The translations under genes and the position numbers were made by a program. The notes under the pieces were generated by a model. The model did no database searches and was not told where the DNA came from. It worked only from the letters and a program-made list of their open reading frames with translations. Below are positions 1-64,000 of a stretch of DNA of 64,000 nt, piece by piece. The stretch comes from Adlercreutzia sp. ZJ304 (GTDB lineage: Bacteria; Actinomycetota; Coriobacteriia; Coriobacteriales; Eggerthellaceae). The first letter of the stretch is position 1, and each line of letters begins with the position of its first letter. The DNA is taken from the NCBI RefSeq assembly GCF_011039075.1, contig NZ_JAAKEG010000012.1:1-64000 (forward strand), given 5' to 3'.

Positions 1-1
1 C

Positions 2-433
2 TGCAAAGACTATGCAAAGACAAAAGATAAGCATCTGCTCTCTTTTATGGAGTATGTCTCTACTGGTAAAATAGATAAACAAGACAAACTAGTTACATCT
101 ATTGCCAGCGTAGTAGACAAAGCCAATAAAGATAGAGAGTGGGTGAATAAGGTGTTTTCTGTAAGTACAATAGGAGAAGATTGGGAGCGAGAAGTACGTA
201 TAGCCCGCAGAGCTGCTCTAAAAGAGGGAGAAGAACGTGGGTTAGAGCGAGGACTGGAACGTGGAATCCTACAAGGACGAGTTGAAGGCTTACAACAAGG
301 GCGCGCTGAAGCTGAAATGCGTTATGCAGTATTAGTTGAAACACTTTTCTCCCATAACCGCGAAGATGATGTACTTAAAGCCTTTAAAGACCCAGCCTAT
401 CGTGAACAGCTTTTTGCTGAGTTTGGCATTTAA
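2..433 (+). CDS. Rpn/PD-(D/E)XK family nuclease, C-terminal part (5' end outside window)
   Basis: The reading frame is open from base 2, so the window cuts the gene; the first ATG inside it (47) is unlikely to be the true start. The visible C-terminal part has a helical segment, then a charged stretch rich in Glu-Arg-Gly repeats (LERGLERGILQGRVEGLQQGR) and the ending DPAYREQLFAEFGI. This tail is typical of Rpn recombination-promoting nucleases, also annotated as PD-(D/E)XK transposase-like proteins. The catalytic core would lie upstream of base 1. A decayed second copy of the same tail lies at 2440-2606, so the family has been duplicated or exchanged here. The family assignment rests on the tail only. 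Confidence 0.7.
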   Translation, partial: CKDYAKTKDKHLLSFMEYVSTGKIDKQDKLVTSIASVVDKANKDREWVNKVFSVSTIGEDWEREVRIARRAALKEGEERGLERGLERGILQGRVEGLQQGRAEAEMRYAVLVETLFSHNREDDVLKAFKDPAYREQLFAEFGI

Positions 434-573
434 TGCACAACTAAAAGCAATTCGTAAATTCAGGCTTTAGTGCCTATTCTTTTGAAAACTCCATCCCGGA
501 TATAGCGTGTCAAAGAGTGTGCCATTAGGTGCGATTCTTTGGCACGCTGCTCTTTGGCGCATCCAATTAGGTT

Positions 574-817
574 GTGTGTTGCCTTCGTCACTTTTTAGGC
601 GAAAAATGGTCAAAACTTCCGACTTTCCACAGTCCTGAACACAAAACCCTGCCTGCTAAGGCATCAAAAAAGCGTCAAATTTTCTGTTTGCCAAGTGTTC
701 TTCACATTTTAAGTTAACTATGCGGCGCTATGACCATGGAAAGCCGGAAGTTTTGACCATTTTTCTAACTATTTTGACTAGTATGCGGATGAGTTGAATC
801 GTAACCTAGCATCAAGG
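574..817. repeat. Long repeat shared with 63077-63321 (contains MITE-like copy 1)
   Basis: About 245 bp matches 63077-63321 nearly base for base at both ends, starting at GTGTGTTGCCTTCGTCAC and ending at the CAAGG of a tcmP-like coding stretch. The MITE-like element is at 601-765. The shared 3' end runs about 36 bp into the coding frame of the tcmP remnant, so this is a duplicated junction rather than just two element insertions. Confidence 0.85.
601..765. mobile_element. MITE-like inverted-repeat element, copy 1
   Basis: The left arm GAAAAATGGTCAAAACTTCC continues to ACTTTCCAC and is answered by a right arm ending GGAAGTTTTGACCATTTTTC. The arms are about 30 bp with few mismatches. The interior carries CTGTTTGCCAAGTGTTCTTC, the same orientation as copies 3 and 5. 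It has no transposase, so if mobile it depends on an element elsewhere. It abuts a 5'-truncated gene. Confidence 0.75.
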
Positions 818-1249
818 GATGCAATTATCTTTAAAAAGTCATTTGAGGATATGCCTACAATTCTCAGCGAATTGAATATTGAGGGATCAAATCTATTCTT
901 ATATGTTGATCCTTTTGGAATAAAGCATTTAGATATGCTTCTTTTTGATAGGTTAATTGAATTGTGTCCCTCAGTTGAAATACTTGTAAATTTCAACTCC
1001 TTTGGATTCCTGAGAGAGGCGTGTCGAGTATGCGGATTGGATTTGTCAGATGTTCCCGCAGAGGAAGATTTGATTGAACGAGTTCCTTGGGATTTTAAGG
1101 AAAAATCTGAAGCTGCTAAGAGGCTTGATAGGGTAATGGGAACGCAAGTTTGGCGCGACATTACAAAAAGCTACAAGGCTAAAGAAATTGATGGTTATAA
1201 AGTGGAGTGTTGTATAGCATGTTGCTATGCAGAGCGGCAATCAGCTTAG
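782..1249 (+). pseudogene. Three-Cys-motif partner protein TcmP, 5'-truncated remnant
   Basis: The frame opens right after the right arm of a MITE-like element with no proper start (TTG at 794 is the first candidate). The product begins YADELNRNLASRDAI and contains the FLYVDPFGIKH segment expected in the middle of TcmP proteins. The N-terminal third is missing. The frame closes at YKVECCIACCYAERQSA and the next open frame (1227-1556) looks like the TcmP C-terminal winged helix, so there is also an internal frameshift or deletion. TcmP genes normally sit beside a three-Cys radical-SAM-like gene, which follows here. I see no intact product. Confidence 0.65.
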
Positions 1250-1556
1250 TCTTTTTAACCAAAATATGGAAAATGAACTTATATTATCTAAAGATATCGA
1301 AAACGATATGTTGCAATATTTACTGCAGCTTGGTTGTCGTGTCAGATTGAATGAATTCTATGCATCTTTTATGACATCTGCGGGTATTACTCTTCCATTT
1401 AAAGACTTGAAAAACATCGTCGCCAATCTAGAAAAGAGGGCAAAAGTTAAAATTACAAGAGAACCTAATATGACTGGCAACAATAATCCGACAGCCTTTA
1501 TGGAAGAAAGCCGCGGTAAAAGAGCTTGGATTGAGGTAATTAACAATGAAATGTAG
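1227..1556 (+). pseudogene. Probable C-terminal winged-helix part of the TcmP remnant
   Basis: The 109-residue frame overlaps the previous one by 23 bases in a different phase. It starts with a spacer containing QLSLFNQ, then a compact helical region (DMLQYLLQLGCRVRLNEFY) and a segment LPFKDLKNIVANLEKRAKVKI that resembles the winged helix ending TcmP proteins. It could instead be a separate small gene, but it has no convincing ribosome binding site of its own and lies exactly where the TcmP C-terminus should be. It overlaps the next gene by 11 bases, which suggests the original pair was translationally coupled. Confidence 0.45.
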
Positions 1557-2369
1557 CCGATCTATCATACGGCGCTCTATGTTGTATAAAACTAAGGTGG
1601 AATACGGCGATTACACCATGAATCACGTGGAGGGTTGTTCTCATGGATGTAAATATCCTTGCTATGCAATGATGATGGCTAAGCGATTTGGTAAGGTTAA
1701 ATCCTATGAAGATTGGTGTAAACCTGCTTTAGTTGCAAATACACTGGAGCTACTTGATGCAGAAATACCAAGGCTCAAAAAAAGATCAATTATGTTCAAC
1801 TTTGCTTTACTACAGACTCATTCATGTATGGCTATGATGATGTTTGTGAGATGAGTATTCGAGCTATTAAGCGTCTTAATGAAGATGGTATTCCTTGCGT
1901 TGTGCTAAGTAAGGGAGTTCTTCCAGAAGAGCTGGCGTCTCTTTCGCGGGAGAATATCTATGGGATAACTCTTGTGTCTCTTGATGAAAATTATCGCAAT
2001 CTCTATGAGTCTGGTGCAGCTCCATACAAAGATAGAATTCAAGCTCTTGAAAAACTTAAAAACAAGGGATGTAAAACATGGGTAAGTATGGAGCCTTATC
2101 CTACACCCAATATTGTCAAGCAAGATCTAGGGTCAATTTTGGAGCGAATATCGTTTGCGGATAAAATCATTTTTGGGCGAACAAACTATAACAAGACTGT
2201 ATCGCAGTTTCCTCATGTTAAGACTTGGTATAACGATAAAACGCTTGAAGTTGTTCGGTTTTGTAAGCAACACAGTATCGACTATTGGATAAAAAGGGGA
2301 ACATGGACGGGCGCTTGTCCTATTGAGGATAGGCTAAATGATTCGCTAGAGATTTCCGTTGCTTTATGA
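1546..2369 (+). pseudogene. Three-Cys-motif (DUF5131/Gp37-Gp68-like) protein, frameshifted
   Basis: The gene is split into 1546-1854 and 1824-2369. The first part carries the three-cysteine signature CSHGCKYPC (C31, C35, C39, spaced CX3CX3C), which in this family is thought to bind an iron-sulfur cluster as in radical SAM and photoproduct-lyase-like proteins. Near 1800 the frame slips: continuing in the second frame reads FTTDSFMYGYDDVCEMSI, the expected continuation, so one base has been lost or two gained. The second part holds the rest of a TIM-barrel-like fold and ends WTGACPIEDRLND. GAGG at 1532 precedes the ATG at 1546. It may be a real pseudogene or a sequencing error; the decayed partner gene favours the former. 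Confidence 0.65.
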
Positions 2370-2439
2370 CGGTGCATTTGCGGTTTGTTAATCATACAAA
2401 ATAATTGACATCAACAAGCTAATTTTTGCTACGTAAACT

Positions 2440-2606
2440 GGTGAAGAGTGGGAACTAGAGTAAGGAATCTCGCAAGGACGCGCGGAAGCGGCGCGTTACA
2501 TTCTCTTATCGAACACCTATTTGCTGCCGGGTGCGAAACTGATGTGCTTGAAGCTTCTAAAGACCCGGCTTATCGCGAGCAGCTTTTTGCCGGGTTTGGT
2601 ATTTAA
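2440..2606 (+). pseudogene. Remnant of an Rpn-type nuclease C-terminus
   Basis: A short in-frame GEEWELE segment stops at 2461, and after a frame change the sequence reads LIEHLFAAGCETDVLEASKD followed by PAYREQLFAGFGI and a TAA at 2604. This matches the end of the Rpn gene at 2-433 (LFSHNREDDVLKAFKD, PAYREQLFAEFGI). Only the last fifth of the gene survives. Confidence 0.75.
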
Positions 2607-2665
2607 ATTGCGGCATCGGATATACTCACATTAAAGTTGCACATTTAGAAATCGGAGAAAAACAA

Positions 2666-3145
2666 TTGAATGAGTTAAAGGTGACATCATCCCAATTTGA
2701 AAATGAGGGATGGATGCCAGATAGTGTGGCAGGTTATGCTGAGGATAATTCGCCGGAACTTATTATCGATAATATTCCTGAAGGAACTATAACTTTGGCT
2801 ATCGCAATGGATGATTTGGACCATCCGATAGTGAAGGGGTTTAATCACTGGGTTGCATGGAATTTGGCACCAAACAATAGAATACCGGGATCAATACCCA
2901 AAGGTGCAACAATAGAAAACCCGATACATATTGAACAGGGAATAGGCTATGGAAAGCATGGCTATAGAGGACCTAAACCGCCATTTAATTGGAACCATAG
3001 GTACAGATTTACTATATATGCCTTGGATACAAAGATTGATATAAGTGTTAACAGTAAAAAAGAAGAGTTGATGGAAGCAATTGAGGATCATGTTCTAGCT
3101 AGCGGTACGATAATAGGAAAATATCAAAGACACCACGCATCGTAA
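2666..3145 (+). CDS. PEBP family (YbhB/YbcL-like) protein
   Basis: The 159-residue product has the phosphatidylethanolamine-binding-protein fold signatures: SPELIIDNIPEGTITLAIAMDDLDHP near the N-terminus, HWVAWNLAP (the central anion-binding strand) and GYRGPKPP, then HRYRFTIYALD. Length and motif order match bacterial YbhB/YbcL proteins, which are soluble cytoplasmic proteins of uncertain ligand. The start is a TTG at 2666, chosen because CGGAGAAAA lies 9 bases upstream and the nearby ATG is out of frame. It stands alone between a nuclease remnant and a toxin-antitoxin pair and shares the low GC of this accessory region. Confidence 0.85.
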   Translation: MNELKVTSSQFENEGWMPDSVAGYAEDNSPELIIDNIPEGTITLAIAMDDLDHPIVKGFNHWVAWNLAPNNRIPGSIPKGATIENPIHIEQGIGYGKHGYRGPKPPFNWNHRYRFTIYALDTKIDISVNSKKEELMEAIEDHVLASGTIIGKYQRHHAS

Positions 3146-3250
3146 ACATATTCATTTTTGCTAAGTAAATAGGGTTCACAATTCGTGCGCTTTGTCGTAT
3201 GAATTTACTTGTTTTTCGCCACTGTTACAAAAAGATGTGAATGCTGACTA

Positions 3251-3279
3251 TTGATTAGTGCGGAATAAATCCGTACAAT
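3251..3279 (+). promoter_or_regulatory. Promoter and autoregulatory operator of the toxin-antitoxin pair
   Basis: TTGATT (3251-3256), a 17-base spacer and TACAAT (3274-3279) form a good sigma-70-type promoter. The imperfect inverted repeat GTGCGGA-ATAAA-TCCGTAC (3258-3276) fills the spacer and reaches into the -10 box. An operator in this position is what an autorepressing ribbon-helix-helix antitoxin complex would use; binding itself is inferred. Confidence 0.6.
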
Positions 3280-3313
3280 ATGTCAAAAATGCATCAAACG
3301 ATAGGAGACAGAT

Positions 3314-3592
3314 GTGTCTTCGGTGGTAGAAAAACAGGAAAAACTATATCGGATGGACATTCGGCTTACTAAGCCTCAGCGCATCAACTATGAGCGTGCG
3401 GCATCACTGCGCGGTCAAACAATTACACAATGGGCAACCGCGCATCTCGATGAAGGTGCACGCCGCGATATAGATGAGGCTACTACTACTGCTCTTTCGC
3501 TCGAAGCATTTGATACCTTTTGCGAGATGCTTGAGTCTCCTATGCCGAAAACCACTCAAGATTTGCTAACTCGCAAGGCGGTTTGGGAATGA
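3314..3592 (+). CDS. DUF1778 (TacA-like) antitoxin
   Basis: The 92-residue protein has the DUF1778 ribbon-helix-helix start: RMDIRLTKPQRINYERAASL followed by RGQTITQWA, a DNA-binding strand and two helices. The C-terminal half would wrap and block the acetyltransferase toxin. The start is a GTG at 3314 preceded by AGGAGACAGAT. The stop codon overlaps the toxin start as ATGA, the coupled arrangement usual for these modules. The operator at 3258-3276 probably binds this protein. Confidence 0.88.
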   Translation: MSSVVEKQEKLYRMDIRLTKPQRINYERAASLRGQTITQWATAHLDEGARRDIDEATTTALSLEAFDTFCEMLESPMPKTTQDLLTRKAVWE

Positions 3593-4065
3593 GTGGCTTT
3601 TCGAAGCCTGTTCAGCTTAAGCCGGGCGTAGGTATAGCTGATTTCCATTGTGGTGATAAATTCGTAGATAATTGGGTTAAGAAGCATTCAGCATCTGCTC
3701 GTAAACGCGGTTCAGCTGTTATTTACGCGGTCTATTACGGCGATGTTGTTGCGGGTTTTTATACACTGAGTGCCCATTCTGTGACAAGAGCCGACATTGA
3801 TGGTGGATGGTTTGTTCGTAATGCACCTCAACAGGTACCGGCAATACTGTTGGGCATGATGGGCGTCGATGAGCGATTCCAAGGTTGTGGACTGGGTGCA
3901 TCTCTTCTACGAGATGCTATCCAGAACGCTTTGAAAGTAGCAAATCTTGCAGGTGCTAGGGCTCTTATCGTTGATCCTCTTAGCGAAACTGCTGAATTGT
4001 TTTATGAACACTTTGGTTTCATGCGGCTTTCTGGCACTAATCGAATGGCGTTGAAACTCGGATAA
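3589..4065 (+). CDS. GNAT-family acetyltransferase toxin (TacT-like)
   Basis: The 158-residue GNAT domain carries the acetyl-CoA P-loop RFQGCGLGASLL and the C-terminal segment ALIVDPLSETAELFYEHFGF. Relatives paired with DUF1778 antitoxins acetylate the amino group of aminoacyl-tRNAs and stop translation. I use the ATG at 3589 because it overlaps the antitoxin stop by 4 bases; an upstream TTG at 3583 is also in frame. The gene is intact, with no frameshift, so the module may be active. The substrate is inferred from the family. Confidence 0.88.
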   Translation: MSGFSKPVQLKPGVGIADFHCGDKFVDNWVKKHSASARKRGSAVIYAVYYGDVVAGFYTLSAHSVTRADIDGGWFVRNAPQQVPAILLGMMGVDERFQGCGLGASLLRDAIQNALKVANLAGARALIVDPLSETAELFYEHFGFMRLSGTNRMALKLG

Positions 4066-4101
4066 AAAGCTTCTTCCAAACAGTCTCAAAAAGATTCCGG
4101 A

Positions 4102-4602
4102 GTGGTAGACTCATCAAAATTAATACTGCACGATTTGCGTCTTATTAGAAACGCAATACTAGATGTTATTGTTAGGCATTCAAAAGTGGAAAATATGACA
4201 GAAGTCCTGAAGAGGGCACGTAGTAAGAAAATATTTGCTGGCAATGAATTTGCGGAATTACTTGCGGAAATTCAATCGGCGGATAGCAGTTTAGAGCTAG
4301 ATTGGGACTTCGATGCAGGGGAAGAATGGGCAAGATTTTTCAGCCGAGAAAATGGCACTGTATGTATGATGAATGCAAAAATTGGTGTGACGTTTATTAG
4401 AAAAGCCTACGAATTTAGCAATATAGAACATATTGTTGGCGCATTAGAAATTGTATTTACGGAAAACTATTCTTCTGAAGATTGGTTTATTGATTTGGCT
4501 GATTTGGAACAAAACGTGCCGGAAATATGTTGGCATGCATCAGAAGAAGCGGTTAATCCAACCTGCATTAGCCTAGACGATTTGTATTTTGCCACTGTTT
4601 GA
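4102..4602 (+). CDS. Hypothetical protein
   Basis: A 166-residue acidic protein that I do not recognise. It begins with a helical segment (LILHDLRLIRNAILDVIVRH) and later has several Trp-rich acidic stretches (LDWDFDAGEEWARFF, SSEDWFIDLADLEQN). There is no signal peptide or membrane segment. The start is a GTG at 4102 with a weak GGAG immediately before it, so the true start is uncertain. It follows the toxin gene by 36 bases and may be cotranscribed with it, but nothing ties it to the module functionally. Confidence 0.5.
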   Translation: MVDSSKLILHDLRLIRNAILDVIVRHSKVENMTEVLKRARSKKIFAGNEFAELLAEIQSADSSLELDWDFDAGEEWARFFSRENGTVCMMNAKIGVTFIRKAYEFSNIEHIVGALEIVFTENYSSEDWFIDLADLEQNVPEICWHASEEAVNPTCISLDDLYFATV

Positions 4603-4863
4603 TAAATGTGCATGCAATATAGCAAAAAATCTCGCAAACCTTATGCATCAGCTAAGCGGGCTCTTAGACAATCCGCTCGGTGCAATCAATCTTACCTATT
4701 GCTGCTGCCGCCCGGTGCCGCCAATGCGGTACGCCGTGTGTCTTATGCGCATAGAGTGTCGTAATTCTGCCCGTATCTGATAAACTCACGTTAAAAAAAT
4801 AGCTTAGGCGAAATTGACAAATAGAACGCAAAAACACGCTTTAATTCAAAGCAGGAGACATGC
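4603..4863. other. Intergenic region upstream of the activase gene
   Basis: I see no gene here. A TTGACA at 4814 could be a -35 box, but no -10 lies at proper spacing. The strong GGAG at 4852 serves the next gene. This is where base composition changes from the AT-rich accessory stretch to the more GC-rich backbone. Confidence 0.4.
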
Positions 4864-7800
4864 ATGAAGAGGGAACAAAAATACATCAAGATAGAAGATG
4901 CCACTATCAATGAGCAAGCTATGCGCGTAACGCGTGTAAATGAAGCGCCGCACACCGCGCCCGCACCAGCGCCGCACACCGCGCCCGCGCCTTCAACCGA
5001 TTTGCACATAGGCATAGATGTAGGCTCAACCACAGTAAAGTTGGCTGTGCTAGATAGTCAGCGCAATATTCGCTGGTCCGTATATCAGCGCCACCACGCC
5101 GACGTTCGCGCAACCATAGTTGATGTGCTTCGTCAGGCTGCCGAACAATTTGGCGAAGAGCCTATGACTATAGCCATAACCGGCTCTGGTGGTCTTTTGC
5201 TTTCTCAGTGGCTAGGAATAACTTTTGTGCAAGAGGTTATTGCCAGCAAAACAGCGGTTGAGGCGTTCATTCCTCGTACCGATGTCGCAATAGAGCTTGG
5301 TGGCGAAGATGCGAAGATAATATATTTCGACAACGGCATAGAACAGCGCATGAATGGCACTTGCGCAGGTGGTACCGGCGCATTCATCGATCAGATGGCG
5401 GCGCTTTTAGATACAGATGCGGGTGGCTTGAACGAACTGGCAAAAACGCACGAGACTATATATCCAATCGCTAGTCGTTGTGGCGTGTTCGCTAAAACTG
5501 ACGTACAACCGCTTCTAAATGAAGGCGCGCGCAAAGAAGACATAGCTGCGTCAATTTTTCAGTCGGTTGTAACGCAAACAATATCGGGGTTGGCTTGCGG
5601 TCGTCCTATTCGTGGCAATGTGGCGTTTCTTGGCGGTCCTTTGCAGTATCTTCCCGAACTGCGTAAACGCTTCTACGAGACGCTTGCGCTTGAAGACGAT
5701 GCAATAATTGTGCCCGAGAATGCGCACTTGTTTGTGGCGTGCGGCTGCGCCATTGCGGGCGTTACGGAAGGTGCTGCAGCTGAGAAGCTAGCCTGCGTGC
5801 TAGAGCGTCTCGAAAAGCTAGGGGACGTGCAAGGTAGCGAAGTTGTGCGCCTAGATCCGCTGTTTGCAACAGATGCGGAATACGCCGAATTTAAGGCACG
5901 GCACGATTCCGAATGCGTGCGCCGTGGCAATTTGGATGATTATCGCGGTACGGCATATTTGGGTATAGATGCAGGCTCCACCACTTTTAAGGCTGTGCTT
6001 ATAGGCGAAAGTGGCGAACTTCTGTGGTCTACTTATGCGTCCAATAAAGGCGATGTGCTAGGTTGTGCGAAAGCCGCAATAGCCAATTTGTACAACTCGC
6101 TTCCAGCTGACGCTTCAACTGGTAAGCCGCTTGTGCGCATAGGGCACTCCACCGTTACGGGTTATGGCGAGGGTTTGCTGCTAGAAGCGCTACAGGTAGA
6201 TTCTGGCGAAATAGAAACAGTTGCACACTTGCGTGGCGCACAGGAAATGCTTCCCGGCGTAGAGTTCATCTTAGACATTGGCGGGCAAGATATGAAATGC
6301 TTGCGTGTGAAAGATGGCGTTATCGAACACATAATGTTGAACGAGGCATGCAGTTCTGGTTGCGGCAGCTTTATTGAAAGTTTTGCTAGCGGTTTGAATT
6401 TAGATGTGGCAGACTTCGCGAAAACTGCCATACAAGCCAAGCGTCCGGTCGATCTGGGTAGCCGCTGCACGGTGTTTATGAACAGCCGCGTGAAGCAAGC
6501 GCAAAAAGAAGGCGCTACAGTGGGCGACATTGCAGCTGGTCTTGCAATTTCGGTTATAAAGAACGCGCTGTTTAAGGTTATTAAGATACGCGACCCGCAC
6601 GATGTGGGCACAAAGGTAATAGTTCAAGGCGGCACATTCCTAAACGATGCTGTATTGCGCTCGTTCGAGCAGCTATCGGAAGTGAATGCGGTGCGTCCTG
6701 ATATAGCTGGAAACATGGGGGCGTTCGGAGCCGCCCTGTTGGCGCGCGACAGATATGCTGCAAACTTGCGGCGCGAAAGCACTAAGGCTGCGGAATCGGA
6801 AGAACTTCGTTCAGAAGCTACGCAGCCTTCACTACATTCCTCCGATTCTGTAGTTGAAGGGGGCGAAAGCTGCGATCAGAAGCTGCGCAGCTCCCACTCC
6901 GCTTCCGCCACCCCTCCCAATGCGCAGGCGGCAGAAGACCCATCAAGTGCGCCTGTAAGCCGGCTTCTCACTTTAGAGGCAATTCAGTCGCTTCAGCCTA
7001 CGCATCGCACTGTTCGCTGCAAGGGTTGCTCGAATAGCTGCTTGCTTACTGTTAACGACTTCGGCGTTGATGAAGAAACCGGCAAGCATCGGCGCTTCAT
7101 AACGGGCAATAGGTGCGAAAAGGGCGAAAGCCTAGGTACCGGCACCCAAAAAAGCAGCGTACCGAATTTGTTCGAATGGAAAAGCGACAGGATATTTACA
7201 CACTATGAGCCGCTTGCTCTAGAGGATGCACCTAGAGGCAGCGTGGGCATGCCGCGCGCGCTTAACATGTATGAAAACTACCCGTTCTGGTTTACTTTCT
7301 TCACTAAACTGGGCTATCGCGTGGTGCTCTCCGATCCGTCCACTAAGAAAACTTACGAAGCGGGCATAGAAAGCATGCCGTCTGAAAGTGTTTGCTATCC
7401 GGCGAAGCTATCTCACGGGCACATTATGAATCTGCTTGAGAAGCATCCCGATTTCATATGGATGCCGTGCAGCAAGTGGGAGCGCCAAGAAGATGCAACT
7501 GCGGGAAATCATTTCAACTGTCCAATTGTGGCAAGTTATCCCGAGGCGCTTCGCCTAAACATAGACGAGCTTCGCGAAACAGATGTGGCATTCGTTAGCC
7601 CGTGGCTTCCCTACGACAATAAAGAGAAACTGAAAGAGCGCTTGTGGGTAGAACTTGGCACCACTTTCCGCCAGCAGGTGGGCGCTAAAGGTCCGGCGCT
7701 TACGAAAGCGCAAATAGAGGCAGCGGTCGATGCCGCGTGGGAAGAAGACGAAGCATTCAAGCGCGACATTCGCCGCAAGGGTACAGAAACGCTTGCATGG

Positions 7801-9729
7801 ATGGAGCGCACTGGCACGCATGGCATAGTGCTTGCGGGTCGTCCTTATCACCAAGACCCCGAAATAAATCATGCTATTCCAGAGCTTCTGCAAAGTTTTG
7901 GCTTGGCGGTACTTACGGAAGATTCCGTGGCGCACCTAGGTCAACTAGAGCGCCCTATACGCGTGGTCGATCAGTGGATGTATCACACGCGTTTGTATGC
8001 GGCTGCAAAAGTGGTAACGCAGCGCCACGACCTAGATTTAATACAGCTCAACTCGTTTGGTTGCGGGCTAGACGCACTTACTACCGACCAAGTGCAAGAA
8101 GTGCTTGAAGCGGCGGGTAAGGTTTACACAGTGTTAAAGATTGACGAGGTGTCAAACCTAGGTGCAGCACGTATTCGTGTGCGCAGTTTGTTGGCTGCTC
8201 TAAAAGATCAGCAAGATAGGGAAGCTGAAGCTACATCCGATGCTTTGGCGGCGGCGCGTCCGTGTCCGGCTGTTTGCATCAGCGAATCTGACATAGATTC
8301 GCTTGTGCCCGAAAGCTATACCCAGAAAGCTGAAGGCGTGGCGGCTGAAGCAGTAGAGCAGCGCGAAGGGGTTTCAACCGAATTTGCCCGCGTGCAGTTC
8401 ACCCAAGAAATGAAAGATGCCGGCTATACAATATTGGCACCTCAGATGGCACCGTATCACTTCGAATTGCTGGTGCCAATTTTCCTGAAGAATGGCTACA
8501 ACGTAGAACTTCTTCCGTCGGTTGACACGGGCGCTGTTGATGCCGGTTTGAAATACGTAAACAACGATATTTGCTATCCGTCAATTTTAGTAACTGGGCA
8601 AATAATGGAAGCCGTTATGAGCGGTCGCTACGACACCGATAAGCTGGCAGTTCTTATAACTCAAACAGGTGGCGGATGTCGTGCAACTAACTATATATCG
8701 CTAATTCGAAAAGCGCTTAAAGCAGCTGGGCTTGCTCATATTCCTGTTATTGCGCTTTCATTCAAAGACTTAGGCGAAGTTAATCCCGGGTTCAAGATAA
8801 CTCCAAAAATGCTCTATCAGGCTATATTTGCCCTGCAATATGGCGATTTGCTTATGATGTGCCTTTATCGCACGCGCCCCTACGAAATGGAGCCCGGCTC
8901 TACGAACAGGCTGTTTGAGCATTGGATGAGCGAATGCAAAGCCCAGCTTGCGCGCGGTGTGAACATGGGCGAATTCAAACGCACGGTAAATCGCATCGTA
9001 GACGATTTCGATACTTTGCCCCTGATGGGCGAGGGCACAAAGCCGCGCGTTGGTGTAGTTGGCGAAATTCTGGTGAAATTCCATCCAACGGCGAACAACC
9101 AAGTGGTCGATCAAATTGAAGCTGAGGGCTGCGAAGCGGTCGTGCCGGGCTTGATCGAGTTTTTCCTGTTCGGCATAGCTGGCGGCATATTCCAGCGCCA
9201 AATTGGGAAATCGGCGAAAAGCGCGCTTGGCAGTCGTATAGGATTAGCTGCCATAGCCAAGCTGCGCAAGCCCGTTAACGATGCGCTAAAGCGCAGCCAG
9301 CGTTTCCATCCGCCTGCCGATATATACGAGCTTGCCGAGTACGCAAGCCAAATACTTAGCCTCTGCAACTCTATGGGCGAGGGCTGGCTGCTTACAGCTG
9401 AAATGGTTGAACTCATTCGTTCGGGTTGCCCCAATATAGTGTGTACGCAGCCGTTTGCGTGCTTGCCGAACCATGTAGTTGGGAAATCGGTTATTAAAGA
9501 GTTGCGCCGCCAATATCCAGAAAGCAATATTGTTGCGGTTGATTACGACCCGGGCGCTAGCGAAGTGAATCAGCTGAACCGCATCAAACTGATGATAGCT
9601 GTGGCGAAGGCAAACCTTGCCGCGAAAGAAGGGCAGGCTCGCGCCGTTCGCAAAGCTCATGTGCAGCCACAACCAAAAACTGACGATCTAGCATCTGAGG
9701 TAGCAATAGAGGAAGAGATATTGGCTTGA
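4864..9729 (+). CDS. Fused 2-hydroxyacyl-CoA dehydratase activase (two ATPase domains, DUF2229, HgdB-like)
   Basis: The 1621-residue protein joins two BadF/HgdC-type ASKHA ATPase domains. The first opens with [14 protein letters not shown] (about residue 50) and has the cluster cysteines in [11 protein letters not shown] and SRCGVFAK; the second opens with [14 protein letters not shown] (about 370) and has [10 protein letters not shown] and SRCTVFMNS. An Ala/Ser/Glu-rich linker follows, then a Cys-rich patch ([15 protein letters not shown]), a DUF2229 region ([30 protein letters not shown]) and a C-terminal HgdB-like region ([18 protein letters not shown]). Single-domain relatives use ATP to push an electron into 2-hydroxyacyl-CoA dehydratases. 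The substrate of these giant forms is not known. GGAG lies 10 bases before the ATG. A proline/alanine repeat (HTAPAPAP) near residue 30 is probably a linker. Confidence 0.9.
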
Positions 9730-10424
9730 GTGAGTCGGTATCGCCTGCATCTAAACATTCGCGCACCGCGCATGCCCGTGTCCATTTCGGGATAAGATGC
9801 AGGCTTCCTCTGCGCGACCTTCGGTTGTCTAAGCGAAATCTTATATACAAAACCGGTCGCGGTAATTATCTATTTAAAGACAAGTGGCTTCGGTCTAACC
9901 GCAGGTTGTGGGCTAGTCACAAAAAGCGCTGCCTTTTGAACTACGATTTGTCCATGGCGTATTTCAAGCGCCTTTCGCACGAAGATTTTAATAACGCTCT
10001 AGAAAGGTTGCTAGCTAACTTTGCTCAATTACAGCCGGTATACGATTTGCGGGAATTTGACGGAGTGCAGGGCGTATACATGATGATTTTGGATAAATAT
10101 TGCCAAATCTATGTTGGCAAGGCTTGCGGAAAACACGGCATAAAACATCGCATTCTTCGCCATTGGCACAATGCGGTTCCACTAGATAGGTTGCTTTCAG
10201 GCGAGCCAGAGGAATCAATCATGCCAATAGATGCGTTTCGGGCGCTTGATACAACTCGTATATACGCCGCAACTGCATCTACGGCGGCAAATGCGGGGTC
10301 GCTTGAACGCGCTTTAGCCGATGCGGTACCAAATTGTTACAGCTTAAACCGCACCAAAGCAGGCGATTTGACAGGCGGCTTGCACGAAGCTATTCAGCAT
10401 CGCCGCACGCGTTCTCTTCTATAA
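9726..10424 (+). CDS. GIY-YIG-like domain protein
   Basis: The C-terminal 130 residues contain [20 protein letters not shown] followed by IKHRILRHW, which fits the GIY-YIG fold (GVY, YVG, and the Arg on the following helix). Later conserved acidic residues would complete the active site. The N-terminal 90 residues are basic ([20 protein letters not shown]) and unrecognised. The TTG at 9726 overlaps the stop of the preceding gene, suggesting coupling; an ATG at 9954 ([12 protein letters not shown]) would remove the basic region but keep the whole domain. The role is unknown; GIY-YIG proteins are usually nucleases. Confidence 0.6.
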
Positions 10425-10431
10425 TAAAGCC
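10420..10431 (+). promoter_or_regulatory. Candidate leaderless -10 box of rsmI
   Basis: TATAAT (10420-10425) lies 6 bases before the ATG of rsmI, so transcription would start at or next to the A of the start codon. There is no Shine-Dalgarno before this ATG. No good -35 box is visible. Confidence 0.4.
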
Positions 10432-11286
10432 ATGAATTCTGACGGAAAAATAACTATAGTTCCTACGCCTATAGGGAATTTGGGCGATATAACTTTGCGC
10501 GCGCTTGAAACTTTGCGCGCATCCGATCTTGTGTGCGCTGAAGATACCCGCATAACTGCGAAATTATTGGCTGCATACGACATATCAAAGCCGCTTATGC
10601 GCCTAGATGAAAATTCGCTTTCCAAGCGCGCTTTAGATGTAATAGCGCGCGCTGCACAAGGCGCAAACATAGCTTATTGCAGCGACGCGGGAATGCCGGG
10701 CGTGTCTGACCCGGGCTTGCGTCTTGTAAGGGCGGCGCGTGAAGCTGGTGTTTCAGTAGAAGTGCTGCCGGGGGCAAGTGCGGCACTTGTTGCTTACGTT
10801 GCAAGTGCCACGGTATGTCCGCGTTTCTATTTCGGGGGCTTTTTTCCGCGCAAAGAAAACGAGCGCCAGCGCACGTTGGAAAATCTGCGCACACTAGATG
10901 CTGCACTTATTTTTTATGAAAGCCCAAACCGTCTTGTTTCGGCGCTAACTTCAATAGCGCGCACAATGCCTACGCGCCGAATGGCAGTTTGTCGCGAATT
11001 AACTAAGCTGCATGAAGAAATAGTTTGCGCAACTGCCGAGCAAGCGTGCAACATTTTTGCAAAACGCGAAGCCGCCAGCTCTATAAAAGGCGAGATAGTT
11101 CTTGTTATAGATCCGCCAGATGAATCCGAAAATAAACCTAGTGCTGCCGATTTAGAGCAGCGTGCATCTGAGCTAATCAGCCAAGGTGCGCGCACAAAAG
11201 AAGCGGCAAAATGCCTTGCGACAGAATTTGGCATATCGAAAAATACCGCCTACGATTTGGTTATGAAGGCGGCAAATAGCAAATGA
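10432..11286 (+). CDS. rsmI: 16S rRNA (cytidine-1402-2'-O)-methyltransferase RsmI
   Basis: The 284-residue protein has the tetrapyrrole-methylase fold of RsmI: IVPTPIGNLGDITLRALETL at the start, AEDTRIT, YCSDAGMPGVSDPG and LPGASA, FYESPNR and REITKLHEE-type segment (CRELTKLHEEI). It methylates the 2'-O of C1402 in the decoding centre of 16S rRNA together with RsmH. Length is normal for the family. It probably forms a unit with the following metallopeptidase gene, whose ATG overlaps its stop by 4 bases. Confidence 0.95.
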   Translation: MNSDGKITIVPTPIGNLGDITLRALETLRASDLVCAEDTRITAKLLAAYDISKPLMRLDENSLSKRALDVIARAAQGANIAYCSDAGMPGVSDPGLRLVRAAREAGVSVEVLPGASAALVAYVASATVCPRFYFGGFFPRKENERQRTLENLRTLDAALIFYESPNRLVSALTSIARTMPTRRMAVCRELTKLHEEIVCATAEQACNIFAKREAASSIKGEIVLVIDPPDESENKPSAADLEQRASELISQGARTKEAAKCLATEFGISKNTAYDLVMKAANSK

Positions 11287-11843
11287 AAGCTAAGGAACAA
11301 GCGCAATTAGTCAGTGTGGCAGGTTTTGATATATGGCTTAGTCGCAAACGAATTAAAAATATGAATCTTCGCATAAAGCCACCTGATGGTCGCATAGAAG
11401 TATCTGCACCAATGCATATGCCTATGCGCGATATAGAGCGCTTTATTACCCAAAAGCAAAACTGGATACGCCGCCAACAGTTGGCTGTTGTAAATTCGCC
11501 AGCGTTTCGTGCAGAACAAGCTAGTGCAGAAGAGCAGAAAGAATGGAAGGCGGTGGTTAGCGCCTGTGTGCCGCCGCTTGTGCAAGCGTGGGAGCCAATA
11601 ATGGGGGTGCACGCTACCAAATTGGTGTATCGAAATATGAAAAGCAGATGGGGTAGCTGTCAACCTGCTACTGGTCGTATTTGCATCAATACCCGTCTTG
11701 CGCTATATCCGCCGGAATGCTTGGAATATGTGGTTGTGCACGAATTGTGTCATTTGCTAGAGGGCGGTCATGGTAAACGCTTTCATAAGCTAATGGATTC
11801 TTTTATGCCCGATTGGCGCGACCGTCGCGCAAAGCTGCGCTAG
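11283..11843 (+). CDS. YgjP-like (M48/WLM) zinc metallopeptidase
   Basis: The 186-residue protein has the DUF45 layout: an N-terminal SRKRIKNMNLRIKPPDGRIEVS strand region, the RNMKSRWGSC motif, and the zinc site VVHELCHLLEGGHGKRFH, where two His, a Glu and a distal His fit a gluzincin centre. The cellular substrate of this family is not established. Its ATG overlaps the rsmI stop as ATGA, so the two are translationally coupled. No signal peptide or membrane segment is present. Confidence 0.88.
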   Translation: MKAKEQAQLVSVAGFDIWLSRKRIKNMNLRIKPPDGRIEVSAPMHMPMRDIERFITQKQNWIRRQQLAVVNSPAFRAEQASAEEQKEWKAVVSACVPPLVQAWEPIMGVHATKLVYRNMKSRWGSCQPATGRICINTRLALYPPECLEYVVVHELCHLLEGGHGKRFHKLMDSFMPDWRDRRAKLR

Positions 11844-12002
11844 CGGCTTAAAGTTGGTAAGCGCATAGATTTTCATTGAGGCTGGGCTTAACATGTGATA
11901 TTGTGTTCGCGTTTCGAATTTCTAAAAGAATCAAACGATCAATTCATTCGATTCGCCTATAAGGGTCAAATTTACCTAGGCATTCATGACGAAGGGAACA
12001 AT

Positions 12003-12683
12003 GTGAAATTCTTTCTCGATACTGCGGATTTGTCCGAGATTGAAGAAGCTGCGGCTTGGGGAGTGCTTGCAGGAGTTACAACTAATCCAACACTCTATTC
12101 TCGCATCGGCGGCAAATTGGCTGATTTTCCGAACCACATAAAGCGCATTTGCGAAACGGTAGGACCAGATTGCCCCGTATCTGCTGAAACTGTAGCTATG
12201 ACGCGCGATGAAATAGTGCGCGACGGGCGCGAGCTTGCAGCTATAGCTCCTAATGTTGTTGTGAAAGTGCCAACTATTGTTGAAGGTTTAGCTGCTACGC
12301 GCACTTTGGCTAACGAAGGCATTCGCGTAAATATGACACTTTGCTTCACAGTGCCGCAAGCCATGTTAGCAGCGCGTTCTGGTGCGCGTTATATTTCTCC
12401 ATTTATTGGTCGTTTTGACGATATATCGGAAGATGGTATAGATCAGGTGGCGCAGATTGTGGGAGCCATCAATAATTACGATTTTACGGGAAGCACCGTA
12501 AACGGTGAGCAAATAGAAGTTATAGCTGCCAGCATTCGCAGCGCAAATCATGTAACAAAATGCGCATTAATGGGTGCCGATGTAGCCACTGTTCCTTTTG
12601 CGGTGTTACAAAAAATGGTGAAGCATCCGCTTACTGATGCGGGTATACAAAGCTTCCTGAACGACTGGGAGAAAGTAAAGTAG
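12003..12683 (+). CDS. fsa: Transaldolase-like / fructose-6-phosphate aldolase-type protein
   Basis: The 226-residue protein matches the short transaldolase/FSA subgroup: KFFLDTADLSEIEEAAAWG, GVTTNPTL, the Schiff-base lysine in NVVVKVP, NMTLCFTVPQAMLAARSGA and SPFIGRFDD. It would cleave or transfer a dihydroxyacetone unit on sugar phosphates in the cytoplasm. I start at the GTG at 12003 because GAAGGGAACAAT precedes it and the protein then begins at the conserved KFFLDT; an upstream in-frame extension to 11895 has no family similarity. Transaldolase and aldolase activity cannot be told apart by eye. It lies directly upstream of rho. Confidence 0.9.
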   Translation: MKFFLDTADLSEIEEAAAWGVLAGVTTNPTLYSRIGGKLADFPNHIKRICETVGPDCPVSAETVAMTRDEIVRDGRELAAIAPNVVVKVPTIVEGLAATRTLANEGIRVNMTLCFTVPQAMLAARSGARYISPFIGRFDDISEDGIDQVAQIVGAINNYDFTGSTVNGEQIEVIAASIRSANHVTKCALMGADVATVPFAVLQKMVKHPLTDAGIQSFLNDWEKVK

Positions 12684-14654
12684 ATGGCAGACGAAACAAA
12701 AACTACAGAAGCACCGGCTGAGGCTCCTAAAAAGAAGCGCGGTCGTCCTACGAAAGCGGAAATGGAAGCGCGCAAGGCGGCTGAAGCTGAGGCAACAGTT
12801 GCCGATAACAGCGAACAGGTAGCACCGCAGAAGAAAACTCGCACTAGAAAAACCGCTGCAAAAAAGGAAGAAGCAGCGCCCGAACCCGAAAAGAAAAAGA
12901 CCACTAGAAGGGCGAAGGCTGCAACTAAAGAAACCAAAGAAGCTAAAGAGACTGCGGAAGCTAAAGAAGCTGCGGAAACTGTAGCGGAAGTTGAGGAAAA
13001 GCCAAAGAGACGCGGTCGTCCTCGTAAAGCAGAAGCAGAAACAGAAGCGAAATCAACCGAAGTCAAAGAAACCAAAGAAACCAAACCCGACGATAATTCC
13101 ACTCAGGGTCCAGCAGAAAAACCCGCCGAAGCTGAAACTGAAGTTGCAGTTGCAGCAGAAACTATTGAGTCTGAGCAAAACCGCGAAGCAGATCAAACAT
13201 CAGATTCAAGCGAAGAACGTTCTCCCAAGCGTTCTGTAAAAGCTGATAGCACACAGCAAAATCAGCAGAACAGCAATCAGACAAACCACAGCAATCATAA
13301 CAATCGAAATAATCGCAATCGCAATCGTCGCCAGCGCGACAATCGTCAGCGCGAATATACTCCAAGCGTTAGTCGCGAAGATTTAGAAGAACTTAAACTT
13401 CCCGAATTGCGCGAAAAAGCCGCCGAGTTGAATATAGATGCATCCGGTATGAAAAAAGCCGATATGGTGGAGACGATATACAAAACTCTTGCCATAGCTG
13501 AAGGCTTTTTAGAGGTCGGCGGCATTTTAGACATACTGCAAGATGGCTACGGCTTCTTGCGCACCGATGGCTATTTGCCAAGCGAACACGATGTCTATGT
13601 TGGTCTTTCTACAATTCGCCGCAATGGTCTTCGCAAAGGCGATTTTGTTACCGGTCAGACACGTCCAGCTCGTGAAGGCGAAAAGTTTGCAGCCATTCAA
13701 AAAGTTCTAACTATTAACGGAATTCCTATTGAAGAGATTGAGCGTCGCCCGAAATTCTCAGAGCTTACGCCGGTATTTCCTGACGAGCGCCTTCTTATGG
13801 AGCACGGCAAAAATACAATTACCGCACGCGTTATCGATTTAGCGGCACCTATTGGCAAAGGTCAGCGCGGGCTTATTGTTTCTCCGCCGAAAGCGGGTAA
13901 AACTACCGTATTAAAAGACATTGCAGCTGCAATAACGGCAAATAACCCTGAAGCTCATCTGATGTATTTAGGCATAGATGAACGCCCCGAAGAAGCAACC
14001 GATATGGAGCGCTCTATTAAGGGCGAGGTTGTCTCTTCCACATTCGACATGCCTTCCGAAAACCATATTCAAGTGGCTGAACTTGTTATAGAACGCGCTA
14101 AGCGCTTGGTAGAGCAGGGCAAAGATGTTGTTATCTTGCTAGACTCTATTACTCGTTTGGCACGCGCTTACAACTTGGCTCAACCTGCAAGTGGGCGCGT
14201 GCTTTCCGGTGGCGTAGATTCCACGGCGTTGTATCCGCCAAAGCGCTTCTTGGGCGCAGCCCGCAACATTGAAAACGGCGGTAGCCTTACTATTTTGGCA
14301 TCGGCTCTTATTGACACCGGTTCTAAGATGGACGAAGTTATATTCGAGGAATTCAAGGGCACCGGCAATATGGAGCTGAAGCTAGATCGTTATTTGGCTG
14401 ATCGTCGCATATTCCCGGCAATCGATCCTGTGTCATCTGGTACACGCAAAGAAGAATTGTTGCTTGACAGCCAAGAGGCACCACTTATTTGGGCTGTACG
14501 GCGCATACTTGCCAATATGAACAACACCGAGCGCGCGATGGATATGCTAATCAAATCGCTCAAGCAGACCGATACAAATACAGAATTCTTGCTGCGTACT
14601 GCGAAGAAAGCCCAGATGCATCAAGGCAGAACAGACGAGAACTTCGAATTCTAA
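12684..14654 (+). CDS. rho: Transcription termination factor Rho with basic N-terminal extension
   Basis: The 656-residue protein has the normal Rho core: Rho_N helical domain ([15 protein letters not shown], about 235-275), the cold-shock RNA-binding domain ([18 protein letters not shown]), and the RecA-like motor with Walker [11 protein letters not shown], Walker [17 protein letters not shown] and the Q/R loop region [10 protein letters not shown]. The first 230 residues are an extension rich in Lys, Glu and Ala with AT-hook-like KKRGRPTK and RRGRPRKAE, ending in an Asn/Arg-rich tract. Such insertions are common in actinobacterial Rho and may add RNA contacts. The ATG directly follows the stop of the aldolase gene. 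Confidence 0.96.
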
Positions 14655-14664
14655 GTGGGTTTAT

Positions 14665-15672
14665 ATGGAAACCGAAAACCGCAATCCATACAACGAGCAA
14701 TACGGCGTACAACAGCCAGTTAAAGCCAAAAGCGGCAAGGGTTGGATAGTTGGCATAGTTGTAGCACTTGCCATTATGGTTGTATGTATTGTTTCTGTAG
14801 TGTCTTGCTCGGCTGCTATAGGAACAATTGCAAATCCGTTTTCATCGTTAGCATCTTCAAGCCCTGCAGTTTCAATAAACAGCCCTAGCGTAGCTGTTAT
14901 CGACATTGATGGAACAATTCAATACGACGGCACGTCTTGCAGCCCTGAGGGTTTGAAAGACATGCTTGATAGAGCTGCCGAAAACAACAATATAAAGGCT
15001 GTTGTTCTTCGCGTGAATTCTGGTGGTGGCGTGGCTACTGCCGGCGAAGAAATGACTGAATACGTGAAGAATTTTGAAAAGCCAATAGTGGTTTCAAGCG
15101 CTGCCACAAATGCTAGCGCTGCATATGAAATAAGTTCGCAAGCCGATTACATATTTGTAGATAAGACTACTGCAATAGGTTCTATCGGTGTAATTATGCA
15201 GGTTACAGATTTGTCGGGTCTTTACGACAAACTTGGAATCAATATAGATAACATTACGTCGGCAAATTCTAAAGATGCTGGCGGTGGTTCGCGACCTCTA
15301 ACTGAAGAAGAGCGTAATTGGTACCAGTCAATGGTTGACCAAATTAACGATTTATTTATTCAAACGGTTGCCGATGGGCGCAACATGGATGAAGACGAAG
15401 TTAGAAGTTTGGCAACTGGTCTTCTATTTACGGGTGTAGATGCTGTTGAAAATGGGCTAGCCGACGAAATAGGGCTTTTTGAAGATGCTATTTCAAAGGC
15501 AAGTGAATTGGCTGGCTTTGACCACGAATTGCCAACCGTTTCGCTTGAGTCCGACACAAGCGATTTGATGGAGCTTCTTGATATGCTTGGAGCATCCGAG
15601 AAAAGCAACGACAGCGCTGCTGCGCTTCGCGCTATAGCTGATAGATTGGAAGTGAACGGTGCACTGGGATAA
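14665..15672 (+). CDS. sppA: SppA-type signal peptide peptidase (S49)
   Basis: The 335-residue protein has a cytoplasmic N-terminus, one membrane segment (about residues 28-50, WIVGIVVALAIMVVCIVSVV) and an S49 protease domain outside: VAVIDIDGTIQYDG, VVLRVNSGGG, the catalytic serine region ATNASAAYEISSQADY, GSIGVIMQV, and the lysine region TSANSKDAGG. Family members degrade cleaved signal peptides with a Ser/Lys dyad. Length matches the short Gram-positive SppA. It lies 10 bases after rho and overlaps the upstream edge of the next gene's open frame. Confidence 0.88.
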   Translation: METENRNPYNEQYGVQQPVKAKSGKGWIVGIVVALAIMVVCIVSVVSCSAAIGTIANPFSSLASSSPAVSINSPSVAVIDIDGTIQYDGTSCSPEGLKDMLDRAAENNNIKAVVLRVNSGGGVATAGEEMTEYVKNFEKPIVVSSAATNASAAYEISSQADYIFVDKTTAIGSIGVIMQVTDLSGLYDKLGINIDNITSANSKDAGGGSRPLTEEERNWYQSMVDQINDLFIQTVADGRNMDEDEVRSLATGLLFTGVDAVENGLADEIGLFEDAISKASELAGFDHELPTVSLESDTSDLMELLDMLGASEKSNDSAAALRAIADRLEVNGALG

Positions 15673-15682
15673 AGATGTCGAA

Positions 15683-17704
15683 ATGGTGTGGCCGCATCGC
15701 GCTGTTGTAACGGCGGGCATGCCTTATGGCAATAAGCCTTTGCATTTTGGTCATATAGGTGGAGTTTTTATCCCTGCTGATGCTTTTGCGCGCTTTTTGC
15801 GCGATCGTATTGGCGCTGGCAATGTGCGTTTTGTCTGCGGCACCGACTGCTTTGGGTCGCCCATAAACGAGGGCTATCGAAAAGCGGTGGAAGCGGGCAC
15901 TTTTAGCGGCACGATAGAGGAATATGTGCAAGCTAACCACGATGCTCAAGCTGATATTCTCAATAAATTCGATGTTTCTCTTGATATATTTCAGGGCTCA
16001 GGCATTGGGCATGCAGGAGAGGTACACCAAGAGCTAACATATGCGTTCATCCGCGGATTATACGAGCGGGGCACTTTAAGGCTCTTGTCCACATTGCAGT
16101 TCTTCGATACGCAGGCAAACACATTTCTAAATGGCAGGCAAGTGCAAGGGCATTGTCCTGTGCAGGGCTGTAAGTCGGAACACGGTTATGCCGACGAATG
16201 CGATTTGGGGCATCAGTATCAGCCAACCGATCTAATAAATCCTATTTCTACTTTAAGCGGTACAGTTCCAGAAATGCGCCCAGTCAGCAATTGGTACTTC
16301 GACTTGCCGGCATTTCGCAACTTCCTTAAAGAATATGTTGCAGAACTTGAACTTGACGATGAAATTCGCAGCGTTGTCCCGCAAACTATAAAAGAGTTTC
16401 TCGGTGCTCCTGTTATTTTTATCAAAAACGAATTTTATTCCGAATACGAATCCGTTGCGGCTAACCTTCCTAAGCACGTTATGCATGAAGCTGAAGGTAA
16501 CAAGCAAAGTTTCAGCTTAGAATTTGAAAACATTGAAGCGCGCGAAGAAGCTTGCGAGAAGCTGTCTGGCGCTGGTATACGCTTTCGCACATCGAAGACA
16601 CTTGTACCGTTCCGTATAACTGGCAATATTGAATGGGGAGTTAAATCTCCTGTGTTAGAGGGTATTGAAGGGCTTACGGTTTGGTGCTGGCCCGAATCTT
16701 TGTGGGCACCTATTTCATTTACAATAGCTGCCAATGATGCGATGGGTCTTCCGCGTAATACATGGCGCGATTTTTGGTGCAGCGAAGATGCGCAAGTTTA
16801 CCAATTTATCGGACAAGATAATCTATATTTCTACGGCGTTGCGCAGCCAGCTATGTGGAAGGCATTGGGTTCTCGTGGCGTTTTTGGTCTGCCCGATTCC
16901 AAGCCACTTTGTCAAACAAAACTAATAGCGAATCATCATTTGCTATTTGGTAAGACGAAGGCATCATCTTCGGGTGCGGTTAAACCACCTAGCGGGGAAG
17001 ATTTGCTTGAATATTACACTGTAGAGCAACTGCGCGCGCATTTCTTAGCGCTCGGTCTAGATCAGAAATCGGTAGCATTTGCACCAAAGCCTTTCGATCC
17101 TAAGCTTACAGACGAACAGCGTGCCGATACACGTGTAGCTGATCCTGTTCAAAAAGAAGGTGCGTTGCTGACAAATGTTTTCAATCGTTTGGCACGCAGT
17201 TGTCTTTATGAGGCGGCACGCAGTTTCGATGGCTACATGCCTGTGGGTCATGTTACAGAGGAATATAGGCTGCGCGCGCAAAGCACTATACATGAATACG
17301 ATGCGCTTATGCATAAAGTTGAACTGCATTCTGTGATGCAATTAGCAGATGAGTTCATACGCTGGTCACAAAAGATTTGGGCGGATGGGGCAAAACGAGT
17401 ATCCAGTATTGAAGGCGAGGGCGCAAGCACCCCAAGCAAAGAGCGCACCCAACTTCTTTGCGATTGCTTCTATTTATTGCGCGTAGCTACATTGTTAATG
17501 CATCCTATATGTCCAAAGGGCTGCGAGACTATATGCGACTATATGGATTTTGATGCGCACGAATTCTTTAGTTGGAACTTCGATTTCGATAGCAATGCAG
17601 AGTTATGTGAAGCGCATGAAATTGATACCGGGTTTCATAAGGTGCATTCGCTTCCACCCCGTTTCGATTTCTTCCCAAAGCATTCTTCGCAGATAAAGGG
17701 TTGA
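15683..17704 (+). CDS. MetRS-like class I aminoacyl-tRNA synthetase with degenerate KMSKS
   Basis: The product (about 673 residues) is built like methionyl-tRNA synthetase: the HIGH motif is LHFGHIGG, a zinc-knuckle region CPVQGCKSEHGYADECDLG follows, then WYFDLPAF, WCWPESLWAPI, FIGQDNLYFYG and a helical anticodon-binding half. The loop that should read KMSKS is GKTKASSSG, so the usual second lysine-containing signature is altered. It may be a divergent synthetase or a paralogue with another role. The ATG at 15683 gives MVWPHRAVVTAGMPYGN; a GTG at 15659 with GGAAG before it would add 8 residues and overlap sppA. A 16-bp direct duplication (GAGCGCACCATTGGTT) covers its stop codon. Confidence 0.75.
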   Translation: MVWPHRAVVTAGMPYGNKPLHFGHIGGVFIPADAFARFLRDRIGAGNVRFVCGTDCFGSPINEGYRKAVEAGTFSGTIEEYVQANHDAQADILNKFDVSLDIFQGSGIGHAGEVHQELTYAFIRGLYERGTLRLLSTLQFFDTQANTFLNGRQVQGHCPVQGCKSEHGYADECDLGHQYQPTDLINPISTLSGTVPEMRPVSNWYFDLPAFRNFLKEYVAELELDDEIRSVVPQTIKEFLGAPVIFIKNEFYSEYESVAANLPKHVMHEAEGNKQSFSLEFENIEAREEACEKLSGAGIRFRTSKTLVPFRITGNIEWGVKSPVLEGIEGLTVWCWPESLWAPISFTIAANDAMGLPRNTWRDFWCSEDAQVYQFIGQDNLYFYGVAQPAMWKALGSRGVFGLPDSKPLCQTKLIANHHLLFGKTKASSSGAVKPPSGEDLLEYYTVEQLRAHFLALGLDQKSVAFAPKPFDPKLTDEQRADTRVADPVQKEGALLTNVFNRLARSCLYEAARSFDGYMPVGHVTEEYRLRAQSTIHEYDALMHKVELHSVMQLADEFIRWSQKIWADGAKRVSSIEGEGASTPSKERTQLLCDCFYLLRVATLLMHPICPKGCETICDYMDFDAHEFFSWNFDFDSNAELCEAHEIDTGFHKVHSLPPRFDFFPKHSSQIKG

Positions 17705-17908
17705 GCGCACCATTGGTTGAGCGCACCATTGGTTGCAGGCGAATCAACCCAGCTAGCATAATGTTTCAATTGCAAGACATGCCATTGGGAACTGGGTATT
17801 GCTCTTCGAATAAATTATGGTCGTATGCGCAGCAAATTTACTTTAGCTGCAAGCACGTCGGCGCGTGCGCTATGCGATAACCTGTACAATTAATTTGAGG
17901 TGTTATGT

Positions 17909-18751
17909 ATGGAATTATCGCTAGAAAATATTGGGCTTCGGCTAAGCGGAAAGACAATCCTAGACGATGTCAGCTTCACTGTGGGCGATGGGCAGTTTAT
18001 GTCAATCTTGGGCGAAAGCGGAGCGGGCAAATCTACCACGCTGAAAGTGATATCGGGGCTAATTTCGCAGGACAGCGGGCGCGTACTTTTCGATGGCTGC
18101 TGCGTCGATGATACGCCTACGCACAAACGCGATATAGCCATAGTGTTTCAAGATATACGGCTTTTTCCCAACATGGATGTGGCGCAAAATGTTGCCTTCC
18201 CTCTAAAGATGCGCAAAGTGGCGAAAGCCGAGCGCATGCGTGTGGCTGAGGAAATGCTGGAAGCTGTGCAACTTGGCGGATATGAAAGCCGGCGCACTTA
18301 CGAATTGTCGGGCGGACAGCAGCAACGTGTGGCGCTGGCGCGTGCTCTGGCGGCAAAGCCACGTGCGCTTTTGCTAGACGAGCCCTTCAGCGGGCTTGAT
18401 GAACAGCTGCGCGAAGAGATGCGCAAACTGGTTTCATCTTTGCACGAGCGCTTCAATATTACTTCTATAATGGTTACGCACGACCCAGACGAGGCGCTTA
18501 CCATGAGCGACTCTATAGTTTTTATGTGCGATGGCAAACTTGTGCAGGTGGGCACCCCGCGCGATATGCTTTTGCACCCAGCGCATAAGGCTGTAGAAGC
18601 TTGTTTCGGCGAAGCATCCGCAATAGAGGGCAGCGTAGAAGCTGGGGTTTTCACCAGCGGAAAACTTGTTATCCCGGCACCAGATGTGGCTGACGGCGCA
18701 GCTGTTCTTGTTCGCGTGCCAGACACGCCGCCATTTGTTCATTCGCTATAA
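17909..18751 (+). CDS. ABC transporter ATP-binding protein (spermidine/molybdate/iron type)
   Basis: The 280-residue ATPase has Walker A GESGAGKSTT, the Q-loop IVFQDIRLFPNM, the signature LSGGQQQRVALARAL, Walker B RALLLDEPFSGLD and the H-loop VTHDPDEA. The C-terminal 50 residues form a short beta-rich tail as in PotA/ModC/FbpC-like importers. No permease or binding protein is next to it, so the substrate cannot be inferred. The ATG at 17909 is 6 bases after GAGGTG; a GTG at 17900 is in frame but too close to the ribosome binding site. TACAAT at 17884 may be the -10 box. Confidence 0.85.
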   Translation: MELSLENIGLRLSGKTILDDVSFTVGDGQFMSILGESGAGKSTTLKVISGLISQDSGRVLFDGCCVDDTPTHKRDIAIVFQDIRLFPNMDVAQNVAFPLKMRKVAKAERMRVAEEMLEAVQLGGYESRRTYELSGGQQQRVALARALAAKPRALLLDEPFSGLDEQLREEMRKLVSSLHERFNITSIMVTHDPDEALTMSDSIVFMCDGKLVQVGTPRDMLLHPAHKAVEACFGEASAIEGSVEAGVFTSGKLVIPAPDVADGAAVLVRVPDTPPFVHSL

Positions 18752-18765
18752 CTTTAACTTAGTGT

Positions 18766-18888
18766 TATAATTCTGCGGTTTCTACTATTACACATGCGTG
18801 TGCGACCTGCTGTCGCTAGTGGCCGCTTGAAAAAGGCTGCGGCTTGCGGGGAAGACCATACGCAGAGGACTAACGAATGGAGAAAAGT
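18766..18888 (+). promoter_or_regulatory. rpsB promoter -10 and leader
   Basis: TATAAT at 18766-18771 sits about 115 bases before rpsB; the -35 region is poor. The leader between them contains short GC-rich complementary stretches (GTGGCCGCTTGAAAAAGGCTGCGGC) that could fold and might be the site of autogenous control, which is known for S2 operons; no known motif is recognised. Confidence 0.35.
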
Positions 18889-19689
18889 ATGGCAACGCCT
18901 ACGAAGGTAAGTATTCAATCGCTACTTGATGCCGGTGCACATTTCGGTCATCAGACTCGCCGCTGGAACCCTAAGATGAAGCCCTACATTTTTGGAAGCC
19001 GTGGCGATATTTATATCATCGACCTAAAGCAAACTCTAGTTGGGCTAGACAAGGTTTACAGCTACGTTTCCGAGCTTACTCGCAAGGGTGGCACCGTTTT
19101 GTTTGTGGGCACAAAGAAACAAGCTCAGGAATCTATTGCTGATGCGGCTAATCGTTGCGGTATGCCGTATGTAAATTCTCGCTGGTTAGGCGGCATGCTA
19201 ACCAACTTTGCTACTATCCGCAGTCGCGTAAGCTACATGGAAGACCTTGAAGCGCAAGAAGCCGATGGTCGCATGGCTATGCTGCCCAAGAAAGAGCAAA
19301 TCTTGAAGCGCAAAGAGCTAGCCAAGCTGCAAGCAAACCTTAATGGTATTCGCAACATGAAGCGTGTTCCCGAAGCTGTGTTTGTTATAGACACATGCCG
19401 AGAGGAAATAGCCGTCCACGAAGCTCATCGTTTGAACATTCCTGTGGTCGGCACTCTTGATACCAACTGCGATCCTGATGATGTAGATTATGGCATCCCC
19501 GCAAACGACGATGCTATCCGTAGCGTGAAGCTGCTGTGCGAATTTGTTGCCGATGCTGTTATAGCTGGCACAGGTGCCGATGTTAGCGCTGTGGAAATGG
19601 CGGCGCAGCCAGCCGATACGCAAAACGCTGACGCACAGACTGCCGATGCTCAGGGTGCCGATGCACAAGCTGCTAAGGAAGAGAAATAG
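18889..19689 (+). CDS. rpsB: 30S ribosomal protein S2
   Basis: The 266-residue protein has the S2 hallmarks [45 protein letters not shown] and the nucleotide-binding-like [21 protein letters not shown] use the ATG at 18889, preceded by GGAGAAAAGT; an ATG at 18877 adds MEKS. The C-terminus carries an Ala/Asp/Gln repeat ([14 protein letters not shown]) about 20 residues long that is not part of the conserved fold. It precedes tsf by 47 bases, the usual bacterial order. Confidence 0.97.
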
Positions 19690-19736
19690 TAATGTAGTTG
19701 GGCTTTTCTTGCCCAAACGATAGACCGGAGGAAACA

Positions 19737-20597
19737 ATGGCGAATATAACCGCCTCTATGGTTAAAGATTTGCGCGAGATGACTGGCGCAGGCATGATGG
19801 AGTGCAAAAAGGCTCTGCAAGAAGCCGACGGCGATATGGATGCTGCTGTTGACGTACTGCGTACCCGCGGCTTGGCTGCTGTAGCTAAGAAAGCAGGTCG
19901 TGCCACCAACGAAGGCACCGTTATGGCTATCGTTGACGATTCTTGCACGAAAGGCGCTGTTATAGAGCTTAACTGCGAGACTGACTTTGTTGGTATGAAC
20001 GAGAAATTCAAGGGCTATGCCGAGCGCATTGCTAAGGCTGCTCTTAACAACCCCGGCTGCGATGTAGAGCAACTAAAGGCAAGTGATGCCGATGGTGAAA
20101 CGGTCGAAGCCGTGCTAACCGACTGCATTCATGTAATGGGTGAAAATTGCCAGCTTTCCCGCGTGGGCACAGTTGAAGCACCTGCTGTAGCAAGCTACAT
20201 TCACGGCGGTGGCAAGATTGGCGTTTTGGTTAACTTTGAGGTAGAGGGTATAGATCCAACCTCTGAGGCGTTCCAAGTTTGTGGTCGCGATGTTGCAATG
20301 CAGGTTGCTGCTATTAACCCGGTTTCTGCTACTCGCGAAAGCGTTCCAGCCGACGTAGCGGCACACGAGATGGAAATCTATAAGGCTCAGGCAGCTGAAT
20401 CTGGCAAACCAGCTAATATTCAAGAGAATATTGCAAAGGGTCGCATGGAGAAGTTCTACAAGGAAAATTGCTTATCAGAGCAGGCTTTCGTAAAGAATAG
20501 CGATATCACCGTGCGTGAATATGTTGACAATTGCGCTAAGGAAATGGGCGGCACTATTAAGATTGCTGGTTTCCTGCGCTTTGCGCTTGGTGAATAG
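19737..20597 (+). CDS. tsf: Translation elongation factor Ts
   Basis: The 286-residue protein begins MANITASMVKDLREMTGAGM with the UBA-like N-terminal domain and the MMECKKALQEADGDMDAAV signature, followed by VIELNCETDFV. It exchanges GDP for GTP on EF-Tu. The start at 19737 has CGGAGGAAACA before it. It forms an operon with rpsB. Confidence 0.97.
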   Translation: MANITASMVKDLREMTGAGMMECKKALQEADGDMDAAVDVLRTRGLAAVAKKAGRATNEGTVMAIVDDSCTKGAVIELNCETDFVGMNEKFKGYAERIAKAALNNPGCDVEQLKASDADGETVEAVLTDCIHVMGENCQLSRVGTVEAPAVASYIHGGGKIGVLVNFEVEGIDPTSEAFQVCGRDVAMQVAAINPVSATRESVPADVAAHEMEIYKAQAAESGKPANIQENIAKGRMEKFYKENCLSEQAFVKNSDITVREYVDNCAKEMGGTIKIAGFLRFALGE

Positions 20598-20645
20598 GCG
20601 CTGTACTTCTCGCTAGCTTGTCTGGATGAGAGGTCTTTATATTTT

Positions 20646-21926
20646 ATGAGTTCAAGTAATGAAGTCATAATTGTTCACGGAAACGGGCGGCTTCAAGGCG
20701 AAGTCGCCGTTTCCGGAGCCAAAAATTCAGCGTTGAAGCTAATGGCAGCTTCTATCTTAGGGCACGGCAAAACCGTGCTTAAAAACGTTCCCAGTATCGA
20801 TGATATTGATGTCATGTGTGAAGTCCTTGAATATTTGGGCGCGCACATACAGCGCGACGGGCATTCAATGTCTATAGATACATCCGATGTGAAATGTAAC
20901 GAAACTCCGTACAAATTGGTTACTAAGATGCGGGCTAGCATAGCTGTGCTAGGTCCGCTTATTGGGCGTTTTGGCGAGGCGCGTGTGGCAATGCCCGGTG
21001 GGTGCCAGATAGGGGCACGCAATATAGACATGCACCTAGTAGGGCTAGAAGCTTTGGGCGTTCAATTCGATGTGGACCACGGTGTTATAGTTGCGCACAC
21101 GCCAAATGGTTTGCGCGGCACTGAAGTAACTCTGGAATTTCCTAGTGTAGGCGCTACTGAAAATATGCTGATGGCGGCTGTATGTGCGCAGGGCTGCACG
21201 GTTATAGACAATGCTGCCCGCGAACCCGAAATAGCCGACTTGTGCAACATGCTTAACGAAATGGGGGCTTGCATAACTGGTATAGGCACGTCTAGCATCC
21301 ACGTGGAAGGCGTTCCTTGCTCTAGTTTGCACCCGTGCGACCACGTTACAATTGGCGATCGCATTGAGGCTGGCACATTTTTGGCTGGAGGTGCTCTTAC
21401 CGGCGGACCTGTGCGCGTAAGAGGGGTAGACCCGGCGTATTTACGCATGGCAATAACGAAATTGCGCGCGTTTGGCTGCATTGTGGAAACGGGGCAAGAT
21501 TGGATAAGTGTGCGCCGCACTCAGCCTTTAGGGGCAATAGAGATACAAACGCTTCCGCACCCCGGCTTTCCGACCGATCTTCAGGCGCAGTTTATGCTGT
21601 TAGCAGCTTTAGGGAATGGGCTTTCCGTTATAACTGAAAATGTATTTGAGAACCGTTTTATGTTCGCTGCCGAATTAATGCGTATGGGCGCTAGCATTGT
21701 TTTGGAAGACCATCATGCGGTTATTCGCGGTGTAGACAAAATACAGGGCGCGCCTGTGTCTGCAACCGATTTGCGCGCTGGTGCGGCACTTGTTTTAGCG
21801 GGCATTGTGGCTGATGGCTACACTACGGTGCACGGTGTTGGGCATATAGATCGCGGTTATGAGAACTATGTAGGAAAACTCTCGGCGCTAGGTGCCGATG
21901 TAATTCGAAGATCGACCGGCATTTAG
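20646..21926 (+). CDS. murA: UDP-N-acetylglucosamine 1-carboxyvinyltransferase
   Basis: The 426-residue EPSP-synthase-fold enzyme shows VSGAKNSALKLMAASIL, MRASIAVLGPLIGRFG, the PEP-binding active-site Cys in MPGGCQIGARNIDMH, EAGTFLAGGALTGG, GFPTDLQAQFMLLAAL and ENRFMF. It transfers enolpyruvate to UDP-GlcNAc, the first committed step of peptidoglycan synthesis; having Cys rather than Asp predicts fosfomycin can bind it. The LCP gene starts 3 bases after its stop, so cell-wall functions are grouped. Confidence 0.96.
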   Translation: MSSSNEVIIVHGNGRLQGEVAVSGAKNSALKLMAASILGHGKTVLKNVPSIDDIDVMCEVLEYLGAHIQRDGHSMSIDTSDVKCNETPYKLVTKMRASIAVLGPLIGRFGEARVAMPGGCQIGARNIDMHLVGLEALGVQFDVDHGVIVAHTPNGLRGTEVTLEFPSVGATENMLMAAVCAQGCTVIDNAAREPEIADLCNMLNEMGACITGIGTSSIHVEGVPCSSLHPCDHVTIGDRIEAGTFLAGGALTGGPVRVRGVDPAYLRMAITKLRAFGCIVETGQDWISVRRTQPLGAIEIQTLPHPGFPTDLQAQFMLLAALGNGLSVITENVFENRFMFAAELMRMGASIVLEDHHAVIRGVDKIQGAPVSATDLRAGAALVLAGIVADGYTTVHGVGHIDRGYENYVGKLSALGADVIRRSTGI

Positions 21927-21929
21927 CTT

Positions 21930-23288
21930 ATGGCTAGAAGAAAGGTCAAGTCGAAGGTTAGGTCTGTTTCCTACGGTCGCCACGCTAGCGGACCTAGCGT
22001 TTCTGCTAGGCGACCAACCGCCACGCTTGTAGAAGACGTGCGGCGCAAACGCAAGCATCAAAACATTTTCTTCGGCATTATTGCGGCTGTTGTAGTTCTA
22101 GCCATTGCAATAGGTGTGGGCGTTTACGCTTATTTCGCAAACACAAACGCTAAGTTAGACTTGGCGCCGTCGAACGCCAAAGAAGGGCTTGTGGCGGCGG
22201 AAGCCAACAAGCCCTACTACATACTCTGCTCAGCCAATCTTGGTATATCGCCCAGCGCCCCTAAAAGCTACGATACGCCCGAGCATACTTTAGGCTACAT
22301 ATTAGTGCGCGTAGACGAATCTGCCCACAGCATAATTTTCGCAACAATTCCATCAAATACTTTGGTGCGGTTTAGCAATGGCGAATATCACCCCTTATAT
22401 AAGGCGCAAGAGAGTGGCGGTGAAGCCGAGCTAGTGCGTCGTGTGGCAGACTTCGCCGGTGTAAGCATTAATCATTATGTAACCACCACGGCGGGCGGCA
22501 TAGAAGCTATGGTTGACATGATGGGCGGCGTTATGGTGAATTTAGCCACCGAAATTGACGACCCTTATTCGGGCACAAAAGTGCTACCTGCTGGCGAAAT
22601 TAGACTAGATGGCGCACAGGCGCTGCAATTTTTGCGCGCTATAAATGTGCCGGGTGGTCTATCTAGTGTGGCGGCGAATCGCGTCAGTTTCATCTGTACG
22701 CTAATTCAGCGCGCAACGGAAGGGCAGGGGCTAGACTTAGCCTCAATGGTTAGCGATGCTAGTAAATATATCGATACCGACCTAACAGCTTCCGATTTGT
22801 TGGAATTGTCTGAAACCTTCAGTCCGTTTAATGAAGCCAGCGTTTGGCAATGCGTTGTTCCCGGTAGCGATATGACCACATCGGATGGCTTGGCTGGATA
22901 TAATCCGAGCACATCTGAATGGGAAAAGATGATGGAAAAAATAAAGTCTGGCGAAGACCCGAATGCACTTGATGCAGCGGTGCAAAATGTTGATACAGGT
23001 CAGACAACTGTAGAAGTTCGCAACGGTACGCTTACAACAGGTGCCGCATCTCAGATGGCTGACATATTGCGAGGCGCAGGGTATCAAGTAACCGGCGTGG
23101 GCAACACAAATGACAATACGATATATAAAGAAACGCTGGTTGTTTACACTTCGCCCGACAAAGCAAGCGCAGCCAAAGCTGTGGTAGAGGCGCTTGGATG
23201 CGGTCGCGTTGTGAACGGTGGCGACTTTTATCATTCCAGTGCCGATGTGATTTCCATCGTGGGCTCCGATTGGACTCCTGCGGCGTAG
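21930..23288 (+). CDS. LytR-CpsA-Psr family protein with LytR_C domain
   Basis: The 452-residue protein has a basic cytoplasmic N-terminus, one membrane helix (about residues 48-70, IFFGIIAAVVVLAIAIGVGVYAYF), an LCP domain (LGYILVRVDESAHSIIFATIPSNTLV, LVRRVADFAGVSINHYV, MVDMMGGVMVNL, GAQALQFLRA) and a C-terminal LytR_C domain (VEVRNGTLTTGAASQMADIL). LCP proteins attach wall polymers to peptidoglycan from lipid carriers. The usual strongly charged DxD/Arg cluster near the middle is less evident than in well-known members, so the activity is inferred. It is probably cotranscribed with murA. Confidence 0.85.
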   Translation: MARRKVKSKVRSVSYGRHASGPSVSARRPTATLVEDVRRKRKHQNIFFGIIAAVVVLAIAIGVGVYAYFANTNAKLDLAPSNAKEGLVAAEANKPYYILCSANLGISPSAPKSYDTPEHTLGYILVRVDESAHSIIFATIPSNTLVRFSNGEYHPLYKAQESGGEAELVRRVADFAGVSINHYVTTTAGGIEAMVDMMGGVMVNLATEIDDPYSGTKVLPAGEIRLDGAQALQFLRAINVPGGLSSVAANRVSFICTLIQRATEGQGLDLASMVSDASKYIDTDLTASDLLELSETFSPFNEASVWQCVVPGSDMTTSDGLAGYNPSTSEWEKMMEKIKSGEDPNALDAAVQNVDTGQTTVEVRNGTLTTGAASQMADILRGAGYQVTGVGNTNDNTIYKETLVVYTSPDKASAAKAVVEALGCGRVVNGGDFYHSSADVISIVGSDWTPAA

Positions 23289-23340
23289 CCGTCTGTGTTA
23301 TGATTCCCGAGAAAAGCATCTACATTTGATTGGAGTTAAT

Positions 23341-23619
23341 ATGCTAGATAGAGAAAAAGTTTCGGAAGTTCTTGACCAGATTCGTCCCAGCCTGCAGGCT
23401 GATGGTGGCGATGTTGAACTTGTTGACATAACCGACGATGGCATTGTTGTTGTGGAATTGCAGGGCGCTTGCAAGGGTTGCCCTATGTCGCAAATAACGC
23501 TGGCTAATGGCGTTGAGCGCATTTTGAAGGATCGCATTCCCGAGGTAAAGGGCGTGCGTTCATCAGATATTCCAGCCGACTTTGATGCTGCGTCGTTTTT
23601 CGGAGGTCAGCCTGCATAG
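23341..23619 (+). CDS. NifU-like C-terminal domain protein (Fe-S scaffold)
   Basis: The 92-residue protein is a stand-alone NifU C-terminal domain: VLDQIRPSLQADGGDVELVDI and the cluster-binding CKGCPMSQITL (CxxC). It would hold or transfer a transient Fe-S cluster. GGAGTTAAT precedes the ATG. The next small Cys-rich gene begins on its stop codon. Confidence 0.92.
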   Translation: MLDREKVSEVLDQIRPSLQADGGDVELVDITDDGIVVVELQGACKGCPMSQITLANGVERILKDRIPEVKGVRSSDIPADFDAASFFGGQPA

Positions 23620-23909
23620 TGGCAGCTTGTTGGGAAATACGCGGTTGCGATGACGAAATGCAGGGCAGGTGCCCGCATAATATACCCGGAGAACCTTGCC
23701 CTGCCGATTGTCATTTTGCCGCATGTACGCGCCCGTCGCATGTTGTTTGCGACGATTTAGATTTACTGCTGAACCCAGATCGCGACTACGATTTTGCCAA
23801 TAAGGAAATATGCCGGTTTTGCGAATTCTTTTTAAAGAATGGTCCCAATGTGGCTGACCGCCCAGAGGGCTATGTGCGCAAAGGCAATCCGAATAGGTTT
23901 ATACTTTAG
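23619..23909 (+). CDS. Small cysteine-rich protein
   Basis: The 96-residue protein starts at a GTG that shares a base with the NifU-like stop codon. It has about nine cysteines in the patterns CWEIRGC, RCPHNIPGEPCPADCHFAAC and ICRFCEFF, suggesting two metal or cluster sites. The CWEIRGC start is typical of a small family often found beside redox and sensory genes in anaerobes. Its function is not known to me; the overlap with the Fe-S scaffold gene suggests a shared task. Confidence 0.65.
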   Translation: MAACWEIRGCDDEMQGRCPHNIPGEPCPADCHFAACTRPSHVVCDDLDLLLNPDRDYDFANKEICRFCEFFLKNGPNVADRPEGYVRKGNPNRFIL

Positions 23910-23962
23910 TAGTTGGCGTTTAGTGGTCGGCGCAATGCTGGCGTAATTAAGGAGGTGTGCAA

Positions 23963-24202
23963 ATGGCTAACGAGATGTATTCTTTTGTATGTCCGCATTG
24001 TGCATCTGCGCACCTGAATATGTTAGATTACGAATCTTTGATGGTCTTGCGTGCCGATTTGGGGCTATTTACAATTCATTGCTCTGCGTGCGGTCGCAAG
24101 ATTTCTCTTTTGCGCCCCATTCCATCGTGTCTTGCTAATGAAGTTACGCATGCGGCTGAAAAAGTTAATGCCGGTATGGGTCATAAGCGTGCGCAGGGAT
24201 AA
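23963..24202 (+). CDS. Small zinc-ribbon protein
   Basis: The 79-residue protein has CPHC and CSAC pairs 32 residues apart (YSFVCPHCASAHL, TIHCSACGRKIS), a zinc ribbon. AAGGAGGTG lies 6 bases before the ATG at 23963, one of the strongest ribosome binding sites in the window. It ends 2 bases before lgt. Function unknown. Confidence 0.65.
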   Translation: MANEMYSFVCPHCASAHLNMLDYESLMVLRADLGLFTIHCSACGRKISLLRPIPSCLANEVTHAAEKVNAGMGHKRAQG

Positions 24203-24204
24203 CT

Positions 24205-25050
24205 ATGCTTAATGCCCTTTATCACGCTATAGATCCTATTGCTTTTCAGATAGGACCTATTGCTGTACGTTGGTATGGTATTGCGTATGTGTTGGGTTTT
24301 GCGCTTGCTGGTTTTTTGATATATCGCACAGCTAAACACTGGAAGCTGAATTTCACTATTGAAGATATACTGACCATAATGTTGTGCGTGATGATTGGTA
24401 TTATTGTGGGCGCTCGTTTGGGATACTGCCTGTTTTATGGTGAAGGCTATTATTTCACGCATCCGCTAGACATTTTGGCGGTAAATCAGGGCGGCATGAG
24501 CTTCCACGGTGGGCTTATAGGTGCGCTTCTTGCGGGAATAGTAGTGGCAAAAATTACGCATATTCCTTATCTCACATTGGCAGACTTGGGTGTTATAGCT
24601 GCGCCTCTTGGTTTGTTTTTCGGCAGATTTGCGAATTTCATTAACGGAGAGTTGTGGGGCGCGCCAACCGATTTGGCTATTGGTGTTGTGTTTGGTGGTG
24701 CGGCTGGCAATATTCCTAGGCATCCGACACAGCTGTATGAAGGCGTGCTTGAGGGATTAGTTATTTTTATTGTGTTGTTTGCTCTTTCGCGCAAGCTGCC
24801 GCCGCGTCCGCGCGGAACTTTTCTAGGTTGCTTTCTGGTAATGTATGGCGTTTTCCGCTTCCTAATAGAATTTGTACGACAGCCCGATATTCATCTCGGC
24901 TACATTTTTGGCGGCTGGCTAACTATGGGGCAAATTCTAAGCGTGCCGCTTATTTTGGCGGGTGTGATATTTCTTGTGTATGCCCGAAAGAAACAACTTG
25001 CGCAGCTGGGGTCGCAAGGGATGCCGGAAGAATCTGAGGAAGCTGCGTAA
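24205..25050 (+). CDS. lgt: Prolipoprotein diacylglyceryl transferase
   Basis: The 281-residue multi-pass membrane protein has the Lgt signatures VRWYGIAYVLGFALAG, GGMSFHGGLIGALLAG and the catalytic Arg motif FFGRFANFINGELWG, then HPTQLYEG. It adds diacylglycerol to the lipobox cysteine of lipoproteins at the outer face of the membrane. Length and topology (seven helices) are normal. It follows the zinc-ribbon gene closely. Confidence 0.96.
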   Translation: MLNALYHAIDPIAFQIGPIAVRWYGIAYVLGFALAGFLIYRTAKHWKLNFTIEDILTIMLCVMIGIIVGARLGYCLFYGEGYYFTHPLDILAVNQGGMSFHGGLIGALLAGIVVAKITHIPYLTLADLGVIAAPLGLFFGRFANFINGELWGAPTDLAIGVVFGGAAGNIPRHPTQLYEGVLEGLVIFIVLFALSRKLPPRPRGTFLGCFLVMYGVFRFLIEFVRQPDIHLGYIFGGWLTMGQILSVPLILAGVIFLVYARKKQLAQLGSQGMPEESEEAA

Positions 25051-25200
25051 ATTAATGCGTAATGCGGCAAGTTTGGCGCTAACAAAGTTGAACGTGGCAT
25101 AAATTAACACGAAGCTAACAAAGCTGAATGCATGCTGCATTTACGCAGATGTTCAGGATAAAATAATCAGGTTATTACATCAAAGCGAAAAGAGGCAGTT

Positions 25201-25581
25201 ATGGAGATTAAATTTTATAAGTGTGAGCATTGTGGGAATATAGCGCTGAAAGCTGTAGATAGCGGAGTGCCGCTGGTCTGCTGTGGCGAGCCAATGGTGC
25301 TGCTTGTGCCCGACACTACCGATGCAGCGCTTGAGAAGCACGTTCCAGAGGTAAGCATTGAAGGTAATTGCGTGCACGTAAACATTGGCAGCGTCGATCA
25401 CCCGATGACTCCTGAACATTACATCCAGTTCATTTGCTTGGTAAAAGATGCATCGTATGAAATTCATCCACTTGCTTCTAGCGATGCTCCTTGTGCAGAT
25501 TTTTATCTTGGCGAAGGTGAGCGCGCTGTGTCGGTATATGAGTATTGCAACATCCACGGGCTATGGAAGAAAGACCTGTAA
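25201..25581 (+). CDS. dfx: Desulfoferrodoxin (superoxide reductase)
   Basis: The 126-residue two-domain protein has the desulforedoxin-like N-terminal centre (YKCEHCGN, LVCCGE) and the catalytic centre II ligands in EKHVPEV, VDHPMTPEHYI and EYCNIHGLWK. It reduces superoxide to hydrogen peroxide without making oxygen and is typical of strict anaerobes. It stands alone with a strong terminator directly after it. Confidence 0.96.
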   Translation: MEIKFYKCEHCGNIALKAVDSGVPLVCCGEPMVLLVPDTTDAALEKHVPEVSIEGNCVHVNIGSVDHPMTPEHYIQFICLVKDASYEIHPLASSDAPCADFYLGEGERAVSVYEYCNIHGLWKKDL

Positions 25582-25612
25582 AAAGGATATTTTTCATACC
25601 GTTTCAAACTAC

Positions 25613-25645
25613 AACGACCACCTCCGGGTGGTCGTTTCTTTCTTT
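25613..25645 (+). terminator. Rho-independent terminator of desulfoferrodoxin
   Basis: A perfect 10-bp stem (AACGACCACC / GGTGGTCGTT) closes a TCCG tetraloop and is followed by TTCTTTCTTTCTTT. Its symmetric A/T ends would also terminate transcription from the other side. Confidence 0.92.
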
Positions 25646-25816
25646 CTTTAGAAAACTTCTTGAAGGCATAAAGAATATTTTTATGGCGTTGTTGCTGTTG
25701 AGCAGGTTGCATATACGGGCCGCTTATGAAACAATACTTTTTGGAGGTACGAATAGTGCTTCTACCAAGTCGCCGAAGGTTATCCTTCGGCATCTTGCTA
25801 TCTGAGAAGGAATTTA

Positions 25817-26307
25817 GTGCGAGAGCTATCAATATTTTGTGATGAATCAGGCGGGATGGGCGGTACATCTAAATATCGTCTTGTTACTCTTGTCTTCCAT
25901 TTCGATATACATTCTTTGCATATAAGCGAAGTGAGGTGCAGGGGGAGAGCAAGTATATTGCTCGTTTGAAAAAAGATCTTGTTGTTTTTCTTTCCAATAA
26001 TCTTGATTATTTTCAGTCGTTCGACAAAGTAAAGATCTATTACGATGATGGTCAGCAGACAATCACCAATGCGCTGCATGCTGCGTTCGAATACGAACTT
26101 TCCAAGCAGGCTCTTATGTATAGAAATGCTTCGCCGAAAGAGTATAGGCTAAGTCAGGTGGCGGATTATTTGTGCACGCTTGAACTTACGGCTTTAAAGT
26201 TTGATGCTTGCGAAATTACCTCCACCGACGAGGTGTTCTTTGGATTATCTGCTACTACTTTCAAGCGTGATTACCTTAAAAAAGTTAGAAAAAAGCTTGC
26301 AAAATAA
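25817..26307 (+). pseudogene. DUF3800 protein, frameshifted and internally deleted
   Basis: The GTG at 25817, with AAGGA before it, opens a frame reading VRELSIFCDESGGMGGTSKY, the DUF3800 start with its metal-binding DES, which stops after about 50 residues. From 25936 another frame continues with ARLKKDLVVFLSNNLDYF, KVKIYYDDGQQ, SQVADYLCTLELTALKF and EITSTDEVFFG, the C-terminal half of the family. About 80 expected residues between them are missing. DUF3800 proteins have an RNase-H-like fold and are common in mobile and defence regions. Confidence 0.75.
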
Positions 26308-26473
26308 GCGAAGCCTTCCGTGCGATCGTCGTTTTCTATAATATATAAACAGTTACGACGGGGCGTGCGCGAACGGAGAGATACCTAAGCGAAAGCCCTA
26401 TTTTTACGTAAAAAATCTTCCGCAAGTCTGTAATGCCGCGTGCTTTTTCAATTTTGTGCATCGTGTGTATACC

Positions 26474-26518
26474 CTATTGAACAAATTTGTTTTACTATTG
26501 AACAAATTTGTTCAATAG
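26474..26518. promoter_or_regulatory. Perfect 24-bp palindrome plus half-copy before AAA/DUF4143 ATPase gene
   Basis: CTATTGAACAAA and its exact reverse complement make a 24-bp perfect palindrome at 26495-26518. A near-copy (CTATTGAACAAATTTGTTT) lies 21 bp upstream at 26474-26492, the same face of the helix two turns away. The palindrome ends directly at AGGAGG of the gene's ribosome binding site, so it may be a repressor operator or a hairpin that hides the site. Confidence 0.7.
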
Positions 26519-26527
26519 GAGGACAAA

Positions 26528-27715
26528 ATGACGGTATGCCCATATGAACGTTCAGTCGTAAACACTTTGGTAGACCGCCTAGAAGCGCCTCGGCGATTCA
26601 TCCAAATGCTTGTGGGACCTAGGCAAACCGGTAAAAGCACCGCTCTTCGGCAAGCTGTCAAAAAGATATCTATCCCTCAGCACATAGCACTTGCCAGTAT
26701 CGATTCATCCAGTCGAGATTGGCTGCGGGCTCAATGGACGCAGGCGCGCAACATGATATCGCCTGATAATCCTGTCGCCTTATTAATAATTGATGAAGTG
26801 CAGTTGGTTGACCAATGGTCTGCAGTGGTAAAAGAGCTTTGGGATGAAGATTCTTGGTCGGGAATAGACCTTCGTGTTGCGCTTAGCGGACCGTCGTCTC
26901 TTTTGCTGCAAAAAGGGTTAAAAGAAGGGCTTACTGGCAGATTTGAAATTATTCGTAGCACGCACTGGGATTATTTGGAATGCCGTTCCGCTTTTGGGTA
27001 TTCTCTCGACGATTTCCTTTTCTATGGGGGTTATCCTGCCAGTGCGCAGCTTATTTCGGATAAGTCTAGGTGGCTGGATTATATGAACGATGCCGTTATA
27101 GAGCCCAGTATTTCTCGTGATGTAATTTCGCTTGATGAAGTGCGTAAGCCGGCTCTTATGCGGCGGCTCTTTTATCTGGGCGCTCCTTATTCTGGGCAAG
27201 AGCTGTCGTATCGCAAAATGCTTGGGCAGCTGGACGATGCGGGCAATGCGACCACACTTGCCCATTATCTCGAATTGCTAAACGGCGCAGGTCTTCTTTG
27301 CGGTTTGCAGAAACACGACCCAAAATTGCTGCGCCAGAAAGCCAGTTCGCCTAGATTGATGGTATACGACACTTCTCTTATGACTGCCGTTTATGGGCTT
27401 AATCGCGAATATCTATTAACCGATCCTGAACGCAGAGGTCATCTTGTTGAAAGTGCGGTAGGCGCCTATCTTTTGGCAAGGTCAATCAAGGAGCGCTTCG
27501 ATGTTTACTGGTGGCGCGAGAATAACAGCGAAGTAGATTTTGTTTTACATAACGGAGAGGCTGTAACCGCTATTGAGGTTAAGAGCGGACGTGTTAAATC
27601 GCTAAAAGGTACAACCGAATTTCTGCGTCAATATCCACATGCAAAACTGATTGTAGTAGGTTCAAACGACGCGCCTTTAGAGCAGTTTCTTTTAGGAAAT
27701 ACTTCTCTTTTTTAG
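26528..27715 (+). CDS. AAA ATPase with DUF4143 domain
   Basis: The 395-residue protein has an AAA_14-type ATPase (Walker A GPRQTGKST, about residues 30-39; Walker B ALLIIDEVQ, about 85-93; VALSGPSSLLL) followed by a DUF4143 domain with a PD-(D/E)XK-like end (WWRENNSEVDFVL, AIEVKSG). This family is abundant in anaerobes and archaea, often in many divergent copies per genome; its role is not established. GGAGG before the ATG abuts the palindrome at 26495-26518. The gene is intact, unlike its shortened neighbour. Confidence 0.88.
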   Translation: MTVCPYERSVVNTLVDRLEAPRRFIQMLVGPRQTGKSTALRQAVKKISIPQHIALASIDSSSRDWLRAQWTQARNMISPDNPVALLIIDEVQLVDQWSAVVKELWDEDSWSGIDLRVALSGPSSLLLQKGLKEGLTGRFEIIRSTHWDYLECRSAFGYSLDDFLFYGGYPASAQLISDKSRWLDYMNDAVIEPSISRDVISLDEVRKPALMRRLFYLGAPYSGQELSYRKMLGQLDDAGNATTLAHYLELLNGAGLLCGLQKHDPKLLRQKASSPRLMVYDTSLMTAVYGLNREYLLTDPERRGHLVESAVGAYLLARSIKERFDVYWWRENNSEVDFVLHNGEAVTAIEVKSGRVKSLKGTTEFLRQYPHAKLIVVGSNDAPLEQFLLGNTSLF

Positions 27716-27720
27716 GAGAC

Positions 27721-27786
27721 AAATTAAAATATTTTAATTTGCTATGGAATTATCTGATAGTATTAAAATAATTTAATACTATCAGG
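27721..27786. promoter_or_regulatory. Two palindromes upstream of truncated ATPase gene
   Basis: A perfect 22-bp AT-only palindrome built on CAAATTAAAAT lies at about 27721-27742, and an inverted repeat with 14-bp arms CTGATAGTATTAAA around ATAA lies at 27755-27786. The second ends at GGGAGGCGG, the ribosome binding site. The layout copies that of the previous ATPase gene, but the sequences are unrelated. Confidence 0.65.
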
Positions 27787-27799
27787 GAGGCGGCTGTGG

Positions 27800-28624
27800 T
27801 TGCTCGGGAGCTTTAACTTTCGCGAGTTTATGATGTATCGAGAGTGGGAACTTAGCGAAGGTGCGGTGGGTAATCAGCATCAGAGCAGGGAAGATCTTCT
27901 ACAGGAATATCTTATATGGGGCGGCTTTCCTTTGGTCTGCGCTCAGCACGAGGACGAGTCGCGGCGAGTGGTCTTGGATAATCTGTACAGTTCGATTGTT
28001 CTGCGGGATATTATCCAGCGCAACCATATCGCATCGCCGATCGCATTGGAGAACGTGCTCGATTTTTTGATTGGTAACTCTTCTGCGACGGTATCGGGAA
28101 ACAACATTGCCAAGGCGCTCTCTGATTCTGCCAGAAGCGTTTCTGCTCCTACGGTTTACGACTTGCTAAGGGCGATTGAGGAATCGTATGTGGTGAACAG
28201 AATCGAGCGCTACGATATTCGCGGCAAGAAAAAACTGGCTTTCGAGACTAAGGAATACGTCTGCGATCTGGGTTTCTTTCACATGAGAAAAAACCGGGTT
28301 AAGGATGAATGGAGTTGTGTCGTAGAAACAGTTGTTCTTAACGAGCTTCTTTCGCGGGGTATGCGCGTTTATATTGGGAAGACCCACCGTGGCGAGATTG
28401 ACTTCATAGCGGAAAGCGATGGTGGACGTTGTTATATTCAGGTGGCATATCTTATGTCAGATAAATATACGATCGAGCGCGAGTTCGGCGCCTATGATTA
28501 CGTTAACGACAACTATCCGAAGTACGTTGTGTCTATGGATCCCATTGCGTTGAGCCGAAGCGGTATTGTTCATCTGAGATTGGTGGACTTTTTAAGCGAT
28601 GAGTCGCTTTTGAGGTTCGGGTAA
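27800..28624 (+). pseudogene. AAA/DUF4143 ATPase lacking its ATPase domain
   Basis: The frame starts SFNFREFMMYREWE, a sequence that in full-length relatives lies just after the ATPase core, so Walker A and B are missing. It then has YLIWGGFPLV, IVLRDIIQRN, APTVYDLLRAIEESYVV and the DUF4143 nuclease-like end GEIDFIAES. A GTG with a good ribosome binding site at 27795 runs only five codons, and the long frame uses the TTG at 27800. The control region and tail survive while about 140 residues between them are gone, so an internal deletion is the simplest reading. A MITE-like copy lies 40 bp downstream. Confidence 0.7.
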
Positions 28625-28663
28625 ACAGGGCGCAACCTTTTGCAGTTGCTTTAGGAAATTGGC

Positions 28664-28817
28664 AAAAGTGGTCAAAACTTCCGACTTTCCACGGTCGGAT
28701 TGCCGTATAGCTGGCTTGAATTGTGGAGAACACTGGGCAAACAGCATTTGATGGTGCATCTATAGGGGCTATTCTGTGCTTTTCACAGTGGAAAGCTGGA
28801 AGTTTTGACCATTTTTC
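28664..28817. mobile_element. MITE-like inverted-repeat element, copy 2
   Basis: The arms are AAAAGTGGTCAAAACTTCC...CTTTCCAC and GTGGAAAG...GTTTTGACCATTTTTC. The interior contains TTGAATTGTGGAGAACACTG, which is the reverse orientation to copies 1, 3 and 5, while the arms are in the same orientation. On the plus strand the interior can be read MENTGQTAFDGASIGAI, a reading partly conserved in copies 3 and 4. Confidence 0.8.
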
Positions 28818-29135
28818 TAACTTTTTTGAACTAGGAAGCTTCAACCGACTTTGTATTTGTATTTCTGCGGCGGAAGGGGCTTGGATATTTCCTTGGATTG
28901 CAGTTGAGTTGCGAAGTTTCTGGTGTTAATAACACACATACTTACACTTTTCGTTTATGAGTTAATTATGAATTTGAAACTTCACTCCTGTCAGGAAAGG
29001 GCGGGGCGTGTTATTTTACGGACTGGCGATGCCTAGCATCGTTGAAGTATCGGGAAAAGCACCGCTTCATTTTTCGGGAAAATAGCGCTTCGGCGCAATG
29101 AAGCAGCGCAGCACATAAAAGGGACGAGTTTCACT
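28818..29135. other. Intergenic region upstream of the first surface-protein gene
   Basis: I see no gene. There is a TCCTG-T-CAGGA palindrome near 28986, a CGATGC-CTA-GCATCG hairpin at 29027-29041 and inverted GCTTCATT/AATGAAGC at 29063 and 29097. AAAGGGAC before 29136 serves as ribosome binding site. CGGGAAAA phrases recur here and again before 32139. Confidence 0.4.
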
Positions 29136-31955
29136 ATGCCTACCTTGAGTATGCCCTCTAGGGTCATATCTGGCATGCTTGCAATGTCGTTGGCATGCGG
29201 GTTTATGCCTATTGCAGCTTTTGCTGATAGTGCTGATTCTTCTAGCGAAGTTGATGACCAAAGGGTAGCGTCTAATGTCACGCTTCATCAGACCGACGCT
29301 GAACCTGAAATAGTTTCTGGCAATATTGCTCTTACCAATGAAGCCGAATTGCAGCAAACTCTGATTAGCTACAACGGTTTGAATTTTGAAATCAACCAAG
29401 CTGCGCCGGATACGGTTTCATTAGTGGGTTGGTCAACAGCTGCGCCGAAGGGCGAATTTGTCATCCCGCAGGTTGTGAAATACGGCAGCAAGTCCTTTAC
29501 GGTTACATCTGTCGAAAATTGCTGGGGGGGGTTCAGTGAATTAACCTCTGGTCAGGTTGATCCCCAAAATTTTAAAAATTTTTCGACCGCTAACGCGGCA
29601 ACTACCAATGAAGGTACGGGTGAAAATGCGCCCGCCGCAAATGCAACCGCCGCGAATGCGACTGCAGCAAATGTAACCGCTGCAAATGCGACTGCAGCAA
29701 ACGCGCCTGCTGCAAATGGCGAAAACGCTGCAGAACTAAATCCTTACACAACCGAATATTTTACCGATGCGGAAAAAGCACCTGAGGTAACCTCAATTAC
29801 AATTCCGGCTACAGTCGAAGAAATCGATTTAGCTTTCTTCCAATTATTCCCCAATGCTCAGGCAATAACTGTTGCCGAGGGCAATCAAAACTACAAAAGC
29901 AATAACGGCATGCTGCTAGACGCAGCGCAAACTTGCCTCCTCCTTGTCCCAGAGGGTATGGAGGGCATCGCCGTGCTCCCTGAATCTTTGGCCGCTGTCC
30001 CTGCTTGCGTAATTACCCGTTGCATAAAGCTTTCTGGCCTTAGTTTTCCTGCAGGGAGCACGCTTGATGCGTCTCTGGTAACTCGAAATGGGATTCTATA
30101 TAGCAAAAATATCAACTCTGCCGGCGCAACCGATGACACGCTTACTTTGCTTGCCGCGCCTGCCGGCATAGGCACAAGCGTTGTAATAGACGCTAATTGC
30201 ACAGCCATAGCTGAAGGCGCTTTTTGGGGTTGTCCCAATTTAGCTACCATCGTGGCTGGCGGTAATGTGGGCAGCATTTTCAGCCCGCAAGGTGGCGAAG
30301 GTGGCGAAACCGGCGAAACCGGCGAAACCGGCGGAGCCAGCGAAACCGGCGAAGGCATCCCTGCGTTCAACTCGCAAACTATAGAAAACGCCAACGTCGC
30401 GTTTCGCGTGTCGGCAGACAATTTTGAATCCGCAGCCGCTGCATGGCGCGCTGCTGGCTTTACCAAGTTCACCGAACCCGCCCAGCCCGGCGACACCATT
30501 ACTCCAGAAGACGGGCAGTCGGGTTTCGCGTTCACAATGCTGCCCGACTACACGCTCTCTGTCGGATGGGTGGGCGAAAGCAAGCCCGATGCAGCAATGC
30601 AAGTGCCCGAATACGGCATCTTAAACGGCGTGGAATATACAGTGTCGGCTGTGCAGGACGCCGCATTCCAAGGCTGCGAAAACTTGGTAACGGTGAATCT
30701 GCCGGCAACTGTAACCTCTATTGGTGCCTCTGCCTTCGAGAATTGCGCCAGCTTAGCAACAGTGCAGTTTCCGGGCGGTCTTAGCAGCATTGGCGCAAAC
30801 GCATTCGCGAATACTGGGCTGTGCAGCGTGGTGCTGCCCACGGGTCTTGAGACTGTTGGCAGTCAGGCGTTTGCGGGTCTTGCCGACACGGTAATTGTGG
30901 CTCTGAACAACAACGCGAAAGATGTTGCCGCCGATGCGCTGGCTGGGTGCCGCAATGTGTCGGTTTATGTGCCGCACAGCACAACCGGCGAATACGCATG
31001 GAAGACCGGCTTAACTGCAAGCGGCAATCATCTGTATCCGTATGGCGTGAAGTTTTCCGATTCGCTGTCTAACTTGGCGGTAGGAGATCAGCTGCCAATG
31101 TTTGGCGAAGACGGCTACTTTGAAGCGCCGGGCAATATAGAGGTTGCGTTTAGTTATAAAGCTGCCGCTATCAGCATAGATACTGAAAACTACACGGTGT
31201 CTGCCAAGCGCGAAGGCGAGTGGCGCATAGATATCGACTTGCGCTTGCAGGTGCCAGAAGTGGTGGCTGGTCAGCAGCAAATGCGTAACTTGCAGCTGTC
31301 TCCTGCGGCTTTACGTATGGGGCAGGATGCGGCGCGCGCCACAGCACCAGCGCCAACATTTTCTACAGTGCAGCGCCAGCTAAAGAATTTGGGCGTGGCG
31401 CAAGAAACAGGCACTTATTCTGTTGGGGGCACAGTTCGCTCTGCCGCACAAATTACTGTGGCTGTGCCTATGCGTGCCGTGTTTGACACAACTGCAACAA
31501 GCACCAACGGATACGATGTAAACGCCAACACAGATACTGAAGGCGCCGTGCTTGTTGCCAATTGCTACTTCGAAAACCGCTCTACCGATGGACAGAATGT
31601 CCAACTTACAAATGTGAAATGCGAAGGCACCGATGAAGGTGTTGGCGCAATCTTGCAGCCGCGCACCGGTACGGCGCTTAACCAGACAGAAATGTTTGGC
31701 TTAAGAACCGCCGATAGTGCATCTGATGCAATTACATTTGGCTACGGCGACACCGTTAATTCTAAACCTGTCACCGCCGGTAGTTTCGTGGTTCCATCAG
31801 GCGAAAACAACAAGCTAGACGTGCAATTTACGCTAGATCTTGCAACAAAAACCAAGCTAACCGAGTCGTTCAAAAGCGGCATAGACGCGCATACAACCGA
31901 GCACGACATCGTGAAGGTCATCTATACATTCCAAGCTAATAGTACTACAGGTTAG
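29136..31955 (+). CDS. Secreted BspA-type leucine-rich-repeat surface protein
   Basis: The 939-residue protein starts with a signal peptide (VISGMLAMSLACGFMPIAAFADS). Two blocks of LRR_5/BspA repeats follow: VTSITIPATVEEIDLAFFQL near 200 and AFQGCENLVTVNLPATVTSI, SAFENCASLATVQFPGGLSS near 500. An Ala-Asn-rich repeat (NATAANATAANVTAAN) lies near 170 and a GGEGGETGETGETGG tract near 390. The last 180 residues form a beta-rich domain (ITVAVPMRAVFD, ANCYFENRST, ITFGYGDT, VPSGENNKLDVQFTLDLA) that I also see in the next secreted proteins. There is no sortase motif or C-terminal membrane helix. BspA-type proteins often bind host or bacterial ligands; that is a family guess. Confidence 0.8.
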   Translation: MPTLSMPSRVISGMLAMSLACGFMPIAAFADSADSSSEVDDQRVASNVTLHQTDAEPEIVSGNIALTNEAELQQTLISYNGLNFEINQAAPDTVSLVGWSTAAPKGEFVIPQVVKYGSKSFTVTSVENCWGGFSELTSGQVDPQNFKNFSTANAATTNEGTGENAPAANATAANATAANVTAANATAANAPAANGENAAELNPYTTEYFTDAEKAPEVTSITIPATVEEIDLAFFQLFPNAQAITVAEGNQNYKSNNGMLLDAAQTCLLLVPEGMEGIAVLPESLAAVPACVITRCIKLSGLSFPAGSTLDASLVTRNGILYSKNINSAGATDDTLTLLAAPAGIGTSVVIDANCTAIAEGAFWGCPNLATIVAGGNVGSIFSPQGGEGGETGETGETGGASETGEGIPAFNSQTIENANVAFRVSADNFESAAAAWRAAGFTKFTEPAQPGDTITPEDGQSGFAFTMLPDYTLSVGWVGESKPDAAMQVPEYGILNGVEYTVSAVQDAAFQGCENLVTVNLPATVTSIGASAFENCASLATVQFPGGLSSIGANAFANTGLCSVVLPTGLETVGSQAFAGLADTVIVALNNNAKDVAADALAGCRNVSVYVPHSTTGEYAWKTGLTASGNHLYPYGVKFSDSLSNLAVGDQLPMFGEDGYFEAPGNIEVAFSYKAAAISIDTENYTVSAKREGEWRIDIDLRLQVPEVVAGQQQMRNLQLSPAALRMGQDAARATAPAPTFSTVQRQLKNLGVAQETGTYSVGGTVRSAAQITVAVPMRAVFDTTATSTNGYDVNANTDTEGAVLVANCYFENRSTDGQNVQLTNVKCEGTDEGVGAILQPRTGTALNQTEMFGLRTADSASDAITFGYGDTVNSKPVTAGSFVVPSGENNKLDVQFTLDLATKTKLTESFKSGIDAHTTEHDIVKVIYTFQANSTTG

Positions 31956-31984
31956 GGGTTGCCATTGGTAAATAGCATTTTTCA

Positions 31985-32048
31985 GCGGCGCAAGAGAAGC
32001 CGCGCAGCTCCAATGTGGCTGCTTGCAATCCGCCGGCAGTAATGGCGG
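31985..32048 (+). other. Three consecutive short hairpins in a leader region
   Basis: Three perfect 5-bp stems, each closing a 9-nt loop, follow one another: GCGGC/GCCGC (31985-32003), GCAGC/GCTGC (32004-32022) and CCGCC/GGCGG (32030-32048). They lie about 90 bases before the next start codon. No T-run follows, so they are not an ordinary terminator. Confidence 0.5.
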
Positions 32049-32138
32049 GTTCGGAAATTTAAGCATCGGGAAAAGTTCGATTGTATCGCTTGGGAAATTG
32101 ACATAAGTCAAGGCGTAACTTTCGAAGAAGGGAACAAG

Positions 32139-33986
32139 ATGAAAGCAACAGCAATACCAAAGAAAGTGGCTTGCATAGCGTCAGCGTTGGCGTTGTCGCT
32201 TACTATGGTGCCCGTGGTGCCTATGGTGGGCGGTGCAGATACGCAAGCGCTAGCTGCCGAAGGCAGCACAGACACACCGCCTGTAATAAGCGTTACTGCG
32301 CCTTTCAAAGTTACATTTGGTAGTAAGGAAAACCCATACGACATTAATAACCCTACCAACTTCATGAGTACTACCAGCTATTTCCAAAATGGTGGCACAC
32401 TAGGGCTTAGCGTGTATGAAGTTGAGTGTAATGCGCCGGCAAATTATGGAGCCAGTGGTACCATCCCTGTTGTAGTGAAGAGTACAACTGATAAGGCTGC
32501 GCTGAATACGGGAGACAAAAACCAAAGGCTATTTAGCGTATGGGACGCCAGTAAGGCTGATAGTGAAGCCATACACTTCGGTTATGCTAATAATGGCGAC
32601 ACCAACAAACTAAAAATACAGGATCAATCAATAAATAAGCTTATTGCCGTTCCTCAAGGCAGCACAACAAATGTGAACTATCGCATAAACTTAGGCAACG
32701 GTTTATGCAATGCTGCAATTAATCCAGATGCAGCTCAGTCTTATGACAGTCGTGTTCGTCAAGACCTCGGCACAGTAAAATTCACATTCGGTCGCTGCGC
32801 CCCAATTGGTGATGAAAGATTAACGAAGAAAGCTAACGAAGTTGAAAGTGCGGGTAATTGCGAAGCGCTTTTCGATCAGGTGTCCAATACGGTATTTTAC
32901 TTGCGTGATGCTGCGTCAAAGCAGGTTTATTCACTCGATCAGGTGAAAAAGTCTGCAACACAGTTATCAGAACTAAATGCTAGTGGTGCTGGAAAAGAAA
33001 AACAGTCGCTATACTACGATATGTATCAGCAGTTCATAGAAAGCGACGAAGGCGAAGACTACGAATGCCGCACTAAGTGGACATTGCCCGACGATGCCAC
33101 ACTTGCCGATCCTACGAAGCAATATACTATCGGAAGTCCTATTACAATAGCAAAAGAATCGGTTTATCGTCTGCGTATTTTAGATACACTTTACGACTAC
33201 GACACCGAAAATAACAGAAAAGCTGGAATTACTTTCCAGTTTAAAAATGCGTATAACAAAAATCCAAATGCGAATTTGCAGATGTATAAAAGTGCGGAAA
33301 TTGCGGCAAATAATGGTTATAAAGCGTCTTGGATACGTGCAATTATGAATCCGGGCAATCCAGATGATCAGTATAACAATGAGGAATTTGGTACCGATAC
33401 AAATGAAATCTGGAACGCAATTCCAAGTGATATGCAATCCAGAATTGTGCAAATTGGAAAGTTTGCTAGCACAAATGCTGAAGCTTGCGATCAGGTTTCA
33501 GCACCAAGCAAAATAGCTGCTTTGAATAAAGAGCGACTATTTATAGCAAGTTACGCAGAGACTTTTGGTAGTGAAAATATAATTATTTCATGCGGTGCAA
33601 TAGAAGTTGATAAATGGGCGTGGCTAAAATACGAAGGTTCATCTGATGGAACTGAGCAACCATCAATAACAGTTCAGCCGTACAAATTCTATAGTGATCT
33701 TGATAGAGAATTCATATCCACACCTAAAGATGCTGCAGCTAATAGAAAATGGTATCTTGATTATATAAATTTAATGAGATACGACGATGGTTTTCCGGGT
33801 GATATGGGTCAGGGACCAATGTTTAGATCTTTGTATCCTTTTGGCGGCGAGAAAGGTGTCGCTGCATATGAGGGTTTATCTGGAAATACAATGAATCTTA
33901 TCCCGGAGTATCCTAATGTTCTTTTTGACGATGGTACATTCGTAGCCAGCATGGGCAGAGCATTACATCCCTGCTTCTGTTTCTAA
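32139..33986 (+). CDS. Secreted surface protein of unknown function
   Basis: The 615-residue protein begins with a signal peptide (IASALALSLTMVPVVPMVGGADTQALA). The first 200 residues resemble the C-terminal beta domain of the preceding protein: ISVTAPFKVTFGS, TTSYFQNGGTLGLSVYEVEC, IHFGYANNGD, VPQGSTTNVNYRINLGNG, LGTVKFTFGRCAP. The rest is unrecognised; its end (MFRSLYPFGG ... FDDGTFVASMGRALHPCFCF) is reminiscent of DUF6273-type domains, which end in a RP-aromatic stretch. GAAGAAGGGAACAAG precedes the ATG. There is no sortase signal. Its second half is visibly more AT-rich than its neighbours, which may mark an exchanged domain. Confidence 0.7.
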   Translation: MKATAIPKKVACIASALALSLTMVPVVPMVGGADTQALAAEGSTDTPPVISVTAPFKVTFGSKENPYDINNPTNFMSTTSYFQNGGTLGLSVYEVECNAPANYGASGTIPVVVKSTTDKAALNTGDKNQRLFSVWDASKADSEAIHFGYANNGDTNKLKIQDQSINKLIAVPQGSTTNVNYRINLGNGLCNAAINPDAAQSYDSRVRQDLGTVKFTFGRCAPIGDERLTKKANEVESAGNCEALFDQVSNTVFYLRDAASKQVYSLDQVKKSATQLSELNASGAGKEKQSLYYDMYQQFIESDEGEDYECRTKWTLPDDATLADPTKQYTIGSPITIAKESVYRLRILDTLYDYDTENNRKAGITFQFKNAYNKNPNANLQMYKSAEIAANNGYKASWIRAIMNPGNPDDQYNNEEFGTDTNEIWNAIPSDMQSRIVQIGKFASTNAEACDQVSAPSKIAALNKERLFIASYAETFGSENIIISCGAIEVDKWAWLKYEGSSDGTEQPSITVQPYKFYSDLDREFISTPKDAAANRKWYLDYINLMRYDDGFPGDMGQGPMFRSLYPFGGEKGVAAYEGLSGNTMNLIPEYPNVLFDDGTFVASMGRALHPCFCF

Positions 33987-34216
33987 AGGTGGGCAGTCGT
34001 AAGTAGCAATTTAGCAATCTTATAAAAATTGAACCTATCGGTCGGGTAGGGATGGGTTAGTAAAACTCTGCCCGACCAACAATCTAATAACAGTGCTCTA
34101 GCGGGCATTTTAGGTAAACACATGCATGTGGGTAGGGCAAAGTGCGCCAAAATCCAACCTTCGTCCACCCCACATTGCAAATGTTTCACATGAAACATTT
34201 TGACAACTAGCACTTT
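33987..34216. other. Intergenic region with inverted repeats
   Basis: No gene is seen. An inverted repeat GGTCGGGTAG/CTGCCCGACC (34040-34049, 34068-34077) lies after the preceding gene and may be a weak terminator without T-run. A perfect CACATGCATGTG palindrome lies near 34121. The parS-like site at 34182 follows. Confidence 0.4.
34182..34197. promoter_or_regulatory. parS-like site (one mismatch)
   Basis: TGTTTCACATGAAACA differs by one central base from the bacterial parS consensus TGTTTCACGTGAAACA, the ParB/Spo0J binding site. It is the weaker of two site types here because the central CpG is lost. Confidence 0.5.
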
Positions 34217-34342
34217 GACAATCGAATAGAAGATTTCGAATCAAGCATAAAAGTAAAGCACCGACCCAAGGGAAACTACATCCCCATGCCAGTGCTTCAC
34301 TAAATATTACCTTATTGCATGCATGTCTTCTATTCGGTTGCC
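34217..34342. repeat. Inverted-repeat-bounded cassette 1
   Basis: The left end GACAATCGAATAGAAG (34217-34232) is the inverted match of the right end CTTCTATTCGGTTGCC (34327-34342). I see no gene inside the 126 bp. The left repeat is preceded by GCACTT, so it contains TTGACA, a possible -35 box. Confidence 0.65.
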
Positions 34343-34357
34343 ACATATAAGCACTTT

Positions 34358-34671
34358 GACAATCGAATAGAAGACAAGGTTTAATTTGTCCGTTTTTCGC
34401 AAACTATCTACAATGTGGGTAAGCATTCGGAATCAAGGAGTTAATCATGACGCAAACTGATGAATCGCGAATGCGGGAATCTGAGTTAAAGAGCGAACCG
34501 GAAATCAATTGGGATGACCCTGCCATGATTAGACCGGATGAAAAAACTGGCATTACCATTCTCCCAGCAGAATTATATTTCCCTGAAGATGATGGTTTGT
34601 ATGACGACTTAATAAAATAATGCCTGTTGCGTAGTTTCCTTAACTAAATATTTGTCTTCTATTCGGTTGTC
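34358..34671. repeat. Inverted-repeat-bounded cassette 2
   Basis: GACAATCGAATAGAAGACAA (34358) faces TTGTCTTCTATTCGGTTGTC (ends 34671), a 20-bp inverted repeat with one mismatch. It contains one 57-codon gene. TTGACA (34356-34361) and TTTAAT (34380-34385) with an 18-base spacer form a promoter for it that overlaps the left repeat. Confidence 0.7.
34447..34620 (+). CDS. Small acidic protein in cassette 2
   Basis: A 57-residue acidic protein (MTQTDESRMRESELKSEPEI, NWDDPAMIRPDEKTG, LYFPEDDGLYDDLIK) with AAGGAGTTAATC before the ATG. I do not recognise it. Its size, strong ribosome binding site and own promoter inside a repeat-bounded unit suggest a real gene rather than noise. Confidence 0.55.
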   Translation: MTQTDESRMRESELKSEPEINWDDPAMIRPDEKTGITILPAELYFPEDDGLYDDLIK

Positions 34672-34729
34672 AGAAATGGCAGCCGTTTTTGTTGTGCGGT
34701 ATTGGCAACAAAAGCGATGCCAAAAGAAA

Positions 34730-34745
34730 TGTTTCACATGAAACA
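34730..34745. promoter_or_regulatory. parS-like site (one mismatch), second copy
   Basis: TGTTTCACATGAAACA again, identical to 34182-34197 and followed by the same TTTTGACAAC. Because it is part of a longer local repeat it may have been copied with it. Confidence 0.5.
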
Positions 34746-34764
34746 TTTTGACAACAAGCACTTT

Positions 34765-35064
34765 GACAATCGAATAGGCATGCAAGTAATCTTATGCAAT
34801 AAGCTAGGCATGAGAGGTGGATACAATGGAGCCAATTAAAACTATGGACGGCAAAGTAGTTACCGAAGAAATGCTTGACAGTTTTGAGGCTGCATTAAGT
34901 CAAGACGACTGGGCGGATAATTGGCAATTCACCGGATCGATAATAGAGGGTGCACCGCCTCTAAATACTGCTAATGAAATGCTGGCTAAGACTGTTTAAG
35001 TAAACTCAATATATTAAAGCGTCGCGCTGCGGCGCATATGTCCTTGCATTCCTATTCGGTTGTC
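34765..35064. repeat. Inverted-repeat-bounded cassette 3
   Basis: GACAATCGAATAGGCATGCA (34765) faces TTGCATTCCTATTCGGTTGTC (ends 35064). It holds one 57-codon gene. Directly after the right end, AGAAATGGCAGCCGTTTTTG with a TTGTTGC/GCAACAA hairpin repeats the sequence that follows cassette 2 (34672-34712). Confidence 0.65.
34826..34999 (+). CDS. Small acidic protein in cassette 3, antitoxin-like start
   Basis: A 57-residue protein (MEPIKTMDGKVVTEEMLDSF, EAALSQDDWADNWQF, IEGAPPL). GAGAGGTGG precedes the ATG at 34826; a GTG at 34817 is in frame but would sit on the ribosome binding site. The TEEMLDSFEAAL...GxPPL layout recalls the N-terminal half of some actinobacterial ribbon-helix-helix antitoxins, but the DNA-binding half is absent. 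I give that only as a weak resemblance. Confidence 0.5.
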   Translation: MEPIKTMDGKVVTEEMLDSFEAALSQDDWADNWQFTGSIIEGAPPLNTANEMLAKTV

Positions 35065-35161
35065 AGAAATGGCAGCCGTTTTTGTTGCGCGGCATTGGCA
35101 ACAAAGGCGGCATGGGAACACCAAGCGGGCTAAGCGCCCGATGACGAAGGAAGCGAATGGC

Positions 35162-38029
35162 ATGTTAAGGACAGCAACCTTGCACGATATTCGAAAACCG
35201 ATAGCGGCCGTTATTGCAAGCGTAATTGCGCTTGTTTGCGCATTGGTTGTGGTGGCTTGGGCACCATCGGGCGCATTTGCAACGGAAATAGAATATACGC
35301 AGGACTTGGGTGTTTTTGTTGGCGCTAACAAAGTGAAAGATGGAAGCGCGGGGCTTGACGAAGAGCATTTCCGCGACCCGTCTAGCGTGGGCGCTTCTGC
35401 CAATGTTGACTTAGGCATTTATGTCGGGTCGCCTTCCGAAAGCGAGCAAATAACCGGTTCCGACAACAAAGATACCGACCATTTCCGCGACCCGTCTAGC
35501 GTGGGCGCTTCTGCCAATGTTGACTTGGGTATTTATGTTGGGTCGCCTTCTGAAAGCGAGCAATCGACAGGTGCCAAAGACGAAGAGCATTTCCGCGACC
35601 CGTCTACTGTCGGCGCTACGGCTGATGTAGATTTGGGAATTTATGTAGGTGGCGCAACCAACCCTGCAGATAGCCAGATGCAAGATGTTGTCGACGGTGG
35701 CACTGGTGATGGCAACCCGTCCGAAGCCGGCAAAATTCAGACAAGCACCGACCTTGGCATATACGTTGGCGATAATGGTTTAACAATAACTCGCCCGGGC
35801 ACAACGGATGCAAGTGGTAATACCAGCGTTGGCATAACTACCGACTTGGGTATATACGTTGGCAACGGCGAAAGCGATCCTAATATCACTGGCACCGATA
35901 CTCCGAATTTGGACGAGTACAGCACAACAACAGATTGCAATGTTGACCTTGGCATATATGTTGGCGAGCTTAGCAGCGAAACTGAAGTTGGCACCGATAC
36001 TCCGAACCCGGACGAGTACGGTACAACCATAGACCACAACGTTGACTTGGGTATATATGTTGGCGACGGCGCAACCGATCCTAATATCACCGACACCGAT
36101 ACTCCGAAGTTGGACGAGTACAGCACAACTATAGACCGCGAAGTTAACCTAGGTATTTATGTGGGCGGCACCATTGATTCCGAAACTGGCACAGGTGCGG
36201 TTAACCCATCGACCACGCTGGCGATACGTGTTGTTAACCCCGAAGTTGAGCCTGACGTTACAGAAGCCGATACGGCGCGTACAACTTGGCAGCTTGGCGA
36301 TGCAAGCGGTGCCAAGTGGGCTGACAATACAACTAATGTAAAGAGCAGCTTTGTGAAAATTCCCGCTGGCGGCAGCGTGGCGGCTGGCTCTGAACTGCCG
36401 GGTGGTGGCAACCCTGAGGCAACGTATCAACATGTGTCTGGTTGGCAGGTTGTAGATAAGTCTGATGGTGCTACCAACACTAGCACGGTTGCGGCTGATG
36501 GATTAGGTGCATTAACACTTCAAGGCAAGCACGACTACACATTTACGCCGCTTTGGGAAGGCAAGGAATACAGCGTTACGCTTAACCCGAACGGTGGCAA
36601 TGTTTATGGTTCTACATCTCCTGTAACCAAGACATACAAATACCCTGATGCGTTCACTACGCCAACATACCCGGATGTGTGGCGTGCAGCTAAGGATGCT
36701 AATACCGCTTATGAGTTTGCGGGTTGGTATACAGCGCTTGACGCTTCTGGCAAGGGTGTAGGCTCTGCTGTTACCAGTGTTACTGCTGAAAGCGGAATAA
36801 CCGAACTTCATGCAGCTTGGAATGAGATAACTATTAGCCCGGATGATCCGCCTACTTCCGGGGAATACGCAACGATTAACTTCGTGATAAGCGGCGGACC
36901 AGCCGGTGCACCAAGCGCGCCTCCGGATATGTATGTGAAATATGGCAACAAACTTGCTGTAAGCAGTTTGCCGCAGCCCGCATCTGTTGAGGGCTATACA
37001 TTCAAAGGCTGGTATTCGGATTCGGCTTGCACGGCGGATGCTGCAAATATAGATAGCGTTACTGAAAACATCACTTTCTATGGTAGATGGCAAAATAACA
37101 GCAATGCAATAGTTACATTCGATGCAAATGGTGGAAGTTTCGATGGTGGTGCACCCACTACTACGGTTGATGTTCCTATTGGTGATGCGCTAAACAGCGT
37201 TGCGGGCTTCACTTATCCCAAAGTTACGCGCACGGGCTATTTGTTTGCAGGCTGGTATACAGGAACGCCCAGCGATAGCGGCGGCGTGCAGCTTGGAAGC
37301 GAATGGGATATTTCCACCTCAATCAATAGCGATTTAACCCTGTATGCCAAGTGGATTGCGCTTGTAAATGTAGATGTTCCGGTAGAAGCGCAGATACAGC
37401 TAGTACATACAGGCACCGGGGCTGCTGGCGATGAATTTGTGGTGAACGCAAAGACATTCGGTCAGTTCCAGAACAGAAGCGATGTGAACATTGGCATATA
37501 CGATGTGACCAGCGTGGACAACGCCGCTGCCGCGTTGGCTGAGCTGGATAAAGGCGCAGCGGATGCTACCGACGCTAGTAGCAACTACAGCAAGTCGTAT
37601 CTGACCATACTTGCTAAGAAGGATGGCAGCGCGGTTGTATTGCCTGAAGGCGGCTTTGCGGAATTGGATAAAACAATTCTCGAAAGTGGTTTACCGGCTT
37701 CTGCTTACCAAATAAGCACCGATTTAAGCCAGTTCAGCGACAACTTCTGGATTTACAAGTACCAGCTGAATGCTGAGATGGCGAATGGCCCCGGCGACTT
37801 GCGCTTAACTTCACGCAATAGCGAAGTCATGTACATAGAGCCTGCCACTGGCGAAGGCACGGCGCTTGTGCCCGGCAAGCTGCCGGTGTACTACGGCGTA
37901 ACTTTCGACACCGGTTTCGACATTACGAAAGCCGATTTGGAAGATTTGAACGGTCTGAAAAAGATTGCAACTTTGAAATACACGATAGGCGTATACGAGC
38001 CGCCGGCTTCGGCAGGATCCGGCAGCTAG
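35162..38029 (+). CDS. Secreted repeat protein: LGIYVG repeats and InlB-type B repeats
   Basis: The protein (955 residues from this start) has a signal peptide (AAVIASVIALVCALVVVAWA, then ATE). Residues about 45-350 contain nine copies of a [VTN][DN]LGIYVG motif; two long copies share HFRDPSSVGASANVDLGIYV and three share DTPxxDEYxTTxD. Three InlB B-repeats follow (TLNPNGGNVYG ... FAGWYT; FKGWYS ... ITFYGRW; TFDANGGSFDG ... FAGWYTG ... LTLYAKW). The C-terminal 220 residues (VNVDVPVEAQIQLVH ... LPVYYGVTFDTGF ... LKYTIGVY) look like the beta domain of neighbouring proteins. There is no LPXTG signal. ATGs at 35141 and earlier are possible starts; I chose the one with GAAGGA upstream and a compact signal peptide. 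Confidence 0.75.
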   Translation: MLRTATLHDIRKPIAAVIASVIALVCALVVVAWAPSGAFATEIEYTQDLGVFVGANKVKDGSAGLDEEHFRDPSSVGASANVDLGIYVGSPSESEQITGSDNKDTDHFRDPSSVGASANVDLGIYVGSPSESEQSTGAKDEEHFRDPSTVGATADVDLGIYVGGATNPADSQMQDVVDGGTGDGNPSEAGKIQTSTDLGIYVGDNGLTITRPGTTDASGNTSVGITTDLGIYVGNGESDPNITGTDTPNLDEYSTTTDCNVDLGIYVGELSSETEVGTDTPNPDEYGTTIDHNVDLGIYVGDGATDPNITDTDTPKLDEYSTTIDREVNLGIYVGGTIDSETGTGAVNPSTTLAIRVVNPEVEPDVTEADTARTTWQLGDASGAKWADNTTNVKSSFVKIPAGGSVAAGSELPGGGNPEATYQHVSGWQVVDKSDGATNTSTVAADGLGALTLQGKHDYTFTPLWEGKEYSVTLNPNGGNVYGSTSPVTKTYKYPDAFTTPTYPDVWRAAKDANTAYEFAGWYTALDASGKGVGSAVTSVTAESGITELHAAWNEITISPDDPPTSGEYATINFVISGGPAGAPSAPPDMYVKYGNKLAVSSLPQPASVEGYTFKGWYSDSACTADAANIDSVTENITFYGRWQNNSNAIVTFDANGGSFDGGAPTTTVDVPIGDALNSVAGFTYPKVTRTGYLFAGWYTGTPSDSGGVQLGSEWDISTSINSDLTLYAKWIALVNVDVPVEAQIQLVHTGTGAAGDEFVVNAKTFGQFQNRSDVNIGIYDVTSVDNAAAALAELDKGAADATDASSNYSKSYLTILAKKDGSAVVLPEGGFAELDKTILESGLPASAYQISTDLSQFSDNFWIYKYQLNAEMANGPGDLRLTSRNSEVMYIEPATGEGTALVPGKLPVYYGVTFDTGFDITKADLEDLNGLKKIATLKYTIGVYEPPASAGSGS

Positions 38030-38104
38030 GGCTAGCAATTGTAGGGCGCTGTGGGCGCGAAGAATGTAGAAGCGCGTTGCGCTAAGACAAGAAAAAGGAC
38101 AGAA

Positions 38105-38746
38105 ATGACAAACGACAACAACAATCAGCGACTAAGCGGAAAAGTGAACATGCGGGTGCCCGGCGGGAATTCCGAGCAGGCTCCGGGCAGACCTAGCGCC
38201 AGCAGGCGACCAAGTGCGCAGGGCGCTACTGCTGCGGTGTCTGGGGAAAATCGCAAGAAACGCACCGTGATTATTGTAATAGCGTGCGTTGTGGTGGCGC
38301 TGGCTGCATGGTTGCTTATTTGGCTGTTCGCGTGCAACGGAAACAGCTTGCTAGACCCGAATGCGCGGACCGGTCAGGCGCCTTACAAGAGCCAAGAAGA
38401 AATGCAGGCGGAAATTGACCGCGTGGTTGAGGAAGGCATGTTCAACATTTCTATTGCCAGTGTTATTGAGTTTGCCGACGGTGCATCGAACGGGACGGCA
38501 TACATCGAGAACGTGCCGGGCAATCAGTACAACATGCAGGTTGTGATAACTGACGATACGACCGGTGAGGTGCTCTACGAAAGCGGAATGCTTCAGCCGA
38601 ATCAGTACATCGAGAACATTACGCTGACGAAAGATTTGGACGCTGGCACTTATGCTGCGACTGCCACATTTACGGCGCTTGACCCCACAACATACGAGGA
38701 AGTAGGGCAAGCCGCCGCAAAGATAACGCTGAACGTGGCAGCTTAG
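38105..38746 (+). CDS. Single-pass membrane protein, paralogue of 40293-41222
   Basis: The 213-residue protein has a polar, Arg/Pro-rich cytoplasmic N-terminus (about 55 residues), one membrane helix (TVIIVIACVVVALAAWLLIW) and an outside domain of about 115 residues: EEMQAEIDRVVEEGMFNISI, YIENVPGNQYNMQVVI, LYESGMLQPNQYIENI and AGTYAATATFTALDP, EVGQAAAKITLNV. The same domain, residue for residue in many places, ends the second membrane protein of the locus. The pattern of alternating strands suggests an Ig-like fold. AAGGACAGAA precedes the ATG at 38105. Function unknown; it lies between two secreted proteins, so an anchor or assembly role is a guess. Confidence 0.7.
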   Translation: MTNDNNNQRLSGKVNMRVPGGNSEQAPGRPSASRRPSAQGATAAVSGENRKKRTVIIVIACVVVALAAWLLIWLFACNGNSLLDPNARTGQAPYKSQEEMQAEIDRVVEEGMFNISIASVIEFADGASNGTAYIENVPGNQYNMQVVITDDTTGEVLYESGMLQPNQYIENITLTKDLDAGTYAATATFTALDPTTYEEVGQAAAKITLNVAA

Positions 38747-38754
38747 GGATGGAA

Positions 38755-38994
38755 GGAGAGAGCGGGGATATGCGCTGGGGTGAGCAGGCTGTGGAGCGAG
38801 CGGGGATATGCTCAGTCGCGCGTGTCTTAAAAATGTTTCACGTGAAACATTTTTGAAGTCACCAAGAACGTAAGAGCAGGTAGGGGTGGCTGCGGAATGC
38901 TCAGTCGCTCTGCAGTCCTCGCTCTGCAGAAATGTTCACAGAACATTTCTGTTCGCTGCGGAACTCGCTTTGTGAGCACACCCCCGCTCTCTCC
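38755..38994. repeat. Inverted repeat enclosing a parS site
   Basis: GGAGAGAGCGGGG (38755-38767) is exactly inverted as CCCCGCTCTCTCC (38982-38994). Inside are a second GAGCGGGGATATGC copy, the exact parS-like palindrome, and a 10-bp-arm palindrome AGAAATGTTC-ACA-GAACATTTCT near 38929-38951. No gene is seen. Confidence 0.6.
38834..38849. promoter_or_regulatory. Exact parS-consensus site
   Basis: TGTTTCACGTGAAACA matches the broadly conserved bacterial parS site 16/16. It is the core of a perfect 26-bp palindrome with AAAAA/TTTTT ends (38829-38854), so it could also work as a bidirectional terminator hairpin. ParB binding is inferred from sequence alone. Confidence 0.65.
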
Positions 38995-39059
38995 AGTTCC
39001 TTGGAGCAACTGAAAGAAAGGTTTTAGAAGAGATGCATTACAGGCAAAGACAGTGAGGG

Positions 39060-39198
39060 CTTCTGTGACGTTTCAGATTGGCGCGAAAGACATGCACCGC
39101 ACGCCTCTGTGCGGCGGTGTATGGCTTGAACGCCAAGGTGAAATGTCACAGAAGGTCGCAACGTCGGCCCGTTCCGGACGCCGATAGGCGTGCGGAAC
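39060..39198 (+). other. Nested hairpins in the leader of a surface gene (candidate structured RNA)
   Basis: Outer arms CTTCTGTGACGTTTCA (39060-39075) and TGAAATGTCACAGAAG (39139-39154) pair with one mismatch. Within them TTGGCG/CGCCAA and ACCGCAC/GTGCGGCGGT pair as well, giving a long stem with internal loops. A second hairpin GTTCCG...ACGCC-GATA-GGCGT...CGGAAC follows at about 39171-39198. The ribosome binding site AAAGGAGG lies just downstream. Confidence 0.5.
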
Positions 39199-39243
39199 AC
39201 AAAAAGCAGGACGAAATGGCTGATAACTAAAGGAGGAAAAGCC

Positions 39244-40257
39244 ATGAAGAAGACTAGTAAGGTTTTGAGCGCTATAGGGCTTAGCGCTGCGCTGGCTGTA
39301 GGAACCGCACTGCCAGCATTCGCTGCACCGGCAGCACCGTTCGACGAGATAGGCGAAAGTACTGAAGATAATCCTGCACCAAAGGTCGATGAATACGGTC
39401 AAGTGGATAATGGTGCAACAGAAAACTTTAAAGACACTAACGATAGTGACAGTGTAGAAAAGAAAGAAGCTACAGCAAGCACGGAAGCATATCTGGGTGC
39501 TGTCACCTATCAGATAGATGCAACGCTTCCCTTGAAGATTGCTATGGTTGGCGATATGGGTGGCGGCAAGCTGATGACCCCGCACTCTGGCATTTACACT
39601 ATCACCAACAATAACGACCAAGCTGGTCTTGTAGTTTCTGGAATCGAAACCGAAATGTATGCAGGTGACGGTGTTACTGTGACCACAGGTACAACTCAAG
39701 TTGATTGGCTGCCAAGTAAGGGTGAGGATATCGCCATAGCGGAGGATCCAACTTCTTATAATCCGTATATAAAGATAAGCGATACTGATGAAGCTCAAGT
39801 TTCTGCTAAATACGGTGTAATTGCAGCCAATTTGACAGCCGGTTATTTTGACAGCACTGCCAATGTTTCCGATTCCGCTAAGAAAGCAGATCGGACATTT
39901 GTGAAGCAGGAAACTACTGCCAAAATTGTTGGTGACGTTACAGCTGACGCTGGTGGTTCCACATATGTACAAATGAAAAAAACGATTAACAATTTGAATT
40001 ACATCATTCCTCGCAAGGGCAATACTACTGTAGAATCTGCTGGAGATGCTAGTGGTAAGGTCTTAGCGAACGAACTAGGTCTGCAGCTTGATGTAGCTAG
40101 CTCGAAGCTTTTGAACTACAACGAGGAAGCAGGATTCGTTAAGGCTTTCACCATCAAATTCACTGTGCGTGCACCGCAGCATGTTGCAGATCTCAAGAAA
40201 GATTCAACTGGTAATACAGATTTCTTCGACCAATGGGATATGTACAAAAGCGCATAA
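39244..40257 (+). CDS. Secreted surface protein, abundant-type signals
   Basis: The 337-residue protein starts with a clear signal peptide (MKKTSKVLSAIGLSAALAVG, TALPAFAAP). After an acidic spacer the rest is a beta-rich domain related by eye to those of the other secreted proteins: VTYQIDATLPLKIAMVG, GIYTITNNNDQAGLVVSGIE, then LNYIIPRKG and FTIKFTVRAPQ at the end. There is no sortase motif or transmembrane anchor. AAAGGAGGAAAAGCC before the ATG is the strongest ribosome binding site in the locus, and a structured leader precedes it, so this may be the main, most expressed subunit. That is an inference. Confidence 0.7.
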   Translation: MKKTSKVLSAIGLSAALAVGTALPAFAAPAAPFDEIGESTEDNPAPKVDEYGQVDNGATENFKDTNDSDSVEKKEATASTEAYLGAVTYQIDATLPLKIAMVGDMGGGKLMTPHSGIYTITNNNDQAGLVVSGIETEMYAGDGVTVTTGTTQVDWLPSKGEDIAIAEDPTSYNPYIKISDTDEAQVSAKYGVIAANLTAGYFDSTANVSDSAKKADRTFVKQETTAKIVGDVTADAGGSTYVQMKKTINNLNYIIPRKGNTTVESAGDASGKVLANELGLQLDVASSKLLNYNEEAGFVKAFTIKFTVRAPQHVADLKKDSTGNTDFFDQWDMYKSA

Positions 40258-40292
40258 GCCACTAACAACCTACAACAAAAGGAACACTCGAT

Positions 40293-41222
40293 ATGGCACC
40301 GAATAGCAATAACTCGCAAAACCCTTACAACGACCCAAATTTTGGGGCGACGTGCGGCGATGCGCAAAACGGTGCCACTAGGGTGCATGGCTACGGCATG
40401 GGGAGAGGCGCTAATCAAGCGCCTCAACCCGGCTCTTTGCCGTATGGGTATCAGCCGCAGGCAGGTGGTCAGCCGCAGGCAGGTCAGCCGCAGGCAGGTG
40501 GTCAGCCCTACGCTGGTCAACCTAGCGCCGTCAATCAACCCTACGCTGGTCAGCCACATGCGGGTCAACCTTACGCAGGTCAACCCTACGCTGGTCAGCC
40601 GTACACACAGCAAGGCAATGCAGCGGCTTATCAGCAGTACGCGCCGCAGTATGCGCAGTACATCGCAGCGCAACAAATGGGCTATCAAGCGCCGACCACA
40701 AGTCAGACCACAAACGACAACGGCAAGCAACGCAAGCGCGGACCCGTATTCTGGATTGCAATTGTAGTTGCAATACTTGCTGTTATAGCGGCTGTGCTTA
40801 TAGGCATGCAAATGTGCAACGGCGGCAAAAATCGTGCGGGCGATTTAGGTCAGCTAGAAGGCAAAACAGCCGAAGAAATTCAGGCAGAACTTGATAGAAC
40901 TGTAGATGAGGGAATGTTCAACATATCCATTGCGTCAATAGTACAGTTCCAAGATGGCACAAGCGCAGGCGAAATAAAAATAGAAAATGTGCCCGGAAAC
41001 AGATATTTGATGCAGGTTGTTTTAACGCTAGACAGCGATGGGCAGCAAGTGTACGAAAGCGGAATTATAGAGCCGAACCACCACATACAAAGCGACAAGC
41101 TGGCTGTAGATTTGCCTGCGGGCACTTACCCGGCAACAGCCACTTTCACAGCGCTAGACCCTGAAACCGAGGAAGAAATAGGGCAGGCTGCGGCGAAAGT
41201 AACGCTAGTGGTGCTGAGTTGA
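40293..41222 (+). CDS. Single-pass membrane protein with QPYAG repeats, paralogue of 38105-38746
   Basis: The 309-residue protein has a long cytoplasmic N-terminus with about ten Gln-Pro-Tyr-Ala-Gly type repeats (QPQAGGQPQAGQPQ, QPYAGQPHAGQPYAGQPYAG; residues 50-110), one membrane helix (VFWIAIVVAILAVIAAVLIG) and the exposed domain EGMFNISIASIVQF, IKIENVPGNRYLMQVVL, VYESGIIEPNHHI, AGTYPATATFTALDP, EIGQAAAKVTLVV. The C-terminal domain matches the 38105 protein closely; the N-terminal region does not, so domains have evolved separately. AAAGGAACACTCGAT precedes the ATG. It lies 35 bases after the secreted protein gene and is probably cotranscribed with it. Confidence 0.72.
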   Translation: MAPNSNNSQNPYNDPNFGATCGDAQNGATRVHGYGMGRGANQAPQPGSLPYGYQPQAGGQPQAGQPQAGGQPYAGQPSAVNQPYAGQPHAGQPYAGQPYAGQPYTQQGNAAAYQQYAPQYAQYIAAQQMGYQAPTTSQTTNDNGKQRKRGPVFWIAIVVAILAVIAAVLIGMQMCNGGKNRAGDLGQLEGKTAEEIQAELDRTVDEGMFNISIASIVQFQDGTSAGEIKIENVPGNRYLMQVVLTLDSDGQQVYESGIIEPNHHIQSDKLAVDLPAGTYPATATFTALDPETEEEIGQAAAKVTLVVLS

Positions 41223-41226
41223 TTGC

Positions 41227-41308
41227 TCGTCATTCCAAACAAAATTGGTGGGCGTGGCATCTAGTTTAAGCCCGACCTATCGCGCGTAGGTTTTGTTCGG
41301 AATGGCGA
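41227..41308 (+). other. Long inverted repeat between surface genes
   Basis: CGTCATTCCAAACAAAA (41227-41243) and TTTTGTTCGGAATGGCG (41292-41308) pair with two mismatches, and GGTGGGC/GCCCGACC inside can pair too. It lies between the membrane-protein gene and the large anchored protein, where it could be a terminator-attenuator or a leader element. Confidence 0.5.
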
Positions 41309-41353
41309 TCTAAAGGGATTTGCTGGGAAAGGGATTTGGAAAAGGAATTCGCT

Positions 41354-44300
41354 ATGAAATGCTTCACGAAAAAGATTCTGAGCGTGTTCGTTGCGGTGGC
41401 ACTATGCGTTGGCATGGTGCCAATTGTTGCGAATGCGTCCACGGCGGACGGCTTGGACAAAACTGCCGACGAACAGGCTGTAGACGACAGCTTTGGCAGC
41501 GTAGGCGGCAACTCGGTTGAGGAAACGCAGCAGCAAATTGACGAGTTTGCTGCCTCGCCAACGAATGCGGGTAGCACGCCGGCGGGTGCCGAGAAGCATG
41601 ACCAAATTTCCACAACAGCATACATTGCAGCCACCGAACTTGGTTTTCGATTCACCCAGATAAGTAACGACGTGGTGTTTACAGGCGCGGATACGGAAAC
41701 GTTGCAGTTCAGCACCGAGGGCGCGTCGCTTTCCGGCGATAAATATCTGTACAGCTATGTTTGGTATATAGACAAAAACGACGGTGCGGGCGCAACGGAA
41801 ATTACCCGCGCCTCTACATTTGACGGCACCGACAAAGATGGCAAGCACACCTTCGAGCTGCCTATAAGCAGCGCTGGTATGCAGCCAGATGACGTATGGA
41901 CATACTGGGTAGAGGTAACAAACGATGCCGGTTCGCTTTCAAAAACGCTGAATGGCGAGGCGGACACTAGGCGCGTAGTTAGCGTTTCTTATAATCCCGA
42001 ATTGCGCACACAGCCGCTGTATTGGAACAAAACCGACAAGCAAGATGCAACTGAGGACAACTACATATGGAAAGCTGAAGGCAACATTCTAAAGGAATCT
42101 ATTTTAGATGTGGACGAAGTTGCTGCCAGCAAAGAAATGGGCGATTTTGCAACCGGGCTTGATGCGGTAATAACCGAGGGCTCGGTGTGGCTTCCAAAAA
42201 TTGTGAACGATTCAGAGAAAGATGTATATAGCGACACGCTTGCGCTGACTTATGACATATCTGGTTATGCTGTAAGCGATGATGGTGCCTCGGGCGCATC
42301 AATTTTGGATACTGTTAGCGCTTTAAGCGATAAGTCGCCTGAAAACATAGCCAAAACGCTTGACGCGGCGGGCGTTCATCTGCTGTGGCAAAAAGACGCG
42401 GAAACAAGCCCTGCGCTGGCATCTTCTGCTGCAAGTTTAGATGGTGTTCAATATGTATATGAAAACGCAGTATCGGGTAAGCCGGCGCGTGTTGTCGCAG
42501 TAATTGGCGTGCCTGCGGGTGCGGGTCGTGTGTTTGGCACTTTCGCGCTAACTCATAAGGTTGTAAAGCCAAGTGAAGACGATGTTGCTTTTACATTCAC
42601 GCCTAAAGTAAAGATTGAAGGCGCTGCTGAAGATGCCGAAACCGACGGCAATGTGGTGCTGCCTGCCGAGGGCTATAAGCGCAACTTAGGCGCAACCGAT
42701 GTTCAATTCACCATGCATCCAAACATTAGTGCCGAGCCGCCGTACTACGTTAGCAATGTTACAATCTTCAAAGGCGGCGCAGGTGGCACGGGCGGCACGG
42801 GTGGCGCAGGCGCGGGCGCGGGTGGCACGGGCGGCACGGAAATTTCGCTTACCCCCGAGCAGCTTACTATTCAGGGCAATGTAATCAAATTCGCCAAACT
42901 AAGCCGCGAAATGTTCGGCTTAGATGCAGACGACACTTCATGCAATATAACTGTGCAGGTTACTTTTGCGAAAAAGGCTGTCGCACCCGAAAACCCCGAT
43001 GAATTGGTCGATGTAGAAATTATTAAAACCGGTGAAGAGCCAGATTTAAGTCAGGTGATGGTTTTAGTAGACGGTGCGGAGGTTGCGCCTAAAGGCGGTT
43101 CTGGCAATACGTATCAAGTCCCCAAAGATGGCGCGTTTCAGCTTAGCTTCAACACCGACAAGGGTAAGCGCGTAGAGTCGGTTACGGTAACTCCCGTGAA
43201 CCCGGATGGCAGCTTAAACGATGCAGATGCGAAAATTTACACTGTAGATGGCGACAATCTGTCCATTTCCAACTATTCAACGCCGCTTCAAATTACAGTG
43301 AATTATGTGGCAGGAACTATTGTGGTGCCCCAGCATACAGTTAGCGTTATGCAGGCTGGCGACACGAACCCTGTAGCGCTTAGCGCAGGCAGCGTGAATG
43401 GCGGCACCGGACCGTTCACCGTGAAAAACACCGATAACATAACTTTGAATGCCGCGCCGAATTTGGGATACGAAATAACGGGCGCAAAAGCCACCTTTAC
43501 TAGCGGAAACATTGTTAGCTATTCCGCGGAAGAAGCGCCGTCTATTACATTGCTGAATGTTGTTGAAGATGTTGAGGTGGTGTATAGCTTCCGCGCGCTC
43601 GACTACAAAATAGACGTTGTGGTGGATGGCAACAGCACGCCCGATTCAAAAGGCAATGTGAGCGGCGGCGATTCTGCGGGAGATATAGTTGCCACTATGC
43701 CTAGCGTTAAAGGCGGTCAGACGTACATTTCCCACGACAACCAGCTTGTAATAAAAGCTTCGCCCAACAGTGGCTTCGATATCAAAAAAGATGCGGGCGG
43801 CAACCCTGTTATAACCCTGAAAGGGGAAAACGGTAATGTGTTAGACGTTACGGGCAAGCCTGCAGGTGATGGATATTCGTTTAGTGTGGGTTTGACCGAA
43901 TTGCTGTCTAGCAACATTATCAGCAGTACCACGCCCGACGCCGCCCAAGAAATTGAGGTTCTTTACAGCTTTGAGCGCGTGCCTTCTTCGGTCAAAAGTT
44001 TTGTGGTAGAAACGAAAGTTGAGGGCAATGGCGGCAAAATAACGCCTACACAAACTGTAACTCAGGATGCTAGCGGCGTTGCGTCGGCGCGAGTATATTT
44101 CTATCCGGCAGAGGCGCAAGATGGTAAATATTGGGCTGTAGATGCCGTTACGGTAGATGGCTTGGACGCAGCATCTTCCGACGCGGCGAAATATGGCGAT
44201 GTATCTAGCGTAGATCTTATTGGCAAGCGCCCGAATATAGTTTTTGAAAACCTAACCGCCGACCATACGGTAGTTGTTAAGTTTAAGCAGGTTAGCGAAG

Positions 44301-45643
44301 ACCCGGGCTATGACAGCAGCACCGAAATAAGCGGAGACGTGGGTGGCAACGGAGAAGGAACCATTACCGGCGGCGGTAGCGATGTTCCCGTTTGGAGTGG
44401 TGACGGCGACACATCGAACGACTTTGACGGCGAAGGTGATGGCGATGGTCGCGATTGGACTGCAATTCCCAAGCCCGGCAAAAATGAGGATGGCACATAT
44501 AACGTGGTAGACAGCGTAGTTGTAAATGTTGACGGCACCGACTTCACCATTTACTGGACAGATCGCAGCCAGCCGGCAACAGGAGATGGGTTTAACCCGC
44601 ACGACTATGTGTTATCGCCCGATGGGCTTGATAGGGAAGGCGCGGATGCGGATGGCTTGTACACGTACTACTATCCGAACAAGGAAGGCGCTACTACCAT
44701 CTTCACGTTCGATCCCGTTACAAAAACGGTTAACTTTTTGCGGTTGGGGAATAGTGTTAAACCGCAGTTCGGAATAGAAAAAGCACGCCAAATACAGGTA
44801 GTTATAGATACTGGTGGCGGTGAGGGCATAGCCACACATGGCGGGGTTTATTCGTGGCTTGTGGGCGATAGCGGCGCAGAGGATTTAATGATTGTTATAA
44901 CGCCCTTAGAAGGTAGCGACTTAGATTATGTGCGTCTAAACGATAGCGAAGTGCCCGATGGATGGCTTGAAGACCGCACAGAAAGCGGGCTTTCAGAGAA
45001 AGGCAAGCAAACACTTGCTAATGCGGAAAACAAAAACATACGCGTTGCTTCCGTAACGCCGCAGGTTAGCGAAAGTCGCTCTATAGCTGCACTGTTAAGC
45101 GGGGCTGAATATGCTTACGCTGACGAGGCGCAGGTGAAGCAGAAATTGTATGAGCTTACTGTTCCGTCAAAGAATTTGCGCGAAATGACAGACGATTTAA
45201 TTGTGCATGTGCGATTCAAGTTGATGGGCGAAGATACTTTTACCCTTGTAGCTAGCGTGGCTAACGACAATTATGGTTCTATTGTTGAAGAGCCTGTACA
45301 ATCTGTGAAGCGGGGAGACGAATTTACATTCCATTTCAAGCCTAAGAATGAAAGCTGGCGCGTGGCTAACATTGTCGTTGATGGCAAAAAGCAAGATTGG
45401 AATATGTCTTCTTACACGTTTAGCAACGTGCAAGCAGACCATACTTTAGTTGTAGAGTTTGGACCGGTGCCGTATTCGGGCAGCAATACCAAGGCTTCGC
45501 GCGAAATACGTCGTTTGCAGGCGCTAGCCAAAACAGGAGACTTAAATGCACCTGCATGCACGCTTCTTATGGCGCTTGCATGTGGAGCGGCTGGCGTAGC
45601 GGTTCTGTCTGGCAATCGTAGCCGCCGGCGCAAAGAAGACTAG
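41354..45643 (+). CDS. Large secreted surface protein with LAKTG sorting-like signal
   Basis: The 1429-residue protein starts with a signal peptide (ILSVFVAVALCVGMVPIVANAS). The body is a series of beta-rich modules: an Ig-like segment near 130-190 (YLYSYVWYIDKND ... WTYWVEVTNDAGS), a Gly-rich linker (GGAGGTGGTGGAG), and several B-repeat/divergent modules each opening VxVxxxGNGGxIxP and closing VVVKFK or LVVEFG. The C-terminus is a sorting-signal layout: LAKTGD, a hydrophobic stretch ACTLLMALACGAAGVAVLSG, then NRSRRRKED. Ala replaces the Pro of LPXTG. AAAGGAATTC precedes the ATG at 41354. It is the only protein of the locus with such an end, so it may be the cell-wall anchor of the group; the sortase itself is not in the window. 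Confidence 0.8.
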   Translation: MKCFTKKILSVFVAVALCVGMVPIVANASTADGLDKTADEQAVDDSFGSVGGNSVEETQQQIDEFAASPTNAGSTPAGAEKHDQISTTAYIAATELGFRFTQISNDVVFTGADTETLQFSTEGASLSGDKYLYSYVWYIDKNDGAGATEITRASTFDGTDKDGKHTFELPISSAGMQPDDVWTYWVEVTNDAGSLSKTLNGEADTRRVVSVSYNPELRTQPLYWNKTDKQDATEDNYIWKAEGNILKESILDVDEVAASKEMGDFATGLDAVITEGSVWLPKIVNDSEKDVYSDTLALTYDISGYAVSDDGASGASILDTVSALSDKSPENIAKTLDAAGVHLLWQKDAETSPALASSAASLDGVQYVYENAVSGKPARVVAVIGVPAGAGRVFGTFALTHKVVKPSEDDVAFTFTPKVKIEGAAEDAETDGNVVLPAEGYKRNLGATDVQFTMHPNISAEPPYYVSNVTIFKGGAGGTGGTGGAGAGAGGTGGTEISLTPEQLTIQGNVIKFAKLSREMFGLDADDTSCNITVQVTFAKKAVAPENPDELVDVEIIKTGEEPDLSQVMVLVDGAEVAPKGGSGNTYQVPKDGAFQLSFNTDKGKRVESVTVTPVNPDGSLNDADAKIYTVDGDNLSISNYSTPLQITVNYVAGTIVVPQHTVSVMQAGDTNPVALSAGSVNGGTGPFTVKNTDNITLNAAPNLGYEITGAKATFTSGNIVSYSAEEAPSITLLNVVEDVEVVYSFRALDYKIDVVVDGNSTPDSKGNVSGGDSAGDIVATMPSVKGGQTYISHDNQLVIKASPNSGFDIKKDAGGNPVITLKGENGNVLDVTGKPAGDGYSFSVGLTELLSSNIISSTTPDAAQEIEVLYSFERVPSSVKSFVVETKVEGNGGKITPTQTVTQDASGVASARVYFYPAEAQDGKYWAVDAVTVDGLDAASSDAAKYGDVSSVDLIGKRPNIVFENLTADHTVVVKFKQVSEDPGYDSSTEISGDVGGNGEGTITGGGSDVPVWSGDGDTSNDFDGEGDGDGRDWTAIPKPGKNEDGTYNVVDSVVVNVDGTDFTIYWTDRSQPATGDGFNPHDYVLSPDGLDREGADADGLYTYYYPNKEGATTIFTFDPVTKTVNFLRLGNSVKPQFGIEKARQIQVVIDTGGGEGIATHGGVYSWLVGDSGAEDLMIVITPLEGSDLDYVRLNDSEVPDGWLEDRTESGLSEKGKQTLANAENKNIRVASVTPQVSESRSIAALLSGAEYAYADEAQVKQKLYELTVPSKNLREMTDDLIVHVRFKLMGEDTFTLVASVANDNYGSIVEEPVQSVKRGDEFTFHFKPKNESWRVANIVVDGKKQDWNMSSYTFSNVQADHTLVVEFGPVPYSGSNTKASREIRRLQALAKTGDLNAPACTLLMALACGAAGVAVLSGNRSRRRKED

Positions 45644-45661
45644 CGCGTGTTGGTAAGCCAG

Positions 45662-46570
45662 CTATCCTGCAAAGAAAGTTTTTGCAGCGTAGTTGTAGAA
45701 GTGCCCTGCATCGGCGTATAGCAAATTTGTAGGAGTGCTGCCTTTGCGTATGTAGACGCGCTTTATTGGGCATTCAGTTTCAAGCAGGTCGCCATCGGCT
45801 AATATGGTGGCGGCCTGCGCATCTACATCGCGCAGAAGTTCTATGCACACAACATCGTTAGGGTTAGTTACCACTGTGCGCGCCGATAGCGTGTGTGGCG
45901 CTATGGGTTGTGCGATAAGCCCGCTAAAGCTGGGTGCTACAAGCGGTCCGCCCGCAGCTAGTGCATATGCGGTGGAGCCAGTTGCGCTGGCAACCACTAT
46001 GCCATCGCCGCCGAAATTCCCAATGCGGCTATCCGATATATCTAGCGCAAATTTTAGCGTGCGCCCCATAGCGCCGCGCGTAATGGCAATTTCGTTTAGT
46101 GCGAAAAATTCGCGCTCGCTGTTAGGGCTGCTGTTAGGGCTGGGCGTGCTATCTATATAGGGGTCGTTTTCGCCTTCGCAAACCACTTGGCATACTAGAT
46201 TGGCGCGTTTTTCGCATAGTAACTCGCCAACAAGCGCGCGCGACGTTAATTCCACAACACCAACTTCAGCGCTGTTCGCCAAAAAACCTAAGTGACCAAA
46301 ATTAATTCCCAAAATGGGCGTTTCCTTATTTGCCAAAAGACGCGCTGTTCGCAAAATTGTGCCGTCTCCACCTAAAACCACAGCTAAGTCGCACGACTGC
46401 ACAGCATCGCGCGCGGCAAGTTTTCCCTGCGTAGCGAAGTCTTTGCTATACAATTCGTCCGACGATAAAGTTGTGTAGTCAATTTTTTGCGACATGAAAT
46501 AAGCCACCAGTAACATGGCTGCATCTATTGCATCTTTATTATTACTGTTCTGCACTACTAAAACATGCAT
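45662..46570 (-). CDS. nadK: NAD kinase
   Basis: The 302-residue protein has VLGGDGTILRTARLL, GINFGHLGFLAN, the diacylglycerol-kinase-like NFGGDGIVVASATGSTAYALAAGGPLVAP, and the C-terminal ILADGD. It phosphorylates NAD to NADP. I use the ATG at 46570 (MHVLVVQNSNNKDAID), preceded by GAGAGGTGCAAC; the frame extends 17 codons further upstream without similarity. The gene runs toward the surface locus and is divergent from murJ. Confidence 0.95.
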   Translation of the reverse strand: MHVLVVQNSNNKDAIDAAMLLVAYFMSQKIDYTTLSSDELYSKDFATQGKLAARDAVQSCDLAVVLGGDGTILRTARLLANKETPILGINFGHLGFLANSAEVGVVELTSRALVGELLCEKRANLVCQVVCEGENDPYIDSTPSPNSSPNSEREFFALNEIAITRGAMGRTLKFALDISDSRIGNFGGDGIVVASATGSTAYALAAGGPLVAPSFSGLIAQPIAPHTLSARTVVTNPNDVVCIELLRDVDAQAATILADGDLLETECPIKRVYIRKGSTPTNLLYADAGHFYNYAAKTFFAG

Positions 46571-46656
46571 GTTGCACCTCTCGCTTGTAAGATAGCTAAG
46601 CGCATTTTGTATAGATAACATTATAAGCGTGGCTTATCTGAGTGCGTATACTCAGG

Positions 46657-46668
46657 TATCATATAAGC
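46657..46668 (+). promoter_or_regulatory. Candidate leaderless -10 box of murJ
   Basis: TATCAT (46657-46662) lies 6 bases before the murJ ATG, the same geometry as TATAAT before rsmI (10420). No Shine-Dalgarno is close to the start. A GAGTGCGTATACTC palindrome overlaps it upstream. Confidence 0.35.
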
Positions 46669-48294
46669 ATGTCGCAAGCCGATGAAATATCTAACGGTCC
46701 AAATATAGGCACGTCGGCTGCCATAATAAGCATCTGCACCATAATTTCGCGTATAACTGGGTTTGCACGCACGTGGGCTATGGCATTTGCGCTGGGCGCA
46801 ACGTTTTTATCCAGCTCGTATCAGGTGGCGAATAACCTGCCAAACATGCTTTACGAGTTGGTTATGGGTGGCATGCTTACCACAGCTTTTCTTCCGGTAT
46901 ACATGTCTATTAAACGCAAGATGGGGCGAAGTTATAGCCGCAGATATGCGTCGAATTTACTAACGATAGTCGTTCTTTTAATGGGCATACTTTCGCTTTT
47001 GTGCATTTTATTTCCGGCGCAAGTTATATACACACAAACGTTTTTCTCAAATCAAGAGGAAATGTCTACCTCGGTATTTTTCTTCCAATTCTTTGCCGTA
47101 CAGTTGGTATTCTACGGTGCATCTTCCATTATTTCTGGGCTGCTAAACGCCAACCGCGACTATATTTGGGGCGCTATTGCACCTGTGTTCAACAATTTGG
47201 TGGTTATTGTTACATTTATTGCATATGCTTTTGTGGCACCAGAAAACCCCACATTGGCGCTTTATATAATTGCTATAGGCAATCCTGCGGGCGTTGCTAT
47301 TCAGTTGTTTATTCAGCTTCCGGGTTTGCGTCGCAATGGTATTGTGCTTAAACCTAGGATCGATTTTCACGATCCGGGCTTAGGGGAAACTATAAAACTT
47401 GGTGTGCCGGCGCTGCTGAATACCTTTATAGGCTTTGCAGTAGTGTCGGTTGGGAATGCGGCGGCGTATACGTTTGCCGATAATGGACCTAGCGTTATAG
47501 CGTATTCGCGCCTTTGGTTTACGTTTCCGTATTCGTTTTTGGCAATTCCTGTGGCTACTGCTATGTTTACCGAGCTTTCAGCCATGCAAGCCGACGGCGA
47601 CACTAAAGGTGTTGTTCGCGGCATATTAAGCGGGTCAAGCCAAATATTCTTCCTTATGATTCCTTTTGCGATGTATCTTATTGTGTTTGCAAGCCCGCTT
47701 GTTGGGCTGTATCGCATAGGCGCTTTCACCGGCGACGCTGTGTCGCAAATTGCCAGCTATTTAGCTGTTATGGCTGTTGCGCTGCCATTTTATGGCGTGA
47801 ATACATATATTCAGATGGCATTTTCCAGCATTCGCAAGATGACAGTGTGCTCGGTTATAGTTTTTGTGGCTAGCCTTTTGCAAATTGGCGTAATTTTGGC
47901 TTCTGTATTTTTGCGCGACACTCTTGGTCTTAGCATGGAAATGATAGCCGTTGGCACCATAGTGTCTTACCTTGTGGGCGATGTTCTATCTTTTGCATAT
48001 TTGTGTCGTTTTTACCGTGGCGAAATGCATATGCGCTGCGTGTATGTAGCGTGTGCGCGCGCGTTTGTTGTGGGGCTTGCTGGCGCTGTTGTTGGTGGCG
48101 CTGTTTACTATGCGCTTGATACGTTTGTTTTTGCGGCATCTGGAAATGTGCTGATTACTTTTATATATGTAGTAGTTGCAGGCTGCGCGGCTCTGGTGGT
48201 TACGTTTACGCCAGCAGTAAAACGCGATTGGCATGAGGCTGCGTTTGTAACTAACATCTGGAACAAGGTGCGCAAGCTGTTCCGTAGGCGCTAA
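46669..48294 (+). CDS. murJ: Lipid II flippase MurJ (MviN family)
   Basis: The 541-residue multi-pass membrane protein has about 14 hydrophobic segments and the MviN features SIISRITGFARTWAMAFALG, NNLPNMLYELVMGGMLTTAFLPVY and FPYSFLAIPVATAMFTELS. MurJ flips lipid II across the membrane for peptidoglycan synthesis. The ATG at 46669 gives MSQADEIS; a GTG at 46642 is in frame but has no ribosome binding site either. It is divergent from nadK and convergent with xerD. Confidence 0.93.
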   Translation: MSQADEISNGPNIGTSAAIISICTIISRITGFARTWAMAFALGATFLSSSYQVANNLPNMLYELVMGGMLTTAFLPVYMSIKRKMGRSYSRRYASNLLTIVVLLMGILSLLCILFPAQVIYTQTFFSNQEEMSTSVFFFQFFAVQLVFYGASSIISGLLNANRDYIWGAIAPVFNNLVVIVTFIAYAFVAPENPTLALYIIAIGNPAGVAIQLFIQLPGLRRNGIVLKPRIDFHDPGLGETIKLGVPALLNTFIGFAVVSVGNAAAYTFADNGPSVIAYSRLWFTFPYSFLAIPVATAMFTELSAMQADGDTKGVVRGILSGSSQIFFLMIPFAMYLIVFASPLVGLYRIGAFTGDAVSQIASYLAVMAVALPFYGVNTYIQMAFSSIRKMTVCSVIVFVASLLQIGVILASVFLRDTLGLSMEMIAVGTIVSYLVGDVLSFAYLCRFYRGEMHMRCVYVACARAFVVGLAGAVVGGAVYYALDTFVFAASGNVLITFIYVVVAGCAALVVTFTPAVKRDWHEAAFVTNIWNKVRKLFRRR

Positions 48295-48333
48295 AGTTGC
48301 TGCTTGTTCCTCCCAAAGTAAATTTGGAAACTG

Positions 48334-48487
48334 TTTTTGGTCAAAACTTCCGACTTTCCACGGTCGAACACACCTAATAGCACCCGCCGAGGCATCATTG
48401 AACACTGTTTGCCCAGTGTTCTCCATAATTCAAGCTTGCTATTGACCATCTTCACTGTGGAAAGCTGGAAGTTTTGACCATTTTTTC
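48334..48487. mobile_element. MITE-like inverted-repeat element, copy 3
   Basis: It lies between the convergent murJ and xerD genes. The left arm TTTTGGTCAAAACTTCCGAC and right arm GCTGGAAGTTTTGACCATTT enclose an interior with CTGTTTGCCCAGTGTTCTCC. The minus strand can be read MENTGQTVFNDASAGAI, similar to copy 2 read on the plus strand. Confidence 0.8.
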
Positions 48488-48503
48488 GAAATAAATGCAC
48501 TAA

Positions 48504-49412
48504 TTAAGCGCGGGGATGGGCGGCGTAGTATTCCTCTTGCAGATGCGTGCGGTCTATGTGGGTGTAAATTTGCGTGGTTGATATATCGGAATGCCCAAGC
48601 ATTTCCTGTATTGCGCGCAAATCGGCACCACCTTCAAGCATGTGGGTGGCAAACGAATGGCGAAGCGTATGCGGGTGAAGCCCTTCAATGCCTACGCCTT
48701 TGCCCGCATTTGCAACTATTTTATGAATGCTTTGGCGGCTTATTCGTCCTCCGCGGGAATTTAGAAATACCGCACCGGCATCTTCGGGGCGCAATGTTTT
48801 TGCCTTCATGCTAAGAGGTGCGCGACCGTTTTCGATATATTCTGCTAACGCGCGCACCGCCGCGCCTCCTATAGGCACAATGCGCTCTTTTGAGCTCTTG
48901 CCGAACACCCGCAAGAAGCCCTCTTCCAAAAACACATCGCGTAAATTCAGGTTTGCCGTTTCGCTAACACGCAAGCCGCATCCGTAAAGCACTTCAAGCA
49001 TGGCGCGGTCGCGCAAGCCAGATGGCGACGGTGCATCCATCAGATCAAGCATCGCGCATACTTGCGATATTGTTAGCACGTCGGGTAGGCGCTCGGGCAT
49101 TTTGGGCAGCGGAATTGCCGATGTGGGATTTATCTGCGTGAAGTCTTCGCGAATAGCAAATTTATGCAGTGCTTTCACAGCTGCCATGCGTCTTTTGCAA
49201 GTGGCTACGGAATAGCCCTGTTTCATAATGGAAGCCTCAAAATCTAGCACGGCGGCGCGATCTATATCTTGAAGATGCGTAATTCCCATGTCATGCAGAT
49301 GCTCTTCATAAAGTGCAAGGTCGTGGGAATAATTCTTAACCGTAAGGGGAGATGCTCCGCGTTCTATGCGCAGAAACGAAATGTATTCCTGAATAAGTTC
49401 GTTTATCTCCAT
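48504..49412 (-). CDS. xerD: Tyrosine recombinase XerD-like
   Basis: The 302-residue recombinase has an N-terminal SAM-like core-binding domain (YISFLRIERGASPLTVKNYS) and the catalytic domain with the Arg in EVLYGCGLRVSETANL, HxxR in HPHTLRHSFATHMLEGG, His in GHSDISTTQIYTH with the nucleophile Tyr. Length and spacing match XerC/XerD chromosome dimer resolvases. No attachment site or prophage is next to it, so a housekeeping role is likelier than an integrase. Confidence 0.9.
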   Translation of the reverse strand: MEINELIQEYISFLRIERGASPLTVKNYSHDLALYEEHLHDMGITHLQDIDRAAVLDFEASIMKQGYSVATCKRRMAAVKALHKFAIREDFTQINPTSAIPLPKMPERLPDVLTISQVCAMLDLMDAPSPSGLRDRAMLEVLYGCGLRVSETANLNLRDVFLEEGFLRVFGKSSKERIVPIGGAAVRALAEYIENGRAPLSMKAKTLRPEDAGAVFLNSRGGRISRQSIHKIVANAGKGVGIEGLHPHTLRHSFATHMLEGGADLRAIQEMLGHSDISTTQIYTHIDRTHLQEEYYAAHPRA

Positions 49413-49429
49413 GCGCTAAGTTTAGCGCA

Positions 49430-49566
49430 CAGCAGCGCCGTGTTGCTAATGCGGTCGCGCGGCGGTGTCGTGTGGATAATGCGGTCGCGCGGCGGTGCCG
49501 CGTGGCTAACGCTATCACACAACAGCGGCGCACGCTAACCCCGTCGCGCAGCAGCGCCGTTGCGGC
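49430..49566. repeat. 30-bp tandem repeat between xerD and pyrG
   Basis: Four and a half units of exactly 30 bp (one of 29) follow each other, starting at 49430, 49460, 49490, 49520 and 49549. The unit opens C(A/G)GCGGTGCCGTGTGG and ends CTAATGCGGTCGCG in the best copies. It lies between the start of xerD and the stop of pyrG, both on the minus strand, so it is in the intergenic leader of xerD. Confidence 0.85.
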
Positions 49567-51240
<1,674 letters not shown>

Positions 51241-51357
51241 CTAGTTTGTTGCATAGATGTTAAGGGGTTGGCTTAAATTGCAGAACCGCTTCAAATGTCG
51301 CCTAGCCACTCCAAGCAACCACGTCGGCAAAACTCCGCTGCGATTTTGGGAGGCATA

Positions 51358-52839
51358 ATGCGCGAAGGTTTTGACAATGCGAAATATATAACGATGCAGG
51401 CAGAGAGAATCCGTGAACGTATATCGCATTTTGGCGGCAAACTATACCTAGAGTTTGGCGGGAAAATTTTTGACGATTTGCACGCTTCGCGCGTTTTGCC
51501 CGGCTTTGAGCCCGATAGCAAAATACGTATGTTGCAGTCTATGGTAGACGACTTAGAAATAATAATCGCGGTGAATGCGAACCACATAGAGTCGAACAAA
51601 AAGCGCGGCGACTTGGGAATAACTTACGATGAAGACGTTTTGCGACTGATGGATGTGCTGCAAAGCTTAGGATTTCTTGTTAGCAACGTAGTAATAACGC
51701 ACTATACCAGCCAGCCTGCAGCCGATGCTTTTCGCCGCCGCCTAGATTCGCTTGGAATTGCGCACAGTTTGCATTACCCAATTGCCGGCTATCCCTACGA
51801 TATAGACCACATAGTAAGCGACGAAGGCTACGGCAAAAACGACTACATTCCTACAACGCGCCCGCTAGTGGTAGTAACAGCGCCCGGTCCCGGCTCTGGC
51901 AAAATGGCAACTTGTTTGTCGCAGTTATATCACGAGCACAAACGCAACATAAATGCAGGGTATGCAAAGTACGAAACATTTCCCATTTGGAACTTATCTT
52001 TGCAGCATCCGGTGAACATAGCATATGAAGCTGCCACGGTAGATTTAGACGATTCAAACGCCATAGACCCATTCCATTTGGAGGCATATGGCACAACCAC
52101 TGTAAATTACAACCGCGATATAGAAATTTTCCCCGTGCTTAAAACCATGCTGGAAAAGATTATGGGAAAAAGTCCGTATCTTTCTCCAACCGACATGGGC
52201 GTAAATATGGCAGGGCATGCAATTTACGACGATGAAGCTGTGCGCGAAGCCGCCAACTTAGAGATCATGCGTCGCTATTTCCATCATGCGGTCGAAGCCA
52301 AAGAAACCGGCGTTGGAACAGATACTGTGAAAAGGCTGGAAATGCTTTTGAATCAGTCGGGAATTGCGGCGAATAACTTTCCTCCGCGCTCGGCAGCAAT
52401 GTTGAAAGAGGAAATGACAGGCGCACCTGCCGGCGCTATGGTTTTGCCTGACGGGCGCATAGTAACTGGTAAAACCTCCAATTTGCTAGGTGCTGCAAGT
52501 TCGCTTCTCATGAATGCGCTGAAGACGCTAGCTGAGGTAGATGACGAAATAGACGTTATAACCGATGAGGCTATCGAGCCGATATGTCATTTGAAGACTG
52601 GTCACTTGCATTCTAGCAACCCGCGCCTACATTCGGACGAAACGCTTATAGCCCTGTCTATTTCCTCTGTAACAGAACCTTTGGCTGAAAAGTTGATAGA
52701 GTGTTTGGATGAACTGCGCGGATGCGATGCGTTTTTCTCGGTTATAGTTTCGCATACCGATCGCAGGCTGTACCGCACGTTAGGCATCAACTTATGCTGT
52801 GAGCCGAAGTACGAACAGCACAGGTTCTATCACAAATAG
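51358..52839 (+). CDS. DUF1846 family protein
   Basis: The 493-residue protein matches the DUF1846 family over its whole length: FDNAKYITMQAERIRERISHF, LYLEFGGKIFDDLHASRVLPGF, VTAPGPGSGKMATCLSQLYHE (a P-loop-like stretch) and FPIWNLSLQHPVNIAYEAAT. The family is widespread in Gram-positive anaerobes; structures are known but a firm function is not. The start is set by TTTTGGGAGGCATAATG; an in-frame extension to 51295 is not conserved. It is divergent from pyrG. Confidence 0.93.
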   Translation: MREGFDNAKYITMQAERIRERISHFGGKLYLEFGGKIFDDLHASRVLPGFEPDSKIRMLQSMVDDLEIIIAVNANHIESNKKRGDLGITYDEDVLRLMDVLQSLGFLVSNVVITHYTSQPAADAFRRRLDSLGIAHSLHYPIAGYPYDIDHIVSDEGYGKNDYIPTTRPLVVVTAPGPGSGKMATCLSQLYHEHKRNINAGYAKYETFPIWNLSLQHPVNIAYEAATVDLDDSNAIDPFHLEAYGTTTVNYNRDIEIFPVLKTMLEKIMGKSPYLSPTDMGVNMAGHAIYDDEAVREAANLEIMRRYFHHAVEAKETGVGTDTVKRLEMLLNQSGIAANNFPPRSAAMLKEEMTGAPAGAMVLPDGRIVTGKTSNLLGAASSLLMNALKTLAEVDDEIDVITDEAIEPICHLKTGHLHSSNPRLHSDETLIALSISSVTEPLAEKLIECLDELRGCDAFFSVIVSHTDRRLYRTLGINLCCEPKYEQHRFYHK

Positions 52840-52861
52840 GTGCTCGGGGCAGAATTTCTTA

Positions 52862-53016
52862 CAAAATGGTCAAAAAGTTCGACTTTCCACGGTCGAAAGA
52901 ACGAATTGCTTAACTGAATTGTGGAGGACACTGGGCAAACAGTATTTGGCGACGCATCAATGAGGGCTATTTGCCCTTTCTGACTGTGGAAAGCTGGAAG
53001 TTTTGACCATTTTTCT
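52862..53016. mobile_element. MITE-like inverted-repeat element, copy 4
   Basis: The left arm is CAAAATGGTCAAAAAGTTCG (slightly changed), the right arm GTGGAAAGCTGGAAG...CCATTTTTCT. The interior CTGAATTGTGGAGGACACTG is in the same orientation as copy 2, opposite to 1, 3 and 5. It lies between the DUF1846 gene and mreB. The rest of this 327-bp gap holds the mreB upstream region with a TAAAAT at about 53109. Confidence 0.78.
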
Positions 53017-53166
53017 GAAAAAACTTCACCGGCTGGGTTGTATTTAGTGGTTTCGCGCAAAACTCTTCATAAAATGCGCAAAGATGAGCCCGCGCAGATA
53101 GGCTATGGTAAAATCGTAATTTGCGTTTGTGCTGTAATAAGTAATTGACGAACGGGGACTTCCTCT

Positions 53167-54222
53167 ATGTCGATATTTGATAGATTTGCAAATATTGGTG
53201 GCAACATGTCAACCGACATGGCAATTGACTTGGGTACTGCCAATACCCTTGTGGCTATTACAGGCGAGGGCATCGTAATAAACGAGCCTTCAGTTGTAGC
53301 TATTGAGAAAAGTACACATAGGGTGCTTGCCGTAGGGCATGAAGCGAAAAACATGATTAACCACACGCCTGATGCTTTTTCGGCTGAACATCCGCTGAAA
53401 GATGGCGTTATAGCCGACTACGATGTTACGGAAGCTATGCTTTCTGCGTTTATCAGCAAGGCAAGCGATCGTAAGTATCCGTGGCAGGCGAAGCCGCGCA
53501 TTGTTATATGCATTCCGTGCGGTGCCACCAGTGTAGAGAAGCGTGCGGTTTTTGAGGCTGCCATTCAGGCGGGCGCGCGTCAGGCGTATCTAATAGAAGA
53601 GCCTATGGCGGCAGCTATGGGTGCCGATCTTCCAGTTACAGAGCCAACAGGTAGCATGGTGGTAGACATTGGAGGCGGCACAACAGAGGTTGCTGTTATA
53701 TCGCTTGGCGGTATTGTTTCGTCGTCTAGTTTGCGCTTGGCGGGCAATAGGCTAGATGAAGCTATCGCGATGCATCTGCGCGATCTTTTGGGCATAAAGA
53801 TAGGCGAGCGCACGGCCGAGGTTATCAAGATAAAAATTGGTAGCGTTTTGCCTTTTGAAGACGGGCGCGAACGCGACATGATAATTTCTGGACAAGATGT
53901 CTATACCGAGCAGCCTAAAGAAGTAACTATCCAATCAGAAGATGTGCGCGCGGCGCTGCAGGCACCAATTGAAGAAATGGTGCTGCACATTAAAGACACT
54001 TTCAAGACTACAAACCCTGATCTTGCAAGCGATATCATTCAAAACGGTATTTTGCTAACCGGCGGCGGCGGTTTGCTTTCTGGCTTAGACAGATATCTGA
54101 CAGATCAGTTGGAAATACCTGTTTGGGTAAGCGAGACGGCTTTGACGAATGTAGTTTCGGGTTGCTTGAAGGTACTAGAGACACCTACTGCGCTGCGTCA
54201 GACATTAATGCGCTCGAAATAG
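53167..54222 (+). CDS. mreB: Rod-shape-determining protein MreB
   Basis: The 351-residue actin-like protein has the nucleotide-binding signatures MAIDLGTANTLV (phosphate 1), VVDIGGGTTEVAVISLGGIV (phosphate 2) and GILLTGGGGLLSGLD (adenosine). It forms membrane-attached filaments that guide the elongation machinery. GGGGAC lies upstream of the ATG. It heads the mreBCD-mrdA-rodA operon, so the cells are probably rods. Confidence 0.96.
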   Translation: MSIFDRFANIGGNMSTDMAIDLGTANTLVAITGEGIVINEPSVVAIEKSTHRVLAVGHEAKNMINHTPDAFSAEHPLKDGVIADYDVTEAMLSAFISKASDRKYPWQAKPRIVICIPCGATSVEKRAVFEAAIQAGARQAYLIEEPMAAAMGADLPVTEPTGSMVVDIGGGTTEVAVISLGGIVSSSSLRLAGNRLDEAIAMHLRDLLGIKIGERTAEVIKIKIGSVLPFEDGRERDMIISGQDVYTEQPKEVTIQSEDVRAALQAPIEEMVLHIKDTFKTTNPDLASDIIQNGILLTGGGGLLSGLDRYLTDQLEIPVWVSETALTNVVSGCLKVLETPTALRQTLMRSK

Positions 54223-54245
54223 GCAGCAGGAGGGTTAGTGGCTTA

Positions 54246-55175
54246 ATGGCACTACAATTCCAAGACATGAAGGATCCGCGTCTGACACGTGTGGTTCTTA
54301 TTGTGTTGGTGGTAATTTCATTTGCAATGGTTACTGTGTATTCTCGCGAAGGCGAAAGCGGACTTTTGCATAGCATTCAGTCGGCTGCTCATGCAGTATT
54401 TGCGCCGCTTGAATTGCTAAGCGCACCCGCTGGGGCTGCGGTTGAGGATGCAGGGGAGGCTATAAGCGATGCAAGCGCTAGCGAAGAGACACTTTCGGCT
54501 CTGCGCGAGCGCAATGCCGAGTTGACAGAGCTTCTTACTCAAAGCGAAGAATACAGGCAAGAGGCTGAGCGTCTGCAGGGTTTGCTTGAGCTGAAAGACA
54601 CCTATGAAATAGAGGGTGTAAGCGGGCGTGTTATAGGGCGCTCTACCGATGCTTGGAATCAGACGGTAACTGTAGATATTGGCTCTAATAACGGGGTGGA
54701 AACTGGTCTTACTGTTGTGGGACCGGCGGGCGTTGTCGGGCAGGTTATATCTGTGCAGCCGGGCTCTTCTACTGTGCGTTTGCTGACCGATCCGAAATCG
54801 GGTGCGGCGGCGTTAGTGCAATCTAGCCGGGCTGAGGGCATTGTAAGAGGCTCGCTTTCCGGGCAACTAACGCTTCAAAATATTGATGCGTCGGTTAATC
54901 TTCAAGTGGGCGATGTGGTTTTAACAAGCGGGCTTGGCGGCAGCTACGTAAAGGGCTTGCTTATTGGCACTATAGTGCGCATAGAGGGCTCTGCAGGCGA
55001 TGGCTCAAGAACTATATATGTTTCCCCGAACGAAACATCGCAAGTGCTAGAAGAAGTAACAGTTATATTTAATGCTAAGGGCGATTCGTCAGCTAATCGT
55101 TCATCTGGTAATAGCGGCGGTGGCAGTTCTGCATCTGGTTCGGCGGGCTCAAACGGCGGTGGTTCAAATGAATAA
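54246..55175 (+). CDS. mreC: Rod-shape-determining protein MreC
   Basis: The 309-residue protein has one N-terminal membrane helix (VVLIVLVVISFAMVTVYS), a coiled coil (LSALRERNAELTELLTQSEE) and a beta-barrel periplasm-side domain (VIGRSTDAWNQTVTVDIGSN, GPAGVVGQV, LSGQLTLQNI). It ends in a Ser/Gly tail. Extension of the open frame back to 54123 overlaps mreB and is not real; the ATG at 54246 gives the expected short cytoplasmic start. Confidence 0.93.
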   Translation: MALQFQDMKDPRLTRVVLIVLVVISFAMVTVYSREGESGLLHSIQSAAHAVFAPLELLSAPAGAAVEDAGEAISDASASEETLSALRERNAELTELLTQSEEYRQEAERLQGLLELKDTYEIEGVSGRVIGRSTDAWNQTVTVDIGSNNGVETGLTVVGPAGVVGQVISVQPGSSTVRLLTDPKSGAAALVQSSRAEGIVRGSLSGQLTLQNIDASVNLQVGDVVLTSGLGGSYVKGLLIGTIVRIEGSAGDGSRTIYVSPNETSQVLEEVTVIFNAKGDSSANRSSGNSGGGSSASGSAGSNGGGSNE

Positions 55176-55674
55176 CAAGCCGCTTATCGTGTCTATAATT
55201 GGTGCCGTTATAGCTGTAGTTTTGCAAGCAACTGTAGCGCCTGCAATGGAGATAGCTTCGGCGCTGCCAAATTTCATACTGGCATATGTTTTGGCTTTGG
55301 CTGTGTCGCGCCCCGAAAGCGGTCTTGTTATGCCGTTTTTACTGGGGCTTATATTCGATCTTATGGGTACAGGACCAGTGGGCGCTATGGCGCTAATATG
55401 TACGCTAATGGCATTTGCGCTGTCGCGTTTGTCAGTTGTGTTAGATAACGATACTTTATTTATGCCTATTGTGCTTATTATTGCAGGGTCGCTAATATCC
55501 AATATTGTGTACGGCATACTAATTATTGCGTGCGGAATGGATGTTAGCATTTTGGAAGCACTCGTAGGGCGTGCGCTGCCTTGTGGCATATACGATGCCG
55601 TGTTGGCGCTAGTTATGTTTCCGCTGCTTTTGCGTTTGATGCAGCTTGGCGAAAACCAGATGCGCATGCACTAG
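55168..55674 (+). CDS. mreD: Rod-shape-determining protein MreD
   Basis: The 168-residue protein has five hydrophobic segments and the MreD-like MPFLLGLIFDLMGTGPVGAMAL. It begins with an ATG that overlaps the mreC stop by 8 bases (AATGAATAA). The family is poorly conserved, so the call relies on size, topology and position between mreC and mrdA. Confidence 0.88.
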   Translation: MNNKPLIVSIIGAVIAVVLQATVAPAMEIASALPNFILAYVLALAVSRPESGLVMPFLLGLIFDLMGTGPVGAMALICTLMAFALSRLSVVLDNDTLFMPIVLIIAGSLISNIVYGILIIACGMDVSILEALVGRALPCGIYDAVLALVMFPLLLRLMQLGENQMRMH

Positions 55675-55711
55675 CTTGTGTGCTGTGCGCCGATGGAAGT
55701 GGAGTTAAGAC

Positions 55712-57844
55712 GTGCTTGTTGCCGTTTTGGCAGGAATAATTGCAGCAGTAATAGCGGTATGTATAGTAGCCGTTATCGTTGTGCTGCGGCAACGCTATGT
55801 CGAAACGCATGCCACTACTGTATCCGATATGTCTACCTTAGATACTGTCGGTGTTGGCGCAGAAGATGATGAAGACATACGTGTAAAATCGGGTGAAGCA
55901 GCAACCGCAAAGCCATCGGATGGGTTGTCTAAGCGCTTCGGAGTTCTGGGCGTTTTGGCTGCAGCAATATTTGCTACTCTTGGGGCAAAACTGTGGTCCA
56001 TGCAGATAATGAACTCTGGCGAATATTCCAGTGAGGCAGAGAAAAATCTGTATACGACCGTGCGCACGCCGGCACCTCGCGGAAGCATTTTCGATCGCAA
56101 TGGTCGCGTGCTTGTAACAAATCGCGCCAGTCAAACGGTGCTAGCCGAGTCGGAAGTATCCGATTCATACGATACTATACGCAGGCTGTCTTCAGTTCTA
56201 GGGCTGCCTGTGGGAATTGTGCGGCAGCGCCTAGCGGACACTTCGCACGGGGCGCAAAGTCAGCGCATAATAGCATCCGATGTTCGCTTGCGCGACGTTG
56301 CTTTCATCTCCGAACACGCAGATGCCTTTCCGGGCGTTAGCGTTGAAACGCGCACAGTGCGTGCTTACCCGAATGCTGCGCTTGCAGCACACGTGCTAGG
56401 CTACACCGGTTCTCCCACTGAAGACGAATTGTCAGTAACGGTGGAAGGTCGCGAAATAGATTCAAATGACATTCTTGGGAAAAGCGGCATAGAAGCGTTT
56501 TACGACAATGTGCTTTCTGGTGAAAAAGGTCAACGCAACGTTATGGTTGATGCGTCGGGAAATGTTGTGTCGGTTACTAGCGAAACTGCGCCAACGCAAG
56601 GTTCAGACATATATCTAACGATAAATTCTGCAATACAGTATGCCGCCGATCAGGCGCTTGCAAAAATGATAGCCCCTACAGGTGAGATAGGCACAGGTAG
56701 TGGTGTTGCCGGTGCAGTAGTTGCGCTTGATGCGCGCGATGGTGGTGTGCTTGCTATGGCAAGCTATCCAACCTTCGATCCGTCGAATTTCACAAACGGA
56801 ATTCCGCAAGACATATGGGATTTATACAACACCGAAGAATCGCACGCACCCATGCTTAATCGCACTATTAATGGGCAATATGCTGCGGCATCTACATTCA
56901 AAGCCTTTACGTCTATGGCTGGAATGGAATACGGCTATGCCACCGAAAGTTCTTATTGGACATGCACTGGCAAGTGGGACGGTTTTAACACGGGCGCGCC
57001 GCAATGGTGCTGGGAACATAAAGGTCACGGCACGCTAGATCTTAGTGGCGGCATTATTCATTCATGCGACACCGTATTCTACGAAATAGCTAAGGCGTTT
57101 TACGATCATGGTCCCGATGGTACGGGCGAAATTTCCGCTACGGCACTTCAGGAATATGTCGAGAAGTACAATTTTGGTAAAGCTACCGGTATAGATTTGA
57201 AGAATGAATCGGTGGGGCGTGTGCCAACGCCTGAATGGAAAGCCGAGCATTGGCGAAACGTTCCCTCTGAGGCGACATGGCGCGGCGGCGACTACACTAA
57301 TATGATTATTGGACAAGGCGATATATTAGTAACGCCGCTGCAAGTTGCTGCGGGTTATTGCGGAATATCTACCGGCAAAATTATGAAGCCGCATCTGCTG
57401 AAAGAGGTGCGCAATGCCGCTGGCGATGTGGCTATGACGTTTGAACCAGAGGTGCTTGCTGAACCCGATGTTAACTTGGACGATTTGAATTATGTACGCA
57501 ATGCTTTGCGCGGCATGATTATTTATAACGATAAAGTTCGCGACATGTTTGACGAAGAAGGTTTGCAGGCGGCTGGTAAGTCGGGCACGGCAGAACACAC
57601 CGACAGAGCAGACGATGCTTGGTTTGTGGCATATGCTCCCTACGATAATCCGAAATATGTGGTGGCTTGCATTCTTGAACAGGGTCGTAGTGGCAGCAAA
57701 ACTGCGGCGAAGGTTGTCGCGCAAGTGCTAGGTGCGGCTATGCGCGCCGATGCGGGCGAAGATGGAGAAGTTGGGCGCGTGGCTGGTTCGTCTGGCAAGT
57801 CGCTCGTGTTGAATTTCTCGGCTGATGAAGGGCGTGAGGAATAA
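55712..57844 (+). CDS. mrdA: Penicillin-binding protein 2 (elongation transpeptidase)
   Basis: The 710-residue class B PBP has two N-terminal hydrophobic segments (1-27 and about 75-95), a pedestal (TPAPRGSIFDRNGRVLV) and the transpeptidase domain with SxxK at S394-K397 (ASTFKAF), the SxD motif at S451 (HSCDTVF) and KSGTAE at about K623. It crosslinks peptidoglycan together with RodA. The start is a GTG at 55712 with GGAG 10 bases upstream. The extra first membrane segment and acidic linker before the usual PBP2 start are unusual. Its stop overlaps the rodA start (TAATG). Confidence 0.93.
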   Translation: MLVAVLAGIIAAVIAVCIVAVIVVLRQRYVETHATTVSDMSTLDTVGVGAEDDEDIRVKSGEAATAKPSDGLSKRFGVLGVLAAAIFATLGAKLWSMQIMNSGEYSSEAEKNLYTTVRTPAPRGSIFDRNGRVLVTNRASQTVLAESEVSDSYDTIRRLSSVLGLPVGIVRQRLADTSHGAQSQRIIASDVRLRDVAFISEHADAFPGVSVETRTVRAYPNAALAAHVLGYTGSPTEDELSVTVEGREIDSNDILGKSGIEAFYDNVLSGEKGQRNVMVDASGNVVSVTSETAPTQGSDIYLTINSAIQYAADQALAKMIAPTGEIGTGSGVAGAVVALDARDGGVLAMASYPTFDPSNFTNGIPQDIWDLYNTEESHAPMLNRTINGQYAAASTFKAFTSMAGMEYGYATESSYWTCTGKWDGFNTGAPQWCWEHKGHGTLDLSGGIIHSCDTVFYEIAKAFYDHGPDGTGEISATALQEYVEKYNFGKATGIDLKNESVGRVPTPEWKAEHWRNVPSEATWRGGDYTNMIIGQGDILVTPLQVAAGYCGISTGKIMKPHLLKEVRNAAGDVAMTFEPEVLAEPDVNLDDLNYVRNALRGMIIYNDKVRDMFDEEGLQAAGKSGTAEHTDRADDAWFVAYAPYDNPKYVVACILEQGRSGSKTAAKVVAQVLGAAMRADAGEDGEVGRVAGSSGKSLVLNFSADEGREE

Positions 57845-59109
57845 TGCCGCTTCCTCAGATTGACTCGGTCGGTATTGCTGCGCCGTCTAAGGGCAAGCGC
57901 GGGCGCGAGAAGTATTCTGCACCACAGCCTTCAAACCGTCGTCCGCTGCCGTTTTCAAACATAATACCTTGGCCCTTTGTTGTGGTAGTTATGTTGTTGG
58001 TGGGCTTTGGTTTGGTTGTGTGCTGGTCGGCTGTTCAAGGCTACGAACGCTACAGCTTCACGCGACAGGCTGCCGGAGTTTGCGCGGGGCTAATACTAAT
58101 GGCTATAGTGTGGGCTTTCGACTATCGAAAACTTGCCGGCGCATTTGTGCCTCTTTTGGTTATAACCGTTGTGCTAATTTTGTCGCCGCATCTTCCGGTT
58201 ATAGGCGTTACCACTATGGGCGCAACCTCGTGGATAAACATAGGCACGCAAATACAGCCGGGCGAATTTGCAAAAGTTACAGTGGTGTTGTTCGCGTCTA
58301 GTTTGGTTGCCCGATACGGCGGCAAATTGGACGATTTTAAGGAATACTGCAAAGTTGTAGGGCTACTTGCCATACCGTTTTTGTGCATTATGACGCAGCC
58401 CGACCTTGGCACTGGTTTGGTGTATATGTTTATAGCAGCCACGGTGCTTATTATGGGCGGTGCGCGTGCGAAGTATATAATTGCGACCATTGTGCTGCTT
58501 ATTGCGGTTATAGCGGCAGTATTTTTTGTAGACGAGTTTTTGAAATACGAAACCGACGACGGCACCATAGAATACCGGCTTTTGAAGAATTACCAGCGCA
58601 AGCGCCTGTTTGTGTTTATGAACCAAGGCAATGCCGATTACAGCTCTGATGCTTATAACTTACAGCAAGCCATGATAGCCATAGGTTCAGGTGGTCTTTT
58701 CGGAAAGGGCTTGGGTTCTTCCACCCAATCTTCGCTAGGCTTTTTGCCTGAAGCGCCGACAGACTTCATCTTCTGCGTGCTGGCTGAGGAATTGGGCTTT
58801 GTTGGAGTATTGGTACTTATAGCGCTTTATGCTTCTCTTGTGTTTGTTTGTATTCGAATTGCCCGCAGTTGCGGTAATTTATTCGGAATGCTTATCGTAT
58901 GTGCCATTGTTGGTATGTGGCTGTTCCAGATACTTGAAAACATAGGAATGTGTTGCGGGCTTATGCCTATTACCGGTATTCCGCTGCCATTCGTTAGCTA
59001 CGGTTCTTCGTTCATGGTGGTGAATTTCATCATGTTAGGGTTAATAGGTTCAGTGTATTGTCACGAATCTAAGTTGGGAAGGGGAATGCAATATGGCTCT
59101 GCCCGTTGA
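57844..59109 (+). CDS. rodA: SEDS glycosyltransferase RodA
   Basis: The 421-residue protein has about ten membrane segments and the SEDS signatures GATSWINIGTQIQPGEFAKV, MTQPDLGTGLVY, GLGSSTQSSLGFLPEAPTDF and ITGIPLPFVSYGSSF. It polymerises lipid II with PBP2. A 30-residue basic cytoplasmic tail (SKGKRGREKYSAP) precedes the first helix. Its end overlaps the next gene by 17 bases. Confidence 0.95.
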   Translation: MPLPQIDSVGIAAPSKGKRGREKYSAPQPSNRRPLPFSNIIPWPFVVVVMLLVGFGLVVCWSAVQGYERYSFTRQAAGVCAGLILMAIVWAFDYRKLAGAFVPLLVITVVLILSPHLPVIGVTTMGATSWINIGTQIQPGEFAKVTVVLFASSLVARYGGKLDDFKEYCKVVGLLAIPFLCIMTQPDLGTGLVYMFIAATVLIMGGARAKYIIATIVLLIAVIAAVFFVDEFLKYETDDGTIEYRLLKNYQRKRLFVFMNQGNADYSSDAYNLQQAMIAIGSGGLFGKGLGSSTQSSLGFLPEAPTDFIFCVLAEELGFVGVLVLIALYASLVFVCIRIARSCGNLFGMLIVCAIVGMWLFQILENIGMCCGLMPITGIPLPFVSYGSSFMVVNFIMLGLIGSVYCHESKLGRGMQYGSAR

Positions 59110-60160
59110 TGTAGGAGCTTTGCTAAAAGCGGCAACGAATACTGAAGATGCAGTAAAGACACCTATTTCGGTGTCGGTTTATATAGATGATACGGCTGCG
59201 GGTGAATGTGTAGCATTTGTACGCGGGTTGTTTGCTGGCGCTACTGGCGATAATGCTCGTGTGTCTGTTTCTTATATAGACGAGCATATAGAGCCGCATC
59301 CTCGCGATGATATGGCTGTTATTGTAGGCGGCTTAAACGATTGCATAGGTAAAGATGCAGCGTCTATTCGAGACGCAGGTGTGCCGGTAATGGTGGCTAC
59401 CACTATGCCTAAAATAGTAGAAGATATAACGTGCGCTAATGGTTACCCCATTCCTACAGGCGATCTTATTTCTCCTTTGCGCGCGCCTTCCAAGATGCCG
59501 TTTCAGAAGGGCGGCGCTGATGCCTTCGCGCTGCCTGCAGGTGAGATAATTGAATTAACTGAAGATTCTAAGAGCGAATTTGTTTCAAATATTGGGAACT
59601 GGATTATAGCTGCGTGCCCCGATCGCAAGCTGGCATTCGCGCATGCGTTTCCGTTCGTTAGGCGACCGCTTGCACGCGAAGCTATAACGTCTACGTCGCT
59701 TCAAAATGCTGGCGTAGGTTTGCTGCCCATAATACCCGGTGCCGACATGCCTATAATGACGCTTAATCAGGCGAAAATGCTTATGCAAATAGCGGCGGTA
59801 TATGGTCAGCCACTAGATAAAACTCGTCTTCCCGAATTGGCGGCTTTGGTGGGCAATGCTTTTCTTTGTCGTAGTTTGGCGCGCAGTTTTGCGAAGGCGG
59901 TGCCTTTTGCAGGGTTTGCCATAAGCGCTGCTGTTGGTTTTGCGGCTACCGAAGCTGTAGGCAGGGCGGCTATAGAATATTTCGAAGTGGGCGGCAATGC
60001 TGCTGGTCTTGCTAATGTAGTGAAGCAAGCCACTGGTGAGGCGGTTGATATTGCGCAAAAAGCCAGTGTAACGCCTACTGGCAAAGCAGTTATACGCGCA
60101 GCTAAAAGGGGCGTTAAAGGCGCGGCTGGCATGGTTTTCGGTAAAGCGGCTCGCCGATGA
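59093..60160 (+). CDS. Uncharacterised membrane-associated protein of the rod operon
   Basis: The 355-residue protein overlaps rodA by 17 bases and the next gene by 4, so it belongs to the operon. The N-terminal 110 residues (ISVSVYIDDTAAGECVAFVR, DDMAVIVGGLND, GVPVMVATTMP) look like an alpha/beta fold without a P-loop. The middle (MPIMTLNQAKMLMQIAAVYG, NAFLCRSLARSFAKAVPFAG, FAISAAVGFAATEAVGRAAI) resembles the DUF697 membrane domain of some GTPases. The end is basic and helical. I cannot assign a function; placement suggests a link to wall elongation. Confidence 0.65.
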   Translation: MALPVDVGALLKAATNTEDAVKTPISVSVYIDDTAAGECVAFVRGLFAGATGDNARVSVSYIDEHIEPHPRDDMAVIVGGLNDCIGKDAASIRDAGVPVMVATTMPKIVEDITCANGYPIPTGDLISPLRAPSKMPFQKGGADAFALPAGEIIELTEDSKSEFVSNIGNWIIAACPDRKLAFAHAFPFVRRPLAREAITSTSLQNAGVGLLPIIPGADMPIMTLNQAKMLMQIAAVYGQPLDKTRLPELAALVGNAFLCRSLARSFAKAVPFAGFAISAAVGFAATEAVGRAAIEYFEVGGNAAGLANVVKQATGEAVDIAQKASVTPTGKAVIRAAKRGVKGAAGMVFGKAARR

Positions 60161-62046
60161 TAAAGACTAATTTATGGCAGCGCCTCCAACCTCTTCTGCG
60201 CCAAATTGAACGTCCATCTCGCTATATTGGTAGCGAATGGGGCGCTTTTGAGCCCCGCGCTAACAGCGATTTTGCGTTTTGCATGGTTTACCCAGACACT
60301 TACGAGCTAGGGCAGCCAAATCAGGCTATTCGAATACTGGTAAATGCTGTTGCTAAGCTTGAAAATGTGGCTTCTGAGCGCGCGTTTCTTCCTGCGCCTG
60401 ACATGGCTTGTGCAATGCGCAAGGCAAACATTCCAATGTTTTCGCTAGAAAGCTGTGCGCCTTTGCACGAATTTGACGTTGTGGGCATAACGCTTCCTCA
60501 TGAACTTGCGGCAACAAATGTGCTGGAAGCGCTAGATTTGGCAGGCATTCCGCTGCGTGCAGCCGATCGCGCCGAAGATGACCCTATAGTAATAGCTGGC
60601 GGGCCGTGCGCTATGAACCCTGAGCCTTACGCGCCGTTTTTTGACGCTATTTCTATAGGCGAGGGCGAAGAATCTGTACCTGAAATAGTTCAGACGGTGC
60701 GCACGCTGCGCAGAGCTGGCGCGCGGCGTAAAGATATATTGCGGGCTTTAGTTGATATTCAGAGTACATATGTGCCTTCGCTTTATAGGCAGCTAAATGA
60801 ACAGGATGCGCAAAAGCAGGGCGCGTGGGTTGTGCCTGCAGAAGATGGCGTGCCTGCGCAAATTGTGCGGCGCGTGTTTGAGGGTTTTGCCGAATCGGAT
60901 GCTTGGGAGCCCTGCGTAGTGCCCTATGTTGAAGCCGTGCACGACAGGTTGAATGTTGAAGTTTTGCGCGGGTGTGCTAGGGGGTGCAGGTTCTGTCAGG
61001 CGGGAATGATGTATAGACCTGTACGTGAGCGCTCGGCGGACAATATTGTTTCGGCGGTTCTGCGTGGACTTGAACAGACTGGATATGATGAAGTGTCGCT
61101 AACGTCGCTTTCGACCACCGACCATTCTCAGATAGAGGAAATTTTGCAGCGCTTGAACAAGGCATGCGAAGGGCGTGGAGTTCGTATATCGGTGCCTTCG
61201 CAGCGCTTAGATTCTTTTGGTGTGAAAATGGCTGATTTGGTTGCCGGGCAGAAAAAGGGCGGTCTGACATTTGCTCCAGAGGCAGGCACGCAGCGCCTTC
61301 GCGACATAATAAATAAAAACGTTACTGAAGACGATTTGTTTTGCGCAATTGATGCAGCTTGTGCAGCTGGTTGGCGCAGGTGTAAGCTCTACTTTATGAT
61401 AGGTCTTCCCGGTGAGACAGATGAAGACGTGCTTGGTATAACCGATCTGGCTGATAGGGCATACGAGCGCATGAAGGAAGCCACGCCGCCCGAACAGCGT
61501 GGGGCGCTTGCTATGACTGTCAGCGTTGGAGTTTTTGTGCCGAAGGCGCAGACACCGTTTCAGTGGGATGGGCAGATTACCTGCGAAGAGGCGCTTAGGC
61601 GCGTAGGGCTTTTGCGGCATTCTGTTCGACACCGCGCGGTTCGAATTAGTTATCACGATCCGCAGGCGAGTTTTGTTGAGGCTGTAATGAGTCGCGGTGG
61701 GCGCAATTGTGCTGATTTGGTTGAAGCTGCATGGAGGCATGGTGCGTGCTTTGATGCGTGGACTGAACTTTTCAACGAAGGCGCTTGGCGACAGGCGGCT
61801 GCCGACACTGGCATAGACCCCGAGCAAATAGCCGCTGCGCAGTATGAGCCTGAATATGTTATGCCGTGGGCGCATATTTCAGCTGGGGTATCAACCAAGT
61901 ATTTACAACTTGAGCGAAAGCGCGCGTCTAAAGGGGAAACAACGCCCGACTGCACATATGAAAAATGCACGGCTTGTGGTGTTTGCCCGGCAACCAATAC
62001 GCAAAACGTGTTAGCTAGAGCGCGCGGTGCGGAAGGCGTGATGTAA
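60157..62046 (+). CDS. TIGR03960-type B12-binding-like radical SAM protein
   Basis: The 629-residue protein has an N-terminal cobalamin-binding-like region (FCMVYPDTYELGQPNQAIRI, IVIAGGPCAMNPEPYAPFFD), the radical SAM cluster motif RGCARGCRFCQAG (C273, C277, C280), a TIM-barrel region and a C-terminal Cys-rich end CTYEKCTACGVCPA. The family regularly occurs with a DUF2344/TIGR03936 partner, as here, and beside RNase G and ribosomal genes; its reaction is not established, tRNA or ribosome modification being possible. The next gene starts 1 base after its stop. Confidence 0.92.
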   Translation: MIKTNLWQRLQPLLRQIERPSRYIGSEWGAFEPRANSDFAFCMVYPDTYELGQPNQAIRILVNAVAKLENVASERAFLPAPDMACAMRKANIPMFSLESCAPLHEFDVVGITLPHELAATNVLEALDLAGIPLRAADRAEDDPIVIAGGPCAMNPEPYAPFFDAISIGEGEESVPEIVQTVRTLRRAGARRKDILRALVDIQSTYVPSLYRQLNEQDAQKQGAWVVPAEDGVPAQIVRRVFEGFAESDAWEPCVVPYVEAVHDRLNVEVLRGCARGCRFCQAGMMYRPVRERSADNIVSAVLRGLEQTGYDEVSLTSLSTTDHSQIEEILQRLNKACEGRGVRISVPSQRLDSFGVKMADLVAGQKKGGLTFAPEAGTQRLRDIINKNVTEDDLFCAIDAACAAGWRRCKLYFMIGLPGETDEDVLGITDLADRAYERMKEATPPEQRGALAMTVSVGVFVPKAQTPFQWDGQITCEEALRRVGLLRHSVRHRAVRISYHDPQASFVEAVMSRGGRNCADLVEAAWRHGACFDAWTELFNEGAWRQAAADTGIDPEQIAAAQYEPEYVMPWAHISAGVSTKYLQLERKRASKGETTPDCTYEKCTACGVCPATNTQNVLARARGAEGVM

Positions 62047-62047
62047 T

Positions 62048-62692
62048 ATGGCTGACCCTAGACTGTTTCGCTTGCGCGTTACTTATTCGAAGTCGGGCAG
62101 ATTGGCAATGCTTTCACATTTGGAAGTGGCTCGCGCACTTGAGCGTACAGTTCGACGCGCCGGGCTTCCGTTTGCAGTAACTAATGGGTTTTCGCCGCAT
62201 ATGCGCATAGCTTTTGGCGCGGCACTTCCTGTGGGCGTGGGTGGTAATGCGGAATTTTTCGACATCTTCCTTACCAGCTATTTAGCGCCAAAGAAAGCTT
62301 TGGAAGCGTTGTGGAATTTTAGTGCACCAGATTTAATGCCTACCGCTTGCGAATACGTGGAACCTAGTGCAGCTGCTGCATCGGTGGCTTGCCCGGTTAG
62401 CACTTATGAAGCATTACTTAGCGCCAGTGTTGGAGGCTTGGAGATTCCCGACACGGTAGAGGTGGTGCGCAAAAAGAAGCGCAAAGTATTAGAGGTGCGC
62501 GAATTTCTTGTGGGAGATGTGTGCGTATCGGGCAATTCGGTTGTATTTACGTTGCAGGCGAAACCTACTGGGTCGTTGCGTGCAGATATATTTTTGGATG
62601 CATGTATAGATCTTTTGAAAACAAATGGCGTTGCGCCGAACGACCTTTGCATAGTGTCCATAAACCGAATCGCGCAAAATTCGTCAGATTAA
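62048..62692 (+). CDS. TIGR03936-type (DUF2344) partner of radical SAM protein
   Basis: The 214-residue protein has the family start LRVTYSKSGRLAMLSHLEVARALERTVRRAG and GFSPHMRIAFGAALPVGVGG. In other genomes it is fused to or adjacent to the TIGR03960 protein, so the two probably act together. It ends the operon that began at mreB or at rodA. Confidence 0.92.
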   Translation: MADPRLFRLRVTYSKSGRLAMLSHLEVARALERTVRRAGLPFAVTNGFSPHMRIAFGAALPVGVGGNAEFFDIFLTSYLAPKKALEALWNFSAPDLMPTACEYVEPSAAAASVACPVSTYEALLSASVGGLEIPDTVEVVRKKKRKVLEVREFLVGDVCVSGNSVVFTLQAKPTGSLRADIFLDACIDLLKTNGVAPNDLCIVSINRIAQNSSD

Positions 62693-62695
62693 GGG

Positions 62696-62723
62696 TTGTG
62701 CGATTTTTATATATTGGTATAAT
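62696..62723 (+). promoter_or_regulatory. Promoter of tRNA-Asp
   Basis: TTGTGC (62696-62701), 16 bases and TATAAT (62718-62723) are followed 35 bases later by the tRNA. The -10 box is perfect. Confidence 0.65.
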
Positions 62724-62758
62724 TATCGGGCTGCGCAAGGCGTAGCAACCGTGAATGC

Positions 62759-62835
<77 letters not shown>

Positions 62836-62877
62836 TTAAAACTCCACTAAGAGCCACTTTTCGACTCTGAGCTTTTA

Positions 62878-63033
62878 TCAAACAAATCTTTTTATCCTGA
62901 AGTGTAATTCCAAAGTGCAAACGAGGTCGGCAACTTGGAACAAGCGATACATATCAGGCTGAACAACCCTGAACTCAACGTTGCTCATATTGGCATATAG
63001 GCAGAAAAGTGTGTCTGTTTTAGTCGATTGCAT
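62878..63033 (-). pseudogene. DUF3800 C-terminal remnant
   Basis: Read on the minus strand, a 51-codon frame has NVEFRVVQPDMYRLFQVADL followed by VCTLEL, the conserved C-terminal block of DUF3800 proteins (compare SQVADYLCTLELTALKF in the gene at 25936). There is no DES motif or N-terminal half. This is a second decayed DUF3800 gene in the window. Confidence 0.6.
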
Positions 63034-63076
63034 ATTGATAGGACGCGCTGTTGTGGAACTCTGACCAAACCAGACC

Positions 63077-63321
63077 GTGTGTTGCCTTCGTCACTTTTTA
63101 GGCGAAAAATGGTCAAAACTTCCGACTTTCCACAGTCTATAATGCCAAATTACGCCAATTACGAATCAAAATAGAATTGGAGAACCCTGTTTGCCCAGTG
63201 TCCTCCACAATTCAAGTTAGCTATGTGGCACTATGACCATGGAAAGCTGGAAGTTTTGACCATTTTTCTAACTTTTTTGAACTAGTATGCGGATGAGTTG
63301 AATCGTAATCTAGCGTCAAGG
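63077..63321. repeat. Long repeat shared with 574-817 (contains MITE-like copy 5)
   Basis: It matches 574-817 at both ends. The last about 36 bases (TATGCGGATGAGTTGAATCG and on) are the same bases that encode YADELNRNLASR in the tcmP remnant at 782, but here no tcmP frame continues beyond 63321. Confidence 0.85.
63104..63268. mobile_element. MITE-like inverted-repeat element, copy 5
   Basis: Arms GAAAAATGGTCAAAACTTCC and GGAAGTTTTGACCATTTTTC with the interior in the orientation of copies 1 and 3. At 165 bp it equals copy 1 in length. It lies between a DUF3800 fragment and a transposase fragment. Confidence 0.8.
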
Positions 63322-63498
63322 TGTTGAGAGTTTACCCAAAAGCCATTCAACAAACACTTTAAGCTATCTTGCGGAGGTATCGTTTCTCCTAACACTAGAG
63401 CCTCCGCACAAGGTGCATTTCCACCTCTGCCTTCCGGCTTTTGTAAACCCATTTTTCTTCATCTTGTCGCCGCAGATCGCACATTTTTTAGTAAACAC
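63322..63498 (-). pseudogene. Zinc-ribbon transposase N-terminus (IS1249/IS256-like), truncated
   Basis: On the minus strand a GTG at 63498 with AGGGGTGAGCA before it opens a frame: TKKCAICGDKMKKNGFTKAG then RQRWKCTLCGGSSVRR. The two CxxC pairs and the RWKC spacing are those of the zinc ribbon that starts IS1249-type transposases. A TAG at 63366-63364 interrupts it; past it the frame reads LKVFVEWLLGKLSTP, as expected in such proteins, until the duplicated repeat cuts it at 63321. The catalytic DDE region is absent. Confidence 0.65.
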
Positions 63499-63752
63499 TG
63501 CTCACCCCTGTCCATAACTGACTTTTTCTTGGAAAAAGCTTGCCTGAACAGGCATGTCAAGTCAGAATCCTACACACTTTTGCCTATATGTCCTCATATT
63601 TGCACTGAAGATGATTTTCAGCCTATATGCCATATTCTTAGGTTCGCTAGCTTGACGCGGATTCGGATTCGTCTGCATCGGAAATTGCGATTGGAGATAG
63701 CAACTCACCTATAATGGCTACATTAATGCTAGGCGCGAACTCAGGAGATGCC
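63499..63752. other. Intergenic region before the last gene
   Basis: No gene is seen. TATAAT at 63710-63715 with TTGCGA 19 bases before it could be the promoter of the following gene, and AGGAG at 63743 its ribosome binding site. Confidence 0.4.
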
Positions 63753-64000
63753 ATGTCCAGCATAGAGAAGCAGATAGTGCGAAAGGAACTAGAGCTTGGA
63801 TTCTCCAACGTCGGCTTCTCTGCTCTTCGAGATTATCCCGAGTATCTCGAAGAAGCTCGATCGCGTTCCAACTACGAGATATTTGCAGAGGCTGACGATG
63901 CCCTGATAACTCGCCTTAGTAAAGCGAAAACGCTTAACCCTTGGGCGAAAAGCATCGTTTGCGCCACGCTAGGCTTTTCTTCGATAGACTACCCGGAGAT
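63753..64000 (+). CDS. QueG-like Fe-S reductase, N-terminal part (3' end outside window)
   Basis: The visible 82 residues (MSSIEKQIVRKELELGFSNV, GFSALRDYPEYLEEA, LNPWAKSIVCATLGF) resemble the N-terminal domain of epoxyqueuosine reductase and related double-4Fe-4S proteins, including the basic helix and the P-W-A-K-S-I-V strand. The cobalamin and cluster sites would lie beyond the window, so the exact subgroup is open. TCAGGAGATGCC precedes the ATG. Confidence 0.55.
   Translation, partial: MSSIEKQIVRKELELGFSNVGFSALRDYPEYLEEARSRSNYEIFAEADDALITRLSKAKTLNPWAKSIVCATLGFSSIDYPE

Follow-up and report, generated by a model that had tools for sequence, protein, structure and literature searches.

A repeated seven-gene cassette for putative surface proteins, with candidate poly-G switches, in Adlercreutzia sp. 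ZJ304

Layout of the locus and domains of its proteins

The window, that is, the whole 64,000-nucleotide stretch of Adlercreutzia sp. ZJ304 DNA that was analysed, contains seven open reading frames (g1 to g7) that follow one another without interruption on the + strand between 29136 and 45643, as the first-pass annotation had described. Hydropathy also agrees with that annotation in assigning a signal-like hydrophobic N-terminus to the five proteins at 29136, 32139, 35162, 39244 and 41354, and one internal transmembrane (TM) segment to each of the two at 38105 and 40293, which had been called single-pass membrane proteins; the sorting-like end ascribed to the last protein alone corresponds to a C-terminal TM segment after LAKTGD, present in 41354 only. 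The genes and features are as follows.

29136..31955, + strand: g1, secreted BspA-type leucine-rich-repeat (LRR) protein (Pfam LRR_5, E 5.5e-27)
29524..29531, + strand: poly-G tract of g1, here G8 and in frame, a candidate slipped-strand switch
about 31449-31955, + strand: C-terminal beta domain of g1, homologous to the N-terminus of the protein at 32139
32139..33986, + strand: g2, secreted, its C-terminal part orthologous to DUF6273 proteins
about 32283-32789, + strand: N-terminal beta domain of g2
35162..38029, + strand: g3, secreted, with DLGIYVG repeats and Listeria-Bacteroides (Flg_new) repeats (Pfam Flg_new, E 4.7e-23)
about 37361-38029, + strand: C-terminal domain of g3, weakly linked to the beta domain
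38105..38746, + strand: g4, type II membrane protein with a single TM, a conserved linker and an Ig-like ectodomain
38351-38743, + strand: g4 ectodomain, Ig-like in the model (pLDDT 85.7)
38834..38849: perfect palindrome TGTTTCACGTGAAACA, parS-like, between g4 and g5 (pattern search)
39244..40257, + strand: g5, small secreted protein, probably a beta domain, by alignment the most variable among the small genes
40293..41222, + strand: g6, also a type II membrane protein, whose N-terminal tail is Q/A/G/P-rich and whose ectodomain is homologous to that of g4
41354..45643, + strand: g7, large secreted protein ending in LAKTGD, a TM and a basic tail
45524..45541, + strand: LAKTGD sorting-like motif in g7

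A Pfam scan of this cassette assigns LRR_5 to g1 and Flg_new to g3, and the other five proteins give no convincing match; among these is g2 of the window, of which a paralogue (locus L019) matches DUF6273 above the cut-off (E 2.7e-7), the PCFCF end of g2 being the final strand of the DUF6273-like domain. A diversity-generating retroelement targeting g2 was also considered and ruled out, an RVT_1 match being found nowhere in the genome. The gap of about 1 kb between g2 and g3 (33987-35060) is confirmed as real and contains short intergenic repeats; two 57-aa open reading frames, at 34447-34620 and 34826-34999, lie amid near-identical repeats of 50-60 bp and have no match in a Pfam search.

Several other elements lie in or beside the cassette. 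The palindrome TGTTTCACGTGAAACA, or its CACATG variant, recurs between genes in several cassettes and in relatives (in the window also at 34182-34197 and 34730-34745; elsewhere at L009:10683, L013:11064, L018:2953, L019:12473, L045:12553 and 12668, and L052:543), and its remaining copies in the genome cluster mainly on contig C33; these palindromes may represent ParB sites or hairpins resembling terminators. A MITE-like repeat of about 155 bp with inverted ends of about 32 bp is found on both sides of the cassette (28664-28816, 48338-48485, 52863-53016 and 63104-63267), and since it is dispersed across the genome, in about 40 copies, it is not a feature of the cassette. Upstream, at 26528-28624, are two adjoining AAA/DUF4143 open reading frames, the second of which is without the ATPase part.

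The beta domains were compared as signal-trimmed profiles by profile-profile alignment in hhalign, with 60 decoy comparisons, real and reversed, whose best score is 23.9 when two decoys sharing the Flg_new repeat with the query are left aside; the E-values of these comparisons are uncalibrated. The g1 C-terminus matches the g2 N-terminus strongly (99%, score 116.6), g5 matches the g2 N-terminus moderately (77%, 39.8) and the g1 C-terminus weakly (15%, 27.3), and the score of 23.6 between the g3 C-terminus and g5 provides no direct link. In relatives of the cassette, described below, the g3 C-terminus matches the big protein of Eggerthellaceae (98%, 90.9, in part through the common Flg_new repeat) and that of Clostridia (68%, 38.8), and g5 matches the C-termini of the big Clostridia proteins (97.9%, 87.3). 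From these scores, the g1 C-terminus and g2 N-terminus are homologous at the sequence level, g5 probably belongs to the same family, and the g3 C-terminus possibly does; thus, the domain that had been proposed by eye as common to four secreted proteins holds for those at 29136 and 32139 and probably for that at 39244, and extends only possibly, through the big proteins of relatives, to that at 35162. The beta domain is missing from g1 in four paralogues, where the protein ends before it. A low-confidence model of g5 (pLDDT 67) is jelly-roll-like, with viral capsid matches of Z up to 6.6 and no WxL or pilin structure among the matches listed, and these fold matches are left unused because of the low confidence of the model.

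The membrane proteins g4 and g6 are homologues of each other, with 33 invariant columns across 20 aligned g4/g6 proteins. This relationship, like the multiple cassettes and the poly-G tract described below, had escaped the first-pass annotation. The g4 ectodomain is confidently predicted to be Ig-like, its model being a seven-stranded sandwich for which the structure matches, all with Z under 8 and none specific, represent common Ig arrangements only (GbpA domain 3, Z 7.7, 2.9 A over 97 residues); no credible relative of solved structure is obtained in a sequence search. In a tree based on few columns and with many forks unresolved, the upstream (g4) and downstream (g6) proteins fall mostly in separate groups across both phyla, Actinomycetota and the Clostridia lineage, which suggests that the pair is old, and paralogues largely group by species.

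Copies, relatives and poly-G tracts

Searched with g4, the 2.0-Mb genome yields 25 places, of which 24 match strongly; nearly all are arranged in A/B pairs that lie 1.6-2.4 kb apart with a divergent g5 between them. Ten distinct paralogous cassettes are recognised (that of the window, two on contig C25, and one each on C12, C10, C29, C32, C31, C5 and C28), beyond which C29 holds a partial, identical copy in tandem, and C6 and C7 carry the C32 cassette again at their contig ends. Together the cassettes account for at least 6.9% of the genome (137 kb), three of them being cut by contig ends, and they are considered dispersed because their flanking genes differ. The tandem copy on C29 (159-176 kb, L013/L014) comprises 8.3 kb and most of one cassette, with identical g4 copies and a g6-g1 junction, and may be either a true duplication or an assembly artefact.

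Within this genome the membrane parts are conserved, whereas the secreted cargo is divergent. The mean pairwise identity among paralogues is 76% for the g4 ectodomain and 63% for that of g6; it reaches 70% in the signal peptide of g5 and 29% in its mature part, 31% and 29% in the two halves of g2, 27% in the g3 C-terminus, and 28% in g7, the last 50 residues of which stand at 47%.

A scan of genome contigs identifies relatives in Adlercreutzia murintestinalis, Gordonibacter, Enteroscipio, Christensenella and Anaerotruncus, and in Oscillospiraceae and Eubacteriaceae MAGs. In most of them, whether Eggerthellaceae or Clostridia, the order runs from a big secreted protein through g4, g5 and g6 to g7, the single big protein taking the place of g1 to g3; in Clostridia its end is a g5-like domain, and in A. 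murintestinalis it combines g1-like LRR with g3-like repeats in a single polypeptide. The ectodomain is present in 20 copies in A. murintestinalis, seven each in Christensenella and Anaerotruncus, and two to four in the other Clostridia searched; matches occur in 68 of 398 Coriobacteriia genomes and, many of them weak, in 15 of 391 genomes of the class to which one Oscillospiraceae locus belongs. Other Coriobacteriia have smaller modules in which a TM protein adjoins a g5-like protein. Conservation of gene order in other genomes, on which the first-pass annotation had made its proposal of a multi-part surface locus depend, is therefore found in many genomes of both Eggerthellaceae and Clostridia, and supports the co-inheritance of the parts. 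The cassette is not described in the literature covered on surface clusters or phase variation in Adlercreutzia, Eggerthellaceae and Christensenella, which is weak evidence, as most subscription journals lay outside that coverage.

The G8 tract at 29524 is the only homopolymer of at least eight in the window, and tracts at the same place occur in g1 of the C12 cassette (G10) and of the two C25 cassettes (G9 and G11); the frame is intact with G8 and G10, and broken with G9 and G11, reopening in another frame. In all, four of the seven g1 genes have the tract, and those without it are the fully read gene on C28 and the genes on C10 and C29, which are cut by contig ends or the duplication junction. 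In the whole genome there are six runs of G or C of at least eight: four in g1 genes, which make up about 1% of the sequence, one where a SipW-like signal peptidase gene begins, and one elsewhere; about 15 would be expected in 2 Mb under a first-order Markov model with the composition of the window, so that the genome has, if anything, few long G runs. In A. murintestinalis (L045) a G10 tract at the same place is in frame, and in two cassettes of genome G085 a G9 tract is followed by a stop 11 residues on, with the LRR frame open beyond. As in contingency loci, then, a simple repeat sets the reading frame and its length differs between homologues; these lengths come from draft assemblies, in which consensus errors are possible, and are compared between paralogues and species. 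From the sequence, the g1 tracts look like the signature of slipped-strand phase variation. The locus of the SipW-like gene (L095:10191-12812; C28:52804 in the same genome), in which that gene, with its G9 tract, is followed by a large secreted protein whose signal region is TasA-like, is a candidate for a second phase-variable surface locus.

Possible organisation of the surface proteins

The preferred reading, with a probability of about 0.55, treats the locus as a single instance of a multi-copy, phase-variable surface-display cassette; it builds on the observed gene order, homologies, copy number, contrast in identity, and tract lengths and frames, while docking, sortase attachment, switching in vivo and adhesion are all inferred. 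The Sec-secreted proteins would bear variable adhesive parts (LRR, DUF6273 and InlB-like repeats); g4 and g6, as membrane-tethered Ig-like proteins, would dock the beta domains and thereby keep the secreted proteins and g5 at the surface; a sortase would attach g7 to the wall; and the poly-G tract in the head gene of several cassettes would turn the LRR protein on or off by slipped-strand mispairing. If individual cassettes are switched in this way, the mixture of paralogues on display would differ from cell to cell. The means by which gut bacteria of the Eggerthellaceae retain their surface proteins and vary them are poorly known, and the cassette, at about 7% of a small genome, would, if the reading is true, be a main route of interaction with host, phage or mucus. 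A wider and more tentative proposal is that of a distinct, WxL-independent display machine of Eggerthellaceae and Clostridia, with a dedicated pair of Ig-like, membrane-tethered docking proteins around a variable beta protein; Adlercreutzia-like bacteria would have multiplied it about tenfold and would switch it cassette by cassette through poly-G tracts, yielding combinatorial surface variation.

All ten g7 paralogues end in LA[KRQ]TGD, a TM and a basic tail, with the motif 36-46 residues from the C-terminus. The genome has four sortase-family matches, three of them above the Pfam cut-off, on other contigs or far from cassettes; for two of these proteins class B sortase is the best-scoring family, with scores under the NCBIfam cut-off. 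In the window itself a sortase search gives no match, and no class C or pilin-polymerising sortase is found in the locus. The cassette resembles the sortase-assembled pili of Gram-positive bacteria in having surface proteins with a sorting-like signal, but differs from them in that the locus is without a sortase gene and the sorting-like end is on one protein only; with these points, and with a g5 model too weak for a pilin or WxL fold to be assigned, the earlier suggestion of a surface fibre or scaffold stays conjectural. A true fibre, with g5 as the repeating subunit, g4 and g6 as membrane-bound PapD-like chaperones, the big protein as tip and g7 as base, is considered unlikely: the pilus chaperones FaeE, FimC and PapD are among the Ig folds that the g4 ectodomain resembles (Z 6.4-6.8), and a g5-like domain closes the big Clostridia protein, as would suit a tip adhesin, but the chaperone values are no better than those of unrelated Ig folds in the same list, the mature parts of g5 diverge strongly between cassettes, and no polymerisation signal is identified. 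Even less probable are independent, co-transcribed adhesins whose order reflects shared regulation only, with g4 and g6 in an unrelated envelope role; such an arrangement would fit the frequent lack of separate counterparts of g1 and g2 elsewhere and the conjectural nature of docking by g4 and g6, but is difficult to reconcile with a g4-g5-g6 order retained across two phyla and with the small modules of other Coriobacteriia, in which the TM protein adjoins g5.

Comparison with known systems

As regards the candidate switch, the closest likeness is with Candidatus Mycoplasma girerdii, where phase-variable BspA-like proteins have dinucleotide repeats shown to be variable in reads (PMC5476646). 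Both have many-copy BspA LRR surface proteins with short repeats that would switch the frame; the cassette differs in its use of poly-G and in the placing of the tract inside a multi-gene set, and its variation is seen between paralogues and species only.

As regards the layout, the cassette follows the same logic as the csc/WxL clusters of Bacillota (cscA-D; WxLIP) (PMC1534035, PMC9772566, PMC10599100), in agreement with the earlier characterisation of the locus as WxL-cluster logic without the WxL motif. In both cases there are several clusters per genome and all proteins are secreted, a small protein consists of the domain alone and a large adhesin carries it C-terminally, as found for g5 and the big Clostridia proteins, and an Ig-like membrane-anchored protein accompanies one that is anchored by a sortase, putatively so for g7. 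Membership of the WxL family is nevertheless rejected: the Pfam scan of the cassette proteins gives no WxL, DUF916 or DUF3324 match, the 15 weak families matched by 26 g4/g6 ectodomains at E up to 1 include neither DUF916 nor DUF3324, and most beta domains have zero or one WxL motif, the four of the window having none. True homology with csc/WxL clusters through domains diverged beyond recognition, which the same list of parts and the many copies per genome might favour (PMC1534035, PMC10599100), is the least probable of the alternatives, given the missing Pfam matches, the lack of paired motifs in most members and a TM that is C-terminal in DUF916 proteins but N-terminal in g4 and g6. The cassette further differs in having two type II membrane proteins that flank the small protein, in the size of its LAxTG protein (850-2700 aa vs 90-140 in csc) and in its occurrence in Actinomycetota and Clostridia. 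In summary, the surface-display cassette is best read as a parallel to the csc/WxL layout, built from a domain set that is either unrelated or unrecognisably diverged.
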